From the NCBI GenBank assembly GCA_028289375.1, contig JANQQK010000080.1, positions 1 through 64,000 of the forward strand: a stretch of DNA of 64,000 nucleotides, read 5' to 3'. Positions 1 through 64,000 of this stretch are shown piece after piece; positions within the stretch are counted from its first letter, which is position 1; each line of letters starts with the position of its first letter. The DNA is from Phycisphaerae bacterium. GTDB taxonomy: Bacteria; Planctomycetota; Phycisphaerae; UBA1845. The notes below the pieces were generated by a model that did no database searches, was not told the DNA's origin, and worked only from the letters and a program-made list of their open reading frames with translations. Both the position numbers and the translations under genes were made by a program.

Positions 1-1
1 T

Positions 2-1981
2 TACGCCGTCGGTGTGATTCTGTACGAATTGCTTTCCGGCCATCGCCCGCACGACGTTCGCGATCACACGGTGCCGGAAGCAGCACGGATCATTCGCGAT
101 GAGGAGCCGTCGCGGCTGGGATCTGTTCGCTCGGAATTTCGCGGCGACATCGAGACGATCGTGGCCAAGGCCCTGGAGAAGGACACCGCCCGTCGCTACC
201 AGACCGCCGCCGAGATGGCCGCCGACATCCGCCGCTATCTTCAGGATCAACCCATCCTCGCCCGCCCAGCCAGCACCTTCTATCAGCTCAGCAAATTCGC
301 ACGACGAAACAAGGGATTGGCGGCTGGACTTGCAGCCACATTCGTCGTTCTCGTTCTCGGTCTGATCAGCACTTCGTACTTCCTCGTGGAGGTCACCAAC
401 CAGCGTGATGAGATCGTGGCAGCTCGCAACGAAACCGACAGGGAACGTGATCGGACAGAGGAGGTTGCCAAATTTCAAGCGGACCTGCTGTCCGACCTGC
501 GCGCGAATGCGTTCGGGAAGAAGCTGATCAAACGACTCAAGACGGAGATGGACAAGTCGCTTGGTCATGAGAACGCGGCGGAATTCACCGGTTCGTCCGA
601 ACTGCCTGAAATCGCCGGGGCGCTCGACAATATCAACGGTACCAACATCGCCAGAGACTTGCTGAGCGAGGCGGTGGCTGATCGCGCGCTGCGGAGGATT
701 GAACGCGGATTCACCGATGACCCTCTAACCGAGGCGCGGCTGCGAATCAGTGTCGCGGAAATGTACACGAATCTTGGCATGCACGAGGACGCGGTGAATC
801 AACTGAGGATCGTCGTGAATATTCGGCGTGAAACGCTGGGAGCCGACCACAAGGCGACACTCAGCGTCATGAACAGCCTCGCTACCCAGTGCAACCGAAT
901 GGGGCGTCTCTCGGAGGGCGAAGAGCTCTACCGGGCCGTTCTCGAGGGCCGCAAGCGCGTGCTTGGGGAAGACCACCGGCTTGTCTTCAAGACCATGGGC
1001 GGTCTCGGTGCCCTTCTTGTGCGCAGAGGTGCGCACGATGAGGCGGAATCGCTCCTCAGAGCTGCCATCGACGGTTTTGAGCAGGCCTACGGTAAGGACA
1101 ACAAGCATTCCCTTAGCAGCCGCAACACGCTTTGCGCATTGCTGCTCAGGCAGCGCAAGCATGCGGATGCGCTCGCCTGTTTCACGGATTTGCTCGCCAT
1201 CCGCACGGAATTCAGCGGCGACGACCATCCGCAAACCGTCAGGGTGCGCAACAATCTGATGGGCACGCTGTTCAAAGCCAACCGTCTGGAAGAGGCAGAA
1301 CCCATTGCCCGAGACGTATTGTCATCCAGCAGACGGATTTCCGGCGACGAGCATCCCGCTACCATCCTTGCCCAGAACAACCTTGGTGTTCTCCTCCTGC
1401 AGATCGGCAAGCCCACTGAAGCAGAGGCGCTCTTTCGCGATGCCTACAAGAAGTGTCTCAAAGACATGAACCCGGAGCATGAGTATTGCATGAAGGCAAC
1501 GAGCAACCTGATTGACGCACTGCTCGATCGCGGTGCATCCGCGGAAGCCGAGGAACTCTGCCACGAACTCATCGATGTTCGCCGGGCACTCGATCCGCCT
1601 CTCCCGGGACTCGTCGCCCAAACGCTCGAACAGCTTGGCCATGCCTGCTACCAGCAAAATCAGTTCGAAGACGCGCGGATCGCTTGGCAGGAATGCGTTG
1701 ACCTTCGCTCCGACATCAACGCAAATTTCTGGCTGACACACCGCGCACGCAGCCAACTTGGCCAAGCCTTCACAGCACTTGGCGAATATGAGAAGGCCGA
1801 ACCATTGCTGCTCGACAGTTACGAATCTCTTGCCGACATGAAAGCGTCGATCCCCATCGTCGCTGGGGCTGGGTGCGTGGATGATGCGAGAGATCGGATC
1901 GTTCGACTCTACGAGTCCTGGGGCAAGCAGGAAAAAGCGCAAGAATGGCAGACCGCTACCCCAACCAGCGACGGCGATTGA
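2..1981 (+). CDS. Ser/Thr protein kinase with TPR repeats, 3' part
   Basis: The reading frame is open from the first bases of the window, so the gene begins upstream and only the C-terminal part is visible. The first residues (YAVGVILYELLSG) match subdomain IX of a eukaryotic-type Ser/Thr kinase, followed by the end of the C-lobe (ALEKDTARRYQTAAEMAADI). A single membrane segment follows at about visible residues 100-125 (LAAGLAATFVVLVLGLIS), then a coiled region and many TPR units of the 42-residue TPR_12 kind (EALYR, HPxTL patterns) up to the stop. This kinase-TM-TPR layout is common in planctomycetes. The TPR part would lie outside the cytoplasm and sense or bind partners; the substrate is unknown. 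Catalytic and ATP-binding residues lie outside the window, so activity cannot be judged. Confidence 0.9.
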   Translation, partial: YAVGVILYELLSGHRPHDVRDHTVPEAARIIRDEEPSRLGSVRSEFRGDIETIVAKALEKDTARRYQTAAEMAADIRRYLQDQPILARPASTFYQLSKFARRNKGLAAGLAATFVVLVLGLISTSYFLVEVTNQRDEIVAARNETDRERDRTEEVAKFQADLLSDLRANAFGKKLIKRLKTEMDKSLGHENAAEFTGSSELPEIAGALDNINGTNIARDLLSEAVADRALRRIERGFTDDPLTEARLRISVAEMYTNLGMHEDAVNQLRIVVNIRRETLGADHKATLSVMNSLATQCNRMGRLSEGEELYRAVLEGRKRVLGEDHRLVFKTMGGLGALLVRRGAHDEAESLLRAAIDGFEQAYGKDNKHSLSSRNTLCALLLRQRKHADALACFTDLLAIRTEFSGDDHPQTVRVRNNLMGTLFKANRLEEAEPIARDVLSSSRRISGDEHPATILAQNNLGVLLLQIGKPTEAEALFRDAYKKCLKDMNPEHEYCMKATSNLIDALLDRGASAEAEELCHELIDVRRALDPPLPGLVAQTLEQLGHACYQQNQFEDARIAWQECVDLRSDINANFWLTHRARSQLGQAFTALGEYEKAEPLLLDSYESLADMKASIPIVAGAGCVDDARDRIVRLYESWGKQEKAQEWQTATPTSDGD

Positions 1982-2031
1982 ACCCAGACGGAGAAGATGG
2001 GACCGTCACATTTCGGCGTCATAAGAAGGAC

Positions 2032-2104
<73 letters not shown>

Positions 2105-2227
2105 GGCTGGATCGATCAAAAGTCGACCAAGGGCGAAGTTGTAGCATCGGATTCACCCCGTGGCAACCCCTCTGAGTCGCCTCGCAGAATGAGAACGCAC
2201 TCCGCCGAGGAGGCCGGCAGCGTTCCC

Positions 2228-3814
2228 TCAGACTGTCTCGTCCTCCAGGGCAAAGACCTCCGGACGCGTCCGCTCCAGCGTTGCTTCCTGCACGCGTTTC
2301 TCCTGAAGGTTGGCTCGATGGGCCGCCAGCCAGCGAACGAAGAGGTTGGCAGAAATGCAAACGACGATGCCAGCCACACCAGTATGGAATATCACGGTGG
2401 CCACAATCCCCGCGGCGACCGCTGCAATCATGGCCGAGATGAACCAACTCGACACCACCCAGATGGACCGTCCCAGCTTCAGGCTCGCATCGCCACGCTG
2501 GAAAATCCGATCCGCCATGCCCGTCGCCACCACGGCGGAAAAGGCCACGTAAGTGGTCGATACCGGCAGCCCCAAACTGCTCGCCGTCGCGATGATGCTG
2601 GCAGCGACGGACGTGATCACGCTGGCACGCAACGTGTCGTAGTGTTGTGTCTCCTCGGGGTCAGCCAGCTTCTGCGTTGGTGCCAGCGACGGTCCTTCAC
2701 GCTTGAACGACAGAAACCAACGCGCCAATCGAATGCACCAGTTTGGCGCGTACAACGCCACGTGGTGACCCATCGACCCCGTGTTCACTTCGGCCCGCGT
2801 CACACGATCCGCGTTCTTGGTGCTCATGCCCACAACGAGGAGCAAGCCGCAAATGAAGAGGAGGTTCCGATCAATCGGGACGGTCGTACCGCCTTCAAGA
2901 CCCCCTTCTCGCAACAACGTATACGAGGACAGGCCCGGCGACGCACAATTGGCCAGATCGTTCTGCCCGAATGCGAAGGCCATCGCAAGCATCCCCGCGA
3001 CCGCCAGAAACGGGAAGAGCCGTCTGGCCGCACGGTCACGAAAGAGCAGAAGGGTAACGTGAATCAGAATCGCGAACCCGCCCCAGAGCACGAGCACGAT
3101 GATGGCAGCGCTGATGTTCTCGTCCTTGATCCACGTGTTCAGATCAGCGACGACGGACACACTCTTCATGCCCTTGAGCATGAGGAAGTAGCACAAGCCC
3201 GCCGAGATTCCGCCGCCGACCCACCCACCGTGAAGCAACAGCGTCTTTAGGTTCTTTGTTCCGTCACCAATCGCACCACGTGCCGCGCGCTGCAACAGAA
3301 ACGCCGCAAAACCGGTCAACACGATCGAGCAGACGATGCCGGACACGACGATTCCCGCCTTGCCCCATTTGACGGTCTGAATCTGAATCGCGGCAGCCGC
3401 GCCCATCAACTCGAACACAAGACACGCGGTCGTGCTGACGGGCATGCCGAACGCCGAATAACTGTAGAGCAGCACGGTGTCGACGATGTAGACGGAGATG
3501 TAGATCGCCAGCGCGTGCTCAAGCCCCGGAAGCCCAAGCGGATCGAATATGCCCTTGCGTGCGGTGTTGATCACTTCCGAACTAAGCGTGGCACCAGCCA
3601 CCACCGCGACACCAGCCAGAAGCACCGCCGCCCGTCGCGACATCACGCGCGATCCGAAGACGGCGTTCACCAGGTTGGCCGCGTCATTACGACCCACCTC
3701 GACGGTGTCCCATATGAGCATGCCAATCGCAACAAGCAGGCACACTTGTTGAAAGGAATTGGGCAGAGACGCCCAGACGCCCCACGGAGTTGTCACATCA
3801 GCAAGGAAGACCAT
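2228..3814 (-). CDS. pit: Inorganic phosphate transporter, PiT family
   Basis: The 528-residue protein has about ten to twelve hydrophobic segments and the two inverted PHO4-family signature repeats: VGRNDAANLVNAVFGSRV near the N-terminus (about residue 41) and FAFGQNDLANCASPG in the second half (about residue 292). PiT proteins take up phosphate, usually as a metal-phosphate complex, with a cation. The length is near that of the longer bacterial PiT proteins and the central hydrophilic loop is long. The DUF47/PhoU-like gene lies 80 bp upstream on the same strand, the usual Pit-accessory pairing, so the two are probably cotranscribed. A PhoB/PhoR-type pair on the other side of the DUF47 gene suggests control by phosphate. 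Confidence 0.93.
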   Translation of the reverse strand: MVFLADVTTPWGVWASLPNSFQQVCLLVAIGMLIWDTVEVGRNDAANLVNAVFGSRVMSRRAAVLLAGVAVVAGATLSSEVINTARKGIFDPLGLPGLEHALAIYISVYIVDTVLLYSYSAFGMPVSTTACLVFELMGAAAAIQIQTVKWGKAGIVVSGIVCSIVLTGFAAFLLQRAARGAIGDGTKNLKTLLLHGGWVGGGISAGLCYFLMLKGMKSVSVVADLNTWIKDENISAAIIVLVLWGGFAILIHVTLLLFRDRAARRLFPFLAVAGMLAMAFAFGQNDLANCASPGLSSYTLLREGGLEGGTTVPIDRNLLFICGLLLVVGMSTKNADRVTRAEVNTGSMGHHVALYAPNWCIRLARWFLSFKREGPSLAPTQKLADPEETQHYDTLRASVITSVAASIIATASSLGLPVSTTYVAFSAVVATGMADRIFQRGDASLKLGRSIWVVSSWFISAMIAAVAAGIVATVIFHTGVAGIVVCISANLFVRWLAAHRANLQEKRVQEATLERTRPEVFALEDETV

Positions 3815-3894
3815 GACCGGCTGAAACCGCGATTCACCCGTAATGGCTGATCAGGTTTCAAGCCCGCCTACCGCGCCGCGGCGAGATGCAAAAC

Positions 3895-4578
3895 CTAACC
3901 AACGCTGTTTGACAGCATGCGACGCAGTCGATCGCCGCAATTTTCCGCATGGTCGGCCAAGCGACCCAATTCACCAAACACGCGGAAAAGCAGCATCAGG
4001 TCGGATGTCTTCATCTCATCTTCGAGTGAAAACAGCTTCTGACACAGCTTGTAGGAAGTGCGGTCCGCTTCCCATTCTGCCCGAGACACATCCTTGATCA
4101 TCGTCAAGGCCCGCTCCGCGTTGGGACCCACCATCTCGCCTTCAACCAGCGTCGGAAGGTAGTCCGCCAAGGTGCGCATCTTTTCGCATACCTCGACCAC
4201 TTTGTCCACCAGCGCGAGCATCGGATCGATCAATCCGGACGGAATCGCGAGATTCTTAAGCGTCAGCAGCGCAGCCACGTCCTCGACGGCGTCGGCCATG
4301 TCATCCTGGAGCTTCAGATACCCCAGCAAATCGCCACGATAGACGGGCAAAACGAACCGCGTCGGGATCACCTGGCGGATTTCGTCCTTGATGATGTCTG
4401 CGTCGTGCTCCACTTTGAAGACCCGCTCGGCGATTTCCTTGAGCTTCACATGGTCACCCTCGAGGCATGCCTCGAACATCGGCTTAACCAAAACCACACA
4501 CTCCATCACCGCGGCCATGTGCTCGCGCATCGGCTCGAAGGGCGATTTCTGAAACAGGTCCTCAATTACTGTTGCCAT
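3895..4578 (-). CDS. DUF47 (PhoU-like) partner of PiT transporter
   Basis: The 227-residue soluble, all-helical protein matches the DUF47/TIGR00153 family, which shares the PhoU fold. Typical features are the KVEHDADIIKDEIRQ and DDMADAVEDVAALL helices and the AEWEADRTSYKLCQKLF stretch near the C-terminus. Members sit next to pit genes and are thought to regulate phosphate uptake or bind metal through the conserved E/D-rich helices. The gene precedes pit on the same strand and probably starts the operon. The start codon ATG at 4578 is the only good candidate and gives the usual family length. It is divergent from the response regulator gene. Confidence 0.9.
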   Translation of the reverse strand: MATVIEDLFQKSPFEPMREHMAAVMECVVLVKPMFEACLEGDHVKLKEIAERVFKVEHDADIIKDEIRQVIPTRFVLPVYRGDLLGYLKLQDDMADAVEDVAALLTLKNLAIPSGLIDPMLALVDKVVEVCEKMRTLADYLPTLVEGEMVGPNAERALTMIKDVSRAEWEADRTSYKLCQKLFSLEDEMKTSDLMLLFRVFGELGRLADHAENCGDRLRRMLSNSVG

Positions 4579-4963
4579 GGCACACTCCCATCGACCGGCC
4601 CATCCCTGAACCGGAAATCATTGACACTGCGAGGCCTAGCGTGATCCATCAACGCCAATACAGGCCTGCACCCCTCATGCGCGTCCCAGCCCCGAGCGCG
4701 CTTCGTACCAGTATACCACAGCGTGGCGGAAATGAAGCGCTTACTACATTATTATCGGACAGTTAAGCGTCGGGCCGCAACGAACATGCTTTTCCCCGCA
4801 GAAATCGTGCAATTCTCGAGCACGTGGCGGTCAAAAAAACCTCGCACGACGGTTTCGCGCCCGCGCATTTCATTTGGCAGTTGTGTACAATTCGCGCGGG
4901 TCGTCCGGTGCAACGGCGACAGCGTCTCCAGTCGGGTTTGCTACGCTTCAACAGGACACGCAA
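4579..4963. other. Intergenic region between divergent DUF47 and phoB-like genes
   Basis: This 385-bp stretch separates the divergent DUF47-pit and phoB-phoR genes and should hold both promoters. An A+T-rich patch lies at about 4735-4765, and a TACAAT hexamer at 4886-4891 could be a -10 element for the response regulator, but no convincing -35 partner was found. I looked for a PHO-box-like pair of CTGTCAT direct repeats and did not find one; only an isolated CTGTC occurs near 4760 on the minus strand. Confidence 0.4.
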
Positions 4964-5692
4964 ATGATCAGCACGGAATCTGTCGCCACCACTGCAACCT
5001 CCCGGGCTCGCCGATCCATCCTCGTCGTTGAAGACGAACAGGATTTGGCCGATCTGATCTGCTTCAACCTGGATCGCGAGGGCTACAATTGTCGGCACGC
5101 CGCCGGCGGGGACGTGGCCCTGAAGTCCATCGAAGAAGATCGCCCCGACCTGATCCTCATGGACCGCATGCTGCCCGGGCTTTCGGGCGATGAGGTGGTC
5201 CGCCGCCTGAAGAAAGATGACGCGACGTCGTCGATTCCGATCGTGGTGCTCTCAGCCAAGGATGACGAATCGGATCAACTCGTCGGGTTCGCCCTCGGCG
5301 CCGATGACTACGTCACCAAGCCATGCTCGATCAAAGTGCTCATCGCACGGGTCAACGCCATCCTTCGACGATTTGAGAATGCTCCGGAAGAGGACGACGT
5401 GCTCTCGGCCGGCCCCATTCGTCTGCTGCCCGACCGACATCAGTTGTTCGCCAACGGGGAGCAGGTGGACGTGACGGCGATGGAGTTTCGCATCATCAAG
5501 GCGTTGATGATGGCCCGCGGACGGGTCATGAACCGATCGCAACTGATCGACGCCGCACTCGGCACGGGCGTTGCCGTCACCGACCGGACGATCGACGTGC
5601 ACATCACGGCTTTGCGCAAGAAGTTGGGCATGGCCTCGGGGTGGATTCAGACGGTTCGCGGCGTCGGATACACCTTCCGCCAACCACGATGA
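4964..5692 (+). CDS. phoB: Response regulator, OmpR/PhoB family
   Basis: The product has an N-terminal receiver domain with the acidic pair in VVEDEQD, the phosphoacceptor Asp in LILMDRMLPG and the conserved Lys in DDYVTKPCS, then an OmpR-type winged-helix DNA-binding domain ending in RGVGYTFRQ. The frame is open upstream to 4874, but the ATG at 4964 (MISTESV) gives a normal PhoB length (242 residues) and has AGGAC just upstream, so it is preferred. The next gene, 16 bp downstream, is a PhoR-type kinase. Because pit and DUF47 are adjacent and divergent, phosphate control is the best guess for its role; the sequence alone does not exclude another stimulus. Confidence 0.88.
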   Translation: MISTESVATTATSRARRSILVVEDEQDLADLICFNLDREGYNCRHAAGGDVALKSIEEDRPDLILMDRMLPGLSGDEVVRRLKKDDATSSIPIVVLSAKDDESDQLVGFALGADDYVTKPCSIKVLIARVNAILRRFENAPEEDDVLSAGPIRLLPDRHQLFANGEQVDVTAMEFRIIKALMMARGRVMNRSQLIDAALGTGVAVTDRTIDVHITALRKKLGMASGWIQTVRGVGYTFRQPR

Positions 5693-5708
5693 CACGGAGC
5701 CGCCGCTC

Positions 5709-7670
5709 GTGAAAGTCCGTCCGGGAAAGTTCTTCTGGAAGCTCTTTCTCGGGACCGCAGCGCTCGTTACCGTTGTCGTCGCCACCATCGTGGCGTTGAT
5801 CATTCTGGTCAACGATGATCTGCTCGCCGCCAAGACCGCCGATTCGCTCAAACGCTACGCCGAACTCTTCCGCCATCAGGTCGCCGGCAAACTCGACGCC
5901 GATCACGCGAACGATCTTCAGTCCTTCGTTTCATCAGAGGGAGACAATGGCGCGGAAGGCTATCGGATCACCGTTGTCACACGCGACGGTACGGTTTTGG
6001 CCGACTCATCAGCCCCGCCGTCCAGCATGGAAAACCACGCGACACGCCCTGAAATTCAGAGCGCGCTTGCGGATGGCTTTGGCGATTCGACGCGATTTTC
6101 CAACACCATCAATCGCCAGATGAAATACGTCGCGGTTCGCGTTGGTTCGGGCGAGAATCCGGAAGGCGTGGTGCGCGTTGCGATGCAGTACGGCACGTTT
6201 GTCGCCCAATCCAAGGATGCACGCCGCCTCGCCATGACGATTGCGCTCGTCGGCCTGCTCGCAGCCGCGGTTCTCGCGCTCGGACTTGCGCGTATCTGGT
6301 CAGGCCCCATCAGTCGCATCACCGCCATCGCCCGCGAGTTCAGCCACGGCCAACTCTCCGCTCAACTGCGAGTGGAAGGCTCCGACGAAATCACCCTCCT
6401 CGCCAAATCGCTCAACCGCATGCGCGACCGATTGGCCGCACATCTCGAGTCGCACTACCGGCAACGCCGAACCCTCGAATATCTGCTGACGCAATTGCAT
6501 GAAGGCGTCATCGTGGCCGACGCGGATGGGCGCATCATTTTGCTCAACCCGGCCGCCGCGAAACTCCTTGACGTTCCCGTGTCGATGACCGGCGGACGTG
6601 ACATCGAAGGCATCTCGGTCGAATCCTGCGTACCACAAGCCGAACTTCGCCACATGCTTGCCGTTCGTGACGTCAAGTCAGCGCACTCCAATGGTCACGG
6701 CACCGCCGACCTTGAACATGGCCTGCACACTGAACCATCCGTGCTGTTGGAGAATCGCATCACGCTCAAGCTCGCGACTGGAACGGTTTCCGTGCTCGCC
6801 CGCGCCTCCGACATTGTGCTGCCAGCCGCGACGGCTTCACTCACACGCATCACGGACTCCACGAAACCGCCCGCGGTCGATCGGACGATCGTCGGTCGGC
6901 TGCTCGTACTCACCGATATCACCGAGCTCTCGCAAGCCATGCGCATCAAGAGCGATTTCGTCGCCAATGCCTCGCACGAACTGCGGACGCCGCTCACAGC
7001 CATTCGTACGGGCGTCGAAACGCTCCTCTCGATCGACCCGGCTGAGGATGAATCGTCGGCGAAGCATCTGCTCGGTGTTGTCGATCGACACAGCGCACGA
7101 CTCGAAGCCATGGTTGATGATCTGCTTGAACTGTCGCGGCTGGAGTCCTCGGCCAATTCGGTCAGACCCAGCCAGGTGTTGCTTGTCGAGGTCCTGCGCG
7201 AGCTGCGTGATCGGTTCGCCAAGCCACTCGAAAGCAAGGGCATCAATCTCGAAACCACCACTGCCGACGATCAGCCGGTCACGGTCCCCAGTGCCCGACT
7301 CCTGCGTCTCGTGCTGAACAACCTCGTCGACAACGCCGTCAAGTTCACCGACCCCGGCGGGAACATTGGCGTCACGTTCGACCAGGACGAAAACGCCATC
7401 CGTTTCGCCGTCACCGATGACGGTTGCGGCATTCCGCCCAAGGAGCACGACCGCATCTTCGAACGTTTCTATCAAGTGGAGCGAGCACGTTCGGGAGCAG
7501 ACCGAGGGACGGGACTCGGACTTTCGATCGTGCGCCACGCCGTCGCGGCCATGAACGGATCGGTCCAACTCACCAGCGAGCCCGGTGAAGGCACCCGCAT
7601 CGCCATCGAGATTCCGTTGTCATCGACTGATAGGATGGCCGAGACCGTCGCCGAAGTCGGGCAGTCCTGA
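5709..7670 (+). CDS. phoR: Membrane sensor histidine kinase, PhoR-like
   Basis: I chose the GTG at 5709 (VKVRPGKFF); the frame is open further upstream, but an earlier start would overlap the response regulator. Domains in order: membrane segment at about residues 12-34, an extracytoplasmic sensor of about 130 residues, a second membrane segment at about 175-197, a HAMP domain, a PAS domain (ILLNPAAAKLLDV), then HisKA with SHELRTPLTAI (phosphoacceptor His near residue 422), and an HATPase_c domain with N-box VDNAVKF, DDGCGIPP and GTGLGLSIV. It would sense a signal at the membrane and phosphorylate the adjacent regulator. The pair resembles PhoR/PhoB in order and domain make-up. The PAS-to-HisKA linker is longer than usual (about 100 residues) and contains no known domain that I recognise. 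Confidence 0.88.
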   Translation: MKVRPGKFFWKLFLGTAALVTVVVATIVALIILVNDDLLAAKTADSLKRYAELFRHQVAGKLDADHANDLQSFVSSEGDNGAEGYRITVVTRDGTVLADSSAPPSSMENHATRPEIQSALADGFGDSTRFSNTINRQMKYVAVRVGSGENPEGVVRVAMQYGTFVAQSKDARRLAMTIALVGLLAAAVLALGLARIWSGPISRITAIAREFSHGQLSAQLRVEGSDEITLLAKSLNRMRDRLAAHLESHYRQRRTLEYLLTQLHEGVIVADADGRIILLNPAAAKLLDVPVSMTGGRDIEGISVESCVPQAELRHMLAVRDVKSAHSNGHGTADLEHGLHTEPSVLLENRITLKLATGTVSVLARASDIVLPAATASLTRITDSTKPPAVDRTIVGRLLVLTDITELSQAMRIKSDFVANASHELRTPLTAIRTGVETLLSIDPAEDESSAKHLLGVVDRHSARLEAMVDDLLELSRLESSANSVRPSQVLLVEVLRELRDRFAKPLESKGINLETTTADDQPVTVPSARLLRLVLNNLVDNAVKFTDPGGNIGVTFDQDENAIRFAVTDDGCGIPPKEHDRIFERFYQVERARSGADRGTGLGLSIVRHAVAAMNGSVQLTSEPGEGTRIAIEIPLSSTDRMAETVAEVGQS

Positions 7671-7714
7671 CGCGCGATTGCATTTTGACAGCCACGTCGA
7701 TACGCTCGAACACC

Positions 7715-10700
7715 ATGTCCGGTAAAGAGTTCGGGCGTTTTCTGATGTCGCCGATCCAACACATCATCGTCGCCGGCGTGCTTATCCTTGCGACGGCCAA
7801 CGTCACCACAGCCCGTCGCTACCCCCTGACCCACATGCCCGATCTGCACGGCAAAGTCATCCGCGACCTTGTGCAGGATACCGATGGACACATCTGGGTT
7901 GCAACCACAACAGGTTTGTGGCGATCCTCCGATCGGACGTTCAAGCCCGCATTCGAGCAAAGCCTTGGAAGTCGGCTGATCACGCGTCTGGCCATTGCAC
8001 GAGACGACCAGCTCTGGATCGGCACGATCGGCGACATCTTCCTGGTCGACACCCGCCGCGTGAAAATCGTTCGACAATTCTCCGATATTGGTCGACAGGC
8101 GGTGCGGAGCTTCGAATTACGTCCCGACGGTGAACTCTGGGTCGGCACCGAACGCGGCATCTACGTCGGCGACGGCAAAGGTCCATTCGAATTGCAAAAG
8201 GGCACTGACCGTTACCAGGTCAGCGCTCTGGCATTCGATGCGGATGGCACACTCTGGGGCGGATCAGGCCGGGCGCTGCTCAGAATCCGAGACGGCCAAA
8301 TCGAGGAACTGTTTCCCGACATCGTTCGTCCCGGTCGCATCGAACGCGTGATCACGACAAACGATGGCAGCGTCTGGTTCGGGTTGCGAAACCCTGGCGG
8401 TCTCTACCGGCTGCGTGAAGGGCAACTCAAGCGCTACACGTCGGACGACGGCATCCACAACGATGAGATCAATGAACTCATCGAAACCCCGAATGGCGAC
8501 ATCTGGATCGCCACGGAAGCCGGCGCCGTTCGTTGGGATGGCAACTCATTTACAACTGTCGACCAAACGTCCGGCTTGGAGAACAGTGACGTCCACGCCC
8601 TCCTCATCGACCACGAAGACCATGTCTGGATCGGCACATTCTACGGAGGCCTCTACCGGCTCAGTTCGATGGATGTGCTGCATTATCCGAACCCGCCGGG
8701 ACTTGCCCATCCTGTTGTCTCGGACATTGCTTTCGATGGTTCAGGGCAGCTCATCATCGCCTCATTCGCCGGCACCGCCACGCTCGACCCGGAAGTCGGC
8801 ACCATCATTCCCGCGTCTCCCGCGATGCCATCGGAGCAGGTATTTGCACTCCGAAATGGGCAGGTCTGGCTGCGCTGGTTCCATCGCTATGCCCCACTGG
8901 GTGACGATGTATTCAATACCAATGGTCTTCAGGTCAATTACGTCACTACCGCCCCGAGCGGAAACGCTCTTGTTGCCACGAAGAACGGCGCGTACGAACT
9001 GAACGCCGATGACGAAGTGGTGCGACGTCTCGAACTCATTGGGTTACCCGACAGAGCATGCAACATCATCCACTGCACGCAAGACGGCACGATCTACGTC
9101 GGTACCAGATCAGGTTTGCATCGCTGCACCAACAACCGATGCGAAACCATTTTCGATGAATGCCAAGTACTCTCCATGTTCTTGGAGTCACATCACCACC
9201 TTCTGCTGGGTACGAATGAAGGGCTGCTGGAATATCGATCGGGCACCATCAGCCGATACCCGCCCCATGTCGTCAATCGAAAGGCCATGCGTAAAATCGT
9301 CAAGGATCGCAGAGGGCGATACTGGATCGCCGGTGAGCGTGGCCTGTTTCGTCTTGAAAACAACGAGCTGACACTCTTCACGCACGAGGACGGATTACCC
9401 TCTTCCGATGTGAAAGGCGTCGCCATCAGTCCCGCTGGAACTCTTTGGCTTGGAACCACGTCTGGTATCGCCAGCATCAGACCAGAGCAACTCTCGGAAC
9501 TTCAGCCAAACAAGCCGCAGCTCGACATCAAGCATGTGATCGCTGGCGGACGCGCATTGACACCGACCGAGCTCCCTGCAAACCTGAGCATTGTTGGCGA
9601 GCAGATCGAATTCGAGATGGAGTGCGTCGGTTGGCGATCATGCGAGGACTTTCGGTTTCAGCACAACGTCGAAGGGCTGACTGACTTTTGGTCGCCCCCG
9701 ACCGATCAGACGTCAATTCGATTCGATAGTCTGCTGCCCGGAAAATATGTCTTCAAGGCCCGCGCCGTTGATGCATATGGCAACGTCGGCGGAAGTGCTC
9801 GCGACATTCCCTTCACCATCGTCGACGCCTCGTCTCCCAACAAGACCGTCGTCATCACGTGCGTTCTCCTGTGCGTAGCAGCCGTCCTCTTCGTCTGGTG
9901 GCGACGGGTGCTGGATCAACGGTCTGCGGTGAGGGCGGCCAAGGAGAAGTTCGTCAGCGATGAGCAGTTCCGATTCGTCTTCGACAGTGGCCCGATCGGC
10001 ATGGCGCTCGTCAACTTGGATCATCAGTTCATCAAGGTGAACAGAGCATATACCGAGATCGTTGGATACACCGAAGAAGAACTTCGCAGCAAGACTTTCT
10101 ACGACATCACGCATCCCGACGATCTGAAGCGAAACATTGAGATCGTTAGCCCGCTGTTCGAGGGCAACGCGCGTACGGAAGTCTTCGAAAAGCGATACGT
10201 CACCAAAGAAGGACAACCCAAGTGGGTCAGTATCCGCACAACCGTTGTGCATGATGAGTCAGACAAGCCAGTCTTCTGCGTGGCCATGATCGAGGACATC
10301 GACGAGAAGCGCACGGCAGAAATCGAGCGAGAAAACAGCGAACGGCGACTCCGAACCATTATCAACACCGTTCCGTCGATGATTTATGTCAAGAACGCCG
10401 AAGGCCGATTTCTTGCCGCTAACGATGCCACCGCCCAGTGCCTCGGACGCACGGTCGAGCAGGTCGTCGGAGAGCTTCACATTGACCTTCACTCCGACCC
10501 GGAAGAAGTCAAGGTGATGCTGGAGGAAGATCGAAAAGTACTCCAGACAGGCGAGCAGTTTTTCTCCGCACAGGACAGCTTCCACGACGCCCATGGCAGC
10601 ATTCGTTGGCTGCAGACCATCAAAGTCCCTTATCACGACGGAGGATTCGGCGAACCGGCCGTTCTCGGCATTTCCATGGACGTGACCGAACTCCGCGAAG

Positions 10701-12886
10701 CCGAGGCCGCGCTGCGAGACACGAACCTCCGATTCACGCAAATCAGCGAAAACCTTGACGACATCTTCTGGTATGGCGACGCCGCCGATCCGGAGTCCTT
10801 TCGGGCGGTCTACGTTAGCCCTGCTTACGAGAAGATCTTCCAGAGACCCGTCCAGGATCTATTTGACGACGCGTTCGCCTGGCTTCGGGCCGTACATGAT
10901 GATGACCGTGACCGGGTCGCCGCATCATTCACCAAGTTCATCCGCGGCGAAGGAGAATTCGACGAAGAGTATCGGATTCTCAGGCCCGATGGGACTCAGC
11001 GAAACATCGCCGTTCGCGGAACACGCATCGTGGATAAGGAACTTGGCATCGTACGTGTCGGCGGCATCACACGCGACATCACACACCGCAAATCTGCTGA
11101 CGCAGAGATCCAACGCGCGCACGACGAGTTGGCGAGAAACGTCGCCGCACTCCGCGAAACCAACCTGCGTTTCAGCCAAATGTGCGAAACGATCGACGAC
11201 ATCATCTGGTATGGCGACGCAGCAGAACCCGACCACTTTGAGCTTGCGTATGTCAGTCCATCATTCGAGAGGATCTTTCAGCGATCAGTCGAAGAATTTT
11301 ATCAGGAACCATACCTCTGGCTTCATGTCACGCACGACGATGACAAGGAACGAATGGCACGGGCATTCCGCAGCTTCATACACGGCGAGCGGAATTTTGA
11401 CGAAGAGCACCGAATCATTCGGCCCGACGGAACCCAGCGGATCATCGCCGTTCGCGGGACGCGCATTGAAGATAAGGAGCATGGCGTATTGCGTGTGGGC
11501 GGCGTTGGACGTGACGTCACTTTCCGCAAAGCTGATGAAGACGAGATCCGACGAGCCCACAATTCATTGGCGGAAACCGTTGCCGACCTCCGCGAGACCA
11601 ATCTGAGGTTCCTGCAGGTTTCAGAGAGCATTGACGACATCTTCTGGTTGGCTGATGCGGAGAACCCCCAAGACTACCGTATTCTCTACATCAACCCCGC
11701 GTTCGAACGCATCTTGGGCCTCTCTACGACAAGCCTTTATGAAGATCCCTACGCGTGGGCCAAGGTCATCCCGGAAGACGATCGAGAACGCGTTGTCAGC
11801 ACATTTCAGCGGTTTCTGCGAGGAGAAGACTCTTTCGATATTGAGTGGCGTATCATTCGGCCGGATGGCCACGAGCGATTTCTGTCATGCCGTGCCGAGT
11901 TGATACGCGACGAGAACAATCGCGTAATTCGCGCAGCCGGCATTGTGAGCGATATCACGGCATGGAAAGAAGTCGAGACAGAAATCCGTCGGGCGCGGGA
12001 TGAACTCGCCGATCGCGTTGCCGCCCGAACCGCCGATCTCCAGCAAGCCAATCAGAAACTCCAAAAGGAGATCGCCGAACGTCGCCTCGCAGAGGAAAAA
12101 GCAGCCAAACGTCGCGACGCCCTGGCCCACGTTTCGCGACTGTCGCTCATGGGCGAGATGGCATCCGGACTTGCCCACGAACTGAATCAACCGCTGACCG
12201 CCATCATCAATTACGCCCAAGGTTGCGTCCGCATGCTCCAGCAGCAGGCCCACGACAAGTCCGCGCTCGAACATGCCATGACCCAAGCCGCCCAACAGGC
12301 CACCCGCGCCGGCGAGATCATCACACGCATGCGTGACTTCGCCAAAGCGGACCCCACGCACCGAATCCACACCACCATCAACACGGCGATCACCAACGCC
12401 ATCGACTTCACCAAGTTTGACCTCGACAAACGCAGCATCAGCCTCGAACGCCGCCTTGCGGACGACCTGCCGAACGTGTTTATCGACAGCGTCCAGATCG
12501 AACAGGTCGTGCTCAATCTCATCCGCAACGCCGCCGACGCCCTCGCCGACGTCCACCTCCAGCAGCGTCGCATCCTCGTCACATCCACCAGGTCTGACGA
12601 ACATGGTGTCCTTGTCACCGTCGCCGACAATGGCCCCGGCGTTGCGCAAGAAGCCCAGGACCGCCTGTTCCACCCCTTCTTCACCACCAAGCCCGATGGC
12701 ATGGGGCTTGGATTGTCCATCAGCCAATCCATCGTCGAAACACACGGAGGTCGCATGTGGCATCGCTCTTCGGGCGATGGCTGGACACTGTTCAGTTTCA
12801 CCATCCCTCCCCCCCCGCAAGAGACCGTCGCCTCGACCTCAAGACCCTCACAAACAGCGGATCAAACCCCCTGCGGCGACTCGTGA
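7715..12886 (+). CDS. Giant propeller / multi-PAS sensor histidine kinase
   Basis: This protein of about 1,720 residues starts with a signal-like segment (about residues 11-33), followed by about 14 Reg_prop-type beta-propeller blades with the repeated IWIGT/LWVGT pattern and a Y_Y_Y-type domain ending near residue 700. A membrane segment lies at about 710-728. The cytoplasmic part has five PAS domains; the last three (from about residues 1005, 1148 and 1293) are near copies of one another, each starting with TNLRF and containing DDIFWYGDA or a variant. A coiled coil, HisKA with GLAHELNQPLTAI (His near 1488) and HATPase_c with GMGLGLSIS follow. There is no receiver domain. The family usually senses extracellular polysaccharide products, but no response regulator lies next to it. 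The start could be the ATG at 7715 or 7745, or TTG at 7685. Confidence 0.87.
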   Translation: MSGKEFGRFLMSPIQHIIVAGVLILATANVTTARRYPLTHMPDLHGKVIRDLVQDTDGHIWVATTTGLWRSSDRTFKPAFEQSLGSRLITRLAIARDDQLWIGTIGDIFLVDTRRVKIVRQFSDIGRQAVRSFELRPDGELWVGTERGIYVGDGKGPFELQKGTDRYQVSALAFDADGTLWGGSGRALLRIRDGQIEELFPDIVRPGRIERVITTNDGSVWFGLRNPGGLYRLREGQLKRYTSDDGIHNDEINELIETPNGDIWIATEAGAVRWDGNSFTTVDQTSGLENSDVHALLIDHEDHVWIGTFYGGLYRLSSMDVLHYPNPPGLAHPVVSDIAFDGSGQLIIASFAGTATLDPEVGTIIPASPAMPSEQVFALRNGQVWLRWFHRYAPLGDDVFNTNGLQVNYVTTAPSGNALVATKNGAYELNADDEVVRRLELIGLPDRACNIIHCTQDGTIYVGTRSGLHRCTNNRCETIFDECQVLSMFLESHHHLLLGTNEGLLEYRSGTISRYPPHVVNRKAMRKIVKDRRGRYWIAGERGLFRLENNELTLFTHEDGLPSSDVKGVAISPAGTLWLGTTSGIASIRPEQLSELQPNKPQLDIKHVIAGGRALTPTELPANLSIVGEQIEFEMECVGWRSCEDFRFQHNVEGLTDFWSPPTDQTSIRFDSLLPGKYVFKARAVDAYGNVGGSARDIPFTIVDASSPNKTVVITCVLLCVAAVLFVWWRRVLDQRSAVRAAKEKFVSDEQFRFVFDSGPIGMALVNLDHQFIKVNRAYTEIVGYTEEELRSKTFYDITHPDDLKRNIEIVSPLFEGNARTEVFEKRYVTKEGQPKWVSIRTTVVHDESDKPVFCVAMIEDIDEKRTAEIERENSERRLRTIINTVPSMIYVKNAEGRFLAANDATAQCLGRTVEQVVGELHIDLHSDPEEVKVMLEEDRKVLQTGEQFFSAQDSFHDAHGSIRWLQTIKVPYHDGGFGEPAVLGISMDVTELREAEAALRDTNLRFTQISENLDDIFWYGDAADPESFRAVYVSPAYEKIFQRPVQDLFDDAFAWLRAVHDDDRDRVAASFTKFIRGEGEFDEEYRILRPDGTQRNIAVRGTRIVDKELGIVRVGGITRDITHRKSADAEIQRAHDELARNVAALRETNLRFSQMCETIDDIIWYGDAAEPDHFELAYVSPSFERIFQRSVEEFYQEPYLWLHVTHDDDKERMARAFRSFIHGERNFDEEHRIIRPDGTQRIIAVRGTRIEDKEHGVLRVGGVGRDVTFRKADEDEIRRAHNSLAETVADLRETNLRFLQVSESIDDIFWLADAENPQDYRILYINPAFERILGLSTTSLYEDPYAWAKVIPEDDRERVVSTFQRFLRGEDSFDIEWRIIRPDGHERFLSCRAELIRDENNRVIRAAGIVSDITAWKEVETEIRRARDELADRVAARTADLQQANQKLQKEIAERRLAEEKAAKRRDALAHVSRLSLMGEMASGLAHELNQPLTAIINYAQGCVRMLQQQAHDKSALEHAMTQAAQQATRAGEIITRMRDFAKADPTHRIHTTINTAITNAIDFTKFDLDKRSISLERRLADDLPNVFIDSVQIEQVVLNLIRNAADALADVHLQQRRILVTSTRSDEHGVLVTVADNGPGVAQEAQDRLFHPFFTTKPDGMGLGLSISQSIVETHGGRMWHRSSGDGWTLFSFTIPPPPQETVASTSRPSQTADQTPCGDS

Positions 12887-12937
12887 CATCCTTGTGACTT
12901 TGCAACGCTGCGGGCGTTTCGGTACCTTAATCGCACT

Positions 12938-12961
12938 GTCGGCCTGCCGTCACAGGCCGAC
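12938..12961 (+). other. Perfect 9-bp hairpin in leader of DUF4932-like gene
   Basis: GTCGGCCTG and CAGGCCGAC form a perfect 9-bp stem around the loop CCGTCA, 32 bases before the next start codon and 51 bases after the kinase stop. No run of T follows, so it is a poor intrinsic terminator. It could instead be an mRNA-stabilising or regulatory leader structure. Confidence 0.45.
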
Positions 12962-12993
12962 CCGACGCACAACCTCCGATCGGAACACCGACC

Positions 12994-14742
12994 ATGATGA
13001 CCCGAACGATACTCAGCTTGACCCTCACGTGGGCTGTCCTCACCTGCCCTGCAATGGCACAGGACGCAGCCAAGGAATCGAAGAAACCTGCCACCACGGA
13101 AACCCCCAAAGCGGCAGAAACCAAGTCCGCCGCAAAGCCCAAGGAAAAGCCCGACCCCACGAAGCGTGTCATCCCCATCGCCGCCCGCAACGACATGCGC
13201 GTCCACCTTTTCGCGACCATCTTCCGATTGGCAGACTGTCCCGAATACGCCGTCGCCGGTGAAGTCCCGTTGGCCAACAAGGTCGACACCTATTTCAAAG
13301 ATCACAAGGACCACCCCGCCATCGCCGCCGCCAAGGATCTCTGGCAGAAGCAGCGCGTTGGCTTCGACGACATCATGTACCTCGCCCTGAATGTCGACTC
13401 GATCGACAGTCTCAAGCTCATGCCCGCCAAGGGGGATCACTACAAACGCTTCGAAATGAAGTGGCCTAAAGAAAAAACCGACGTCTTCCTCAAACACGCT
13501 CGCGAATGGGTCGTCAAAGCCGAGTTCAAAAAACAGATGGCCGAGAACGAGGAAGCCCTGAAGAATTCGACCGAGAAACTCAAAGCCAAGACCGCCAAAC
13601 AGACCTACATCGCCTGGTTCCGCCACTTCTTCGGATTTGAAAATCCGATCGACTACCACGCCGTCGCCGGCATGCTGAACGGTCCCTACACCTACGTCGT
13701 CCCCTCCGCGCGAGCAGGCAACAAAACGGATCTGTTCATCATTCCGGGCGTGCTCTTCGCCGACCGTGAAGGCGCAGCCATGTTCGAGGATGACTTTGAC
13801 CGCTCGGTCGTCGACGCGTTGACGCTCTACGGAGCCAGGACCTCCCTAGGCGACCACGCCGAACGCATCGCCCCCGACGCACAGAAGCTATACGACCAGA
13901 TCACCGACAAAATGCAGGCGCTCGGCATCTACAATGGCAAAGCCCTCGTTCAGGAATCCATCGCCCGCGCCGCCGCCATCCGCTACGTCGAAAACGCAGC
14001 CGGACGCATGGCCGGCAGCTCCGAAATGTATCGCCACAAGGGGCTTGGCTTCCTTTGGATCGACGAGCTCGCCTTGCTGCTTCGCGACTACGAAGCCGAT
14101 CGCAAGACATACCCTGACTTGGACGCGTTCGCCCCCAAAATTGCCAAGTTTTTCAAAGAGTGGTCCAAGATGCACATCGCCGATGCGGACAGGATCGCCA
14201 AAGGACCGATCCTTCGCATGTTCAGCCGCCCGCAACACGAAGGCGACGTCATCCTCGTCGAGCCGGATGTCTTCCCCGATCCGGGCACCGAACAGGGCGT
14301 GCTCAACTGGGTCCGAGGCCAATGGGAAGCGCTCTTCAAGAATCAGTTTGTATCAAAGCCGACACCGGCCAAGGAAATCACCGAAGCCCAGAAAAAGACC
14401 CGGGCCTTGATCGTCTACGGCTCACCATCGTCGAACGTCGTGCTCAAGGAGATCTTCGAGAAACTCAATATCTCCATGACCAAAAAGTCGCTCACCATCA
14501 GCGGCAAGACCTACGAGGGCAGCAACATCATCCTTATCACGATTCTGCCAAGCCCCTACAACAAGGAAAAACCGGTGCTGATCTACGCCGCCTACGATGA
14601 CAATTACATCATGGGCCTCGACGCATTCCTCCACGGCCCTTCCGACTTCCTCATCGGCCAATGGGGCCCGCGCGACGAACCCATCGTCGTCATGGAAGGC
14701 GACTACACCAAACGCCCCGATGGAAAGTGGTTCATCAAGTAG
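12994..14742 (+). CDS. Secreted DUF4932-like protein lacking the metal-binding motif
   Basis: The 582-residue product has a clear Sec signal (MMTRTILSLTLTWAVLTCPAMAQ), a Lys/Ala/Pro-rich linker to about residue 60, then a segment DMRVHLFATIFRLADCPEY that resembles the start of DUF4932 proteins. Further similarities are IARAAAIRYVENAAG and the LLRDYEADRKTYPDLDAFAPKIAKFF block. Family members, as I recall them, carry an HEFSH-type zinc-protease motif; the equivalent place here seems to be DDFDRSVVDAL (about residues 267-277) with no HExxH anywhere. If the family assignment is right this would be a non-catalytic member. It lies 107 bp after the giant kinase gene on the same strand and is followed by a strong terminator. 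The function is unknown. Confidence 0.6.
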   Translation: MMTRTILSLTLTWAVLTCPAMAQDAAKESKKPATTETPKAAETKSAAKPKEKPDPTKRVIPIAARNDMRVHLFATIFRLADCPEYAVAGEVPLANKVDTYFKDHKDHPAIAAAKDLWQKQRVGFDDIMYLALNVDSIDSLKLMPAKGDHYKRFEMKWPKEKTDVFLKHAREWVVKAEFKKQMAENEEALKNSTEKLKAKTAKQTYIAWFRHFFGFENPIDYHAVAGMLNGPYTYVVPSARAGNKTDLFIIPGVLFADREGAAMFEDDFDRSVVDALTLYGARTSLGDHAERIAPDAQKLYDQITDKMQALGIYNGKALVQESIARAAAIRYVENAAGRMAGSSEMYRHKGLGFLWIDELALLLRDYEADRKTYPDLDAFAPKIAKFFKEWSKMHIADADRIAKGPILRMFSRPQHEGDVILVEPDVFPDPGTEQGVLNWVRGQWEALFKNQFVSKPTPAKEITEAQKKTRALIVYGSPSSNVVLKEIFEKLNISMTKKSLTISGKTYEGSNIILITILPSPYNKEKPVLIYAAYDDNYIMGLDAFLHGPSDFLIGQWGPRDEPIVVMEGDYTKRPDGKWFIK

Positions 14743-14767
14743 TGACGCCCGTCATCCGGATGTGAAC

Positions 14768-14798
14768 AAAGCCCATCGGGGACCCCCGATGGGCTTTT
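14768..14798 (+). terminator. Intrinsic terminator between convergent genes
   Basis: GCCCATCGGG (14771-14780) pairs perfectly with CCCGATGGGC (14785-14794) around a GACC loop and is followed by TTTT. AAA precedes the stem, so the helix can extend and the element may also weakly serve the opposite strand. It lies 26 bp after the DUF4932-like stop and just beyond the end of the convergent proS gene. Confidence 0.88.
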
Positions 14799-14826
14799 CG
14801 ATTTTCGATCAGGGCTGACCTGTTTT

Positions 14827-16551
14827 TTATGCTGATACGTTCGGCGACAACTGCTCAATGAGCTTCTGAATTGCCGCCACCGCCGCGTCTGGCGCGACCT
14901 TGTCTGCATCGCCGCCGCTGCGCAGCTTCAGTTCGACGACTCCATCGTTCAACCCCCGCTTGCCGACCGTTACACGAATCGGCACGCCCACCAAGTCGGC
15001 ATCCTTGAACTTATGACCAGGACGCACATCGCGATCATCCAGCAGCGTATCAATCCCCGCCGCCTCCAGATCATCGTGCAGCTTCGTCGCCGTTGACATG
15101 ACGGCATCTTCGCGTGCATCCAAAGCACAGATATGCACCGTAAACGGCGCGATGTTGATCGGCCAGCAGATCCCCGATTCGTCATGGAACGACTCGATCG
15201 CCGCCGCCAGCACGCGGTTCACGCCCATCCCGTAACACCCCATGATGAAAGGCTGACTCTTGCCGTTCTCATCCAGGAAGTGGGCCTTCATCGAATCCGA
15301 GTACTTCGTGCCCAGCTTGAACACGTGCCCAGCCTCGATGCACTTCTCGAAGATCAGCGGCGATCCGTTCGGGGCTGCATCCCCCTCAACGGCGTACCGA
15401 ATATCACCCGCCTCGGCGATCTCGAAATCCCGCCCCGGATTCACACCCGTGTTGTGATACTCCGTCTTGTTCGCACCAGTCACGGCGTTGTGCATCACCG
15501 TCACCGCCTGATCCGCGACCACCCGCACACCATCCAGCCCGACAGGCCCTGCAAACCCGACCCCCGCCCCGGTCAGCTTCTCGATCTGTTCCGGCGTCGC
15601 AGCGTCAAGCCCCTTCACCTCAGCCACGCGCGCCAGCTTCATCTCGTTAACCTCATGGTCACCGCGCACCAACGCCACCAGAAGCCCATCATCATGTTGG
15701 AAGATGATCGTCTTGATCATGTCCTGAGGCTTGCACTTCAAAAACGCGCTCACCTGCTCGATCGTCGACATCCCCGGCGTGCGCACCTCAGCCACGTCCG
15801 CCATCGCGTCGCAACCCGCATCCGCGATCGGCTGCATCTCCGCCCGCTCGACGTTGGCCGCGTACGAACCGTCCTCCGCCCGAACCAGGTAATCCTCCCC
15901 CGCGTCCGTCACGATCATGAACTCGTGCGACGCATCGCCCCCGATGGGACCCGACTCCGCCTCCACCGGCGTATACGGCAACCCGCACCGCTCGAAGATC
16001 CGACAATATGCCCGGTACATCTTCTCATAGCTCGCATCGAGACCGGTCTTGTCGACGTCGAACGAATACGCATCCTTCATCAGGAACTCGCGCGTCCGCA
16101 GCACGCCGCTCTTAGGCCGCTGCTCATCGCGGAACTTCGTCTGAATCTGATACAGGTTGATTGGCAGCTGCTTGTAGCTGTTCACGTAAGCACGCGCGAT
16201 ATCGGTGATGATCTCCTCGTGCGTCGGCCCCAGCACCGTTCCCTTTCGCCAGGGCTGATCCGGCAGGTGAATGAGCGTCGACCCCATCGCCGCAACGCGA
16301 CCGGTCTCCTCCCACAGCTCGACCGGGTGCATCGCCGGCATGTTGAGCTCGATCGCACCTGCCGCGTTCATCTCCTCGCGGATGATGCCCGTCACCTTCT
16401 GCAGCACGCGAAAGCCCAGCGGCAGGTACGAATACGCCCCCGCCACTGTCTGCCGCATCATCCCCGCCCGGATCATCAGCACGTGCGACGGCACCACTGC
16501 GTCCGAAGGCGTTTCCTTCACCGTTGGTATGAAAAATTTTGTCCAGAACAT
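14827..16551 (-). CDS. proS: Prolyl-tRNA synthetase
   Basis: The 574-residue class II synthetase is of the long bacterial type. It charges tRNA-Pro with proline. Motif 1 lies in the N-terminal region (AGAIELNMPAMHPVELWEETGR), motif 2 is around TKFRDEQRPKSGVLRTREFLMKD, an inserted editing (INS/YbaK-like) domain spans about residues 225-390, motif 3 is GCYGMGVNRVLAAAIE, and the anticodon-binding domain follows at the C-terminus. I chose the ATG at 16551 (MFWTKFFIPTVKE) because it matches the family N-terminus; the frame is open 36 bases further upstream. No neighbouring gene is functionally linked. Confidence 0.95.
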   Translation of the reverse strand: MFWTKFFIPTVKETPSDAVVPSHVLMIRAGMMRQTVAGAYSYLPLGFRVLQKVTGIIREEMNAAGAIELNMPAMHPVELWEETGRVAAMGSTLIHLPDQPWRKGTVLGPTHEEIITDIARAYVNSYKQLPINLYQIQTKFRDEQRPKSGVLRTREFLMKDAYSFDVDKTGLDASYEKMYRAYCRIFERCGLPYTPVEAESGPIGGDASHEFMIVTDAGEDYLVRAEDGSYAANVERAEMQPIADAGCDAMADVAEVRTPGMSTIEQVSAFLKCKPQDMIKTIIFQHDDGLLVALVRGDHEVNEMKLARVAEVKGLDAATPEQIEKLTGAGVGFAGPVGLDGVRVVADQAVTVMHNAVTGANKTEYHNTGVNPGRDFEIAEAGDIRYAVEGDAAPNGSPLIFEKCIEAGHVFKLGTKYSDSMKAHFLDENGKSQPFIMGCYGMGVNRVLAAAIESFHDESGICWPINIAPFTVHICALDAREDAVMSTATKLHDDLEAAGIDTLLDDRDVRPGHKFKDADLVGVPIRVTVGKRGLNDGVVELKLRSGGDADKVAPDAAVAAIQKLIEQLSPNVSA

Positions 16552-16664
16552 GGGCAGAGAGATACCGAAACCCGCCCGATCCCGCAAGGGTAGTCGTCAT
16601 CAGACTATGCGAGCCGGATGTCGCGCAACGCTCAAACTCAATCGGCCACCGATCGCCTCGCCGA

Positions 16665-16693
16665 CCGATAGGCATTGACCAAATGGGATTCAA
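16665..16693 (-). promoter_or_regulatory. Possible promoter for proS
   Basis: On the minus strand TTGAAT (16693-16688) and TATCGG (16670-16665) are separated by 17 bp and lie about 115 bp upstream of the proS start, partly inside the stop region of the NYN gene. The match is weak in the -10 element, so this is only a candidate. Confidence 0.3.
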
Positions 16694-17283
16694 TTCCTCC
16701 AGACTTCAGCAAGAGGACGCGGGAGCTTCACGTCGAAGGCAGCAAGGTCATACTCAAGATCAAGCAGGTCCGCACCGAGGCTTGCGAGTTGAACAAGATC
16801 TGGCGACATTCGTTCGCGAAACCCAACAACAACAACCTGCACGCCCATCGCCAGTAACTGACTCAAGTGGTGAGCATAACCGTGATCATCTGAGACCAAG
16901 ACCACACGAAGCGAACGGGATGCTGATTCACTTTCGAGCAGAGCTTGCATCCTCCACTTGATAAACTCGTCAACAGGATCAGTCCCCGTGTCGTCGAGCA
17001 GGAACGCAGGCATAGGTTCTACGCGAAAGCCAGTCTTCGTCACGAATCGATAAAAGGGACTGACCCGATCCAAGTCCCGTCGGAACGTCAATGGGTTGAG
17101 CACGAAATGCTGCTCGTCCGCACCGAACCAGCACTCAAAGGCATCGTACACACGGTCCCAACGAGGTCGCTCATGTGGCTTGGGTCTTCGGCGGAGAATC
17201 TGCAGGCCCAATTCGCCGTCAATATTGGGGGCATCGATGAATACGTAGCAGTTATCAGTGGGCACAATTCGGCTCTGAATCAT
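16690..17283 (-). CDS. NYN-domain (PIN-fold) putative ribonuclease
   Basis: The 197-residue protein fits the NYN/LabA-type PIN fold. An N-terminal strand ends in FIDAPNIDG (Asp17, Asn20), a central acidic helix reads DDTGTDPVDEFIKW (Asp102, Asp105), and a third strand gives VVLVSDDHGYAHHL (Asp132, Asp133) followed by a GVQVVVVGF strand. These acidic residues are placed as in metal-dependent NYN nucleases. The start at 17283 (MIQSRIV) has a good AGGAG 10 bases upstream; an upstream ATG in frame has none. It lies 94 bp downstream of a second, related protein on the same strand, with a hairpin between them. Base composition is more A+T-rich than the surrounding genes. The substrate and biological role are not known. 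Confidence 0.75.
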   Translation of the reverse strand: MIQSRIVPTDNCYVFIDAPNIDGELGLQILRRRPKPHERPRWDRVYDAFECWFGADEQHFVLNPLTFRRDLDRVSPFYRFVTKTGFRVEPMPAFLLDDTGTDPVDEFIKWRMQALLESESASRSLRVVLVSDDHGYAHHLSQLLAMGVQVVVVGFRERMSPDLVQLASLGADLLDLEYDLAAFDVKLPRPLAEVWRN

Positions 17284-17334
17284 TCTATAATCTCCTAAGA
17301 AATTGAAACTATAAGGCACACTAAACTAGCACTG

Positions 17335-17365
17335 ATAAAAGGCTTCCGATCCTTAGGATTCGGAA
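17335..17365 (-). terminator. Terminator- or attenuator-like hairpin between the two NYN genes
   Basis: On the minus strand TTCCGAATCC and GGATCGGAA form a 9-bp stem with one bulged base and a TAA loop, followed by GCC and TTTTAT. It lies in the 94-bp gap after the first NYN gene and before the second, so it could reduce read-through from the shared promoter. A TATAGT hexamer just after it might give the second gene its own weak promoter. Confidence 0.55.
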
Positions 17366-17377
17366 CTTCATAAAAAA

Positions 17378-18001
17378 CTAAAGCTGGATACTCCCGAGGC
17401 CACCTCCTTCCTTCTGATTCCTTTCAGGAGCTAAACTCAGATCCACGCCGAGAATACTCTCTGCGAAATCACTCAGGTCAATAAAACGAATGGGGGACTC
17501 TTCGCTAAATAACCCAACTCTGTTCCAACGCTCTTCCATTCCTGAACGGAAAAATGCTATAGAAACCCTCCCCCCCCGGTTCTGCACATAATCGAGGAGA
17601 GGGTAATATAAGTCGAAGGCGTCACTTACAACAACGAGAGGAGGGGGAGTCTCCTGACGTTGAACAAGCAAACCAGCAAGATACGTAATGCGCGTCGAGA
17701 GGCGTTGGTACTGAACCGATTCCAGCCGATTTGGTGTGACGAATGCATCGCGGTAGTCGGTTTCGTCCACGGTAAACTGAAGAACGCTGGCAAGGAAGTC
17801 ACAGAACTTTCGTTGGCCATCATGCTCCTTATTAATGGAAACGAATGCGATTTTCTGCCCGAATGTGCCACGATTGGCTTGCACCAACGCTTCATCAAGC
17901 ATGCGATAATCAATCGCCGCCTGCCGCGACAACTTCTTATCAGACAACGACTTATGGAAATCAAATAAGGGGGTTGCGTCAACTGCGAGAATTGCACCCA
18001 T
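17378..18001 (-). CDS. NYN-like (PIN-fold) protein with altered active site
   Basis: The 207-residue protein shares its layout with the next gene: a first strand ILAVDATPLFDF (Asp8), a middle helix, the strand LVVVSDAFDLYYPLLDYV (Asp127), then GGRVSIAFFRSGM and a final DLSDF. This mirrors the SDD...GVQVVVVGFRERM...DLLDLEYDL order of the neighbour, so I infer a common NYN-type fold. The usual Asn after the first Asp is missing, and the middle acidic residues are replaced (RLSTRITYLAG), so catalysis is doubtful. The ATG at 18001 has GGAGG seven bases upstream and is preferred over the upstream frame extension. A run of eight G on the coding strand covers codons 142-145. A strong sigma-70-like promoter lies about 60 bp upstream. 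I know no named family for it. Confidence 0.65.
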   Translation of the reverse strand: MGAILAVDATPLFDFHKSLSDKKLSRQAAIDYRMLDEALVQANRGTFGQKIAFVSINKEHDGQRKFCDFLASVLQFTVDETDYRDAFVTPNRLESVQYQRLSTRITYLAGLLVQRQETPPPLVVVSDAFDLYYPLLDYVQNRGGRVSIAFFRSGMEERWNRVGLFSEESPIRFIDLSDFAESILGVDLSLAPERNQKEGGGLGSIQL

Positions 18002-18058
18002 ACGGATCCTCCCTTTCCATAAAAGCATCGACATACGCCGACGCAATAAACACCTTTG

Positions 18059-18087
18059 AATGTACACGATGATAGGACGAAAGTCAA
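18059..18087 (-). promoter_or_regulatory. Sigma-70-type promoter of the NYN gene pair
   Basis: On the minus strand TTGACT (18087-18082) and TACATT (18064-18059) are separated by exactly 17 bp. This is the best housekeeping-type promoter match seen in the window. Transcription would begin near 18052, leaving a leader of about 50 bases that includes the GGAGG site at the NYN-like gene start. Confidence 0.7.
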
Positions 18088-18144
18088 GCGAATTCCATAT
18101 GGCGTAACCAAATTCGGCTGTCGTCGGGCAGGCACGCCCAGGGC

Positions 18145-19581
18145 TCAAAAAACCACCCGCATCGCCACGTAGAAGAAATCACTGTCGTCCGTCGTCTCCG
18201 TCACGTTCCGCACGAAATTCTCCGGAAAGAAATGCGCATACCCCACGTCCAGCTCCACCCCGTCGCAAATCCAGTACCGAAGACGCAGGTCCACCTCCTG
18301 GCCCACGAAATCCCCGCTCTCGCCGGTTGGATCACGCAACGCCGCCCGCACAAACGCATCCGTATCCGACGCCAACCAGAACGCCCTATACACCGCTTCG
18401 ATCCGCAGCCGCTCAGTCGGCGAAGTCGTCACATGCAGCGAGGGGCTGACCATGTTCTGCCAGGCAAACAGATCCGCATGCCCGTACATCGTGTGCGCCG
18501 CCCCAAACAGATTCTCAAACCGCTCGTCCGACCGATCCCCCGGATCATCATCGCCGCTGGCATAGTTCAACATCCCCGCCACCCGCGTCCCCCACGAATC
18601 GCCGAACGAGTATCCAAGCTCACCATGCGCCGCAAACGCCCGATGATGCCCGCCCGTCCGATCCCCAAACTGAAACGCCACATTGAAATCGTAATCGAAC
18701 CCCGTTTCCCCGATCAGCCCGTACGCATGCAACCCGATCGTGTGTATCTCCCGATCCGGCGTCATTCCCTTGCGATCCTCATCCAGCGCGAAGTAGTAAG
18801 GCTCCAGCACCACATGAGGCCACCACCCCCGAAAATACCCCGCCACCCCATAAATCCACCGCTCATCATCCCCATGATCAAACCGCCGCAACCGCCGCTC
18901 CACCGGCTGGAACGCAAAGGCTTCCACTTCCCAAACCGTCGTCGCATCGCCCAGCCGCACCCGCAGCCCGTCGAACGCATTCGTCGTGTTGCGAAAACGG
19001 TTCCGCGCAAACAGCCGGCGATCCACCGAATCAAACGACATCCGCCCCAACCGAATGCTCAGGGGCTGCCCTTCACCCACCCCATCCTTGAAATACAGCT
19101 CGCCATACGCCTGCAGCAGTTCGTTCTCATCAATCTCGCCCACGTTCTCCGGCAGCTCACTTCCGAATCGCCGCGAGTCCTGAAACTCCAGCCCGAACCG
19201 AAACGGGTCAGCCACGTCCCGAATGCCGACATACATGCGCGTCCGCAGCAGAAACCGCTCGTCGCTACGACCACCGGCTGCGAAAAAATCGTCACGAATC
19301 TCAAACCGCGTCCGCTGCTCAACGCCGAACAACAGCCAATCCAGATCCGCGAACCTTTCGTCTCGCTCCGACATCGGCCTGACGTATTCCGGCAAATCCG
19401 CGACCCGCTTCGTCCCCGGTGACATCGAAACAGCAGAGACCGTTTCAGGGTCCCCCTCCGTTCGCTCCACTTCTCGGTCACGATCCTCCTGCAAGTCCGG
19501 GCGAGCCATCGGCAGCACTTGCCCCAAGATGCTCCCCGGGCCAGCCAACAAGAGAGCCGCAATCCATCGCCTGCTCAACAA
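18145..19581 (-). CDS. Outer-membrane beta-barrel, alginate export family
   Basis: The 478-residue product begins with a Sec signal (RRWIAALLLAGPGSILGQ) and continues with many alternating amphipathic strands, ending in VAMRVVF with a C-terminal Phe typical of outer-membrane barrels. The LLFGVEQRTRFEIRDDFF start of the mature part, SIRLGRMSFDSVDRRLFARNRFRNTTNAFDGLR and LEPYYFALDEDR segments fit the alginate_exp family (AlgE-like). The real substrate in planctomycetes is unknown. The only possible starts downstream of an in-frame stop are TTG codons at 19581 and 19578; GAGGTGA lies five bases before the first, so TTG 19581 is used. It is divergent from two SGNH hydrolase genes, which suggests but does not prove a link to polysaccharide handling. 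Confidence 0.8.
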   Translation of the reverse strand: MLSRRWIAALLLAGPGSILGQVLPMARPDLQEDRDREVERTEGDPETVSAVSMSPGTKRVADLPEYVRPMSERDERFADLDWLLFGVEQRTRFEIRDDFFAAGGRSDERFLLRTRMYVGIRDVADPFRFGLEFQDSRRFGSELPENVGEIDENELLQAYGELYFKDGVGEGQPLSIRLGRMSFDSVDRRLFARNRFRNTTNAFDGLRVRLGDATTVWEVEAFAFQPVERRLRRFDHGDDERWIYGVAGYFRGWWPHVVLEPYYFALDEDRKGMTPDREIHTIGLHAYGLIGETGFDYDFNVAFQFGDRTGGHHRAFAAHGELGYSFGDSWGTRVAGMLNYASGDDDPGDRSDERFENLFGAAHTMYGHADLFAWQNMVSPSLHVTTSPTERLRIEAVYRAFWLASDTDAFVRAALRDPTGESGDFVGQEVDLRLRYWICDGVELDVGYAHFFPENFVRNVTETTDDSDFFYVAMRVVF

Positions 19582-19914
19582 CGCGTCACCTCAACATCGT
19601 CCATCTCGCCCCACACGCTGCCAAAGCAATCGCACCATGCACAACCGCCACTGCAGCCGCGATCGGGACATACCCCGCACGCGATGCCGCGGACAGCCGT
19701 CCGGCACCATCACCCGGTTTCTTCCACGAGATGGATCAATCAACACCACCGGCCAACGTAAAACGAGCACCAGGGCGTTCGCCGGTCCAACGCCCTCAAT
19801 TTCGAGTCTGCAACGTGCCGATAACTCTGTCAATTGCCTTTAATTGCGGTCGATCGGGAACACACCTAGACTCCTTCGAACATCCACGCAGCAGATCGAC
19901 GCCCACGAACACCA
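19582..19914. other. Intergenic region between divergent barrel and SGNH genes
   Basis: This 333-bp gap should carry the promoters of the barrel gene and of the SGNH gene. I see no clear -35/-10 pair, no palindromic operator and no plausible small gene. The sequence is C-rich with only a short A+T-richer patch near 19820-19850. Confidence 0.4.
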
Positions 19915-21171
19915 ATGACACAGCAACCGGACACATCGACCCACCAACCGCCAACACCTACACCGCGCGTCTCGCGGCGATTCAAACTCGTCGCCCTCGC
20001 CACGCTCACCGTCGTCACGCTGCTCGTGGCCGAATTCGCCCTGCGCGTCGCCGGCATCCACGATGGGGGCATCATCCTCCAGTCCGACCCTTGGACCGGC
20101 GTCCGCCACATCCCGAACCGCACGCTCGTTCAGGATGCGGAAGGCTTCGGCATCGTCGAGATCAACAACCTTGGACTTCGCGATCACGACACCACCATTG
20201 AAAAACCCGCGGATACCTACCGCATCGCGCTGGTCGGCGATTCCTACATCGAAGCCGCCCAGGTCGCCCTCGAGAACGCCGTAAGCGAGAAACTCGAAGC
20301 ACATCTCAACCGATCAACTTCCAAGACGCAGGTCGAAGTCCTCAACTTTGGCGTCTCCGGATTCTCCACCGCCCAGGAATACCTCAACATCAAACACCAC
20401 ATCCTCCCCTTCAAGCCCGACCTCATCCTCCTCTCCATGACCGTCACCAACGACATCCGCGACAACCACCCCGACCTTTCGCGCACCCCACGCCCCGTCT
20501 ATCACCTCACCAATGACGAGGAACTCGAACTCGACACGTCCTTTCGGCAACCAACCCACGCCCTACTCCACGTGCGCACCCATTGGCCTCGCCTTTGGCG
20601 CAGCGTGAGTTGGATCGCATCCAACAGCCGACTCGCCGGTCTTGCCATCGAAGCCGCCCGCAACATCTCCCAGCACAAACGCCACCGTCCACAACCAACC
20701 GCGCCCGGCGACATCCCGCCCGACATCCTCAGCGACCTGACCGTCTACAAACCCGACGCGCCCGCCCCATGGGACGACGCCTGGACCATCACCGAAAAAC
20801 TACTCCTCAAAACGCGCGACCTTTGTCGCAACCACGACTTCGACCTCCTCGTCATCATCCAGGCCACCGCCCGCCAGATCGATCCGAACACCCGCTCCGA
20901 ATTCGCCACCCACCACCCCGAATTCGATCTCGACTACCCCGAACGCCGAATCACCGCGTTCTGTGCCTCGCACGACATCCAGTCCCTCGCCCTCAGCCCC
21001 ACCTTTCGGAAACACCGCCAATCCACCGGTCAGCATCTCCACGGATTCGGTCAAACGCTCGGTCAAGGCCACTGGAACGACGCAGGCCACGCCCTCGCCG
21101 CCAAGATCATTCACGTCTACCTCAATACCAGCGAGATCCTCCCTGATACGCTGCGCACCGCGCCAGACTGA
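19915..21171 (+). CDS. SGNH/GDSL-type hydrolase, membrane-anchored (copy 1)
   Basis: The 418-residue product has a short Pro/Thr-rich N-terminus, one membrane segment (about residues 27-47), and an extracytoplasmic SGNH hydrolase domain. Block I is VGDSYIE with the nucleophile Ser near residue 107, block II is NFGVSGFST, block III is TVTNDIRDN, and the last block GHWNDAGH supplies the catalytic His. Such proteins act as esterases or acyl-transferases on sugars or lipids; AlgX/AlgJ are distant relatives. The gene after it is a clear paralogue in the same orientation, 79 bp downstream. The natural substrate cannot be told from the sequence. Confidence 0.82.
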   Translation: MTQQPDTSTHQPPTPTPRVSRRFKLVALATLTVVTLLVAEFALRVAGIHDGGIILQSDPWTGVRHIPNRTLVQDAEGFGIVEINNLGLRDHDTTIEKPADTYRIALVGDSYIEAAQVALENAVSEKLEAHLNRSTSKTQVEVLNFGVSGFSTAQEYLNIKHHILPFKPDLILLSMTVTNDIRDNHPDLSRTPRPVYHLTNDEELELDTSFRQPTHALLHVRTHWPRLWRSVSWIASNSRLAGLAIEAARNISQHKRHRPQPTAPGDIPPDILSDLTVYKPDAPAPWDDAWTITEKLLLKTRDLCRNHDFDLLVIIQATARQIDPNTRSEFATHHPEFDLDYPERRITAFCASHDIQSLALSPTFRKHRQSTGQHLHGFGQTLGQGHWNDAGHALAAKIIHVYLNTSEILPDTLRTAPD

Positions 21172-21250
21172 CCGACCCGATTGCATCACCATCCCCGCCT
21201 TCCTAAACTCCCCACCGGGGTCTCGTCGATAACCAGACAACACCGCAATC

Positions 21251-22492
21251 ATGGCCGAAAAACCAACCATCACCGACGCCGAAACACCAGAAGCGCCCGA
21301 TCGCCCCCGCTTCAGCTGGAAGTTTCGCCTGCTCGCACTGACCATGCTGTTGGGCCTGACCCTCATCACCGCCGAACTCGCCCTCCGCATCCTCGGCATC
21401 CAGAAGGGCGGCATCATTGTCATGTCCGACCCCCACACCGGCTATACCCACATCCCCAACCGCACGCTCGTCCATGAATCTGAGGGTTACTCCGTCGTCC
21501 ACATCAATTCCCTCGGCTTCCGCGACCACGAAACCACCCTCGAAAAACCACCCGGCACCTTCCGCATCGCCATCCTCGGCGACTCCTACGTTGAAGCTCG
21601 CCAGGTCGCCCTCGAAAACGCCGTCAGCGAACAGCTCGAATCCCTGCTCAACCGATCCGACACCAATACCCGATACGAAGTCCTCAACTTCGGCATGAAT
21701 GGCTACTCCACCGCCCAGGAACGCCAACGCCTCGAACATTTCGTCATGCCCTTCGACCCCGACCTTGTCATCCTCTCCATTTGCACCACCAACGACGTTC
21801 GCGACAACCACCCCAAACTCACGAACATCGCACGCCCCTTCTTCCTGCCCGACGACCAAGGCCAATTCACACTCGACACCCGCTTCCGCGAACTGTCCGG
21901 CGGACGACGGGACCTCCGCGCACCCGACAGCCGATTCTGGCGCATCGCCACCTGGACCACCTCCAACGTCCGCCTCGCCGGCATCGCCATCGAAGCCGTC
22001 CGCACCTTCACTCAGCGCAAACGACACACCGCCCCCATCCCCGAACTCGCCGACATCTACACCGGCTCCGAGCGCGACCTCAACATCTACAACCCAAACC
22101 CACCCGAAGTCTGGCAACACGCCTGGCTCATCACCCAGTTCATCCTCGACGACATGAACACCCGCTGCCGACTTCGCGATATCCCCTTCGTCGCCGTCAT
22201 CCAGGGCAGCAGCCAACAGGTCGACCCCGCCGCCCGCGAAACCTTCACCCGCCTCCGCCCCGAACTCGATGTCGACCACCCCGAAAAACGCCTCATCGCG
22301 TTCTTCACAGCCAAGGACATCACCCACTTGCCCTTGAGCCAACCCTTCCTCGAGCACTACAAGAAAACAGGCCAACACCTCCACGGTTTCGGCAACCGCC
22401 CCGGCATTGGCCATTGGAATGAAAAGGGCCACGAACGCGCGGCCCAGATCATCCATCAATTCCTCGTCGATCAGAACCTGCTCGACGATTAG
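21251..22492 (+). CDS. SGNH/GDSL-type hydrolase, membrane-anchored (copy 2)
   Basis: This 413-residue protein is a close paralogue of the preceding gene: the same anchor (LLALTMLLGLTLITAELALR), LGDSYVEARQVALENAVSE around the nucleophile Ser near residue 110, NFGMNGYSTAQE, ICTTNDVRDNHP and GIGHWNEKGHERAAQ. Block II has Asn in place of the Ser found in copy 1 (GMNGYS versus GVSGFS), and the final block has Glu instead of Asp before Lys-Gly-His. Both keep the catalytic Ser and His. The two copies look like an old tandem duplication that has diverged mostly in the central region. They probably act in the same pathway on different substrates or at different steps. Confidence 0.82.
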   Translation: MAEKPTITDAETPEAPDRPRFSWKFRLLALTMLLGLTLITAELALRILGIQKGGIIVMSDPHTGYTHIPNRTLVHESEGYSVVHINSLGFRDHETTLEKPPGTFRIAILGDSYVEARQVALENAVSEQLESLLNRSDTNTRYEVLNFGMNGYSTAQERQRLEHFVMPFDPDLVILSICTTNDVRDNHPKLTNIARPFFLPDDQGQFTLDTRFRELSGGRRDLRAPDSRFWRIATWTTSNVRLAGIAIEAVRTFTQRKRHTAPIPELADIYTGSERDLNIYNPNPPEVWQHAWLITQFILDDMNTRCRLRDIPFVAVIQGSSQQVDPAARETFTRLRPELDVDHPEKRLIAFFTAKDITHLPLSQPFLEHYKKTGQHLHGFGNRPGIGHWNEKGHERAAQIIHQFLVDQNLLDD

Positions 22493-22512
22493 ATTGTCAG
22501 TTCATCACCCCA

Positions 22513-22535
22513 GCTGACGCGCAATCGCCGTCAGC
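22513..22535. terminator. Hairpin between convergent SGNH and gdh genes
   Basis: GCTGACG and CGTCAGC form a perfect 7-bp stem around a 9-base loop in the 50-bp space between two convergent stops. There is no T tract on either side, so it is only a possible bidirectional transcript end. Confidence 0.35.
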
Positions 22536-22542
22536 CTCTTGA

Positions 22543-23793
22543 TCACACCCAACCACGCAATTTGCACGCCTCAGCCACGCGCGACACCGACACCAGATAC
22601 GCCGCCAGCCGCATGTGCACCTTCTCCTTTTCGCACATCGCGTAGACCGCCTTGAACGCATCCGTCATCCGGCGATCCAGTTGGCTGTGCACGTCGCCCA
22701 GCGTCCAGTAGTAGTTGTACGTGTTCTGGACCTGCTCGAAATACGACACCGTCACACCGCCAGCATTCGCCAGGAAGTCCGGCAACACGAACACGCCGTT
22801 GTCATGCAGAATGTTGTCCGCCTCCGGTGTCGTTGGCCCGTTGGCCAGCTCGCAGACGATCTTCGCCTTGATGTTCCCGGCATTGTCACCGGTGATCACG
22901 TTCTCCAGGGCAGCCGGATACAGAATGTCCACATCCAGCTCGAGCAGTTCCTCGTTGCTGATCGGCTCGGTCCCCGGGAAGTTGGCGACCCGGCCTGTCT
23001 CCTGCTTGTGGTGCACAATCTTGTCCGGGTCGATCCCGTCCTTGTTGTACACACCACCGCCCGAATCGCTCACCGCCACCAGCTTGCCACCGCCCAGAAT
23101 CTCCGGATGAAGCGTCGCCGCGAACTGCCCGGCGTTGCCGAATCCCTGAATCGCATACGCCGCCGCACCCGCATCAATCCCACGTGCCTTCGCCGCCTCA
23201 CGCACGACATACACGCCACCGCGTGCCGTCGCATCGCCACGACCCTGACTGCCGCCAAGCGGAATTGGTTTGCCCGTGATCATCCCAGGATGCGAATGGC
23301 CTTTGATCGTCTCATATTCATCCATCATCCACGCCATGATCTGCGGCGTCGTGTACACATCCGGGGCAGGGACGTCCCGATCAACAGCCAGAAACTGCGC
23401 CGCCGTCCGAATGTACCCGCGAGCCAACCGCTCCTTCTCCGCGTTCGAAAGGTCCTTCGGGTTGCATGTCACCCCACCCTTGCCGCCGCCCAGCGGAATA
23501 TCCACCACAGCCGTCTTCCACGTCATCCACGCAGCCAACGCCCGAACCGTGTCGATCGTCTCATCGGCGTGCCAGCGCAGTCCGCCCTTCGTCGGGCCAC
23601 GCGCCGAGTTGTACTGCACGCGATACGCGTGGTAGACCTTCGTCGAACCGTTGTCCAACCGCAGCGGAATCGTGAAACGATACTCCCGCATCGGCCAACG
23701 CAGAAACTCGTGCGTCGCCTCATCAAGCCCCAGAATCTTTGCGGCCTCATCAAGTTGCGTCTGGGCAATCTTAAAAGGATTCAACTCCGACAT
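22543..23793 (-). CDS. gdhA: Glutamate dehydrogenase (Glu/Leu/Phe/Val family)
   Basis: The 416-residue enzyme interconverts glutamate and 2-oxoglutarate plus ammonia with NAD(P). Substrate-binding motifs are [10 protein letters not shown] and [17 protein letters not shown] (catalytic Lys), followed by [17 protein letters not shown], and the Rossmann part has [14 protein letters not shown]. The N-terminus ([21 protein letters not shown]) is typical of the hexameric about-420-residue class. The loop [14 protein letters not shown] is the family form. Coenzyme choice cannot be decided safely. The gene stands alone, downstream of the RNase E/G terminator and convergent with the SGNH genes. Confidence 0.94.
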
Positions 23794-23862
23794 CGCACAT
23801 TCATCCTTTCACAATCAGGCGGACCCGCGTCAGCCGAACATCCCGCTCATGGTGTGCCCGCC

Positions 23863-23906
23863 CGAAAACAAACATGCCACATGCTATCCTGTTAGCATGC
23901 GGCATG
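23863..23906 (-). terminator. Intrinsic terminator after the RNase E/G gene
   Basis: On the minus strand CATGCCGCATGCTA pairs with TAGCATGTGGCATG (13 of 14 positions) around an ACAGGA loop and is followed by TTTGTTTTC. It starts about 30 bases after the RNase E/G stop and precedes gdhA, so it should separate the two transcripts. Confidence 0.85.
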
Positions 23907-23936
23907 CCAATCCGCGAAAAATCACCCACATTTCAG

Positions 23937-26156
23937 TCAGAATCGATCGTCGTAAAGCTGCATCTTCCGCCCACGACTGTCTTCCGCTTCGTAACGCTGC
24001 TCGTCCCACGCGAAGTCCGCATTCGACAGGATCACGATCGCCTTGCCCGTGTCCTGCTCAAGCTGATACAGCATGCCACGCTTGCGGTTTTGCAACTGGA
24101 ACGCCACATCCGGTGCCACATGCACGCCCAACCGCACCACGTCCGCACGGTGGACGGCCATCTGGATATTCCGCAGCACATGCAGCGTCATCGACTCCGG
24201 ACTCTTCACCAGACCGCTGCCCTTGCAGTGCGGGCAGTCGTTGTACACGCCACGCTTGATCGAAGGCCCCTGACGCTGCCGGGTCATCTCGATCAGCCCG
24301 AACTGACTCATACGCAGAATTCGGGCGCGTTCCTTGTGCTTCTTCAACTCGTCCCGCAACGCCCGCTCGATCGCCCGCTTGTTGCGATCGAAACGCATGT
24401 CGATAAAGTCGCACACAATCAGACCGCCCAGATCACGCAACCGCAACTGCCGCGCGATTTCCGAAGCAGCCTCCTTGTTCGTCTGAAACGCCGTGCCCTC
24501 CTCATCGTCCGAGTTCTTCAGACGACCGCTGTTCACATCGATCGTCACCATCGCCTCGGTCGACTCGATCACCAGACTGCCACCCGATGGCAGTGGGACA
24601 TGACGTGAATGGATGGCCTCAATCTGCTGCTCAATGCCGTAATGATGGAACACCGGAACCGGCGACTGATACACCTGCACAATTTTCTGCGGCGTCCGCG
24701 GCGTCGCGATCCGCAGGAAATCCCGCACACGGTCCGCCGTCGACGGCGAATCCACGATGATCTGGTCAAACTCCGGCGTGAACACATCCCGAAGCGTCCG
24801 AACCACCAGGTCCGACTCGCGATACAACTCCGCCGGCGCGTTGGCCGACCGCACCCGCGACGACACGTTCTTCCACAACCGCACCAGATAGTTCAGATCC
24901 CGCTGCAACTCGCGCTTGTTGCGATCCTGACCGGCCGTCCGCAGGATGAACCCGACGCTCTTGGGCAGCTTCAGTTCATCCAGCACCGACCGCATCTTCC
25001 GGCGCACGTCCTCATCGGTGATCTTGCGAGACACCCCGAGCTTCGCCATCCCCGGCATCATCACCAGGAAACGCCCCGGAATGGACAGATACGTGCTCAG
25101 CGTCGGGCCTTTCGTACCCAGGCCTTCCTTCGTCACCTGAACGATGACTTCCTGACCGCGGCGGAAGCACTTCTGAATCGGCGGACGCTCACGACGCGGC
25201 GTCTTCTGACCCACGCCTTCAGGCTCGGCCTGGCGATCGCCGAAATACTGCGGCTGAACATCCGAGATGTGCAGGAATCCGTGCTTGGGCAGACCGAAGT
25301 CCACAAACGCCGCCTGAATGCCAGCCTCCACGTTCGTGATCACACCCTTGTAGATGTTGCCGACGTGCGAGACGGCGCTCTGCCGCTCGATGAAGATCTC
25401 CTCAAGACGCCGATCATCCACCACCGCGATACGACATTCCTCACCGCTCGACGCGTTGATCAGCATCTGCCGACCACCCTTCGCAAGCGGCGGCGTCTCG
25501 ATCGGCGCCTGCGGACGCTGCTCTGCACGCGGCAACGCCGGTACGTGCGCGGGTTCCACATACTCGGTCACAACCGTCCGGTCGGAATCCGGCTGGTAGC
25601 GGAACTGTGTGCCACCGTCGTCAAGCGCCTGATCCACGCGCTCTTCAACGCGATCCTCGACGCTTGGCTTGCGTTCACTTGCCGAAGATGCCTTGCTCTT
25701 GGCCGATGACTTCGACGTGCTGCGCTTGCTGGTTCGCTTCGCACGCTTGACGGTCCGCTTGGCCTTGCTTTCGGTTTTTTCCGACGTCTTCTCAGATGTG
25801 GTCGTAGCGGCTTCGGACTTGCTGCCCGCGCTTGTCGACCGCCGCGACGTGGTCTTCCCATTCCGTTGCGTGGACGACGACTTTGACGTCTTCTTGCGAA
25901 CCGTCTTGCGACCGGTCGCCTTCTTCTCCGTCGACGACCGCGAGGAGCCGCGCGAAGACGTCGACCCCGACGACGACGATCCGATCAGCTGGGCCGAGCT
26001 TTCCGCTGATTCGCGCCCACCGCTCGCGCTCAAGCGAGACGAGCCACCCCCCGTTGCCTTCCGACCTCGCCCCACAACAGCGCGAGTTCCGGAATGGCTC
26101 GGCCACGGAAGCGCATCACCGCTCTCCATGCCCGTTACATCCGGGTTGATTGCCAT
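23937..26156 (-). CDS. rne: Ribonuclease E/G family protein with long N-terminal extension
   Basis: The catalytic part begins near residue 230 (QMLINASSGEECRIAVVDDRRLEEIFIER) and holds the S1 domain (VGNIYKGVITNVEAGIQAAFVDFG...GFLHISDV), RNase H-like and DNase I-like regions with GGLIVCDFIDMRF (catalytic Asp pair), and a zinc-link motif CPHCKGSG. This endoribonuclease would start mRNA decay and process rRNA. Ahead of it is a low-complexity extension of about 220 residues rich in Ser, Lys, Arg and Thr. In E. coli RNase E the disordered scaffold is at the C-terminus; here the protein ends soon after the catalytic core. The start ATG at 26156 has a strong GGAGG just upstream, and the first 22 bases overlap the preceding DUF2344 gene. 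Confidence 0.92.
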   Translation of the reverse strand: MAINPDVTGMESGDALPWPSHSGTRAVVGRGRKATGGGSSRLSASGGRESAESSAQLIGSSSSGSTSSRGSSRSSTEKKATGRKTVRKKTSKSSSTQRNGKTTSRRSTSAGSKSEAATTTSEKTSEKTESKAKRTVKRAKRTSKRSTSKSSAKSKASSASERKPSVEDRVEERVDQALDDGGTQFRYQPDSDRTVVTEYVEPAHVPALPRAEQRPQAPIETPPLAKGGRQMLINASSGEECRIAVVDDRRLEEIFIERQSAVSHVGNIYKGVITNVEAGIQAAFVDFGLPKHGFLHISDVQPQYFGDRQAEPEGVGQKTPRRERPPIQKCFRRGQEVIVQVTKEGLGTKGPTLSTYLSIPGRFLVMMPGMAKLGVSRKITDEDVRRKMRSVLDELKLPKSVGFILRTAGQDRNKRELQRDLNYLVRLWKNVSSRVRSANAPAELYRESDLVVRTLRDVFTPEFDQIIVDSPSTADRVRDFLRIATPRTPQKIVQVYQSPVPVFHHYGIEQQIEAIHSRHVPLPSGGSLVIESTEAMVTIDVNSGRLKNSDDEEGTAFQTNKEAASEIARQLRLRDLGGLIVCDFIDMRFDRNKRAIERALRDELKKHKERARILRMSQFGLIEMTRQRQGPSIKRGVYNDCPHCKGSGLVKSPESMTLHVLRNIQMAVHRADVVRLGVHVAPDVAFQLQNRKRGMLYQLEQDTGKAIVILSNADFAWDEQRYEAEDSRGRKMQLYDDRF

Positions 26157-26815
26157 GTTACCTCCAGACGGCGGATCAAATGCGTGGTGTGTTCCGAACC
26201 GATGCCCATCACGTCACAAACCTCGGAAGGCTTGACCGATCCGCCGCCGGTCACGTGAGTGGAAAAGTAGGTGTGATCCCCCGATACCTCGATGGCATCG
26301 AGATAAGGTCGCAAGTCGATCCGACGCGTCTGGTTCGAACTGTGCACGAAGCGATCAAAGAAAATCGGTTCAAAACGCAACAGTTGCTTCGCTTGAACAG
26401 CCAGTTTCTCGCGATCGAAACCAGCCGTTTGCACGCTGTATCGTACCAGTCGCGGGATGGACACATCGCCTGCCTCAAGCATCCGTGCTCGCTGCATGGT
26501 CACACCCGTGGGCATCTGCTCGGCGAGGCGGCTTATCAGTTCGTCAGGCTCGATCCGTTTGGTCAGTTCGACCAGAATGCGCTCAGCGTCTGATGCGACG
26601 CCGACCGGGCGGGGCAAGGGTAAAGACAACTTGGGATGAGGGTTGAACCCTTCAGAGTACCGAACTGGTATCTCAGCCCGGGTCATCGCCCGGATCATCA
26701 TCGTGATCGTTTCCTGATGCGACAGGAAACGCAAATCGCCATCGATGGCGAAATCAATCGCCCCGCGTATGCGTTCGTCCGTTATGCCTGATGCTGCCTC
26801 GTTACCGAGTGCCAA
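26135..26815 (-). CDS. DUF2344 / TIGR03936 radical-SAM-associated protein
   Basis: The 226-residue product matches DUF2344: DLRFLSHQETITMMIRAMTRAEIPVRYSEGFNPHPKLSL PLPRPVGVAS region by region, with the conserved SEGFNPHP motif. The family is often fused or adjacent to a radical-SAM protein and to rne/rng-type genes; here only the RNase E/G neighbour is present and overlaps by 22 bp, implying translational coupling. The biochemical role is unknown; tRNA or ribosome-related modification is often assumed. The only start downstream of an in-frame stop is TTG at 26815, with no clear ribosome binding site, so expression may be low. The partner radical-SAM domain is not found in the window. Confidence 0.82.
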   Translation of the reverse strand: MALGNEAASGITDERIRGAIDFAIDGDLRFLSHQETITMMIRAMTRAEIPVRYSEGFNPHPKLSLPLPRPVGVASDAERILVELTKRIEPDELISRLAEQMPTGVTMQRARMLEAGDVSIPRLVRYSVQTAGFDREKLAVQAKQLLRFEPIFFDRFVHSSNQTRRIDLRPYLDAIEVSGDHTYFSTHVTGGGSVKPSEVCDVMGIGSEHTTHLIRRLEVTWQSTRM

Positions 26816-26906
26816 TATTTCTGTCTACGTCAGTCAGGGTGGTCCAACCATCCCCGCCGACACGTCCTATATCGTCATTTTCACGCCCAAACGAGCAGCG
26901 TTTCGC

Positions 26907-28646
26907 CTAGATCGGATCATCCGGCAGCAGCTTCTTCGTTTCGGCGCGAAGGTAATTCGTCACCTGGGCGTCCGTCTCGAACGTCAACGCCCGCTTCGCC
27001 ACCCGCTCAGCCTTCTTCATGCTGCACGAGCGGATCAGCTTCTTGATCTCGGGGATGTTGTTCGGCGCCATCGAAAGCTTCCGAAGACCCAATCCGATCA
27101 ACAACAGCGTGTAGACCGGCTCCCCCGCCATTTCTCCACATAGACTACAGTCAACCCCCCCCTTGACACAAGTCCGCACCACGTCGCGAATTGTACGCAA
27201 AACCGCCGGATGGCTGGCGGTGTAGTACCGCGAGACCCGTTCATTGCCCCGATCCGTCGCCAAAAGGTACTGAATCAGGTCATTCGTCCCGATGCTGACG
27301 AATTTCACCTCCCGGGCAAACTCCTTGCACTGACTCGCTGCAGCAGGCGTCTCCATCATCATTCCGATGTCGATGTCCTTGCCGTAGCGAATTCCCGCCT
27401 CGTCCAGATCCTCCATGGCATCCAAAAGCGTCATTTTGGCCTGCCGAAGCTCCATCAGCGTGGTCAAAAGCGGGAACATCACCCGCACATTGCCCGTCCG
27501 GGCGGCACGCAGAATCGCCCGCAACTGCACCTTGAACATCTCCAGATGCTGCAGGCTGTACCGGATGGACCGGTTCCCGAGCATCGGATTCCGCTCCGGC
27601 TCAAAATGTTTTTTCTGTGTGACTTTATCCGCCCCGAGGTCAAACGTGCGGATCGTCACCTGCTTCCCCTCTGCCCCGGCGATCGCCTTGCAATAAGCTT
27701 CGTACTGCTCCTCCTCGTCAGGGTCGTCATCACCAAGGAACAGAAACTCCGTGCGGTAGAGACCGATTCCATCCGCCCCCTTCTGTCGGCTCACCCCAGC
27801 CTCGAACGGATACTCGATGTTGCCGTGCAACTCGACCCGCACACCGTCGGCCGTTTCCGCCGGAAATTCGCGCAACTCGTCGAGCGCGTCGATCAGCTTG
27901 ACGAAACTCGCACGCTTCGACCGATAATCTTCCAGTGTCGCTTCATCCGGGCCGGCAACCACCATGTGGTTCAGCCCGTCCACGATCACCGTGTCCCCAC
28001 CGCTGACGTGTGTCGAAAGGTTCTTCAAACCGAGGACCGCCGGCTTGCCCCACGATCGGAGCAGAATGGCGGTGTGCGACGTGGCCCCACCCACGTCGAG
28101 CGCGACGCCGACGATCTTCGTGCTTGACAGCCTAGCCGTCTGCGACGTCGTCAGATCATGCGCGACCAGGATCGCTTCCTGGGAAAGATGGGAGATGTCC
28201 TCTGCCGACTTGCCCAGCACGTTGCGCAGAAGACGCCGTTCGATGTCCTGGACATCGCGCATCCGCTCAGCCAAAAGCGGATCCTTCATCTGCATGAATC
28301 GGCGCTGCAAGCCACGCATCACCGTGCTGACGGCGTAGGCGGCTGAGTACTGCCGTCCTTCCATCAGACCCACGATGTCTTTGCGGAGAATTGGGTCTTT
28401 TAGCACACCGATGTGCCAATTAAACACATCGGCAGCGTCGTGACCGAGACGGTGCTTGACATCCTCATGCTGGGCACCGATCTCCTCAATCGAGGTGGCC
28501 AGCGCACTGTCCAACTCGTCGATTTCCGGCCCGATTTCCTCCTTGGTCACCATGCGACGCGGGATGCGCAGCTCCTCGGCGTCGAGGACGACAGCCTCGG
28601 CGATCGCGATACCTGGGGAGACAGCGGTTCCGGTCAGAATCTGCAT
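26907..28646 (-). CDS. ptsI: Phosphoenolpyruvate-protein phosphotransferase (EI)
   Basis: The 579-residue Enzyme I takes phosphate from PEP and passes it to HPr. It has the N-terminal domain with the phospho-His motif GGATSHTAIL (His191), the PEP-binding TIM-barrel with GIGLYRTEFLFL, PEP-utilising LGNRSIRYSLQ and IGTNDLIQYLLATDRGNE, and the active Cys in DCSLCGEMAG. The start ATG 28646 gives MQILTGTAVSPGIA, the normal EI N-terminus. It follows ptsH (213 bp upstream), ptsN and hpf on the same strand. No sugar-specific EIIB or EIIC is present nearby, so the set probably works as a regulatory phosphorelay. A G8 run lies in the coding strand at 27155-27162. Confidence 0.95.
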   Translation of the reverse strand: MQILTGTAVSPGIAIAEAVVLDAEELRIPRRMVTKEEIGPEIDELDSALATSIEEIGAQHEDVKHRLGHDAADVFNWHIGVLKDPILRKDIVGLMEGRQYSAAYAVSTVMRGLQRRFMQMKDPLLAERMRDVQDIERRLLRNVLGKSAEDISHLSQEAILVAHDLTTSQTARLSSTKIVGVALDVGGATSHTAILLRSWGKPAVLGLKNLSTHVSGGDTVIVDGLNHMVVAGPDEATLEDYRSKRASFVKLIDALDELREFPAETADGVRVELHGNIEYPFEAGVSRQKGADGIGLYRTEFLFLGDDDPDEEEQYEAYCKAIAGAEGKQVTIRTFDLGADKVTQKKHFEPERNPMLGNRSIRYSLQHLEMFKVQLRAILRAARTGNVRVMFPLLTTLMELRQAKMTLLDAMEDLDEAGIRYGKDIDIGMMMETPAAASQCKEFAREVKFVSIGTNDLIQYLLATDRGNERVSRYYTASHPAVLRTIRDVVRTCVKGGVDCSLCGEMAGEPVYTLLLIGLGLRKLSMAPNNIPEIKKLIRSCSMKKAERVAKRALTFETDAQVTNYLRAETKKLLPDDPI

Positions 28647-28859
28647 GGCTGTTCGCGCGGTGACCTCCTAGTTGTTGCAGGCGAACTCTTGGCCGGGATG
28701 ACGGACGGCGCCACACCGGCGTCGGGGCGCGCCACTGCGACCGAGCCGCTTACAATCGGCAAATTCGGTCCAAGTGGCCCAGACAGCTTAGCTTATAGCT
28801 GCGCAGGACAACCATCAATGGTGCAGCGTTCGCGGTACTGCGTGCGGCGATGGGAATTG

Positions 28860-29171
28860 TCAGGCGTTCGGACGATCGAGGCGAAACTGCTCATGCACCA
28901 GGGCTGCCAGCGCATCGATGGCGTCGGCCGCATCGGCACCGGAGGCCTGCACCTCGAGGACGGTTCCGTGGGTGGCGCAGAGGAGCATGAGTTCCATGGC
29001 ACTCTTGCCGTTCACGGTTTCGCTGGTTTCCAGGGAGCGGACCTTGATTTCTGCGGTGAATGTCTGGGCGAGGTCGACGAACTTCATCACCGGGCGCGTG
29101 TGCAGACCTTCCTTGTTCCGGATGGTCACTTCGCGCGCAATCGGTTCGTTCGGCCTCGTCACAACCTTCAC
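28860..29171 (-). CDS. ptsH: HPr-family phosphocarrier protein
   Basis: The 103-residue protein carries the HPr active site NKEGLHTRPV with the phospho-His at residue 24. The second site VNGKSAMELMLL has a Ser (Ser57) at the position used by HPr kinase in Firmicutes. The family is usually 85-90 residues; this one has a slightly longer C-terminal tail. It receives phosphate from EI (next gene) and would pass it to the EIIA-type protein encoded 23 bp upstream. Because no transport EII genes are adjacent, it likely belongs to a regulatory PTS of the nitrogen/NPr type. Confidence 0.92.
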   Translation of the reverse strand: MKVVTRPNEPIAREVTIRNKEGLHTRPVMKFVDLAQTFTAEIKVRSLETSETVNGKSAMELMLLCATHGTVLEVQASGADAADAIDALAALVHEQFRLDRPNA

Positions 29172-29194
29172 TCTTTCTCGTTGCCGGCGATCCG

Positions 29195-29668
29195 CTAGGC
29201 AGCCGAAATCTCGTCTGCTTCGTTGATCAGATCGATGATGGCATCGCGCGTGTCCGCTTGCCGCAGGAATCGCCGGAAGTTGTCGCGTTGCAGGTGTCTG
29301 AAGATTTGTTCCATCGCCGCAAGGTGCGCATCGGGATCCTCTTTGGAACTGATGAGCAACACAACGGTGAACACCGGTGCGCGGTCGAGCGAGCCGAAAT
29401 CAATCCCGGTGCTCGACCGGCCTATGGTGGCGATCAGCTTGCCGATGCTGTCATGCTTGACGTGCGGCACGGCGACGCCTTTGCCAAATCCAGTCGTGCC
29501 CTCGTTCTCGCGTTTGATGGCGATTTTCGCAACGGTTTCGACGTCGCCTGAGTCAATCGCACCATTGTCCGCCAACGATTGCACCAGTTCGCGGATGACA
29601 CCGTCACGATCGGTGGCCTGCAGTTCTGCGACAATGGCGTCGTTGACGATGAAGTCGCTCAGTTTCAA
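29195..29668 (-). CDS. ptsN: PTS EIIA-type regulatory protein (PtsN-like)
   Basis: The 157-residue protein is a PTS_EIIA_2 domain (fructose/nitrogen type). The phospho-His is in GKGVAVPHVKH (His69), preceded by the usual ENEGTTGFGKG loop. It is a stand-alone domain without EIIB or EIIC parts, like PtsN. Being placed between hpf and ptsH resembles the proteobacterial rpoN-hpf-ptsN-npr neighbourhood, which supports a regulatory function linked to carbon, nitrogen or potassium status. The direct target here is unknown. Confidence 0.88.
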   Translation of the reverse strand: MKLSDFIVNDAIVAELQATDRDGVIRELVQSLADNGAIDSGDVETVAKIAIKRENEGTTGFGKGVAVPHVKHDSIGKLIATIGRSSTGIDFGSLDRAPVFTVVLLISSKEDPDAHLAAMEQIFRHLQRDNFRRFLRQADTRDAIIDLINEADEISAA

Positions 29669-29712
29669 GGATGTGCACCTCCGAAAAGCAGCATTGAAGG
29701 CGGCGACTCAGC

Positions 29713-30030
29713 CTACTCCGTGGCTTCGGGTTTGGGCTTCTTGTGGTCTTTGAGTTTCTCTTTGTAATCGCGAAGTTGGCGGACGACCTTGTCGAGCGTG
29801 GCGTCGATCAGCTTGTAGGAATCGTCGCCGATCTCCTTGCTGACGAATTCGTGCTTGGCGCCGGCATTGACGATCAACTCGACCGAAAAAAGGTCGCCCT
29901 CATTGTCCATGATGAAATTGATGGCCTGGATGCGATCGAAGAACCGATGCAGCTTCTCGCCCTTCTCGTGGGCGTATTCCTTGACCTCGGCCGGCACCTC
30001 CACATGCCGGCTGGTGACTGTGATCTGCAC
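29713..30030 (-). CDS. hpf: Ribosome hibernation promoting factor, short HPF/RaiA
   Basis: The 105-residue product is a short-type HPF/RaiA: QITVTSRHVEVPAEVKEYAHEKGEKLHRFF then VELIVNAG and YKLIDATLDKVVRQLRDYKEKLKDHK. It binds the 30S decoding region in slow growth and protects ribosomes. The start is taken as GTG at 30030 because AAGGAGG lies six bases before it and translation from there gives the exact family N-terminus; the frame is open 54 bases further upstream. The dimerising C-terminal domain of long HPF is absent. It is the first gene of the hpf-ptsN-ptsH-ptsI set. Confidence 0.92.
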   Translation of the reverse strand: MQITVTSRHVEVPAEVKEYAHEKGEKLHRFFDRIQAINFIMDNEGDLFSVELIVNAGAKHEFVSKEIGDDSYKLIDATLDKVVRQLRDYKEKLKDHKKPKPEATE

Positions 30031-30107
30031 GCGTCGCCTCCTTTTGAAATGGCAGCGAGACCCGCCCATGTCGAGGCAGCCCACGCTGAATGATCTGATG
30101 TCAACAC

Positions 30108-30947
30108 CTACTGTGGCGAATCGACCGTCGGCGGAAGATGGGTGGGTTTCACCACCCCGCCGCTGATCGTGTATCTCAACGCTTCGTCAATGGTCAGCGG
30201 GAGTTCGATCACATCCTCCTTCGCCACCGTGATCGTATACCCGGTGACCGGTGTCGGCGAACTCGGGATAAACACCGTGATCAGCTCACGCTTGTCGCTT
30301 TGGGCGATTCTGCCCATCGGCGGTCCGGTCATCAGCCCCAGGGACCAAATGCCCTTCCGCGGATATTGCACCGCAACAACGCCTGCGAACCCTATCTTCT
30401 TATCCGAAATGAAGAAATCCGTCACCTGCTTGATGTTGGGATAGATCGTCCCGATCAGCGGAATGCGCATCAGCGTGCGCTCCACGAGCACCCAGGTCGT
30501 ACGGCCGATGAAGCTGGCGAGGAAATACCCGATCACGTAGATGACGAAGAATGAGACGAGAAATCCAACGACATTGAAAATTTTCCACTTTCGCCGAACA
30601 AGCTCCCACATGGCTTTGCGCTTCTCGCGGTCGAGCTTGGTCGTGGCGCCCTTAATGCCGGGGTCGGCGGTGGCGGTGAGGGTGATGTATTGCGCGGTGA
30701 GTCGTCGACCGGTTCGCTCGTCCCATTGGTCAACGGGATCGCCATAGGTGAGGGCGGCTTCGGTGTCGATCCCGAGGGCTTCGTCGGGTTCGCCGCTGAG
30801 GGCGTAGAGCTCGAGGACGCCACTGGTGATGTGGCGGGCGATGTTGTTGTCGACGAACTGATAGGCCCACGTAAGGACGGCTATGGTCAGGACGGTGGGG
30901 ATCAGCGCACCGAGTCCGCGTTTGAAAAACGCCATGAAGTTGCTCAT
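30108..30947 (-). CDS. DUF502 membrane protein
   Basis: The 279-residue protein has two membrane segments (ALIPTVLTIAVLTWAYQFV near residue 13, and FLVSFFVIYVIGYFLASFIG near 134) and the DUF502 signatures RIPLIGTIYPNIKQVTDFF and YPRKGIWSLGLMTG. A hydrophilic insert of about 70 residues lies between the two membrane segments, longer than in many family members. The function of DUF502 is unknown. The ATG at 30947 (MSNFMAFFKRG) is preferred to the GTG at 30971. It is followed by hpf 77 bp downstream on the same strand and may be cotranscribed with it. Confidence 0.85.
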   Translation of the reverse strand: MSNFMAFFKRGLGALIPTVLTIAVLTWAYQFVDNNIARHITSGVLELYALSGEPDEALGIDTEAALTYGDPVDQWDERTGRRLTAQYITLTATADPGIKGATTKLDREKRKAMWELVRRKWKIFNVVGFLVSFFVIYVIGYFLASFIGRTTWVLVERTLMRIPLIGTIYPNIKQVTDFFISDKKIGFAGVVAVQYPRKGIWSLGLMTGPPMGRIAQSDKRELITVFIPSSPTPVTGYTITVAKEDVIELPLTIDEALRYTISGGVVKPTHLPPTVDSPQ

Positions 30948-31071
30948 GTTCGTGGAATCCCGGTTTGGCACATTCCTTCATCACGGGCTGCTGCCGAAGG
31001 CACTCTATGACTGCGGTGAAACGGGGTCAACCGTTGCCGACTTGCGGGGACACGTGTAGCATTTTTCGATC

Positions 31072-31650
31072 ATGTCACCAGGAGAGAATCCATCCGGTCG
31101 ATCCTTTGTCCGCTTGGCGGGTCCGCTGGCGATGCTGCTGCTGACGAGTGCGCTGGCGGCTGGGCTTTCGCTGCAGCGCGGATCGGTCACCTTCGGTGAG
31201 CAAATCGTGACGGACGACGGTCAATTGTCGCTGGCTGTTCCGGAGGGTTGGGCGGTCCGGCGCCGCTCGAGAGTGCCAGAGCCTGAGATCCGGCTTGTTC
31301 AAGTCCGCGACGGCGAGCCTTCGCGTCAGATCGACATTGACACACTCACCCTGCAATCCGATGTCAGCGCCGAGGACATGGCTTATGCCCTGATGCGCGA
31401 GTACCTCAGGGGTTCGATTGGCGGAACGGGGCTGATTCGCCAAAAACCCAGCATTGAAACGAGCGTTGTTTCCAACGCAATATTAGGTGATTTCGTAGTC
31501 CTGTCTGAACAAACAAACGCGATCATGGTCGCGGTCGTCCCAATATCCAATCAGGGTTATGGCATTGTTTTGGCTTCCGCCACACGATTGAATTCATACG
31601 ACGATCGGTTAATGTCTTCATTTCTCAGTTCCCTCCAACCCGCGCCGTAG
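31072..31650 (+). CDS. Secreted or membrane-anchored protein of unknown function
   Basis: The 192-residue protein has an N-terminal hydrophobic segment (LAGPLAMLLLTSALAAGLSL, about residues 15-34) that serves as signal or anchor. The rest is a single soluble domain beginning GQLSLAVPEGWAVRRRS, which resembles PsbP/DcrB-like domains that start with a 'VPEGW' strand. I cannot assign a family with certainty. Codon use in the last third looks more A+T-rich than upstream. It stands alone, divergent from the DUF502 gene, with the pseudopilin gene 83 bp downstream. Confidence 0.6.
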   Translation: MSPGENPSGRSFVRLAGPLAMLLLTSALAAGLSLQRGSVTFGEQIVTDDGQLSLAVPEGWAVRRRSRVPEPEIRLVQVRDGEPSRQIDIDTLTLQSDVSAEDMAYALMREYLRGSIGGTGLIRQKPSIETSVVSNAILGDFVVLSEQTNAIMVAVVPISNQGYGIVLASATRLNSYDDRLMSSFLSSLQPAP

Positions 31651-31733
31651 GAGTCGCGCGGGTTTGACCATTCGGCAAGGATGCCCACAGGAAACGTGAA
31701 GCCTGGTATCGGGCTTGACTGTGAGCATGCCGA

Positions 31734-32804
31734 ATGCTTGTTGTTGCACTCCGCGTGAAACAGCTACGCCCCATTTGCCAAATTCGCAGGGCGTTTACGC
31801 TTGTTGAGCTACTTGTCGTCATCAGCGTGATTGCGCTTCTGATTTCCATCCTGTTGCCATCGTTGAAATCGGCGCGCGCACAGGCAAAGACTGTCGCGTG
31901 TTCCAGCCATCTCTCGCAGATCGGCAAGGCGGCGATGGGCTATTCGATGTCGCATGACGGTTGGCTTTGCGGGTCGCCGGGGACGTCGGGGAGCGTCTTG
32001 TATGGGGTGGCGAATGCTGCGGACCCGCTGGCGGAGGAACTGGCAACCGATGCGGTTCAGATTTGGGATTACGCGGGCCCCTTGGCGGCGAGATATATGC
32101 AAAAATCGCTTCCGACAAGCCGCCTCGAGCGGATGAGGATCATTCGCGAGGGCGTGTTCAAGTGCCCTGAGAACAGATTCATGGCTGAGCCATTTGTGGA
32201 TCACGGTGGAATGTTCGAAACGGCTCCGATGGTGAGCTACAACACGTTTCGCAATTTTCTGATGTGGCCCAGGACGATGGTGAACTGGGATCCGTCGCGT
32301 CCATGGGGCCCTCGGGCACCGGTTCCAGAGGCGAGCTTTGACCACCTCGACGGGACGACACTGCAACCCAGGAGTCATCTTCCACGTATGGATCGCATCG
32401 TGAATCCAGGAATCAAAGCCTACCTCGCAGATGGCAATCGATTCACAGAAGCGGACGGGCGTATTTCCTACGATCCGGACTGGAATGCTGAGGATGGGGG
32501 CATGTTCTGCAATGGCGGGCCGACGATGCCACTTGGGAATCAAACCGAGCTTGTGTTGTCGTCTTATCACTACGACGAACAGCTGGGTCGTTATGGGTAT
32601 CGACATAAGCGTTCGAAACAACGCGGAATTGTCGTCAATTTCCTCGATGGCCATTGTGCTTACATGTCGGAATCAGAGTCGCGACACCCGGACACGTGGT
32701 GGCCTAAAGGTACACGGATCAAATTCTCAGAACTGAACAAACACTCCGGATTGCTCGTTCTGCCACGACTTGACAGCACCTACCACTATGTTGTCGGGCG
32801 TTGA
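31734..32804 (+). CDS. Pseudopilin-like protein with prepilin cleavage motif
   Basis: The 356-residue product has the prepilin N-terminus RRAFTLVELLVVISVIALLISILLPSL, where cleavage would occur before Phe, followed by the usual ARAQAKTVACSSHLSQIGKA segment of planctomycete DUF1559-type or H-X9-DG-type proteins. The C-terminal half contains GIVVNFLDGHCAYM, the DGH element of that group. Proteins of this kind are very numerous in planctomycetes and their role is not settled. The start may be ATG 31734 or GTG 31755. The 3' end overlaps that of the convergent methyltransferase gene by 19 bp. Confidence 0.78.
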   Translation: MLVVALRVKQLRPICQIRRAFTLVELLVVISVIALLISILLPSLKSARAQAKTVACSSHLSQIGKAAMGYSMSHDGWLCGSPGTSGSVLYGVANAADPLAEELATDAVQIWDYAGPLAARYMQKSLPTSRLERMRIIREGVFKCPENRFMAEPFVDHGGMFETAPMVSYNTFRNFLMWPRTMVNWDPSRPWGPRAPVPEASFDHLDGTTLQPRSHLPRMDRIVNPGIKAYLADGNRFTEADGRISYDPDWNAEDGGMFCNGGPTMPLGNQTELVLSSYHYDEQLGRYGYRHKRSKQRGIVVNFLDGHCAYMSESESRHPDTWWPKGTRIKFSELNKHSGLLVLPRLDSTYHYVVGR

Positions 32805-33622
32805 GCAATCGCGGATGCAAGGCGTTGACGGGCGATTTCTACGGCGTCGGCTTGCCTATCGCAACCGATGAAACGTCGTCCCAACCGTTTGGCGACGGAT
32901 AGGGTTGTTCCACTTCCACAGAAAAAGTCGGCGACGCAATCGCCGTCGTTTGAGGCGGCGAGGATGATGCGTTCGAGCAGTGCTTCGGGCTTTTGCGATG
33001 GGTAGCCGGTGCGCTCTTTGGAGACAGTGGACAGGAAGGGAATGTCCCAGACGTCGGTGATGGCTGGGCCGTCGGGGTGGAAGTAGAGGCGGCCATTCTT
33101 GGTGGATTTGTAGGGTCGGCCATCCTCGTCGCGGTTGAGGCCATCGGTGCGGAATTCGCCGCCGCGGATGACGTTGAAGGTGTGTTGCCCTTTGTTCTTG
33201 GCGTAGAAGAGGATGGTGTCGTGTTTGCGGGCGAACCATTGGCTGGAGCGTCCGCCGGTGCGGTAGTGCCAGATGATCTCGTTGAGGAAGTTGGCTGGGG
33301 TGAAGATGCGGTCGAGCAGGATTTTGACGTAGTGGGCGGCGCGGTAGTCGAGGTGGACGAACATGGAGCCGGTGTCGGCGAGTAGGCGGTGGGATTCGCG
33401 AAGGCGTGGTTCGAGGAATGCGACGTGGTTTTCGATGGATCCTGCGACGTCGTCGGCGTAACCGTGGCCATTGCGGGCGGTGGTCTGACGTTTTCCGGTT
33501 CCGAAGGGTGGGTCGAGGTAGATCAGATCGCAGCAGGCATCGGGCAGGTCGCGCATGAACGGGAGGTTGTCGCCGTGGTGGATTGCATCGAATGGCGGAG
33601 CGTTACCAGAAAGGTCGGTCAT
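32786..33622 (-). CDS. Orphan DNA methyltransferase, beta-class (N6-A or N4-C)
   Basis: The 278-residue enzyme has the catalytic motif IV DLIYLDPPFGTG (residues 33-42) near the N-terminus and the AdoMet-binding motif FFCGSGTT (233-240) near the C-terminus, the order of beta-class amino-methyltransferases. DPPF fits either adenine-N6 or cytosine-N4 methylation. The middle portion (about residues 110-190) would hold the target recognition region. No restriction endonuclease or specificity subunit is nearby, so it is an orphan enzyme. The gene overlaps the convergent pseudopilin stop by 19 bp. The target sequence cannot be inferred. Confidence 0.88.
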   Translation of the reverse strand: MTDLSGNAPPFDAIHHGDNLPFMRDLPDACCDLIYLDPPFGTGKRQTTARNGHGYADDVAGSIENHVAFLEPRLRESHRLLADTGSMFVHLDYRAAHYVKILLDRIFTPANFLNEIIWHYRTGGRSSQWFARKHDTILFYAKNKGQHTFNVIRGGEFRTDGLNRDEDGRPYKSTKNGRLYFHPDGPAITDVWDIPFLSTVSKERTGYPSQKPEALLERIILAASNDGDCVADFFCGSGTTLSVAKRLGRRFIGCDRQADAVEIARQRLASAIAQRPTT

Positions 33623-33646
33623 GATGGGCGGATTTTACCGGCGCGG

Positions 33647-34075
33647 TCAGGAGGGGCCAGGGAATAGCTGGTAGAGCATGAGGTAGACGATGACGCCTGT
33701 GATGGAGACATACATCCAGATGGGCCAGGTGATGCGGGCGATGCGTCGGTGGCGGTCGAATTGGCCTTTGAACGCCCGATAAAGCGTGATGAGGATCATG
33801 GGGAAGACGGCGGCGGCGAGGATGACGTGGGTGATGAGGATGAAGAAGTAGACGTAGCGGACGGGGCCTTGATGGGTGAATCTCGTCGAGCCGTGGTAGT
33901 AGTGGTACGTCAGATAGCAGGCGAGGAAGATGGCTGAGACGGCGGTGGCGGCGATCATGCAGAGCTTGTGGCGGTCGATCTGCTTTTTCTTGATGAACAC
34001 GTAGCCGAGGGCGAGCAAGATGGTGGCGAGGGTGTTGAGCGACGCGTTGACGGCGGGCAGATCGGCGGTGGTCAT
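33647..34075 (-). CDS. DUF420 membrane protein (oxidase-associated)
   Basis: The protein (142 residues from ATG 34075) has four membrane segments and the DUF420 signatures DRHKLCMIAATAVSAIFLACYLTYHYYHG and YFFILITHVILAA with several membrane His residues. DUF420/CtaM-type proteins are linked to cytochrome oxidase biogenesis. The upstream SCO gene ends 11 bp before; a GTG at 34090 would overlap its stop as GTGA and is an alternative start. SCO, DUF420 and the divergent oxidase operon together indicate copper-site or oxidase assembly. Confidence 0.88.
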   Translation of the reverse strand: MTTADLPAVNASLNTLATILLALGYVFIKKKQIDRHKLCMIAATAVSAIFLACYLTYHYYHGSTRFTHQGPVRYVYFFILITHVILAAAVFPMILITLYRAFKGQFDRHRRIARITWPIWMYVSITGVIVYLMLYQLFPGPS

Positions 34076-34086
34076 GGCGACGGGTG

Positions 34087-34761
34087 TCACTGCTGGGCGA
34101 GCTTGCTGACGTCGTTGACGAGGCGGGTGATGTCGGCGTCTTCAGACCCTTCGTAGTACCCTCGAATTTTGCCGTCTTCGTCGACGAGGGCGAATTTCGT
34201 GCTGTGGATGATCATGTCGTCGTAGTCGGCATCGGGATCCTCGCTGACCGAGAGTCGGAAACCGCGCAGGCAGAGATCGAAGATGGCGTCGCGGTCGCCG
34301 GTGAGGAAAGACCAGTTTTTCAAGTCGCTGCTGAAATGCTTGGCATAGTTCGTGAGCACTTCAGGTGTGTCGTGCTGCGGGTCGACACTGAAGGAGACGA
34401 ATGCGACGTTGTCGTAGCCGGCGAGGACGGTTTGCAGGCTGGCCATCCGCTGTGTCATTTTGGGACACGGTCCTGCGCAACGGGTGAAGATGAAATCGGC
34501 GATCCAGACCTTTCCTTTCAGATTGGTCAGTCCGAAGGGTTCGCCATCATGTCGGGTGAGGCTGAATTCGGGCACCACGATGTGGGTCATGGGCGGTGGC
34601 GGACTGTTGATCATGCGGACTTCTTCACGCATGGTGGCAATCGTGCGGACTGCGATGAGCAGACCGGCCAAAACGAGCAGCACCAGCACGATTTTGGAGA
34701 CCTTGTGCTCGGTTGGTGAGGCGGTGGTCGTCTCGATGGAATTGGTATCGGTCGTGGTCAT
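34087..34761 (-). CDS. SCO1/SenC family copper chaperone
   Basis: The 224-residue protein has an N-terminal anchor (SKIVLVLLVLAGLLIAVRT, residues 22-40) and a periplasmic thioredoxin-fold domain with the copper motif TRCAGPCP (Cys95, Cys99) and the third ligand His186 in DDMIIHSTKF. SCO proteins deliver copper to the CuA site of oxidase subunit II or reduce its cysteines. The start ATG 34761 has AGGTG upstream; the open frame extends further but with no family-like sequence. It is divergent from coxB, which encodes the CuA subunit. Confidence 0.92.
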   Translation of the reverse strand: MTTTDTNSIETTTASPTEHKVSKIVLVLLVLAGLLIAVRTIATMREEVRMINSPPPPMTHIVVPEFSLTRHDGEPFGLTNLKGKVWIADFIFTRCAGPCPKMTQRMASLQTVLAGYDNVAFVSFSVDPQHDTPEVLTNYAKHFSSDLKNWSFLTGDRDAIFDLCLRGFRLSVSEDPDADYDDMIIHSTKFALVDEDGKIRGYYEGSEDADITRLVNDVSKLAQQ

Positions 34762-34860
34762 GATGTCACCTGTGGGAGGATAGCACGGGCGCGTCGATTC
34801 GGAAACGATCAACAGGGTCATGATCACCGGAAATCGCATTCGCGAAAGCGGCCTTGCCTA

Positions 34861-34889
34861 TTGACGGATTGCTTATTTTTGCATACCCA
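34861..34889 (+). promoter_or_regulatory. Possible promoter of the cytochrome oxidase operon
   Basis: TTGACG and TACCCA are separated by 17 bp, about 150 bp upstream of coxB and within a locally A+T-rich patch. The -35 is good and the -10 is poor, so this is only a candidate. No CRP-type palindrome like the one at 51410 was seen here. Confidence 0.3.
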
Positions 34890-35040
34890 ACGCACTATCA
34901 TTTTGCGTGGGGAAGCACGACGTTCCGATCTGATGCTTGCTTCGCGCTGTCGCGAATGTACGCGTGGTTTTTCACAGGGATGATGCATGGTCCTGGCGAG
35001 GTGATGCCATCGCCGTGTGTGATCCGGGAGTGTCTTCCTT

Positions 35041-35823
35041 ATGGACTTTACCCTTCTTGACGGCCTGATGCCCAAGGACATTTCGACGCATGGCTATCAG
35101 ATTGATCGCCTGCTCGAGTATCTGCACTGGTTCATGCTGCTGATCTTCATTGGCTGGGCGATCTTTCTGACCTACACGCTGGTGAAGTTCCGAGCCCGCC
35201 AGGGTCACAAAGCCAGCTACGACGAGATCAAGGCGAAACCGTCGAAGTACGCGGAGATCTTCGTGGTCGCGTTTGAGCTGGTGCTGCTGGTGGGTCTGGC
35301 GGTGCCAACGTTCGCGTACGTGCGAACCGATTTCCCGGGCAAGGACAAGAACCCGGTTGAGATCCGGGTGGTGGCAGAGCAATTCCAGTGGAACATGCAC
35401 TATCCCGGCGAGGACGGCGTGTTCGGCAAGACGCGTCCGGATCTGGTTGCGTCCGACAACCTGGTTGGACTGGACCTGAGTGACCCAGCGGCGGGAGACG
35501 ACTTCGTGGTGCCGACGATGCACGTGCCGGTGGATCGGCCTGTGGTGCTGCAGCTGTCGTCGAAGGATGTAATTCACAGCTTCTTCATTCCGGTGATGCG
35601 GGTGAAGCAGGATGTCATACCGGGTATGTCGATCCCGATGTGGTTTGAAGCCACCGAGACGGGCGAGTATCAGATTGCCTGCGCCCAGTTGTGCGGGAAC
35701 AACCACTTCCGCATGTCGGCCCAGTTCTACGTCGACACGGAGAAGGACTACGCGGCGTTCCTCGCTGAGAACGCACCTGGTGGGGATGACGAAGAGGAAG
35801 AAGAAGAGGAAGAGGACGAATAG
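35041..35823 (+). CDS. coxB: Cytochrome c oxidase subunit II
   Basis: The 260-residue protein has two membrane helices (about residues 28-48 and 72-92) and a periplasmic cupredoxin domain with CuA ligands His179, Cys214, Cys218, His222 and Met225 in VIHSFF and ACAQLCGNNHFRM. The usual Glu between the two Cys is Gln here (CAQLC). No cytochrome c domain is fused. There is no obvious signal peptide. The C-terminus is a run of acidic residues (GGDDEEEEE...), which may guide a basic electron donor. It starts the oxidase operon and is 12 bp before ctaD. Confidence 0.95.
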   Translation: MDFTLLDGLMPKDISTHGYQIDRLLEYLHWFMLLIFIGWAIFLTYTLVKFRARQGHKASYDEIKAKPSKYAEIFVVAFELVLLVGLAVPTFAYVRTDFPGKDKNPVEIRVVAEQFQWNMHYPGEDGVFGKTRPDLVASDNLVGLDLSDPAAGDDFVVPTMHVPVDRPVVLQLSSKDVIHSFFIPVMRVKQDVIPGMSIPMWFEATETGEYQIACAQLCGNNHFRMSAQFYVDTEKDYAAFLAENAPGGDDEEEEEEEEDE

Positions 35824-35835
35824 GAACACTGACTG

Positions 35836-37566
35836 ATGAGTGATCACGAACATCACGATCCCGGCTTCATTCGCAAGTACGTTTTCTCGGTGGACCACAA
35901 GGTCATCGGGATTCAATACACGGTCACATCGCTGCTCTTTCTGCTCTTCGGCTTTGGGCTGATGATGATCATGCGTGCCCAACTTGCCTACCCACAGGGG
36001 GACTTCTCGTTCCTCGAGCGGATCTTCGGTGAGGCGGGTTTCGTGGGCGGTGCGATGCTGCCGGAGTTCTACAACCAGCTTGGGGCGATGCATGGAACGA
36101 TCATGGTGTTCCTTGGCGTCGTGCCGTTGGCGGTGGGCGGATTCGGCAACTACGTGATGCCGCTTCAGATCGGCGCGCCGGACATGGCGTTTCCAAAGCT
36201 CAACATGGCCAGCTACTGGGTCTACCTTCCCGGTGGCTTGATCATGCTCAGCAGCTTTTTCGTTGAGGGTGGTGCGGCTCAGTATGGTTGGACCGCATAC
36301 CCGCCGTTGGCGAACACGCAGCCTGAGTACCTCGGCCAGACGCTGTGGCTGGTCGGCATGGTCTTTCTGATCACGTCGTCGCTGCTGGGATCGGTGAATT
36401 TCATCGTGACGATTGTTCAGCTTCGCGTGAAGGGGCTGTCGTTCTTCCGTCTGCCGTTCTTCGTGTGGGCACAGTTCATCACGTCGTTCTTGCTGTTGCT
36501 CGCGTTTCCGCCGCTTGAGGCTGCGGGCGTGATGCAGTTGATGGACCGCGTGGCGGGGACGAGCTTCTTCATGCCGGACGGTCTGGTGATCGGTGGTCGA
36601 CCTGCCAACGTGGCGGGTGGTGGTAACCCACTGCTGTGGCAGCACCTGTTCTGGTTCCTGGCTCACCCGGAGGTCTACGTGCTGATCCTGCCGGCGTTGG
36701 GCATCGTGGGCGAAGTGATCGCGAACAACACGCGCAAGCCGCTTTGGGGTTACCGCTCGCTGGTCTACTCGGTGATTTTCCTTGGCTTCATGTCGTTCAT
36801 CGTTTGGGCGCACCACATGTTCATGACGGGCATGGGTCAGACGCTGAGCATCTTCTTCCAAACGACGACGATGATCATTTCGATTCCGTCGGTGATCATT
36901 CTGACGGCGTTGATCTTGAGTCTGTGGGGCGGGTCGATCCGCTTCAACGTGCCGATGCTGTTTGCCCTGTCGTTCCTGCCGATGTTCGGCATTGGTGGAC
37001 TGACGGGTCTGCCGCTTGGTTTGGCGGCGTCGGACATTCAGTTGCACGACACCTACTACGTGATTGGTCACTTCCACTTCGTGGTGGCACCGGGCACGCT
37101 GATGGCGCTCTTTGCCGGGATCTACTATTGGTACCCGAAGGCGACTGGTCGCATGATGAACGAGATGCTGGGCAAGCTGCACTGGATCGGGACGCTGGTC
37201 TTTTTGAACGGCGTGTTCATTCCGATGTTCGTGCAGGGTTTGGCCGGCGTGTCGCGACGTCTGTATGACCAGACGTGGTACGAACACGGGAAAGAGGTTC
37301 AGAACTGGACCGTTGCGTCGTCGTGGTCGGCGTGGTTGCTCGGGATTGCCCAGATTCCGTTCATTCTCAACTTCTTCCTGAGCCTTCGGGCGGGCAAGAA
37401 GGTTGGCGAGAATCCGTGGCACGCGACGACGCTCGAGTGGGCAGCGCCATCACCTCCGCCGCACGGCAATTTCACGAGCGAGCCGGTGGTGTATCGCGGT
37501 CCGTACGAGTACAGTGTCCCCGGTGATTCGGAAGACTACAGCCCCCAATTCGTTCAAAAGGCATAG
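35836..37566 (+). CDS. ctaD: Cytochrome c oxidase subunit I
   Basis: The 576-residue haem-copper subunit has twelve expected membrane helices. It holds the low-spin haem ligand His in GAMHGTIMVFL, the CuB-region HPEVYVLILP (His and cross-linked Tyr), the WAHHMFMTG pair, and YYVIGHFHFVV with the two haem His. The His-Pro-Glu-Val-Tyr form marks an A-type oxidase. It reduces O2 to water and pumps protons with subunits II and III encoded on both sides. It is separated from coxB by 12 bp and from ctaE by 24 bp, so they are cotranscribed. Confidence 0.97.
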   Translation: MSDHEHHDPGFIRKYVFSVDHKVIGIQYTVTSLLFLLFGFGLMMIMRAQLAYPQGDFSFLERIFGEAGFVGGAMLPEFYNQLGAMHGTIMVFLGVVPLAVGGFGNYVMPLQIGAPDMAFPKLNMASYWVYLPGGLIMLSSFFVEGGAAQYGWTAYPPLANTQPEYLGQTLWLVGMVFLITSSLLGSVNFIVTIVQLRVKGLSFFRLPFFVWAQFITSFLLLLAFPPLEAAGVMQLMDRVAGTSFFMPDGLVIGGRPANVAGGGNPLLWQHLFWFLAHPEVYVLILPALGIVGEVIANNTRKPLWGYRSLVYSVIFLGFMSFIVWAHHMFMTGMGQTLSIFFQTTTMIISIPSVIILTALILSLWGGSIRFNVPMLFALSFLPMFGIGGLTGLPLGLAASDIQLHDTYYVIGHFHFVVAPGTLMALFAGIYYWYPKATGRMMNEMLGKLHWIGTLVFLNGVFIPMFVQGLAGVSRRLYDQTWYEHGKEVQNWTVASSWSAWLLGIAQIPFILNFFLSLRAGKKVGENPWHATTLEWAAPSPPPHGNFTSEPVVYRGPYEYSVPGDSEDYSPQFVQKA

Positions 37567-37590
37567 GACAGCCCAAAGGAGACCGACAGC

Positions 37591-38448
37591 GTGTCTGCCC
37601 CTGTGATTCGGTACATCGACGAGCCGCACCCGGTAACGGGCGTGACGAACGGCAAGTTCGGGTTGTGGCTCTTCCTGGCGTCGGAGGTGATGCTCTTTGG
37701 AGCACTCTTCTCCTCGTACATTCTTCTGCGTGTTGGCGCGAAGTCTTGGCCTGATGGGTGGGAAAGACTCAACGTGCCGCTCGCCACGGCGAATACCGTC
37801 GTGCTGATCACGTCGAGTGTGACGATGGTGATGGCGTGGGTTGGCTGCAAGCTAAACGATCTCGGCAAATTCCGCTTCTACATGGGAATCACGGTGGCGT
37901 TGTCGTTCGTGTTCCTGGTCATCAAGACGATTGAGTACAAGCCGAAATTCGAGCACTACCAGGTCTATTTCTACGACGGCGCGACCATCCCCGGATACGA
38001 GGAGCTGACCACGATTACAGGCCATCTCGAGGAAGACGATTTCGAGAAGGACTACATCGTCTTTGCTCCGGATAAGAAGCAGCCCAGCCAGACACTGCCT
38101 GACGCGGAGGGACACGGCGATCATGACCACGCCGAGGGCGACCACGATGATCACGGGCATGGCCACTATGCCGATCCGATCCAGATCAACCGTTACGACA
38201 TCAAGCGGCTGACGAATTTCGGGCCGGCCCACAGCAATTTCTACGCGATCTACTTCACGATGACGGGCCTGCACGGGTTGCACGTGATCGGTGGGATCGT
38301 CGTGAACCTGTATTTCCTGTTGTTTGGGGCGGGCATGTTCCGATCGAATATTGCTCAGTTCTCGAACCGCATCGAGTGTGCCGGGTTGTATTGGCACTTT
38401 GTCGATCTGGTCTGGATCTTCCTCTTCCCGTCGATTTATCTGCTGTAG
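37591..38448 (+). CDS. ctaE: Cytochrome c oxidase subunit III with His/Asp-rich insert
   Basis: The 285-residue protein has the subunit III pattern of membrane helices with FGLWLFLASEVMLFGALFSSYI at the start and FTMTGLHGLHVIGGIV and CAGLYWHFVDLVWIFLFP at the end. In the loop at about residues 168-196 is an unusual His/Asp/Gly-rich stretch (GHGDHDHAEGDHDDHGHGH) that could bind metal. The start is GTG at 37591 with AAAGGAG upstream. It follows ctaD by 24 bp. Confidence 0.93.
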   Translation: MSAPVIRYIDEPHPVTGVTNGKFGLWLFLASEVMLFGALFSSYILLRVGAKSWPDGWERLNVPLATANTVVLITSSVTMVMAWVGCKLNDLGKFRFYMGITVALSFVFLVIKTIEYKPKFEHYQVYFYDGATIPGYEELTTITGHLEEDDFEKDYIVFAPDKKQPSQTLPDAEGHGDHDHAEGDHDDHGHGHYADPIQINRYDIKRLTNFGPAHSNFYAIYFTMTGLHGLHVIGGIVVNLYFLLFGAGMFRSNIAQFSNRIECAGLYWHFVDLVWIFLFPSIYLL

Positions 38449-38461
38449 GAGCTTGGTAAGA

Positions 38462-38776
38462 ATGGGTGGCCACACCGTAGAGGAAATCAAAAAGGAAGTA
38501 CGGGTGTACATCACCGTCTTCGTCTCGCTGCTGGTTCTGTCGATCGCGACGGTACTCGTCAGTAAGCTTGACGTGTCCATGACGGTGGCGGTGATCATCG
38601 GCATGGCGATCGCGTCTCTGAAGGGGACGTTGGTGGCGTGCTACTTTATGCACCTGATCTCTGAGAAGAAGGCGATCTACGCCGTGCTGATCATTACGGT
38701 GTTGTTCTTCGCCGTGTTGATGGCGTTGCCTTTGATGGATTACCAGTCCAACGAAGCGTTCACCGGCAGGGCGTAA
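38462..38776 (+). CDS. ctaF: Cytochrome c oxidase subunit IV, prokaryotic type
   Basis: The 104-residue protein has three membrane segments and the prokaryotic COX4 signature KGTLVACYFMHLISEKK. The ATG at 38462 (MGGHTVEEIKKEVRVYI), 13 bp after ctaE, gives the family N-terminus; the upstream frame overlaps ctaE and is not used. The subunit is small and non-catalytic and stabilises the oxidase. Confidence 0.9.
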   Translation: MGGHTVEEIKKEVRVYITVFVSLLVLSIATVLVSKLDVSMTVAVIIGMAIASLKGTLVACYFMHLISEKKAIYAVLIITVLFFAVLMALPLMDYQSNEAFTGRA

Positions 38777-38847
38777 GTCGGGCGACTATAATCGGTTGGC
38801 GTGTGACAACGTCCGTCGAAGGTCCGATTTGAAAGCGGGGCAAGACC

Positions 38848-39054
38848 ATGTCGCTCAAGAAGTTTCACATCATATTCGTGTCGTCCTGCATCGGGCTGTC
38901 GCTGCTGATGGGCGGCTGGGGGATCTTCCGATACCTGAGACAGGCGGATACCGGAGCGTTGACGCTCGGGATCGGTTCGTTCGTCGGCGGGGGACTGCTG
39001 CTGGTATACGGCAACTGGTTCCTGCGCAAGCTCCAGCGCGAGGCGATTGAGTAA
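38848..39054 (+). CDS. Small two-helix membrane protein in the oxidase operon
   Basis: The 68-residue protein has two hydrophobic segments (FHIIFVSSCIGLSLLMGGW and GIGSFVGGGLLLVYGNWFL) joined by a short polar turn. The position, 71 bp after ctaF and 2 bp before the next gene, implies a role in oxidase assembly or stability. A perfect TATAAT hexamer lies at 38787-38792 just upstream, but no fitting -35 was found. I do not recognise a named family. Confidence 0.65.
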   Translation: MSLKKFHIIFVSSCIGLSLLMGGWGIFRYLRQADTGALTLGIGSFVGGGLLLVYGNWFLRKLQREAIE

Positions 39055-39056
39055 CC

Positions 39057-39323
39057 ATGAAACGCACTTCAATTCAAACGGCGTTGGCTGCGGTCGTTGT
39101 GCTCGGTGGATGGGCCGAGTCCGCATTGGCGTGTTCGACCTGCTTCGGTGACCCGGATTCTGATCTGGTGATCGGGGCGAAGGCGGGTGTTGCGGTGATG
39201 GCCGTCGTTGCTTACAGCGTGCTTGGGACCGTTGCGTGGATTGGCCGAGGGTGGTACATCCGCGCGAAAGCGTTGCAGAGCGAGCAGCTCTCCGATGATC
39301 AAAGCGATTCCCGGCGGGATTAA
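39057..39323 (+). CDS. Small secreted or membrane protein with CSTCFGDP motif
   Basis: The 88-residue product has a signal peptide ending in ESALA, immediately followed by CSTCFGDPDS, and one membrane segment (VAVMAVVAYSVLGTVAWIGRGW). The mature protein would thus start with a CxxC pair at the membrane surface. Similar small proteins with CxxCFGDP occur in oxidase operons of planctomycetes and verrucomicrobia, as far as I recall, with no known function. A role in metal delivery or thiol chemistry at the oxidase is an inference. It is the last gene of the operon and its stop overlaps that of ctaB in the shared TTAA. Confidence 0.7.
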   Translation: MKRTSIQTALAAVVVLGGWAESALACSTCFGDPDSDLVIGAKAGVAVMAVVAYSVLGTVAWIGRGWYIRAKALQSEQLSDDQSDSRRD

Positions 39324-40228
39324 CCCGTCGCTTTGTCCACGATCAACATCACAAAGACAAGCGTGAGATAGGTCAACGATGCCCACAGGTGCTGGCGTGC
39401 GCTGTTGTGTGTGCGCAGGCGGGCCATTTCGAGACCGTAGGCGAGGAACGCGCATCCAAGCAGCAACGCGATCGAGTAGTAGATCATTCCGACCATGCCG
39501 AAGTATGTTGGCAACAGCGTGACGGGAACGAGCAGGATGCTGAAGCCCACGACCTCATAGATGAACCGCTTGCCGGTTGGCTGCACGACGGGCAGCACTT
39601 TGAACCCAGCCCGAGCGTAGTCGTCGCGGTAGATCCACGCGATGGCGTGGAAGTGGGGCAGTTGCCAGAAGAACACAATGGCGAACAACAACCACGCGCC
39701 CAGGCCAAGATCGTTGGTGGCGGCAGACCAGCCGATGACTGTCGGCAGTGCGCCAGGAACCGCCCCGATGAGCACAGCCAGTGGGCTGACACGCTTCATC
39801 GGCGTGTAGGCGAGCGTGTAGGAGATCAAGGCGGTCAGTGCGACACCTGCGGCGACGACATTGTTGGCGAGCGCGAGAATCAGAAGACCTGTGATCGCAA
39901 GCGCAAATGCGAACAGCAGCGCCGGCGCGGGCGACATTCGCCCGGCCGCCAAAGGTCTCTGGGCGGTGCGGTCCATAAGGGCGTCGTGGCGACGCTCGAT
40001 CACCTGATTGATGGCATTGCCGGACGCAACGACCAGCGTGGTGCCCAGCATCATGGTGAACAACTGCGTCACCGCTGCCGAATTGAGCACACCGTCGACG
40101 CCAAGGTAGAACCCGACAGCGGACGACAAGACAACAAGGGAAGCCACGCGCAGTTTGGCCAGCGCGACAAAGTCACGCGTCGCGGCGACGGGCGTCGATG
40201 CGTTGGCAGTGTCTACGACGGTACTCAT
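39320..40228 (-). CDS. ctaB: Protohaem IX farnesyltransferase (haem O synthase)
   Basis: The 302-residue UbiA-family enzyme adds a farnesyl group to haem B to make haem O. It has about nine membrane segments, the first Asp-rich motif region NQVIERRHDALMDRTAQRPLAAGR, and the second loop WIYRDDYARAGFKVLPVV. The ATG at 40228 overlaps the ctaA stop as ATGA, so the two are translationally coupled. The longer upstream frame lies inside ctaA and is not used. The product feeds the haem A synthase encoded just before. Confidence 0.94.
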   Translation of the reverse strand: MSTVVDTANASTPVAATRDFVALAKLRVASLVVLSSAVGFYLGVDGVLNSAAVTQLFTMMLGTTLVVASGNAINQVIERRHDALMDRTAQRPLAAGRMSPAPALLFAFALAITGLLILALANNVVAAGVALTALISYTLAYTPMKRVSPLAVLIGAVPGALPTVIGWSAATNDLGLGAWLLFAIVFFWQLPHFHAIAWIYRDDYARAGFKVLPVVQPTGKRFIYEVVGFSILLVPVTLLPTYFGMVGMIYYSIALLLGCAFLAYGLEMARLRTHNSARQHLWASLTYLTLVFVMLIVDKATG

Positions 40229-41169
40229 GCGGCGGTTGCTCCTTCGATCCCAACAGACGACGCTGCGGGAGACTTGGCTGGCTCGCGGAAGATGGAAACC
40301 ACCAAGCCTACCGACAGCCCGAGAATGCCCGAGCCGATGACCACATGCAGCGAGGGCACGAACCATTCGACGAACGTCGCGTTGCGGGCCGCATCATACT
40401 CGAGAATCGACACGTACGCAGCCACGCCAAGCATCAGCTGGAGCATCAGGAATCCGCCAAGCCATTTGGTAAGCCGCAGATGCAGCGGCCGCTCGTGATA
40501 TTGACCGCTGATCCACAGGACCATGCCGCTGATGACGAGCGTGGCCAGACAAGCGCCGATCACGTGGTAGGCGAGACTGTGGCCAAAATGGCGGTAAATC
40601 GCCCCAGCGATGATCTGGCCATAGACTGTCGCGGCTGAGATCACGCTGAATCTACGCAGGCCCGGCGAGAAACCCTGCGGTCCGGGATTCGACTGCCAGA
40701 TGCGGGAGGTCAGCATGACCATCAGCACGGTGCTCGAAAAGAACAAATGCGCGAAACAGCCATGAATGACAGCGAGGTTGATCGAGTCGTTCAGAACGCG
40801 ATAACCGCCCATGACGCCCTGTGCGATAACACCGGCGAGCATCGCCCAGCCAAGGACCCTGACGGCGGTTCGGTTGTCGCGGACTTGCGTGAGCAGTGCG
40901 AGGGCGATCATGACGACGCCGACGAACGCGCCGAGCAGGCGGTGGCTGTGTTCGAAGAAGATGTCCTCGCCGTTGACCCAGTGTCGCGGGTGATACGTGA
41001 TCATGTTCTCACCGTTGGTCGTCGGCCAATCGAGGACGGCCATGCCGGCATCGTTGCTGGTGACCGAACCGCCGACGAAGACGAGGCTGGCGGTGAGGCA
41101 CATCATCGCAATGGCGAGGCGGTGTCTGAGTCTGTCGTGGGGCACGGTGCTGAGTGTGTTGTCGTTCAT
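40225..41169 (-). CDS. ctaA: Haem A synthase (COX15/CtaA)
   Basis: The 314-residue membrane protein has eight predicted helices in two four-helix halves. Haem-ligand His residues are in FFEHSHRLLGAFVG and VIHGCFAHLFFS for the first half and YRHFGHSLAYHVIG and SLHVVIGSGIL for the second. The motif DWPTTNGEN is typical of the family. It oxidises haem O to haem A for the oxidase encoded nearby. The start ATG 41169 is used. It lies 88 bp after the cupredoxin-like gene and overlaps ctaB by four bases. Confidence 0.93.
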   Translation of the reverse strand: MNDNTLSTVPHDRLRHRLAIAMMCLTASLVFVGGSVTSNDAGMAVLDWPTTNGENMITYHPRHWVNGEDIFFEHSHRLLGAFVGVVMIALALLTQVRDNRTAVRVLGWAMLAGVIAQGVMGGYRVLNDSINLAVIHGCFAHLFFSSTVLMVMLTSRIWQSNPGPQGFSPGLRRFSVISAATVYGQIIAGAIYRHFGHSLAYHVIGACLATLVISGMVLWISGQYHERPLHLRLTKWLGGFLMLQLMLGVAAYVSILEYDAARNATFVEWFVPSLHVVIGSGILGLSVGLVVSIFREPAKSPAASSVGIEGATAA

Positions 41170-41257
41170 GGTTCTATCACGGAATTGTAACGCAACTGCG
41201 TCAGGATGACGACGGGGCGAGGGTACTGCGGACCTTCGGGCAGCCACCGCATCGGGC

Positions 41258-42046
41258 CTATTCGGTCACCTGTTCTCGGGCGAACTGGGCATCCGTTCTG
41301 ATCGGCGGATGGTACTTCGGATCGGTCCAGCCATCGCGCGACAGGTACAGCGTCAGAGGCGTTGCTGTGACCGCTGAGGTCCGCACGAGGAATCGCCGCT
41401 CCCCATATTCCTCATGCCAGATCCGCAGCCAGTGCTTTCCGGGCGGGAGATTCACGATCTCGAACATGCCCAAATCGTCCGAAACGGCGAAGAATGGATG
41501 ATCGAAGGCGTGGCACCAGGTGCGTTCCCATGGATGTATGACGCATTTGAGTTGGACTTCTGTTCGCTGCTCCTTGAATTTGAAGTCATCGGACGGGCGA
41601 CGCGTCGGCAGCGGACGCTTCGCGGCGATGCAGCCGGGTGGACGTCGCACCTCGAAGTCGTGCAGGATCGGGTCATCGTACCTGACGGTGACGGTTTGGC
41701 CGGTGCGGACGGCGATGACGTGCTGATCGGGCCAGCATCCCTTGATGCGAACGTTGACCGGGTCTTTGGGAACCGGGAATTGACCGCTGGGCGGATTCTC
41801 GATGTACAGCAGCACGTTCTTCACGGTGCCGTTGGCGTTGATCACGACCGTTTCGCGTTTCGGTGGTTGGCCGTCGCGCAGTTCGAGACATTCCCTGTCC
41901 ATCCGCACTTTCCGGGGGCGGAGGGGATCATCGTCCCAGACGACTTGGCCTCGGATGGATGTGTTCTCGCTGAAGGCGGGCTGGGCGCAAAAAGAAATCG
42001 CCGCCACGAGGGCGACGATTTTGATTGATCTGATTTGTTGACACAT
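41258..42046 (-). CDS. Secreted cupredoxin-like protein (copy 2, Met ligand lost)
   Basis: The 262-residue product has a signal peptide ending CAQPAFS and a body clearly related to the previous gene in transcription order: RGQVVWDDDPLRP, NGTVKNVLLYIENPP, DPILHDFEV, then LKCVIHPWERTWCHAFDHPFFAVSDD and a carboxypeptidase-regulatory-like C-terminal sheet ending LYLSRDGW. The likely copper ligands are His in LHDFEV and Cys/His in CVIHPW; the Met of the paralogue (HPWM) is Glu here. It may be a modified electron-transfer or structural partner. It follows the paralogue by 31 bp. Confidence 0.7.
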   Translation of the reverse strand: MCQQIRSIKIVALVAAISFCAQPAFSENTSIRGQVVWDDDPLRPRKVRMDRECLELRDGQPPKRETVVINANGTVKNVLLYIENPPSGQFPVPKDPVNVRIKGCWPDQHVIAVRTGQTVTVRYDDPILHDFEVRRPPGCIAAKRPLPTRRPSDDFKFKEQRTEVQLKCVIHPWERTWCHAFDHPFFAVSDDLGMFEIVNLPPGKHWLRIWHEEYGERRFLVRTSAVTATPLTLYLSRDGWTDPKYHPPIRTDAQFAREQVTE

Positions 42047-42077
42047 GGGTCGGCCGCGTGCCGCGGGCGGGCGGGTG

Positions 42078-42824
42078 TTACTTCCAGCCGTCGCGCGAGA
42101 GTGTCAGGCCGTCCACTTCCTTCGTTTCGTCCTGGGCGACAGTGACCTCGAATTCCTTCTCGGGATGCTTCTCGTGCCAGGCCACCACGGTATACGTCCC
42201 TGCGGGCAAGCCGGTGATCTCAAACATACCGTCGTCACCGGTGGTATCGAAGAACGGGTGATCCATCACGTGGCACCATGCGGACATCCACGGGTGGACG
42301 TCGCACTTGAACTTGATGGCCAACTCCGCCCTCTTGAACTTCTCGGTGAAAGTCAGATTCTGACGCGGCTGCGACTTGTTGAACTCCTTGTTACGGCGGA
42401 GTCGCGGGTCGGGCAGCGCGTGAATGTTGTGGGCAACCGGGTCGCTGTTCTTGACGAGAATCTCCTGATTCTCCATCACGCCGAAGACGTGCGGGACGTA
42501 CTTGCAGCCGATCTGATCGAGCACGACCGGCTCGGACGGTGTCGTATAGTCCTGCTTGGGCGCGTTCTTGACATACAAGAACACGTTCTGAACGGTGCCG
42601 TTCTTGTTCGTCACAGTCTTTTCGGAACGTGGCACCTTGTTGCCCGCCTTGTCGTGAATGCCCTTGCATTCGGGATTCATCTTGTAGCGCTTGCCCTTGA
42701 AGGGCTTGCCGTCCCAGGCAATCTTGCCCTTGATGGTGGCGCCGTCGGCGAAGGCCGTCGAAACGAACCCACCGGCTGCAATGGCGAAAATGGCGGTCAA
42801 AGCTGCGATGCGTGTCCTTGTCAT
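42078..42824 (-). CDS. Secreted cupredoxin-like protein (copy 1)
   Basis: The 248-residue product has a signal peptide ending STAFA and a two-part body. The first half has KIAWDGKPFKGKRY and VQNVFLYVKNAP; the second has VAHNIHALPD and FKCDVHPWMSAWCHVMDHPFF, which give a plausible type 1 copper site (His, Cys, His, Met). A carboxypeptidase-regulatory-like sheet (DGMFEITGLPAGTYTVVAWHE) follows. The AGGAG 8 bases before ATG 42824 is good. It sits 91 bp after the octahaem cytochrome gene, so a role as mobile or docked electron carrier between the bc complex and the oxidase is reasonable but unproven. Confidence 0.72.
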   Translation of the reverse strand: MTRTRIAALTAIFAIAAGGFVSTAFADGATIKGKIAWDGKPFKGKRYKMNPECKGIHDKAGNKVPRSEKTVTNKNGTVQNVFLYVKNAPKQDYTTPSEPVVLDQIGCKYVPHVFGVMENQEILVKNSDPVAHNIHALPDPRLRRNKEFNKSQPRQNLTFTEKFKRAELAIKFKCDVHPWMSAWCHVMDHPFFDTTGDDGMFEITGLPAGTYTVVAWHEKHPEKEFEVTVAQDETKEVDGLTLSRDGWK

Positions 42825-42915
42825 GACTTTTCTCCTGATGCAGATGCGAAATCGGGCTTACCTGTGAATACGCCGATGTTGAACGAATCGGCAGCCTCAC
42901 CAGTTACCCTACATT

Positions 42916-45900
42916 CTATTCCTCTTCTTCGTCCTCTTCTTCCTCTTCCTCTTCGTCGTCTTCCTCCTCTTCCTCCTCATCACCGCCGGAAGAGGCGTCT
43001 CCGGTGCCTCCGACGAGGCCTCCGGGCTGGATCGCGGTGTAATTTCTTGCACCCGCACTATACACAAAGTCCAGCAAGAGGTCGATTTGCTCCTGTCCAG
43101 TGACACCGTACTTGGCTTCCAGCTCGGCACGGAGGTCATCCGGATACTCGGCGAAGGCGCTCCGACCGTTGGGGAACCACTGGGGCATCTTCGTGCCCGG
43201 TTGGAGCCAAGCCGGTTCCTGCAGCCAGCGATCGACCCATTTCTGACTCAGGCGGACGTGCGTGAGGTTCAGATTCGGGGCGGAGGGCTCACTGTTGGAC
43301 CCTTCCATGTTCGGATCGCCCAGCACGTGGCAGGAGAGGCATTTCAACTCGTAGAAGAATTCCTCGCCGAGGGCGAAGCGTTCGTCGTCCACATTCGGAC
43401 GCGGACTTTCGGCGAAGGGGAACTTCACGTCGAAAAGATCCTCGGTGAAGTTGGACTGCTTGACGACCGTGCCGTAGGCGGCGACGAGGTCTTCCTCACT
43501 GTTGCCCGGATCGAGATCGAACGGCAGCATCATGCGGTTGACGACGCAGTAGTCGCCGAGCGTCTCGGATTCGTTGCGGAGACCATCGGTCGTGAACCAC
43601 GGATCGTGATCGTCCATCACGCCATTGGTCTCGGCTGCGTGGCTCTTCTCGTATGAGTGCACGGCTTTGAGGTTTGCTGCGAGCATGGCCGCCTCTTCCT
43701 GAGCGATACCGGCGAAGTAGGAGACCAGCGTGGTGGTCTGTTCGTCGGTCAGGTGGAAGCTCGGCATGCGGATCTTCAACCAAGGCCGCAACATCTCGAC
43801 GTTGTTGAAGAAGCCGTACAGCCACGGGTATTGCACCTTCGAGCCTTCGCCGCGCAACCATGGCGGTGCATTGACTTCATCAAACGTGATGTATCCGTCG
43901 TCGCGGGATGTGTAGTACTGGTGCACCACGGCGACATTGTCCTCGACTTTGTGACAGCCGATGCAGTTCAGCTCGCGTGACAGCACGCGGCCTTGGGCGA
44001 TGGCGCCGTCACGTTCGGCGTCGTAGTCGATCTGGAGCTTCTCGGTCACGCGTGGTGACTTGCGCGACAGCAGGAAGGTCACGAGTGCGTCGGCCTGCTC
44101 CTCGGTGAAGTAGAAGTTGGGCATCTTCACCTTGTCGTATGGCTTCTTGAGCTTTTCACGGTCCCAGATGCGCGGGTTGAGCATCTTGTGCTTGGCGAAT
44201 CCGGCGTGCGAGTGAGTGATCTGCTCGTCGGGGTTGCCGGACTGCGACCAGTGGATCAAATCCTCACGCTCGGATGGATACAGCTTGCCGAATACCTCTG
44301 GCTTCTCTTCGCGCAGGTGGTGATGGGCGTGCGTGTACATACCGAAGTCGAGCTGGCCGAGTGGCTTTTCGCCCCACTTTGAGAGATTCGTTCCCGGCGG
44401 CGGTGAGCCCACAAAGCCGCCGATCGTATGGCAGGCGTAGCAGCCGTAGTGGGCGACCATCTTGTTGCCCAGGTACATCATCTGCTTTTCGTCGACGGAC
44501 ATGCCGGAAAGCAAGGACTCCGCACCATCGTCGCCGAGCGTTCCGGAGATGAAGCCCTTGAGCATGCCGGTCAGCTCGCCGTTCTCATCGTTCATGATCG
44601 CTGTCGCGCGACGAGCGGAATTCTGACTGGCCAGTAGCTGGAATACCAGGTCCTTGGCCATCTGCTGGTGCTCTTCGTCGCGTGGGAACGGCGAGGTCGA
44701 GAATTCCTTATTCTCTTTCAGCGTCATGAGGTACTCGGTGATGTCGGCTGCTTCCTGATCGGTCAGACGCAGCGACGGCATCAGCGTGTTGGGGTTGTAG
44801 TCGGCCGGGTTCTTCAACCAGCCAAACAACCACGCGCGGTTGGATTTCATGCCGACGGCGGAGAGATCCGGGCCGTGGCGTGTGAAAACGGGCTGATCGC
44901 CGATCGACTCGGGATTGAAGACGGTGTCGCGATCGCTCGGCACGTTGTTGATCAGGTGGTAGATGCGCTCGTTGTAGGTCAGGTCGTCGTAGAATGCGTC
45001 TGCGAATTTCTCGGATCGGCCTTCACGGTCCATCAGGTCCTGAACGATCATGTCCTTGCCATATTCGGCAACGTTGGCGTGGCAGCCGAGACAGCCAACC
45101 TCACCAAAGAGCACGCGCCCGTTGTCGGCGTCTCCGACGAGGCCATTCGGCATCGGATCGGGCGTCCAGTCCTGCGAGATGGCGAACAGGTAGTCGGTGA
45201 TGGCTTGAACTTCGGTTTCGGTTCGCAGCACGGGATTCGGGTCCATGTGCGATTTGGAACCAACGCCATTGTTTTCCTGCAGGAAGAAGTGCGGCATCCA
45301 GGTCGAGGGGCGGAACGCTTTCGGGTTGTGTACCCACTGTTCGGTAAAGCCCGGCTCAAGCTTGGAGGCGAGACGCGTGAGGTCGGGACCGACTTTCCGG
45401 CCGCCCTTGGCCTCTTCACCCGTTTCGCCGTTGCCCACGTCGTTGAGCTGATCGACGGCGTGGCAGTTGATGCATCCGGTCCGCGTGAACAGATCGCGAC
45501 CCAGGTTCAGACGCTTGGCTTGCGACTCGCCTTCGTAACCGGCGATGTCGGCGATCTGCGTGTGGCACTTGGCACAGCCTGCTTCAGCGTACTTCGGCGG
45601 AAGCATCGGGCGATCCCAGTGGTGCTCAACAACCTTGAATGTGACATTCGGCACGAAGGCGGCGGTCACGTAGTACTTGTCTTTCCATTCCTTCTCCTGC
45701 TCGTGCGTCACCGGCGAGTGAGCGGCCTGCACAAAATCCGTTTCCTGCGGATTGCCCTCATGGCACACGGTGCAGCCAATCTTGACCGACGGATGCAGGG
45801 AATCGACGTGCACGAAGAGATCGAGGTTCGGATGGGCGATCAGCGGCTGCTGGAGTTTCATCTCCTTCTTGCCGGTGCGATCGAGGAACGTGTTCACGCG

Positions 45901-46923
45901 ATCGAGCAGTTCAACGAAGTAGTCCTTCTGCTGCTCATGCGAAAGCATCGACCAGAATTCCGTGACCTGGCCTGGATCGATGTCCGGCGGGAATTCCATC
46001 TCAAGCTCCGGAACAGCCGGCAGCTCGATCAAGTCCATCTTGCGACGCGCAAGTTCTTCATTGATGGCCGGCAGCGAACGTTCGAACTTGCGGGCGAGAT
46101 TCTCACGCGAGAAGTCCTTGTTCTCGATGGAGACGTGGCAGGTCGTGCATCGATCGGTGGTGTAGGTTTGCAGGTAGTTCAGTTCCTGCCGCACATCCTG
46201 CAGGACGTACTGCTTGACCTCGTGACGCGACTCGGTGCCCTTCGGGGCGGTGAAATCGAGCAGCGGTGCGTTGATGACGGCCTTGGTGATGACGTCGGAG
46301 TAGCGTTGCTCCTTCTTCTGGGCGTCGGTCACGACCTTCATCAGTCCGTCGAGCGCCTTGCCGGCTTCGGAGACGTCCGCGTCGATCGCCTTGATCTGCT
46401 TGCGAATGCTCTTCTGTTCGTCTTCGATCTTGTCCTTGGCGACCTTCAACTCGGCAGCGGTTTTCTCCTGATCCTGCAGCTTGCGCCAAACCTGCTTTGT
46501 ATGGTCATCATCCTTGCCATAGTGCGTCAGCGCCTCTTCATATTCAATCCGCGTGACCTGGACGATGGCGTCGGCGTTGCTGAACGTGATCTTGATGGCG
46601 TCGTGATCGACCTTGAGGTCTGCCAGTTGCTGTTCTTTGTCGGCCTTTTCCTCGAGCCGAACCTCGCGTGACTCCTCGGCTTTGGCGAGCTTCACCTTGG
46701 CTTCTTCGATCTGGTTCTGGAAGTCCTCGGATTGCGTTTGCAGATAGTCGAGGTGGGCCAGTGTCGCCTGGGCGACCATATAGTCATCCTGGTAGCCACG
46801 CCATGGGCGGTCGTAGTCTTCCCAGATCATCCACACCAGACTCGCCAGCAGGAGCACACAACTCACCGCAAACCAGCGGTTGAGCTTGTTCATGTTCCAA
46901 AGTGTTTCGGTCGGTATTGGCAT
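42916..46923 (-). CDS. Octahaem coiled-coil cytochrome c subunit of bc complex
   Basis: The 1,335-residue protein has one N-terminal membrane segment (RWFAVSCVLLLASLVWMIW), a helical coiled-coil region at about residues 62-205 and eight haem c motifs CxxCH at residues 259, 384, 450, 484, 611, 828, 987 and 1195. The last five are each followed by a Met-Pro element (WMPHFF, LMPSL, KMPNFYF, RMPSFHL, KMPQWFP), so they look like class I cytochrome modules; the first three lack it. The C-terminus is strongly acidic (about 20 Glu/Asp in a row). It directly follows the split cytochrome b genes and would replace cytochrome c1. The ATG at 46923 is used; 46893 is an alternative. Confidence 0.9.
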   Translation of the reverse strand: MPIPTETLWNMNKLNRWFAVSCVLLLASLVWMIWEDYDRPWRGYQDDYMVAQATLAHLDYLQTQSEDFQNQIEEAKVKLAKAEESREVRLEEKADKEQQLADLKVDHDAIKITFSNADAIVQVTRIEYEEALTHYGKDDDHTKQVWRKLQDQEKTAAELKVAKDKIEDEQKSIRKQIKAIDADVSEAGKALDGLMKVVTDAQKKEQRYSDVITKAVINAPLLDFTAPKGTESRHEVKQYVLQDVRQELNYLQTYTTDRCTTCHVSIENKDFSRENLARKFERSLPAINEELARRKMDLIELPAVPELEMEFPPDIDPGQVTEFWSMLSHEQQKDYFVELLDRVNTFLDRTGKKEMKLQQPLIAHPNLDLFVHVDSLHPSVKIGCTVCHEGNPQETDFVQAAHSPVTHEQEKEWKDKYYVTAAFVPNVTFKVVEHHWDRPMLPPKYAEAGCAKCHTQIADIAGYEGESQAKRLNLGRDLFTRTGCINCHAVDQLNDVGNGETGEEAKGGRKVGPDLTRLASKLEPGFTEQWVHNPKAFRPSTWMPHFFLQENNGVGSKSHMDPNPVLRTETEVQAITDYLFAISQDWTPDPMPNGLVGDADNGRVLFGEVGCLGCHANVAEYGKDMIVQDLMDREGRSEKFADAFYDDLTYNERIYHLINNVPSDRDTVFNPESIGDQPVFTRHGPDLSAVGMKSNRAWLFGWLKNPADYNPNTLMPSLRLTDQEAADITEYLMTLKENKEFSTSPFPRDEEHQQMAKDLVFQLLASQNSARRATAIMNDENGELTGMLKGFISGTLGDDGAESLLSGMSVDEKQMMYLGNKMVAHYGCYACHTIGGFVGSPPPGTNLSKWGEKPLGQLDFGMYTHAHHHLREEKPEVFGKLYPSEREDLIHWSQSGNPDEQITHSHAGFAKHKMLNPRIWDREKLKKPYDKVKMPNFYFTEEQADALVTFLLSRKSPRVTEKLQIDYDAERDGAIAQGRVLSRELNCIGCHKVEDNVAVVHQYYTSRDDGYITFDEVNAPPWLRGEGSKVQYPWLYGFFNNVEMLRPWLKIRMPSFHLTDEQTTTLVSYFAGIAQEEAAMLAANLKAVHSYEKSHAAETNGVMDDHDPWFTTDGLRNESETLGDYCVVNRMMLPFDLDPGNSEEDLVAAYGTVVKQSNFTEDLFDVKFPFAESPRPNVDDERFALGEEFFYELKCLSCHVLGDPNMEGSNSEPSAPNLNLTHVRLSQKWVDRWLQEPAWLQPGTKMPQWFPNGRSAFAEYPDDLRAELEAKYGVTGQEQIDLLLDFVYSAGARNYTAIQPGGLVGGTGDASSGGDEEEEEEDDEEEEEEEDEEEE

Positions 46924-46946
46924 AACGCTCTTTCTGTCCGCAGAAG

Positions 46947-48101
46947 CTAAAAGTTAAGGAACAGTTCCGTGATCGCCACGATGTACTTGAAGTTCCAGCC
47001 CCACCGCAGAACCATCTTGATGGGGATCAACGCCATCCACAAAAACAACTGAACCATCAGGGCGAAACGAATAAAGCCCATCTGATCGGCCAACTTCTTG
47101 AACACGGTGACGCGCAGGATGCCCGGCAGCACAAAGAAGTACCCGATCAACACGGCGATGCCCGGCAACTCACGATACACGTAGTGTGGCAGGCCCCAAC
47201 GCCCTTCCGTCGGAATCCCCTGGTTCAGCCACTGAACCCAGAAAATCTCCGACAGGTTGATATTCAACAATGCGACAGGCCTGTGCGCATCCCAGTACTC
47301 GTAAGGCCCGAAGAAGTTCCAGTTCGGACCACGCAGGAACGTGCCGAAGACGATCAGCACCAGCCACAGGATCACGAATCCGATCATGAACATCGTGACC
47401 GCGAACTTACGCTCCTTGAACGTGTAGTAACCGTTCCCACGCGGGTTCTTGTCGATAAACGGAATCGCCGCCAGTCCGACAATCACCAACCCCGGAAGCA
47501 GCACGCCCGCAATCCACGGATCGAAATAGACCAGCAGTTCCTGCAGACCCAGGAAGTACCACGGGGCCTTGGCTGGGTTGGGTGCGAGACTTGGATCGGC
47601 TGGCTGCTCGAGCGGTGCACGCAGCACAACGGCCCAGACCATCAGGAACACGGTGCACAGCACCATGGCGATCAGTTCGGTGTACACAAGGTCAGGCCAA
47701 ACGAGCACCTTGTCGTCCGAACCCGCCTCCATGAGCGGTTTGCCCTCTTCCATGGCTTGGTCGTTGAGCGCGGACTGCCGGAATCCCAGCCAGATGAAGA
47801 ACCCGAACAGGTAGAACATCAGCGTGATCGGAATGTTGTCCGGCTTGATGATGATCGACAGGAAATCGGGATCGAATGCGGACAGGCTGTACGCGATCGT
47901 GAACGCGACCAGCACAAAGATGCCAACGGCGGGCTTGGTCAGGGTTCGGTAGCCGGCGAGGAAGACGCCGGTTCCAGCACAAGACAGGATGAAGAACCAG
48001 TGCGGCTGGCAAATCCAATTGATGCCGCTCTTGATGGCTTCGACCCCGCCTGCGGCGAGGAGAGATTCAGTGGCCAGGATGCTGTTCATCACTTCAACCA
48101 T
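46947..48101 (-). CDS. Cytochrome b, C-terminal-half subunit
   Basis: The 384-residue membrane protein holds the subunit-IV-like core with PAKAPWYFLGLQELLVYFDPW, the Qo-site region in the PEWY place, and RGNGYYTFKERK. It is longer than a normal subunit IV, with extra membrane segments at both ends: about four before the core (LVAFTIAYSLSAFDPDF, ITLMFYLFGFFIWLGF and others) and two at the C-terminus. It pairs with the cytochrome b N-half encoded 44 bp upstream; the haem-ligand His are in that partner. The octahaem cytochrome gene begins 23 bp downstream. Confidence 0.88.
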   Translation of the reverse strand: MVEVMNSILATESLLAAGGVEAIKSGINWICQPHWFFILSCAGTGVFLAGYRTLTKPAVGIFVLVAFTIAYSLSAFDPDFLSIIIKPDNIPITLMFYLFGFFIWLGFRQSALNDQAMEEGKPLMEAGSDDKVLVWPDLVYTELIAMVLCTVFLMVWAVVLRAPLEQPADPSLAPNPAKAPWYFLGLQELLVYFDPWIAGVLLPGLVIVGLAAIPFIDKNPRGNGYYTFKERKFAVTMFMIGFVILWLVLIVFGTFLRGPNWNFFGPYEYWDAHRPVALLNINLSEIFWVQWLNQGIPTEGRWGLPHYVYRELPGIAVLIGYFFVLPGILRVTVFKKLADQMGFIRFALMVQLFLWMALIPIKMVLRWGWNFKYIVAITELFLNF

Positions 48102-48145
48102 TCTCCAATGGATGCTAGTTCATGTGCCCTTGATTGACCGTTGCG

Positions 48146-48931
48146 TTACAGCGGACCACTGATGCCGCCATCCTTGCGAATCCGCCAGAAGTGCACGGCG
48201 ATCAGCACGCCGACAACCAGCGGAATAAAAATGCAGTGCAGTACATAGAAGCGCAAAAGCGCGTTGGGCCCGACGAACGTTCCCGCCAACAGGCCAAACC
48301 GTGCATCGTCGCCCGCGTGCACCAGTGGCACGCCGCCGATCTGCACGAGTTGCGCGAGCGGACCCTCATGACCGAGGACCGGTGTCGCGCGGGCCATGTT
48401 CGACCCCACCGCAATGGCCCACATCGCCAACTGATCCCACGGCAGCAGATAACCGGTGAACGATAGCAGCAATGTCAGCACGAGCAGGATGACACCCACC
48501 ACCCAGTTGAACTCACGCGGCGGTTTGTAGCTGCCTGTCAGGAACACGCGCAGCATGTGCAGCCAGATGGCAATCACCATCGCGTGTGCACCCCAACGGT
48601 GCATCTCGCGGAGCAGGCCAAGCGTCACGTGCGCCCGCAGACCCTGAATGTCGAAATAGGCGTACTCGACGGTGGGCCTGTAGTAGAACATCAAGAGCAC
48701 GCCCGTCACCACCTCAACAAGGAACAGGAAGAACGTCAGCCCCCCCATGCACCACGTGAAGCTCAGACGAATACCACTCTTGCGAATCGCCACCGGATGG
48801 AGGTGCAGAAACACATTGCTCAACACCGCCATTGCACGCGTGCGGCGATCACGGGGCACACCATGTCGAAATACGCTGCCCCAGATCTGCCCTTCGCGGA
48901 CCCAGTCACCAAATCGGCTGAATACACTCAT
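48146..48931 (-). CDS. Cytochrome b, N-terminal-half subunit
   Basis: The 261-residue subunit matches the b6-type N-half of cytochrome b. Two haem-ligand His pairs sit in [20 protein letters not shown] and in [23 protein letters not shown]. The [13 protein letters not shown] loop and [13 protein letters not shown] of the Qo side are present. It oxidises quinol with the Rieske subunit. The gene lies between the ferredoxin-Rieske fusion (86 bp upstream) and the C-half subunit (44 bp downstream), all on the minus strand. Confidence 0.94.
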
Positions 48932-49017
48932 CGTGTCGTACCTGAATTCCTCTGTCGCCGTGCGGGTTCAGCCTCATCGCAGACCCGTCGACGCGTGTCA
49001 GTTGCACTGCAGGACAC

Positions 49018-50094
49018 TTAGACCGACAGGAAGCTGTCGGGGTTGTCCCACTCGCCTTTTTCGTATTGATACTTCTTGCTGCGATCGACGATGACCGTTC
49101 CATCGACCACGGCAATCTTGAAACGCTCCAGGGGACGCGGCGCCGGACCCTCGAAATTGATCCCGTTCGCGTAGAAACCGCTGCCATGACACGGGCACTT
49201 GAATTTCCGGTCATTTGGCAGCCAGTTCGGAATGCACCCCAGGTGCGTACAGATGATGTTCAAAGCAGCCAGCTTCTCATCCGTGCGGATGATCCACACG
49301 CCTTCCGGCTTAAAGTCTTCGTTGACCTCACCGGGTTGCAGGCCTGCATACTGCGTAAGCGAGCCGACGCGAATCTTCGGGTCCGGCTCCTCGAGCACAT
49401 TCGGCATCAGGAATCGCTGAAACGCTGCGCCGGAAATTCCCGCGGTTCCCGCGAACGCGGCCCATCCGATGGCTGCGGCCGACCCCGCAAGCATGCCACG
49501 CCGCGAAATGCCGGCGTCTTTTTCCTTGGTGGCCTGCATGACCTTCGCTGTCCGAGCGTCGGGCGGCAGATCGTCGGCAGGTTTGTTGCTCCACTTCCGC
49601 GCTTCGGCGGAACCGTCGCCTGCGTCGCGGCCAGCCATGCCACCACGGGCCGTCGCGGCACGAAGCAGCGCCTGAATGGCAGGGTCCGGGTCACCGGCGA
49701 CCGATACAGCGGGCGCCTTGGCTGGTGCTTTCGCAGCCGCTGCGGGCGCGGGCTCGGCTGGTGCAGGTGCCGCCGGAGCTGCGGGTGCAGCCGCGGCAGG
49801 AGCGGGTGCGGGTTCAGCGGCCGCAGGTGCCGGTGCATCAGCGGCAGGCGCCGGGGCGTCGGCGACTTCTTCGGACACAACATCAAATTTGATGACGTCA
49901 ACCGGGCATTCCTCTGCCGCTTCAATGATCTCATCGGTGCGCGGCTTGCAGAAGTCCACCGCCAAAGCTGCCGGACGGATCACACAGGTTTCTTCCAGAA
50001 CCTCAAACACATCGGGCGCCGCGTTCTCGCACGCATCGCATACGATACAACCCGGTTCGATCCAGACCTTCGTGACCTGTTCCTTAACGGCCAT
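49018..50094 (-). CDS. Ferredoxin-Rieske iron-sulfur fusion protein
   Basis: The 358-residue protein has an N-terminal ferredoxin-like domain with Cys16, Cys19, Cys22 (GCIVCDACENA) and Cys63 before Pro (EECPVDVIKFD), the ligand set of one 4Fe-4S cluster. A Pro/Ala-rich linker spans about residues 75-135. Then comes an internal twin-Arg motif and hydrophobic stretch (SRRGMLAGSAAAIGWAAFAG, from residue 197) and a Rieske domain with CTHLGC (282-287) and CPCHG (300-304). Rieske proteins of bc complexes are exported and anchored by just such a Tat segment at their N-terminus; here it is preceded by 196 residues that would remain in the cytoplasm. It is the second gene of the bc operon. Confidence 0.9.
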   Translation of the reverse strand: MAVKEQVTKVWIEPGCIVCDACENAAPDVFEVLEETCVIRPAALAVDFCKPRTDEIIEAAEECPVDVIKFDVVSEEVADAPAPAADAPAPAAAEPAPAPAAAAPAAPAAPAPAEPAPAAAAKAPAKAPAVSVAGDPDPAIQALLRAATARGGMAGRDAGDGSAEARKWSNKPADDLPPDARTAKVMQATKEKDAGISRRGMLAGSAAAIGWAAFAGTAGISGAAFQRFLMPNVLEEPDPKIRVGSLTQYAGLQPGEVNEDFKPEGVWIIRTDEKLAALNIICTHLGCIPNWLPNDRKFKCPCHGSGFYANGINFEGPAPRPLERFKIAVVDGTVIVDRSKKYQYEKGEWDNPDSFLSV

Positions 50095-50142
50095 GACTTG
50101 GTTCCCTTGCTCTTAACTCATGTACTCGGATCAGCTGCAATC

Positions 50143-51222
50143 TTACGCATTGTTCTGCTCACGAACACGACGCACCGCCTCACGAACTTCGGGCGATTCA
50201 TCTTCCGTCAGCAGCCCCATCTGCGTCGTAATCTCATCATCCATCACGTGGGCAGCCGCTTCCACTGCGGCCACAAGATACCGCGAAATCGTAAGCGGCG
50301 GTAGCGGATATTCAACGAAACTGCCCGGCTGCGTTTCGCGACGCATGCGGACATCGTTTTCCCAGTAACTGCGCGTCAGCATGTCGAGAAGCATCGGCTT
50401 GCTCTTGAGACTTCCAAGCCGTGCGATCGCCAACGTTGCGTTCCACTGAACCTCGCGATCGTCGGTCAAGTACGCCTTCAACAGAGACGCCAGCGCGACG
50501 GGATCACCACGCTCGGCGATCTGCGAGACGGCAGCACAAGCCTGCATTTGAATGGCGGAATCCGAATCCTCCAGCTTCATCAGCAGCTTCGGAAGCGCGC
50601 GATCGATTTCCGGAAGATGACGCATATCAGCCAATGATGCGAGCGCCTGCCCGCGGGTCAGTGGATCTCCGGATTCCAGGTAGGGCAGCAACGCGTCGAT
50701 CGCTTCGGGCGACTCGGTCATCGCGGCGGCCTTCATGACGAAATGTCGCTTCTTGAGCACCCAGTCGCTCTCAGTTTCCCGCTGCACGTCGTCGGAATCG
50801 AGAATCGTGCACAGACGCGTCGTGATGTCCTCCAGATCCTCGTCACTCAGCTGCTCTCGCTCCTTCTTGCCGAGCCGCAACGCCAACTCGCGACTCGCCT
50901 GCCATAGCTCCTTCTCATTGGGCAGCAGAACGCCGACTGTCTTCTCCCCGGATCGGGTCTCCAGTTTTGTGAGCAGATCGTCGATCGACTGCTCCTGATC
51001 CGTTGCGATCGATCCGAACAGCAGGACAACAACCACGGCGCAGCCCACGATCAGACTGACGATGACCAGAGGGACGGCGAACAGCCTGGCCATCAGCGAC
51101 GTCGTCATCGGCTCGGCGTGGTCCGGCTCCGTTGAGACCTCCTCGACCGTCGGTGCGTCCGCCTGCGGTGCGACGTCGGTGTGGTCTGCAGTTTCGAGAG
51201 ATTCTGACTGTTGTTGATTCAT
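50143..51222 (-). CDS. Membrane-anchored HEAT-repeat protein
   Basis: The 359-residue product starts with a polar acidic stretch of about 40 residues, then a membrane segment (VPLVIVSLIVGCAVVVVLLFG, about residues 50-70), then helical pairs of HEAT type (PEAIDALLPYLESGDPLTRGQALASLADM, SDSAIQMQACAAVSQIAERG, DREVQWNATLAIARLG). It is the first gene of the bc operon, 48 bp before the ferredoxin-Rieske gene. No haem or metal motif is present. A role in holding subunits together is an inference. A short hairpin lies just before its weak ribosome binding site. Confidence 0.8.
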   Translation of the reverse strand: MNQQQSESLETADHTDVAPQADAPTVEEVSTEPDHAEPMTTSLMARLFAVPLVIVSLIVGCAVVVVLLFGSIATDQEQSIDDLLTKLETRSGEKTVGVLLPNEKELWQASRELALRLGKKEREQLSDEDLEDITTRLCTILDSDDVQRETESDWVLKKRHFVMKAAAMTESPEAIDALLPYLESGDPLTRGQALASLADMRHLPEIDRALPKLLMKLEDSDSAIQMQACAAVSQIAERGDPVALASLLKAYLTDDREVQWNATLAIARLGSLKSKPMLLDMLTRSYWENDVRMRRETQPGSFVEYPLPPLTISRYLVAAVEAAAHVMDDEITTQMGLLTEDESPEVREAVRRVREQNNA

Positions 51223-51634
51223 ACTCTACCATTGCTGAGCAGCAATGCCGTCCAACTGCCCGAAGATCACACGAGTGTCTCGACCTGTACTTACGCGACG
51301 CGTCGGACATCCACGCGTGTTGGCGTAAAACCCTGCAACGAATACGCTTGGACGATCAACACTGGCTGCGCGGCCACGCTATCAATGCCCTTGGCCCAGA
51401 AGACCAACTTTGTGAATAAAATCACAATGTTTGGCCTAAGAGAAGGCGGGCCTATCGCACCGCCGCAACTCACCGGAAGTCTTACGCATTGCGAATCACG
51501 TCCGGCATTGTGTTCATCGCTATTCCATATGGAGTATTCTTAAAACCGTTGCAGATTTTGTCAACGCAGCGATTCGTGCTCCAACCCATTGCCACAGCAG
51601 AATTTCACAGCCTGAGTGCACTGGATGGAAACGC
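51223..51634. other. Regulatory region upstream of the bc operon
   Basis: This 412-bp gap holds a perfect CRP-type palindrome (annotated separately) and, at 51230-51247, CATTGCT and AGCAATG forming a 7-bp hairpin right before the HEAT gene start. A weak -35/-10 pair (TTGGTC, then TGATAG after 17 bp, minus strand, about 51379-51407) lies just downstream of the palindrome. The half nearest 51540 is A+T-rich. No small gene is evident. Confidence 0.5.
51410..51427. promoter_or_regulatory. CRP/FNR-family operator-like palindrome
   Basis: TTGTGA-ATAAAA-TCACAA is a perfect 6-bp inverted repeat with a 6-bp spacer and contains the exact CRP core TGTGA-N6-TCACA. It lies 188 bp upstream of the HEAT gene, the first of the bc operon, and just upstream of a possible promoter, in a place suited to activation. 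The regulator itself is not in the window. Confidence 0.7.
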
Positions 51635-52510
51635 TCATCCACGCTGAACGAATAGGCAACCAGCTTCAGCTGAAAACTCAAATTTTCGCCCTTCAATGAA
51701 TTCGCCATCGATCTGGGCTGGAAGCGTTCGCTCGCACGCCACAGTGATCTTTGGACTGCGAATCGCCACAACGCCGCCACGATCGACTTGACGTCGAAAC
51801 ACTGTCCGTACGGCGTGACCAATCAGCTCGGCGGCGGATGCGCAGGGGAAGATCACGGCGTCGAGTTGCCCGTCGTCCCAGACGGCGTCGCGGACAACCC
51901 GCAATCCCCACGCATACCGGGCCATGTTGCCCACGAGGACTATCCCGCGTCCGTCGAAACAACCAGCACTGCCATCACTGACACGGATCGCCGGAAAATC
52001 ATATTTGACAAGAGTTTCCATCAAGGGCCCAACGTAATCGAGCCAACCCTGGTGGCCCCGCCGGCGGCGCGCGACGCGTTGCAGGACCGCACCGTCAAAC
52101 CCGATGCCAGCCACGACAAGGAACCGATGTTGGCCATTCAGAATGCCCACGTCGAATGGCTCGGGGCGACCGTGGAGCACCGCTTGTACGATCCGCGACA
52201 CACGCGCCTGCATGCCGAGACCGCGGGCGAACACCGAGTCGGTGCCGGTCGGGACTGGTACGATGGGTGTTTGCCGGCCGATCAGTCCGCTCGCGACTTC
52301 CCGGCAGGTCCCATCTCCGCCGAACACGATGATCGACCGACACGCGCAGGCGACCTCTCTGGCCCAGCTGGCTGCGTCGCCCGGTCCCGTCGTTTCCCGG
52401 ATCTCCACATCGACGCCTTCGTCGGTGAGTCGGTGTCTGACGCGCTCGACGAGCCTGGTGGGGCGACGCCTACCGGCGATGGGATTGACGATCATGAGCA
52501 CGCGATTCAT
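51635..52510 (-). CDS. Lipid kinase, diacylglycerol kinase (YegS) family
   Basis: The 291-residue protein has the DAGK catalytic domain with the nucleotide-binding motif IVFGGDGTCREVASGL, PVPTGTDSVFARGLG in place of the usual GTGNDFAR, and GIGFDGAVLQ. The second domain has the QIDGEF element near the C-terminus. It would phosphorylate a diacylglycerol or related lipid. The ATG at 52510 (MNRVLMIVNPIAGRRR) is the family N-terminus; the frame extends 60 bases upstream without similarity. It is divergent from the rluA-like gene. Confidence 0.88.
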   Translation of the reverse strand: MNRVLMIVNPIAGRRRPTRLVERVRHRLTDEGVDVEIRETTGPGDAASWAREVACACRSIIVFGGDGTCREVASGLIGRQTPIVPVPTGTDSVFARGLGMQARVSRIVQAVLHGRPEPFDVGILNGQHRFLVVAGIGFDGAVLQRVARRRRGHQGWLDYVGPLMETLVKYDFPAIRVSDGSAGCFDGRGIVLVGNMARYAWGLRVVRDAVWDDGQLDAVIFPCASAAELIGHAVRTVFRRQVDRGGVVAIRSPKITVACERTLPAQIDGEFIEGRKFEFSAEAGCLFVQRG

Positions 52511-52584
52511 GGCGACGATCCTTGCCCACTTGCACGCAATCTGTTTTCCGCCCATCTTGGCCCATCGCACGAATGGGCGGAATC

Positions 52585-53610
52585 ATGAGCCACGACCCAC
52601 CTGTCATCGAGGAGATCGGCGAGTCCGAAGACGACGGCGGCCACGTCGAGACGATCGAGGTGCGCAAGTACACCGTGGACAAGCGTCTGGACAAGTACCT
52701 CTGCGGGCGCTTTCCGCGCATGTCGCGGACGAATCTCCAGCGGCTAATCAAGGACGGTGATGTTACCGTCAATGGGATGCCGACCAAACCGAGCTACGAA
52801 CCGACGCAGGGTGACGTGATTCAGATTGTGATGCCACCGCCGGTGCAGCTCGACATCGTGCCGGAAGACATCCCGATCAGCGTGTTGTACGAAGATGACC
52901 ACGTGATCGCGATCAACAAACAGACGGGGATCATCTGTCACCCTGCCGGTGCGGGTCAGACGGGGACGCTGGTGAATGGCCTCGCCCACTATGCGGCCAA
53001 TCTGTCCGCGGGTTCTGAACCGTTTCGCCCGGGGATCATTCATCGGCTCGACAAAAACACGACGGGTGTGATGCTGGTGGCGAAGACGGACGAAGCGCAT
53101 TGGCGGATTGCTGCGCAGTTTGAGAAACGCACGGTGCACAAGATGTACTTCGGTATCGTCGAAGGCGAGGTGCAGCGTGACGGGGACATCATCGACAAGC
53201 CGTTGGCTTCTCATCCACTGGTGAAGGATCGGTTCATGGTCGGCGGCAAGGCCACGCACGCGCAGATCACCAAGAACGCGGTGACGCGGTATGAGGTGCA
53301 AGCGCGATTTGCCGGATTCACGACGGTGCACATGTTTCCGAAGACGGGGCGGACACATCAGCTCCGCGTGCACATGTCGAGCATCGGCCATCCGATGTTG
53401 GGCGACACACTGTACAGCGGACATTTCGTCAGCGAGAAGGACATTTCGGGGGCCGGTTCTGAAGAGCCGCTGATCCGCTTTCAAAGTCTGCATGCTCGTC
53501 GGATTCGCTTCATGCATCCAACTGAGAATCGCCCCGTCACCATCGAAGCCCCGCTGCCGCCGCAACTGGAAATGATCGTCGAGCTGCTCAGGAAACACCG
53601 AACGCGCTAG
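52585..53610 (+). CDS. RluA-family pseudouridine synthase
   Basis: The 341-residue protein has an N-terminal S4 RNA-binding domain (DKYLCGRFPRMSRTNLQRLIKDGDVTVNG) and a catalytic domain with the motif GIIHRLDKNTTGVMLVAK (catalytic Asp), AQFEKRTVHKMYFGIVEG and GRTHQLRVHMSSIGHPMLGD. It converts uridines in rRNA to pseudouridine, the RluD/RluC type. The ATG at 52585 (MSHDPPV) with GGCGGA just before is preferred to 52573 and 52522. The next gene starts 9 bp downstream. Confidence 0.93.
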   Translation: MSHDPPVIEEIGESEDDGGHVETIEVRKYTVDKRLDKYLCGRFPRMSRTNLQRLIKDGDVTVNGMPTKPSYEPTQGDVIQIVMPPPVQLDIVPEDIPISVLYEDDHVIAINKQTGIICHPAGAGQTGTLVNGLAHYAANLSAGSEPFRPGIIHRLDKNTTGVMLVAKTDEAHWRIAAQFEKRTVHKMYFGIVEGEVQRDGDIIDKPLASHPLVKDRFMVGGKATHAQITKNAVTRYEVQARFAGFTTVHMFPKTGRTHQLRVHMSSIGHPMLGDTLYSGHFVSEKDISGAGSEEPLIRFQSLHARRIRFMHPTENRPVTIEAPLPPQLEMIVELLRKHRTR

Positions 53611-53619
53611 AAATCAGAG

Positions 53620-54789
53620 ATGAGCATGGGTGGCAACAACGCAGATGTGATCGTGGTGGGTGGGGGCGTGGTCGGGCTGGCCGTGGCGTTTCGGCTGCAG
53701 CAGCGCGGTCGTCGGGTGATCGTTCTGGAGCGGGGGCGTTGCGGTCGGGAGGCGTCGTGGGCGGGGGCGGGGGTGATTTCGGCAGCCAATCCGCATCGCA
53801 GCGATGCAATGTACCACATGCACTGCGAGAGCATCGATGCGTACGAATCGTTCTGTCACGAACTGACCGAGCTGAGCGGGGTGAACACGGAATACGAGCG
53901 GTGCGGCAGCCTCGACATGCTGACGACGCTGCAGGCGGTCGAGATGGCGCAATCCGATGTGCGGGCGACAGCGGATCAGTCCATGCCGGACGGTCAGCCG
54001 GTGATGGAAATGATCGCCAACGAAGACGTTCGCGGATTCGAGCCGAACATCGCGCGGAATTGTTTGGCGTTTGCATTGCGTCGGAAGACGGCGCAGGTGC
54101 GAAACCCGCGACTCCTGGAAGCGTTGCAGACGGCGGGCACGAATCTTGGGGCAGACGTGCGCGAGGGCATCGAGGTGATGCGCTTCGTGGTCGAGGGCGA
54201 TCGCGTGGTCGGTGTCGATGGCGGGGATCCGCACGGCGGCACGATTCAGAAGTTTCGTGCGGATCATGTTGTGCTGTGCGCTGGGGCGTGGTCGGCCGGC
54301 ATCGGCGGGGGAACGATTCAAGACCTGTTCAGCGTCTACCCGGTGCGCGGGCAGATCATTCTGCTCAACTGCGGCGGCCGCCCGATCCGCCACGTGATCA
54401 ACCGACGTGATCTGTACATGGTTTGTCGGGGGGACGGTCGGCTGTTGGCGGGCGCGACCGAGGAGCATGAGTCGGGGTTCGTGAAACGCAACACGCCGGA
54501 GGGTATTTACTGGCTGACGTTGTCTGCGGCGGCGGCGGTTCCGAAGTTGACTGAGATGGCGATCGAGACGATGTGGGCGGGGTTGCGACCGGGCACGCCG
54601 GATCGTCGCCCGTACATCGGGCTTGTGCCCGGTTTTCCAGGCCTGGTGGCGGCGACGGGACACTTCAGAACGGGGCTGACGCTGGCGCCGGTGACGGCGG
54701 ATATTGTGTGCGAACTCATCGACACAGGGAGCACAAATCGCGACCTGCGACGCTGTGCGCCGGGTCGTTCCTTTGGCCACTCAGGCTGA
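53620..54789 (+). CDS. thiO: FAD-dependent oxidase, glycine oxidase (ThiO)-like
   Basis: The 389-residue protein is a D-amino-acid/glycine oxidase-type flavoprotein. It has the FAD-binding GGGVVGLAVAFRL near the N-terminus, the GREASWAGAGVI segment typical of ThiO, and a C-terminal FAD-contact region with GLRPGTPDRRPYIG and ATGHFRTGLTLAP. ThiO oxidises glycine to the imine used for the thiazole ring of thiamine. No other thiamine genes are nearby, so the exact substrate is inferred from these motifs. It starts 9 bp after the rluA-like gene. Confidence 0.82.
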   Translation: MSMGGNNADVIVVGGGVVGLAVAFRLQQRGRRVIVLERGRCGREASWAGAGVISAANPHRSDAMYHMHCESIDAYESFCHELTELSGVNTEYERCGSLDMLTTLQAVEMAQSDVRATADQSMPDGQPVMEMIANEDVRGFEPNIARNCLAFALRRKTAQVRNPRLLEALQTAGTNLGADVREGIEVMRFVVEGDRVVGVDGGDPHGGTIQKFRADHVVLCAGAWSAGIGGGTIQDLFSVYPVRGQIILLNCGGRPIRHVINRRDLYMVCRGDGRLLAGATEEHESGFVKRNTPEGIYWLTLSAAAAVPKLTEMAIETMWAGLRPGTPDRRPYIGLVPGFPGLVAATGHFRTGLTLAPVTADIVCELIDTGSTNRDLRRCAPGRSFGHSG

Positions 54790-54790
54790 C

Positions 54791-54819
54791 TTGACCCGTA
54801 TTTGGACCGGACCTAGGCT
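54791..54819 (+). promoter_or_regulatory. Probable promoter of the gap-pgk-rpe-accD run
   Basis: TTGACC and TAGGCT are separated by 17 bp, 86 bp before the gap start. The untranslated leader has a 6-bp hairpin (AACCGG with CCGGTT, 54831-54851) followed by a T-rich patch, which could act as a weak attenuator or as the terminator of the preceding thiO transcript. Confidence 0.45.
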
Positions 54820-54904
54820 AGATTTGTCGTAACCGGTTTTGTTGGCCGGTTTCTCTTGGCGACGCGCGTTCAACATCAACATCCGGATGTAGAGGAACAA
54901 CACC

Positions 54905-55933
54905 ATGGCAATTCGTGTAGGCATCAATGGATTTGGTCGTATCGGTCGGCTTGTCGCTCGTGGCCTGATGGCGCAGCCCGAGAAGTTTACGCTTGTCGGC
55001 ATCAATGATCTGGGCAGTCCAGCCGCGCTGGCGCACCTGTTCAAGTATGACTCGGTGCATGGGCGATTTGATGGGACCGTTGAGGTCAAGGGTGATTCGG
55101 ACATCGTCGCCAATGGTCATGCCATCAAGGTGACCGCGGTTCGGAGTCCGGCCGAGTTGCCGTGGGGCGATATGAAGGTGGACGTGGCGGTCGAGTCGAC
55201 CGGTATTTTCACACAGCGTTCGAGCGAAAAAGGCGGTTACGGGGACCACCTCAAGGCGGGTGCGCGGAAGGTCGTGCTGTCGGCGCCGGCGAAGGATGAA
55301 CCGGATCTGACGGTCGTGCTGGGCGTGAACGATGATCAACTTTCCAGCGAGCACAACGCCATTTCCAACGCCAGTTGCACGACGAATTGCCTGGCTCCGG
55401 TTGCGAAAGTTCTGCATGACCAGTTCGGCATCGTCGACGGATTGATGACGACGGTTCATGCCTACACGAATGATCAGTCGACGGCGGACATGCTGCACAA
55501 GGATCTTCGGCGGGCGCGATCTGCCGGCATCAACATCATTCCGACCACGACCGGAGCAGCCAAGGCGGTCGGAAAGGTGATTCCTGCGTTGAACGGCAAA
55601 CTCAACGGGATGGCGTTGCGGGTGCCTGTTGCGAATGGCTCGCTGACGGACCTTGTGGCGCGGCTGAGCAAGAAAGCGACGGCTGCGGAGGTCAATGCGG
55701 CGATCAAGGCAGCGGCGGAAGGCCCGATGAAGGGCATTTTGCAGTACAGCGAAGATCCGCTGGTGAGCACGGACATCATCGGCAATCCGCATTCGTCTAT
55801 TTTTGATGGACTGTCGACCATGACGATGCCGGCGGATGGCGGCGATATGGTCAAGGTGCTGAGCTGGTACGACAACGAGTGGGGCTATTCGATGCGGACG
55901 ATCGACCTGATTGAGCGCATCGCGGCTTTGTAA
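54905..55933 (+). CDS. gap: Glyceraldehyde-3-phosphate dehydrogenase
   Basis: The 342-residue enzyme oxidises glyceraldehyde-3-phosphate in glycolysis. It has the Rossmann start [15 protein letters not shown], the catalytic Cys in [13 protein letters not shown] near residue 157, the partner His in the [11 protein letters not shown] region, and the C-terminal WYDNEWGYS. It has RBS-like AGAGGA upstream and is the first gene in a run with pgk, rpe and accD, each 20-25 bp apart. Confidence 0.97.
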
Positions 55934-55957
55934 TCCAACCAATTCGGAGCAGCAGCC

Positions 55958-57199
55958 ATGTCGGCGGTGAAGAAAACGATCGATGATATCGACGTTGGCG
56001 GGAAACGTGTGTTGGCACGTCTGGACCTGAACGTACCGCTGAACGCGGATCGGCAGGTGACAGACGACGGGCGGATCGTGGCTGCATTGCCCACGGTGAA
56101 GAAGCTGCTGGGCGATGGGGCGCGCGTCATTCTGATGTCGCACCTTGGTCGTCCGACCGGTGATACCGAGGCGGACAAGAAGTTCGGCATGTCGCCTGTG
56201 GCGAAGCGGTTGGAGGAGCTGCTCGGTCAGCCGGTCGGCTATTGCGGAGAGGTTGTTGGCGATCGCGCGAATGCGATGGTCGAGGATCTGACCGATGGGC
56301 AGGTTTGTCTCCTGGAGAATCTGCGATTCGAAGCGGCTGAGACGATCAAGGACAAGAAAGCTGCCGATGATGCGTCGCTGAAGTCTGCCAAGGAATCGTT
56401 CGCGCGATCGCTGGCTGATCTGGCGGACGTGTATGTGAACGATGCGTTCGGGACATGTCACCGAGACAACGCGAGCATGTTGACGGTGCCGCAGTTGATG
56501 GCGGGCAAGCCTCGCGTGATGGGGTATCTGGTGGCCAAGGAGTTGAAATTCCTGGGTCAGGCGGTGGCGGATCCGAAGCGGCCATTCGTTGCAATCCTTG
56601 GCGGTGCAAAGGTCTCGGACAAGCTGAATGTGATCGACTCTTTGCTGGCCAAGTGCGACGTTGTGCTGATTGGTGGGGCGATGGCGTACACGTTTTTGGC
56701 GGCGGAGGGGATGGGCGTCGGGAGGAGTCTGGTCGAGGAGGATCGTTTTGATCTTGTGCGGGATCTGCGTGCGAAGGCGGGCGACAGACTGCGGCTGCCG
56801 GTGGATCATGTTGCGGCTGAGAAAATCAGCTCCGACGCCAAACGTGGTGAATTCGGTGATGCGATCCCTGATGGCATGATGGGGTTGGACATCGGGAAAA
56901 AGACGGTGGCTGCCTATGCCGACGTGTTGAAGACTGCCGGCACGATCGTGTGGAACGGTCCGATGGGCGTGTTCGAGAAGCCGCCCTTCGACACTGGGAC
57001 GATGGCGATCGCGAACGCGGTGGCGGACGCGACCGACGGCGGTGCGATCAGCGTCATTGGCGGTGGTGACAGTGCGGCTGCGGTGCAGGTGGCGGGGCTG
57101 GCGGATCGGATCACACACGTGTCGACTGGCGGTGGCGCGTCGATGGAATTCCTTGAGGGCAAGTCGTTCGCCGCGATCGACGTGCTTGACGACGCCTGA
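55958..57199 (+). CDS. pgk: Phosphoglycerate kinase
   Basis: The 413-residue enzyme makes ATP and 3-phosphoglycerate from 1,3-bisphosphoglycerate. It has the start signature GKRVLARLDLNVPL, the substrate loop MSHLGRPTG, the VYVNDAFGTCHR segment, the GGAKVSDKLNVIDSL motif, and the nucleotide-binding WNGPMGVFE and GGGDSAAAV near the C-terminus. It is slightly longer than the usual 390-400 residues. It follows gap by 24 bp. Confidence 0.97.
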   Translation: MSAVKKTIDDIDVGGKRVLARLDLNVPLNADRQVTDDGRIVAALPTVKKLLGDGARVILMSHLGRPTGDTEADKKFGMSPVAKRLEELLGQPVGYCGEVVGDRANAMVEDLTDGQVCLLENLRFEAAETIKDKKAADDASLKSAKESFARSLADLADVYVNDAFGTCHRDNASMLTVPQLMAGKPRVMGYLVAKELKFLGQAVADPKRPFVAILGGAKVSDKLNVIDSLLAKCDVVLIGGAMAYTFLAAEGMGVGRSLVEEDRFDLVRDLRAKAGDRLRLPVDHVAAEKISSDAKRGEFGDAIPDGMMGLDIGKKTVAAYADVLKTAGTIVWNGPMGVFEKPPFDTGTMAIANAVADATDGGAISVIGGGDSAAAVQVAGLADRITHVSTGGGASMEFLEGKSFAAIDVLDDA

Positions 57200-57220
57200 A
57201 CGATTGCCCATTCTGGGCGC

Positions 57221-57928
57221 ATGGCGACCGAACACTCATTTGCACTGAACACACTGGGCTTGCGGATGGCGCCGTCGTTGCTGGCGGCGGATTTTTCGCG
57301 GCTTCGCGAGCAGGTGGCGTTGGTCGAAGCCGGCGGGGCGGATCTGTTGCATCTCGACGTGATGGACGGGCATTTCGTGCCCAACATCAGCTACGGGCCG
57401 TGCGTGATCGAGGCCATCCGTCCGCATTCCAAGCTGTTTTTCGACGCCCACCTGATGATCGAGGAGCCGGCCCGCTACGCCGAAGCGTTCGTGAAATCCG
57501 GGTGCGACCACATCACGTTTCACATCGAGGTGACCGACGAGCCGGCCAAAGTGGCCGACGTGATCCGCACGCTTGGGGCGTCGGTGGGCATCTGCATCAA
57601 TCCGACGACGCCGGTGTCAGCCATTGGGTCGGTGCTTGACGCTGTCGACATGGTGCTGGTGATGAGCGTTTGGCCTGGATTCGGCGGGCAGTCGTTCATC
57701 GCCGACGTGCTGCCGAAGGTGCGGGAACTGGCGTCGCGGATGCGTCCCGATCAGCGATTGGAAATCGACGGTGGGATCGGGCCTGGGACGATTGAAAAGG
57801 CGGCTGAGGCTGGTGCGGATACAATGGTGGCGGGATCGGCGATTTTTGGGCAGAATGACCCGGTTGCGGCCATGGAGGCGCTGCGGGTGGCGGCGACGGA
57901 TGCGATGACGGCGAGACGAACGGGTTGA
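57221..57928 (+). CDS. rpe: Ribulose-phosphate 3-epimerase
   Basis: The 235-residue TIM-barrel enzyme interconverts ribulose-5-phosphate and xylulose-5-phosphate. It has the family N-terminus MAPSLLAADFSRL after a short extension, LHLDVMDGHFVPNISYGP (metal ligands), LVMSVWPGFGGQSFI and EIDGGIGPGTIEKAAEAGADTMVAGSAIFG. The start at 57221 adds 17 residues compared with most relatives; no nearer start is clearly better. It follows pgk by 21 bp. Confidence 0.95.
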   Translation: MATEHSFALNTLGLRMAPSLLAADFSRLREQVALVEAGGADLLHLDVMDGHFVPNISYGPCVIEAIRPHSKLFFDAHLMIEEPARYAEAFVKSGCDHITFHIEVTDEPAKVADVIRTLGASVGICINPTTPVSAIGSVLDAVDMVLVMSVWPGFGGQSFIADVLPKVRELASRMRPDQRLEIDGGIGPGTIEKAAEAGADTMVAGSAIFGQNDPVAAMEALRVAATDAMTARRTG

Positions 57929-57950
57929 TTGAGGCGAGGGGCTGACCGGG

Positions 57951-58763
57951 ATGGTGAAGATGGTCGAGCGACGCGAGATACCGGCGGGAATCTGGGACAA
58001 CTGCGATGCCTGTGGGCACATGGTCTACCACAAGGAAGTGGCTGAGAACATGCACACCTGCCCCGAGTGCGGCCATCACCGCCGGGTCAACGCGCGGACG
58101 CGCATCGAGCTTCTGGTCGACCCCGATTCGTTCGAGGAGATGGATGTCGACGTGTCACCGGTCGATCCGCTGGAATTCAAGGATCGCGTGCCGTACACGG
58201 AGCGATTGAAGGCCATTCAGGACAAGACGGGCGAACGCGATGCCGTCGTGACGGGCAAGGCGTTCATTCGCGGTCGGCAGGTGATATTGGCGGTCATGAA
58301 CCCCGATTTCATCATGGCCAGCATGGGGTCGGTCGTGGGCGAGAAGATCACGCGGGCGATCGAGCGGGCGACGGATGAGGATCTGCCGCTGATTGTCGTG
58401 ACGGCCTCTGGTGGCGCTCGCATGCAGGAGGGCATGGTCTCGCTGATGCAGATGGCCAAGACGAGTGCTGCGCTGGCCAAGCTGGACGATGCGGGCGGGT
58501 TGTACATTGTGGTGGCCACCGATCCGACGACAGCGGGCGTGGCAGCGAGTTTCGCGAGTTTGGGGGACATCATCATTTCCGAGCCTGGCGCGATGATCGG
58601 TTTTGCCGGCCCGCGCGTGATCGCCAACACGATCAAGCAGGAACTTCCCGCGGGATTCCAGACGGCTGAGTTCATGAAGGATCACGGCTTCGTGGATCGG
58701 ATCGTGAAGCGACAAGATCTCCGCCGCGAGTTGGCAAGGCTGATTGACTACTGCGGGAAGTAG
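57951..58763 (+). CDS. accD: Acetyl-CoA carboxylase carboxyltransferase, beta subunit
   Basis: The 270-residue protein begins with the AccD zinc finger (WDNCDACGHMVYHKEVAENMHTCPECGHH has two CxxC pairs, near residues 21-24 and 42-45). The crotonase-like carboxyltransferase domain follows, with VVTASGGARMQEGMVSLMQM and GASFASLG-type VAASFASLGDII, GFAGPRVI. With AccA it moves the carboxyl group from biotin to acetyl-CoA to begin fatty acid synthesis. AccA is not in the window. It follows rpe by 22 bp and ends the run. Confidence 0.95.
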   Translation: MVKMVERREIPAGIWDNCDACGHMVYHKEVAENMHTCPECGHHRRVNARTRIELLVDPDSFEEMDVDVSPVDPLEFKDRVPYTERLKAIQDKTGERDAVVTGKAFIRGRQVILAVMNPDFIMASMGSVVGEKITRAIERATDEDLPLIVVTASGGARMQEGMVSLMQMAKTSAALAKLDDAGGLYIVVATDPTTAGVAASFASLGDIIISEPGAMIGFAGPRVIANTIKQELPAGFQTAEFMKDHGFVDRIVKRQDLRRELARLIDYCGK

Positions 58764-59171
58764 GCGTACGCACGATCGTGAATTTCCGTCGAGGATGATG
58801 CGGCTTCCCAAAACCCCTTCCGTGTACTCTCCTGGACCAGACTGCTACCTCTCCAAACACCATCCGCACATCAACTCGAATGCGCGACGAACAGTACCTG
58901 GCGTGATTCGACGACCCGCAAGTGACCAGGGTGATTTGATCCAGGAAGCCCGGACTTCTTGACGGCCAACCCTCGATCGCGACAGTTCAAGAGCCATATG
59001 CAAACTGCGCTTCATATGCGATGCTTTGTCACGCGATACTCATTCAAGAGTTGCGACAGGCCAGCGATTGAGCTTGGACCCAGCGAACTCTCTAGACTAT
59101 TCGAAAAACTGACAAGCTGGTGTCGGCGGTCAGAGCCGTGACCTAGATCGGCACACTCATTACCCGCAGGA
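58764..59171. other. Intergenic region after accD
   Basis: This 408-bp space lies between the end of accD and the end of the convergent DUF1571 gene. Short open frames exist but have no ribosome site or recognisable product. Two CATATG hexamers lie near 58996 and 59012. I see no terminator with a T tract, tRNA or repeat. Confidence 0.4.
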
Positions 59172-60026
59172 TCAGAACCCCTCTGCGTCGGGGTCGAAGT
59201 GGGTGTTGTTCAGGCCAACGTTGAAGGTGACGTCGGTGTAGAGGTAGCTGCCGAGGAGTTTGCGTCCGTGGCGGTCGGCGTAGCTGTAGACAGCCGTCAG
59301 GACCAGCCATTCCTGATCGACGTGAAACCGCAACAACGCGTCGGGGTATTTGCCACTCTCGCCCGTGTAGGGCAAATAGCGTTCGAAGACGTAGGTCGGT
59401 CGGCCATTGATCCTGCCCTCGCCGGTGCAGGTGAGCTTCAACTCCTCGTTCTGCAGGCCGATCTCGGTGTACTTGAGGATGAGTTCGAGGCTGCGTCTGA
59501 ATCCGAACTGATCGATGCTGCGGCGGGCGGCGGCTTTTGCTCGTTTGCCATGGATGGGTTGTCGAATCTTGGGGACGACAATCTTGATGAGCCAGCCATG
59601 CGGTTTGACCCAAGCTTCGGGTTGCCCGTCGTCGTTGGTCCACGCGCCTTCGACGTAGAGGACGCGGTTGGCTTCCTTGGCGTTGGCGACCCATTTCATG
59701 TTCACGCTGAAGGGGGCCTCGCGACATTTGACGGCCGTCACCTGCGCGGAGGTCAGTCGTTTGCCGATGCGTTCGCGCTTGGTGAACGTGCAGGTGTAAT
59801 CCTTGATTCCACTCTTGTTGTAGCGGTCGAGGCAGTGCTTCAGGAACCCGATCGGATCCTGATGGGCGAGCCGATCGGCGACGTTGTCTTTCGCGGGGAC
59901 AAAGTTTGCTGCGTTCTTTGGCGGATTGACCACGACGGGCAGGTCTGGCTCTGTGGCTGACGCGATGCCCGCCATGCTCGCGATGAGAACGGCGGAGAGG
60001 GTAATTCGTGTAGCGTGTTTTGTCAT
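59172..60026 (-). CDS. Secreted DUF1571 protein
   Basis: The 284-residue product has a signal peptide (TLSAVLIASMAGIASA) and the DUF1571 pattern: LKHCLDRYNKSGIKDYTCTFTKRERIGKRL, VKWREAP-like VKCREAPFSVNMKW, and WLVLTAVYSYADRHGRKLLGSYLYTDVTFN. The family is found in planctomycetes and proteobacteria, with a LolA-like sheet expected and unknown function. ATG 60026 (MTKHATRITL) is used; the upstream frame lacks similarity. It stands alone. Confidence 0.82.
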   Translation of the reverse strand: MTKHATRITLSAVLIASMAGIASATEPDLPVVVNPPKNAANFVPAKDNVADRLAHQDPIGFLKHCLDRYNKSGIKDYTCTFTKRERIGKRLTSAQVTAVKCREAPFSVNMKWVANAKEANRVLYVEGAWTNDDGQPEAWVKPHGWLIKIVVPKIRQPIHGKRAKAAARRSIDQFGFRRSLELILKYTEIGLQNEELKLTCTGEGRINGRPTYVFERYLPYTGESGKYPDALLRFHVDQEWLVLTAVYSYADRHGRKLLGSYLYTDVTFNVGLNNTHFDPDAEGF

Positions 60027-60183
60027 GGAAGCAGTTCCAAACTCGCGACTGGGGAGCGCGAGGCGTGATTGTCTGTAGCCGAGATCGCTGCCGTGCTGGA
60101 CGCGGTCACCCACTTGTTTATCGGCCCCTACCATCGGGTGCCTGCACTGGTTGGCATGACAGAGACTGCCCGCGCCGGGGGTG

Positions 60184-60189
60184 ATTATA
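60184..60189 (-). promoter_or_regulatory. Perfect -10 hexamer upstream of DUF1571 gene
   Basis: On the minus strand TATAAT lies about 158 bp upstream of the DUF1571 start. No good -35 is found 16-18 bp before it. The flanking CGACTATAATC is shared with the hexamer at 38787, which may hint at a common promoter form. Confidence 0.35.
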
Positions 60190-60227
60190 GTCGACCTGCA
60201 CGAATCGACCAGAAACGCCGCAACGGA

Positions 60228-61319
60228 CTACGCATCGTGAGACTCAGCCGCCTCAGCCACGTTGAAGCGGATCGTTACGGTGGTTCCCACACCAGGGGTA
60301 GAGCGGACGGAGATGTTGTGTCCCAGCACCTGCAGCATGCCGTGGGCGACGGCAAGCCCGAGACCGGGGTGATGCTCGAACTCGGTGTCGACGTCGGATT
60401 TGGTGGAGAAGAACGGCTCGAAAATACGCTGAAGCTGCGATTCCGGGATGCCACAGCCCGTATCGGTGACCGACAGCAGGATGCTGCTCTCCTGCAGTTG
60501 CGTGCGGATGGTGACGGTTCCGCCCGGTTCGGTGGCATCGACGGCGTTGTGAAGAATGTTTTCCAGAACCGTGATCACCTGGATTTGCGGGACCGGCGTC
60601 TTGGGGATGGGTTCGAGCTTGAGTTCGAGCGAGATGTTCTGTTGGGCCATCTCGGGACCGATGTATGAGGCGACGTCGTGGATGAGTTCGGTCAATTCTG
60701 TCTGCTCGCTGTGTTTCTGGTCGCCTTCGGCGAAAGAGAGCAGGCTGTCGAGCAGCAGGGTTGCACGGGCGAGTGCATCGTTGGTGTGCTTCAGGGTGCG
60801 CGCCTGCAAGTCGGGATCGTCTGAACTGAGGGCGTAGCTGACGGATGTGACCGCTCCGCCGAGGATGTTGTTGAAGTAGTGGGCGAAGGCGCCGGCCATC
60901 CTGCCAAGGTAGGTGAGCTTGGTGCGCTGGGCTTCGTTGGCGGCGGGTTCGATCTGTTGGGCCGCTTGTCGGATCATGACGAGGGCGCCGACGTTGTTCT
61001 GCTGATCGTCGACGATGGGGACAATCGTGGCGTTCAGCGGGTTCTCGCGGTCGGTGAGCGCGAAAATGAACTCCGTTTTCTCGCCCGATTGGATTGCGTC
61101 GGATAGTCCACCGCGAAACGTCTCCCGCGCAGGCTCGGGGAGGACATCGTCGATCGGGCAGCCGATCACATCGTCGGTCTTGCGCAGCAGTTGGCACGCA
61201 GCGGCGTTGATGGTCTGGATGATCTGTTGCGTATCGGTGGAGATGAGCGGCTGGGGGGCGTGTCGCAGGACCAACCGGTGGTGATCAGCGGTGACGGAGG
61301 TGGGATTGGGAGTCGTCAT
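60228..61319 (-). CDS. PAS-containing soluble histidine kinase
   Basis: The 363-residue protein has no membrane segment. It has an N-terminal PAS domain (about residues 15-115), then an NtrB-like H-box with LGRMAGAFAHYFNNILGG (phospho-His in AHYFNN, where most relatives have AHDFNN), and HATPase_c with VLENILHNAVDA, DTGCGIPE and PGLGLAVAHGML. It would phosphorylate a response regulator that is not in the window. The start ATG 61319 overlaps the stop of the upstream lipoprotein gene by four bases, so the two are coupled. Confidence 0.88.
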   Translation of the reverse strand: MTTPNPTSVTADHHRLVLRHAPQPLISTDTQQIIQTINAAACQLLRKTDDVIGCPIDDVLPEPARETFRGGLSDAIQSGEKTEFIFALTDRENPLNATIVPIVDDQQNNVGALVMIRQAAQQIEPAANEAQRTKLTYLGRMAGAFAHYFNNILGGAVTSVSYALSSDDPDLQARTLKHTNDALARATLLLDSLLSFAEGDQKHSEQTELTELIHDVASYIGPEMAQQNISLELKLEPIPKTPVPQIQVITVLENILHNAVDATEPGGTVTIRTQLQESSILLSVTDTGCGIPESQLQRIFEPFFSTKSDVDTEFEHHPGLGLAVAHGMLQVLGHNISVRSTPGVGTTVTIRFNVAEAAESHDA

Positions 61320-62197
61320 GGTGTTGCTTCGCGCGGTTGGGTCTGCTTGAACGGTTGCGGAACGATGCAGATCAGCGTCTCCCAGTTCCGACCGGCGGAT
61401 GAATCGGTGAGCAGGACATTGCCCAACGCCGACGGCGCATTTTGTGGATCGGCTGGGCCAATCACAAGAACCTCCCCGCTACTGAGTTCCATATCGGTCG
61501 CCAGCTTGCGAAACACCTGTCCTTCGTAAAGTTTTGCGTAATCGACGGTGCCGTCGCGGACCTGCCAGCGGGGCTGATCGGTCTGCTTGAATACCTCCGG
61601 CGTGACCCGCAGGGTGGTCTGGCATTCATCGGGGCAGACAACGTTGAAATCGACGTGGAGGTGCTTGGAGGCGTTCTCGAATGACTTGCCTTCAAGGGTG
61701 CCGTCGGGTGCGAATAAGAAGATGGAACGGTTGTTGGGCATGGGGCCCAGATCAAGAGTGATCGGCAGGCCGGATTGTGCGATGTGCTGGATGCGTTCGC
61801 GGTTGGCGCCTTTCGTGTCGCACTCCTCGCGGATGGCTTCAATGCCGGCTGCGTCGGTCACGCCGAGTCGTATTCCGTTGCGGGCGAGGTAGGCGGCGAG
61901 GGTGAGGCCATGACGGGACTCATCGACGAAGCTCCACAGCTGGTCTCGGTTGGCGGCGGCAACGTGGTCGGGGATGAGGATGCGTTCGACGTCGAAAAGC
62001 ATGCGGATGCGAACGGCGTCGGATCGGCTGGTCGAGTTGATCGTGGGCGGAGGACCGTCGTCGACCGGTGCAGGCTGCGGTTCCTGTTTTGGCTGGAACC
62101 AGTTCCAAGTCCACTGGCCCGGTTCGCACCCGGAGACAAGCAACAAGGAAACGCATGCAGCGGCGATGGCGATCTGGCGATTGGGTTGGCCGGCCAT
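61316..62197 (-). CDS. Putative lipoprotein of unknown function
   Basis: The 293-residue product has a signal peptide with lipobox LLVSGC (Cys near residue 24) and a Pro/Gln-rich linker, followed by a globular region of about 240 residues without a family I recognise. Notable parts are AVRIRMLFDVERILIPD and LGPMPNNRSIFLF. Its stop overlaps the start of the PAS histidine kinase gene in ATGA, so the lipoprotein and kinase are made together. A role as a sensor for the kinase is possible, but the kinase is soluble, so the link is not explained. Confidence 0.7.
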   Translation of the reverse strand: MAGQPNRQIAIAAACVSLLLVSGCEPGQWTWNWFQPKQEPQPAPVDDGPPPTINSTSRSDAVRIRMLFDVERILIPDHVAAANRDQLWSFVDESRHGLTLAAYLARNGIRLGVTDAAGIEAIREECDTKGANRERIQHIAQSGLPITLDLGPMPNNRSIFLFAPDGTLEGKSFENASKHLHVDFNVVCPDECQTTLRVTPEVFKQTDQPRWQVRDGTVDYAKLYEGQVFRKLATDMELSSGEVLVIGPADPQNAPSALGNVLLTDSSAGRNWETLICIVPQPFKQTQPREATP

Positions 62198-62267
62198 GGC
62201 TGCATTCTCGAAAAACGGGGCAGCAACGTCAACGCACGGAGGGCGTTGAGATCAAGTTTGGGGCGGA

Positions 62268-63062
62268 TCAATCGAGGTCGAACATGCGATTGTCGTCGGA
62301 TTGTCCGAACCAGCCGACACGGTGACGGGCTGGGTCGCCCAGGTAAAGGCCGGATCTGTGAGAGAAGGTGTACCGTTTGCGGTCGACGTGGCCATCGGCC
62401 CAGGCGATGTTCGCGCGTTCGCGGTGGCGGAAGTGGATGGAGGGATCGGTACGGGCGGGATACTCGGGGTGGAAGCGGGGTTCGGCGAAACTGTATTCGA
62501 TGAGTTGGCCGCTGGTGAAGGCGGAGTCGGCGAACATCAGCGTGGCAGCGGGCGTTCGAACGCGCGTGAGGCTGACGCCGGATCGGTCGGTTGCGACGGT
62601 GTAGAGGGTGTCGGTGACTTGTTTGAGCTGTCGGCCGAGGAAAGCGTTGTTGTATCCGTAGCCACCGTTTCCGAGTTCGAATGCGGTCGCGGCGGATTCG
62701 ATGCGGTTGCGGAAGGTCGGGCAATCCCGGATGCGGCCATCGGCGGTGAGATACCGCACGAGCGGGCCTTGATCGGGTTCAAAGGGTTCGTTGACGGCGG
62801 AACGGGTGCCATGCCAGCGATGGAGGTTTGCGAGGAAGTTCCGGGCACCGGGGACGAGGTGGTCGCCGTTGTCGATGGCGTAGGCGGTGTTGGCGATGGC
62901 GAGTTGGCGGATGTTGGAGGCACAGACGGCGGACCGGGCCTGCTCGCGGGCGGAGGAAAGGTTGGGCAGAAGAATAGCCAGCAGCAGCGCGATGATGGAG
63001 ATCGTCACGAGCAGTTCGACGAGGGTGAAGGCGTGCCTGAGTGTTTTGGGCCGTTGGATCAT
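62268..63062 (-). CDS. Pseudopilin-like protein with prepilin cleavage motif
   Basis: The 264-residue product has the prepilin N-terminus RHAFTLVELLVTISIIALLLAILLPNL and the planctomycete pattern ARSAVCASNIRQLAIANTAYAIDNGD, followed by IAWADGHVDRKR, the DGH element. The ATG at 63062 overlaps the stop of the upstream dockerin-like gene by four bases (63059-63062). The open frame extends upstream but inside that gene. The role of these proteins in planctomycetes is unclear. Confidence 0.8.
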   Translation of the reverse strand: MIQRPKTLRHAFTLVELLVTISIIALLLAILLPNLSSAREQARSAVCASNIRQLAIANTAYAIDNGDHLVPGARNFLANLHRWHGTRSAVNEPFEPDQGPLVRYLTADGRIRDCPTFRNRIESAATAFELGNGGYGYNNAFLGRQLKQVTDTLYTVATDRSGVSLTRVRTPAATLMFADSAFTSGQLIEYSFAEPRFHPEYPARTDPSIHFRHRERANIAWADGHVDRKRYTFSHRSGLYLGDPARHRVGWFGQSDDNRMFDLD

Positions 63063-64000
63063 TCCGCTATGACGCCTGTGAATGCCAGTTGAAGCGCTCC
63101 GAAATCGGCGAGGTCGATGCGGTGGTTGCCATTGAAATCCATAACGCGGCAGCGCGGAGCGAAACCGGGTTCCGGATCGACGCGGCAAAGCTGCATGAAT
63201 TCGAAATCGAGGATGTCGATGTCGTTGTCTGCGTCGGCGTCGCCCATCAGACCGGGTGCCGCGTCGGCGACGGCGTCGATCTCAGCCGACAGCTCCCCGA
63301 ATATGGGGTCAAGGTGATGGACCGCCGTGGAGATCCGGATGAAGTCGAAACCGTGCAGATCGGCGGGGTCGTTCGTGATTGGGTCGACGGCCCAGGCGAT
63401 ATCGAACGCATCGCCGCCGCATGAGCCGGGCCGGATGCCGACTGTGAATGGGTCGTCAGGGTTGGTGTAGAAATCTTCGGCGGTGATCTCGGTGTCGTCG
63501 ACGATGTTGTCGGCATTCATGTCGCCAAGGACGAGGGTGGGGGCGTGGTCGGCGTAGCCAAAGATTCCCTCATCTTCTGCGAACGGTCCGTTGGGATTGG
63601 CCAGAATGTTGGTGTTGAACAACGCTGGTGGCAACTGGAACGCGCTGGTTTGGTATTCACTGGTGGCGACGCTTTCGGGGTACCAGGTTGGGATGGCCGG
63701 GGGGTTGGTCGGGTCGGCGAAGTCATTGTCCCATGTTTCGACGACGAGTTGATCGGCCGGTTCCGGAATGTGCGAGCCAGGGATCAGGTACCAGGGATCG
63801 TCGGGTTGGTTGTTCGCGTTGATGTCGAGGCTGATTTCGATCGTGGCGGACTCGGCCCACTTTCGATTGGGATCGCCGCCGAGGTAGAACGCGTTGGAGA
63901 AGACGATGGCGTCGAGGCCCAAGGGGTTGGCGGGGTGGTCTTCGACAGTCTGCTGAAACGCGAGGGTGATGGATCCGCCGAACCCGCCAAGCGACACGAC
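63059..64000 (-). CDS. Secreted dockerin-like (EF-hand) protein, 3' part
   Basis: The reading frame is open to the end of the window, so the N-terminal part lies outside. The visible 313 residues include Gly/Phe/Asn-rich beta-type sequence (LGLDAIVFSNAFYLGG, ATIEISLDINANNQPDDPW) and two Ca-binding-loop repeats at the C-terminus: GDADADNDIDILDFEFMQLC and DFNGNHRIDLADFGALQLAF, the DxDxDxxID...F form of dockerin type I. Another DMNADNIVDDTE loop lies before. Such C-termini are common in planctomycete exported proteins. It is coupled to the pseudopilin gene by a four-base overlap. Confidence 0.75.
   Translation of the reverse strand, partial: VVSLGGFGGSITLAFQQTVEDHPANPLGLDAIVFSNAFYLGGDPNRKWAESATIEISLDINANNQPDDPWYLIPGSHIPEPADQLVVETWDNDFADPTNPPAIPTWYPESVATSEYQTSAFQLPPALFNTNILANPNGPFAEDEGIFGYADHAPTLVLGDMNADNIVDDTEITAEDFYTNPDDPFTVGIRPGSCGGDAFDIAWAVDPITNDPADLHGFDFIRISTAVHHLDPIFGELSAEIDAVADAAPGLMGDADADNDIDILDFEFMQLCRVDPEPGFAPRCRVMDFNGNHRIDLADFGALQLAFTGVIAE

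Follow-up and report, generated by a model that had tools for sequence, protein, structure and literature searches.

Two adjacent genes, P0001 and P0002, lie in an A+T-rich segment of the 64-kb stretch of DNA analysed here (the window), which comes from the genome (5.0 Mb in 94 contigs) of a Phycisphaerae-type member of the Planctomycetota. They raise the question of whether the pair forms a two-component nuclease system, as the initial annotation had suggested, or whether two accessory genes of separate history have come to lie side by side. The answer depends on the predicted folds and catalytic residues of the two proteins, on the distribution and linkage of their families, and on the genes that surround their relatives.

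Gene arrangement and base composition

The two genes described by the initial annotation are real: they are co-directional open reading frames on the minus strand, each with its own Shine-Dalgarno-like sequence (Table 1), from which the start codons were assigned at 17283 for P0001 and at 18001 for P0002. Co-transcription of the two genes is possible because no terminator-like site was listed in the 94-bp gap between them. The near-consensus promoter that had been placed ahead of the pair did not stand up to scrutiny, as the sole site found (18087-18059) matches at 9/12 positions and shuffled sequence averages 1.4 such sites. The pair is flanked by proS (prolyl-tRNA synthetase) and an alginate-export porin gene.

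Table 1. Positions of the gene pair and associated sequence features in the window.
Feature	Position	Strand	Remark
P0001	16690..17283	-	NYN-domain protein, probable endoribonuclease; D18, D106, D134 and N21 intact
P0002	17378..18001	-	NYN-fold protein (predicted), unnamed Planctomycetota-only family; D8 kept, S102 and A128 at second and third sites
Shine-Dalgarno-like AGGAGA ahead of P0001	17291..17296	-	Read from sequence
Shine-Dalgarno-like GGGAGGA ahead of P0002	18007..18013	-	Read from sequence
P0001/P0002 intergenic gap, 94 bp	17284..17377	-	No terminator-like sites listed
Promoter-like TTGACT-17-TACATT, 9/12 match	18059..18087	-	Not above chance
A+T-rich island	16690..18087	.	Lowest-GC 1.4-kb stretch of window

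Two other features of the window were recorded. A very long hybrid sensor histidine kinase is encoded at 7685-12886, and its translation reads as a two-component-type propeller together with several PAS repeats and a kinase domain. At 19915-21171 and 21251-22492, two similar genes in tandem on the plus strand, each of about 415 codons, were read as SGNH-hydrolase-like; they are apparently a recent duplication.

The GC profile bears out the A+T-rich character that had been noted for the segment. The GC content of the 1400-bp stretch from 16701 is 0.498, the lowest in the 64-kb window (mean 0.593, sd 0.021). The neighbouring genes measured have GC3 values of 0.68-0.80, compared with 0.57 in P0001 and 0.51 in P0002. 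Among 376 other genomes of the class, P0001 has one relative in an order-mate and a weak 60-residue match, while P0002 has relatives in four order-mates and in one more distant genome. Because of the low GC3 and the near absence of both genes from these 376 genomes, segment 16690-18087 looks foreign, in agreement with the acquisition by transfer proposed earlier, and it lacks the ordinary GC and the conservation across Phycisphaerae that a housekeeping locus would show. The same-genus genome G294 contains neither P0001 nor P0002 and shows no synteny with the window to the left or right of proS; for this reason no insertion point could be defined for the island. There is no tRNA gene near the island, and there are no convincing flanking repeats.

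Predicted folds of P0001 and P0002

AlphaFold2 models were obtained for P0001 (m671223c3e300; pLDDT 79.4, pTM 0.79) and P0002 (m52b3d97ff491; pLDDT 76.7, pTM 0.76), and both have an NYN/PIN-like fold in these predictions, whose quality suffices for structural comparison. The best structural matches of the P0001 model were VPA0982, a bacterial NYN/LabA-type protein (PDB 2qip; Z 14.7), and the NYN domain of MARF1 (5yaa; Z 14.2), with the next rows at 6.7. The P0002 model gave the same two best matches (VPA0982, Z 16.0; MARF1, Z 13.8), followed by a drop to Z 9, and the rows at Z 8-9 are 5'-nucleases such as ExoIX, which have a related fold (VIA-align). The NYN/PIN fold that had been read into both proteins is thus reproduced by models matching VPA0982 and MARF1 at Z 13-16, and so is the final D-L element said to be common to them, which contains D176 in P0001 and D175 in P0002. 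As modelled, then, P0001 and P0002 carry distantly related NYN folds.

Catalytic residues and relatives of P0001

A comparison of P0001 with Pfam PF01936 gave 20.4 bits (E 7.7e-4), which misses the curated cut-off of 24.2 bits, while the profile of the P0001 family matches VPA0982 (2qip) at E 7.8e-11 and MARF1 at E 5e-4. Because the single-sequence score lies under the PF01936 cut-off, the assignment of P0001 to NYN proteins by sequence is significant at the level of the family profile only. The catalytic aspartates D92 and D115 of VPA0982 align to D106 and D134 of P0001. The first aspartate of P0001, D18 (with N21), is placed by where its motif falls, at the end of the first strand, a part of the protein that lies outside the printed VPA0982 alignment.

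The NYN protein of Bacteroides fragilis is a CRISPR-associated, Mn-dependent RNase in which D13, D118 and D143 are equivalent to MARF1 D358, D426 and D452 and to VPA0982 D14, D92 and D115, and the D13A substitution abolishes cleavage (PMC11346440). It resembles P0001 in its triad and in being a stand-alone bacterial NYN protein, but neither CRISPR nor any other defence genes adjoin the pair in the window. The MARF1 NYN domain (6fdl, 5yaa) is an active endoribonuclease (PMC6294520) that has its fold in common with both window proteins and its three-aspartate set in common with P0001; the window proteins differ from MARF1 in being small, stand-alone and bacterial, and in having no RRM or LOTUS domains. 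VPA0982 likewise resembles both proteins in fold and P0001 in its D14/D92/D115 triad, but differs from P0002, which has no equivalents of D92 and D115, and the sequence identity is only 14%. The likeliest activity of P0001 is metal-dependent endoribonucleolytic cleavage of single-stranded RNA by the triad D18-D106-D134.

P0001 belongs to a broad bacterial NYN family with the signature VDGENIDxTLGxIL...RPRW, which includes loci L006-L014 and an Actinomyces oris plasmid record, and it is 29-34% identical to the Planctomycetota members. It forms a divergent subgroup with its two closest relatives, in genomes G397 and G137, marked by the motifs DPVD and S[DH]DH[GV]Y; the broader family occurs in other Planctomycetota. 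The G397 relative matches the A. oris plasmid protein at 36%, and phage records yielded one distant match to P0001, at 37%.

P0002 and its degenerate catalytic centre

None of Pfam, NCBIfam, PADLOC and PHROGs gave a significant match to P0002, and a profile search of the PDB returned no NYN chain, so that the protein has no sequence match to an NYN model. When the families of P0002 and P0001 were compared profile against profile, a weak alignment was obtained, with a probability of 74%.

Two of the three catalytic aspartates are missing from P0002 when the triad is assigned from alignment and secondary structure, not from a superposition: D8 is present, while S102 and A128 occupy the second and third sites. 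A128 is placed at D134 of P0001 by the strand-to-helix spacing, which is equal in the two models (131 to 135 in P0001, 125 to 129 in P0002). Of the seven known members of the family, three (G045, G397 and G530) have Asp at position 102 and the remaining four have Ser or Ala there, while position 128 is Ala in P0002 and Ser in the other six, so that the canonical third aspartate is found in 0/7. D8 and D175 are invariant (7/7), as are G62, Q63, R158 and W159, and position 127 is Asp in four members and His in three.

Because most of the catalytic centre is lost, P0002 has most likely ceased to cleave RNA through the NYN mechanism and would instead bind RNA or a protein partner; a non-catalytic role is the likeliest one for this protein. 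Since D102 is kept in G045, G397 and G530, these family members may still bind one metal. The conserved aspartates could alternatively be taken to mean that P0002 remains a nuclease, active through a rearranged centre built from D8, D127, D175 and other residues. The invariance of D8 and D175, the acidic or histidine residue at position 127 and the weaker structural matches to 5'-nucleases such as ExoIX are consistent with this, but the canonical third aspartate is missing throughout the family and the second in 4/7 members, and the invariant G62, Q63, R158 and W159 appear unlike any known PIN/NYN centre. We regard a rearranged active centre as quite unlikely. A parallel to the predicted state of P0002 is the PIN domain of SMG5, which is related to the PIN nuclease of SMG6 but inactive (cited in PMC6294520). 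SMG5 has a PIN fold without catalytic residues, as P0002 appears to have, but it is a eukaryotic mRNA surveillance factor, and its likeness to P0002 is one of fold and lost residues.

Distribution and linkage of the two families

The new part of the finding is the unnamed P0002 family. Its other members were found in six genomes, all of them Planctomycetota: G392, G394, G397 and G405 belong to one family in the same order as the window genome, G530 is from elsewhere in the class and G045 is from another class. A scan of the genome-contig collection with the P0002 family produced no genomes beyond these six, and no family member was matched in viral contigs or in phage and plasmid records. An efflux-type protein at locus L003 that matched P0002 along 90 residues (E 2e-4) was dismissed as unrelated.

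The flanks read around the loci extended for about 6-20 kb and were shorter at contig ends. Within them, a P0001-type gene was found beside the P0002 relatives in 0/6 genomes, and a P0002-type gene at 0/12 of the P0001-type or distant NYN loci. There is thus no conserved two-gene NYN/NYN module at these loci, and the adjacency of P0001 and P0002 in the window is so far unique. The paired nuclease proposed in the initial annotation is not supported, in view both of this result and of the loss of two of the three catalytic aspartates from P0002. Genome G397 holds relatives of both families, and these are on different contigs.

These data bear directly on the idea that the two genes make up a two-component module, in which an active RNase, P0001, is restrained or targeted by its dead NYN partner, P0002, for anti-phage defence; a toxin-antitoxin-like pair and a nuclease/pseudo-nuclease heterodimer would both be forms of it. 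The arrangement of the genes, co-directional and with no terminator listed between them, argues for such a module, as do the occurrence of the fold once in an active and once in a degenerate form, the low GC of the acquired segment, the occurrence of relatives of both in G397, and the carriage of one P0002 relative as prophage cargo (see below). It is opposed by the absence of the pair from all of the other loci read and by the situation in G397, where the two genes are on separate contigs and the P0001 relative has a weakly ribbon-helix-helix-like gene ahead of it. On balance we consider the module unlikely. Partnership in trans is possible, given that both families occur in G397.

Apart from the G530 copy, the P0002-family members all lie between ordinary or housekeeping genes. 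At the G397 locus that contains the P0001 relative (L073, contig C40; 6185-6811), a 188-aa gene with a weak ribbon-helix-helix/NikA/TacA1-like N-terminus (5527-6093) is directly upstream, a layout that recalls antitoxin-toxin pairs; an RHH_1 match in L002 was weak and taken as chance. Around the P0001 relative of G137 (L020, 2849-8883) are genes for an EVE-domain protein with an HSDR_N-like tail, a DUF2779 protein and an HNH endonuclease, and this region looks variable and is possibly defence-related.

The lack of conserved context, the low GC and the singleton nature of the pair might also be expected of two unrelated passenger genes that are decaying and have no present function in the window genome. 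Both reading frames are intact, however, with clear ribosome-binding sites, and P0001 keeps all of its catalytic residues. In addition, a comparison of the G392 and G394 copies of the P0002 relative shows 39 synonymous changes and only 2 non-synonymous ones, which indicates that the order-level relative is a working protein under strong purifying selection. Decay of the two genes is therefore very unlikely.

Phage and defence context

The P0002 relative of G530 (L084, 6109-6720, minus strand) lies within prophage head genes, between a GpA-type terminase large subunit and a lambda-type portal. Next after the portal gene comes a capsid/protease gene, and further along lie replication genes and a gene for a likely tape-measure protein. 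Adjoining the P0002 relative, and likewise situated between the terminase and the portal, is a second cargo gene of this prophage (6971-7597, contig C58), whose product combines an acetyltransferase-like tail with an ESCO-type zinc finger. GC3 is 0.62-0.63 in both cargo genes compared with about 0.85 in the phage genes. Because of this placement among head genes, the G530 relative supports a mobile, phage-linked origin of the P0002 family. A recognisable prophage location was found for this one member of the seven, and the window copy does not lie inside a phage structural cluster.

Defence genes, which might be expected next to a defence system, do not adjoin the pair within the window. With respect to known anti-phage systems, the PADLOC match of the pair is a weak NYN hit (E 0.0065).

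Discussion

The explanation that we favour, with a probability of roughly 0.55, is that the A+T-rich island was acquired and carries two independently spreading accessory genes, one for a probable NYN endoribonuclease and one for a degenerate NYN-fold protein. P0001 would cut single-stranded RNA in a metal-dependent manner through D18-D106-D134, an activity that has been modelled or demonstrated for the VPA0982-type, MARF1 and Bacteroides NYN proteins. P0002 would have the same fold with an eroded centre, and would act by binding RNA or a partner protein. Each gene would have spread on its own, and the two would be neighbours here by chance, with the P0002 family acting as the cargo of at least one prophage. 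Because of this carriage, the likeliest selective reason for keeping such genes would be phage-host conflict, or the restraint of host or phage RNA, and the functions of the two genes would probably concern RNA and perhaps phage-host conflict. The prophage location of a single P0002-family member, the retention of D102 in three members and the presence of both families in G397 count against this explanation. A bolder version, in which a nuclease/pseudo-nuclease pair is spread by phages and P0002 regulates or targets P0001 in the phage-host conflicts of Planctomycetota, strikes us as improbable indeed.

Recognition is growing that NYN proteins serve as RNases in bacterial immunity and in RNA decay. 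If the two proteins of the window did act together, they would show the coupling of a nuclease with its dead relative. The P0002 family, with its predicted NYN fold and eroded centre, its purifying selection in at least one lineage and its one prophage-borne member, would parallel in bacteria the inactive PIN proteins exemplified by SMG5, and would be a candidate phage-encoded RNA-binding or nuclease-blocking factor.

Follow-up and report, generated by a model that had tools for sequence, protein, structure and literature searches.

A ferredoxin–Rieske fusion in a b6f-like operon of Phycisphaerae and its possible electron partners

A long-standing problem in photosynthesis research is whether a b6f-type complex can take up electrons straight from ferredoxin (Fd) at its heme cn. 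A 64,000-nucleotide stretch of a Phycisphaerae genome (positions 1 to 64,000 of contig JANQQK010000080.1, assembly GCA_028289375.1; hereafter, the window) carries a b6f-like operon whose Rieske subunit bears a fused ferredoxin, and raises the question of what that ferredoxin does there and with which partner it might exchange electrons. With the ferredoxin tethered to the complex, the Fd-to-heme-cn question could be tested in one purified enzyme.

Architecture and predicted topology of the fusion protein

The fusion gene reads from 50094 to 49018 on the minus strand, from ATG to stop, and encodes 358 amino acids. A preliminary description, which had proposed a ferredoxin fused to a Rieske protein with an internal Tat-type anchor at 49018-50094, was exact in its coordinates (strand, minus), and the proposed architecture was borne out by Pfam matches to both domains (Fer4_13, residues 14-68, E = 1.5e-5; Rieske, residues 263-324, E = 9.9e-9), by the SRRGML motif at residues 197-202 and by a hydrophobic segment directly after it. 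We consider this architecture, which recurs in relatives, well supported. The protein and its parts, from the N terminus, are:

49018..50094, minus: ferredoxin-linker-Tat anchor-Rieske fusion protein, 358 aa
49870..50094, minus: [4Fe-4S] ferredoxin domain, residues 1-75 (Fer4_13, alignment, PDB sequence matches, AlphaFold2, Foldseek)
49687..49869, minus: Ala/Pro-rich linker, residues 76-136, predicted to be disordered (sequence, low conservation and pLDDT 34-48 in AlphaFold2 models of 13 fusions)
49504..49686, minus: conserved pre-anchor segment, residues 137-197, with no role assigned (helix 138-149, DPxIQALLRAATARGG, and LPPDAR motif; further modelled helices 163-169 and 178-190; invariant in the alignment, D137, L143, L144, R150-G152, L176 and P177)
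49423..49503, minus: twin-arginine motif and predicted transmembrane anchor, residues 198-224 (RR in 38 of 38 fusions; hydropathy peak 202-220; helix 198-220 in the 13 models)
49021..49422, minus: Rieske [2Fe-2S] domain, residues 225-358 (PF00355; CTHLGC...CPCHGS; closest solved structure, 9rk3)

The N-terminal domain appears to be a single-cluster ferredoxin of the Fer4_13 type, for which binding of a low-potential [4Fe-4S] cluster is inferred from sequence and structural modelling. Its Fer4_13 match (26.0 bits) lies above the curated cut-off (24.5), and the Fd profile matches the P. furiosus and T. maritima ferredoxins by sequence, with the four predicted ligand cysteines (C16, C19, C22 and C63) aligned. 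Modelled alone with AlphaFold2, the domain adopts a ferredoxin fold (mean pLDDT 89.8), and the best Foldseek matches of this model in the PDB were small ferredoxins (for example, D. africanus FdI and those of B. thermoproteolyticus and P. furiosus; E-values of about 0.004-0.02 over 78 residues). The domain is strongly acidic (net charge -11). It shares its ligand pattern and fold with the Fer4_13 ferredoxins of P. furiosus, T. maritima and B. thermoproteolyticus, but differs from them in being membrane-tethered and in carrying an invariant fifth cysteine, C37. This residue (window 49984-49986), to which no role could be assigned, occurs without exception in the 38 fused ferredoxins and also in their nearest stand-alone relatives.

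At the C-terminal end, the Rieske cluster motifs (CTHxGC and CPCHGS) matched in 36 of the 38 fusions; of the other two, one ends at a contig edge and one (L133) reads GPCHGS. The second-sphere serine within CPCHGS, S305, is present, and the closest solved Rieske protein is Kustd1480 of Kuenenia (9rk3; phmmer E = 3e-39).

The twin arginines (RR198-199) are followed by the sole clear hydrophobic segment of the protein (residues 202-220, weakly hydrophobic), and TatC is present in the genome. An N-terminal export signal, which would have refuted a cytoplasmic ferredoxin, was looked for by hydropathy (not with a dedicated signal-peptide predictor), and no such signal or strongly hydrophobic N-terminal stretch was visible. 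With no N-terminal signal, one Tat-type anchor and the Rieske domain outside, the ferredoxin would thus be a cytoplasmic domain attached through a flexible arm of 100-130 residues. The sequence, with its invariant RR, and the models support the placement put forward earlier (a cytoplasmic ferredoxin and a periplasmic Rieske cluster; that is, N-in/C-out), so that a single polypeptide probably handles electrons on either side of the membrane; topology was not measured, and the cleavage state of the putative Tat-type Rieske anchor is inferred, not observed.

Some elements of this design were already known. Actinobacterial Rieske proteins likewise have an internal Tat motif, but they have three or five transmembrane helices and depend on Sec-Tat cooperation (PMC5449189, PMC7317946), whereas the fusion has one anchor after a soluble cytoplasmic redox domain and, with its one hydrophobic segment, does not meet the actinobacterial criterion of three or more transmembrane helices. 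Other two-sided Fe-S proteins have also been predicted: the MLMS-1 polyferredoxin, a NapH-NapG fusion, resembles the present protein in being a predicted two-sided Fe-S chain with an internal Tat motif, but is unrelated, polytopic and not a bc-complex subunit (PMC5449189). In the open literature we found no earlier account of a bc complex with a ferredoxin-Rieske fusion; subscription papers were not covered, and priority is not certain.

Distribution and relatives of the fusion

A search for the same fusion in other planctomycetes, proposed in the preliminary description as a check, was strongly positive. Full-length fusions (54-79% identity) were recovered from about 20 of 40 relatives and from 19 of 150 genomes of the class, and the pooled set comprised 38 distinct intact fusions and one frameshifted one. 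The C-x2-C-x2-C...CP pattern, the fifth cysteine and the RR pair are kept in all 38 intact fusions, in every one of which the ferredoxin and the RR pair are 104-133 residues apart. The fusion is more than chance and is no misassembly. Among the matches listed on named contigs, fusions came only from records named Planctomycetota, Phycisphaerae, Phycisphaeraceae or Planctomycetaceae; among the fusions found, all carriers are Planctomycetota and, wherever named to class, Phycisphaerae. A 59-genome sample of the phylum held no fusion besides the window's own, phages gave no match to the fusion, and plasmids matched the Rieske part only, with no full-length match among the matches listed.

The nearest unfused Rieske proteins among the matches listed were about 45-57% identical over the Rieske part and came from Omnitrophota, Neomarinimicrobiota/Fidelibacterota, Acidobacteriota, Gemmatimonadota, Latescibacterota, Bdellovibrionota (Bacteriovoracaceae), Myxococcota and other planctomycetes, as well as from single metagenome-assembled genomes (MAGs) labelled Spirochaetota and Campylobacterota. 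In a tree of 119 Rieske sequences, the fused proteins fall together on one side of a single branch, a placement compatible with a single origin of the fusion; the exact branch is only weakly supported because a long-branched unfused protein (L023) joins the fused group.

The Rieske proteins of Planctomycetia are unfused and have long Ala/Pro-rich N-terminal extensions without a ferredoxin. These predicted cytoplasmic extensions (in L096, L098, L104, L111, L118 and others) span about 150-450 residues and contain repeats like KKMSVAEILAAARA, with no redox domain. The possibility that the pre-anchor helix of the fusion is homologous to the MSVAEILAAARA-type repeats of such extensions was rejected, as profile scores did not exceed those of shuffled sequence.

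The operon and comparable complexes

The genes of the operon are ordered HEAT protein, fusion, cytochrome b, subunit-IV (SUIV)-like protein and a 1335-aa cytochrome c. Besides the fusion, they are:

50143..51222, minus: HEAT-repeat protein (a single hydrophobic segment at the N terminus); its gene opens the conserved block
48146..48931, minus: b6-type cytochrome b, 261 aa (heme-b histidines H111, H125, H232 and H247; C61; invariant H43 and H45)
46947..48101, minus: subunit-IV/cytochrome b C-terminal-like membrane protein, 384 aa (PF00032; conserved order)
42916..46923, minus: giant multihaem cytochrome c, 1335 aa, 8 CXXCH (coiled-coil region, acidic C-terminal tail)

The order Rieske, cytochrome b, SUIV-like protein and multihaem cytochrome is common to fused and unfused relatives, and in almost every fused locus of the order the fusion gene comes after that of the HEAT protein. 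The operon contains no cytochrome f; in its place stands the 1335-aa cytochrome c, described as octahaem-type from its 8 CXXCH motifs. No gene for an NAD(P) oxidoreductase subunit was found among the operon genes, to which this search was confined. The tail of the giant cytochrome is almost pure Glu/Asp, and its long coiled-coil-like region gave a weak SMC-type match.

Column conservation in cytochrome b was compared between 34 fused and 79 unfused relatives. C61, which we take to be the b6 heme-cn cysteine position (matched by eye to a b6 sequence, without a computed alignment), is present in 100% of the fused and 96% of the unfused relatives. Fused relatives have Ala, and most unfused ones Lys/Arg, at position 48, which precedes the first membrane helix and probably lies on the cytoplasmic face; a basic docking patch there is therefore not favoured. 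We also considered the group-specific residues of cytochrome b as a docking site and rejected them: the columns are scattered over the protein without a clear patch and are confounded by clade.

We identify the complex as a b6f-like menaquinol:cytochrome c oxidoreductase of the Kustd1480-1485 kind, the quinone type being inferred. In Kustd1480-1485 of Kuenenia, too, a Rieske protein is combined with a b6-like cytochrome b, a protein resembling SUIV and a multihaem cytochrome that is very large and has long helices (PMC12954380). The Kuenenia complex differs in having a separate subunit, Kustd1483, an n-side NAD(P) oxidoreductase whose several [4Fe-4S] clusters reach towards heme cn in AlphaFold3 models (PMC12954380), where the present complex has a single-cluster ferredoxin fused to the Rieske subunit; n-side Fe-S wiring thus has a precedent in complexes of this type. 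For the Kuenenia complexes, an additional heme b at the dimer interface has been proposed, with a histidine close to the beginning of cytochrome b as its ligand (PMC12954380); H43/H45 may be comparable, but the residue is unaligned and this is only a lead.

The operon is accompanied, a few kilobases past the gene for the multihaem cytochrome, by a cytochrome oxidase cluster (34090-41172; COX II, I, III and IV on the plus strand; SCO, CtaA and UbiA-type genes on the minus strand), from which we infer that the complex most likely feeds cytochrome oxidase. Between the cytochrome and oxidase genes lie two adjacent open reading frames (41261-42824, minus) with apparent N-terminal signal sequences and weak carboxypeptidase-regulatory-like matches.

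A second comparison is with the b6f complex of chloroplasts and cyanobacteria, which shares the split cytochrome b and the heme-cn cysteine, as well as a proposed contact with ferredoxin at heme cn on the n-side. For plants and algae, heme cn has been proposed as the conduit of Fd electrons into the plastoquinone pool in cyclic flow, and an n-side Fd(-FNR) docking site has been predicted by modelling (PMC9342900). There, however, a [2Fe-2S] Fd and FNR are separate proteins whose use of b6f is unsettled (PMC9342900), whereas here a [4Fe-4S] Fd is covalently attached and cytochrome f is absent.

Possible routes of electrons to and from the ferredoxin

The preliminary description had further suggested that the ferredoxin lets a cytoplasmic donor or acceptor communicate with the bc complex. 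Such contact is an inference, which we refine to the heme cn/Qn site on the n-side of a b6f-like complex, by analogy the likely and obvious electron partner for Fd on the cytoplasmic side. That this two-sided Rieske protein makes complex III a ferredoxin-linked enzyme, the Q-cycle complex either taking electrons directly from its own covalently tethered cytoplasmic Fd or sending bifurcated ones to it via heme cn, seems to us an even proposition. Such a complex would amount to a natural, hard-wired form of the ferredoxin-b6f route debated for cyclic electron flow, but found in respiring bacteria.

As to direction, which is inferred, the explanation we favour, tentatively and with a little less than even confidence, is that the tethered n-side Fd exchanges electrons with heme cn/Qn, most likely from reduced ferredoxin to menaquinone. 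The Rieske subunit of a b6f-like complex would have gained a single-cluster [4Fe-4S] ferredoxin at its N terminus; the Rieske domain would be exported by Tat and work in the periplasm as usual, while the Fd would stay in the cytoplasm as a swinging arm, collect electrons (most likely from 2-oxoacid:ferredoxin oxidoreductases), dock on the n-side of its own complex and reduce heme cn or menaquinone at the Qn site. Besides oxidising quinol, the complex would then act as a hard-wired ferredoxin:menaquinone reductase. This direction is favoured because heme cn is the proposed Fd entry in plant and algal b6f, with a modelled n-side site. We also count for it the precedent of n-side Fe-S wiring in Kustd1480-1485; the conservation of the fusion, with its four Fd cysteines and RR, in different families and orders of the class, and its apparently single origin on the Rieske tree, where the exact branch is weakly supported; the presence of C61 in every fused relative and the retention, judged from alignment, of all four heme-b histidines; and the acidic Fd together with the ferredoxin complement of the cell. 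In the latter, five POR_N matches were found in the genome, four of which were counted as 2-oxoacid:ferredoxin oxidoreductase-type, with no match to RnfC and no second Fer4_13 ferredoxin in the genome. A stand-alone Fer4_13 ferredoxin was found in 0 of 13 fused versus 6 of 11 unfused genomes of the order (counts of short frames over the cut-off; Fisher p = 0.003, not corrected for kinship), as if the tethered Fd had replaced it. The strong form of this argument, that the fused Fd is the cell's only ferredoxin, was rejected: it is the only Fer4_13 match, yet the genome also has two small Fer4_7 ferredoxin-like frames (105 and 121 aa).

Against ferredoxin-to-menaquinone transfer stand the absence of biochemical data, the Ala at position 48 of cytochrome b in fused relatives, the possibility that the 105- and 121-aa frames could serve the 2-oxoacid oxidoreductases, and the energy that would be wasted in a step without pumping if a ferredoxin-using complex I exists. 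A further point comes from a relative in the same family (G012) in which the DAGK gene, which precedes the operon in several relatives, is directly followed by a stand-alone Fd of the fused subfamily (L034, G012:C59; 7715-8092 and 8114-9016). This Fd is intact (52% identity, four cysteines), and the HEAT-Rieske-cytochrome b-SUIV-cytochrome c block was not found beside DAGK there, which suggests that the Fd outlived loss of the complex; Fd can thus have uses beyond it. A Fd gene adjoining the SUIV gene in another relative (G037, L033) was considered as a 'split' form and rejected, as it is of a divergent Fd type without the fifth cysteine.

The tethered Fd may feed ferredoxin electrons straight into respiration, joining carbon metabolism (through 2-oxoacid:ferredoxin oxidoreductases) with the respiratory chain in a class that has been little studied, and the fusion bears on the proposal that anammox relatives make NAD(P)H with such complexes.

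The main rival reverses the flow: quinol oxidation would be bifurcated, with the high-potential electron reaching the oxidase via the Rieske cluster and the octahaem cytochrome, and its low-potential counterpart passing via hemes b and cn to reduce the tethered Fd. Bifurcation has been proposed for the closest characterised complex, Kustd1480-1485, whose Rieske potential is high and whose authors favour NAD(P)H production by this means (PMC12954380); S305 is retained here, and the nearby cytochrome oxidase would provide a strong pull. Nevertheless, a low-potential ferredoxin is harder to reduce than NAD(P)+, the genome already has ferredoxin-reducing 2-oxoacid oxidoreductase-type genes, and a low heme-b potential has not been shown, and we regard this reading as unlikely.

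Two lesser rivals dispense with electron transfer between the tethered Fd and the complex. In the first, which we judge distinctly unlikely, the Fd has no electron partner and acts as a redox or oxygen sensor, as an aid to cluster assembly or as a folded brake on the n-side of the anchor during Tat insertion. Neither the invariant C37 nor the conserved non-Fd segment at 137-197 has an assigned role, and the Fd-less Ala/Pro-rich extensions on the same subunit in Planctomycetia indicate that cytoplasmic extensions may have a use of their own; however, deep divergence has left all four cluster ligands and the ferredoxin fold intact, and the same complex occurs without Fd in many phyla.

The second, more doubtful again, holds that the Fd is released by linker proteolysis or through an internal start, giving a soluble ferredoxin and an ordinary Rieske protein. 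The linker is disordered and 60 residues long, internal ATGs occur before the anchor (residues 153 and 186), and fused genomes usually lack a stand-alone Fer4_13 ferredoxin: besides the counts for the order given above, it was found in 1 of 19 fused versus about 44 of 131 unfused genomes of the class (again counts of short frames over the cut-off). The stand-alone Fd surviving beside DAGK in G012, where the operon was not found, points the same way. Yet the two ATGs are not conserved in the alignment, and internal starts giving a short Rieske protein were rejected as a candidate; moreover, the Fd-to-RR spacing is kept in all fusions, and a free Fd under selection would be more simply encoded separately.

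That the fusion is an artefact of annotation or assembly, or that its Fd domain has decayed, can practically be discounted: one relative (L097) has its Fd and Rieske parts in different frames, but 38 distinct intact fusions come from many independent genomes, and non-synonymous divergence from a congener (79% identity) is low on the Fd domain (pN 0.12, versus 0.10 on the Rieske domain; two congeners compared, with synonymous sites near saturation). In the exceptional relative, the MAG PNC21 (L097, 5947-7114), the two parts lie in overlapping frames, through either a sequencing frameshift or a real split. Long antisense open reading frames opposite real genes in the window (44668-46671 and 49066-50304, both plus) are probably non-coding.
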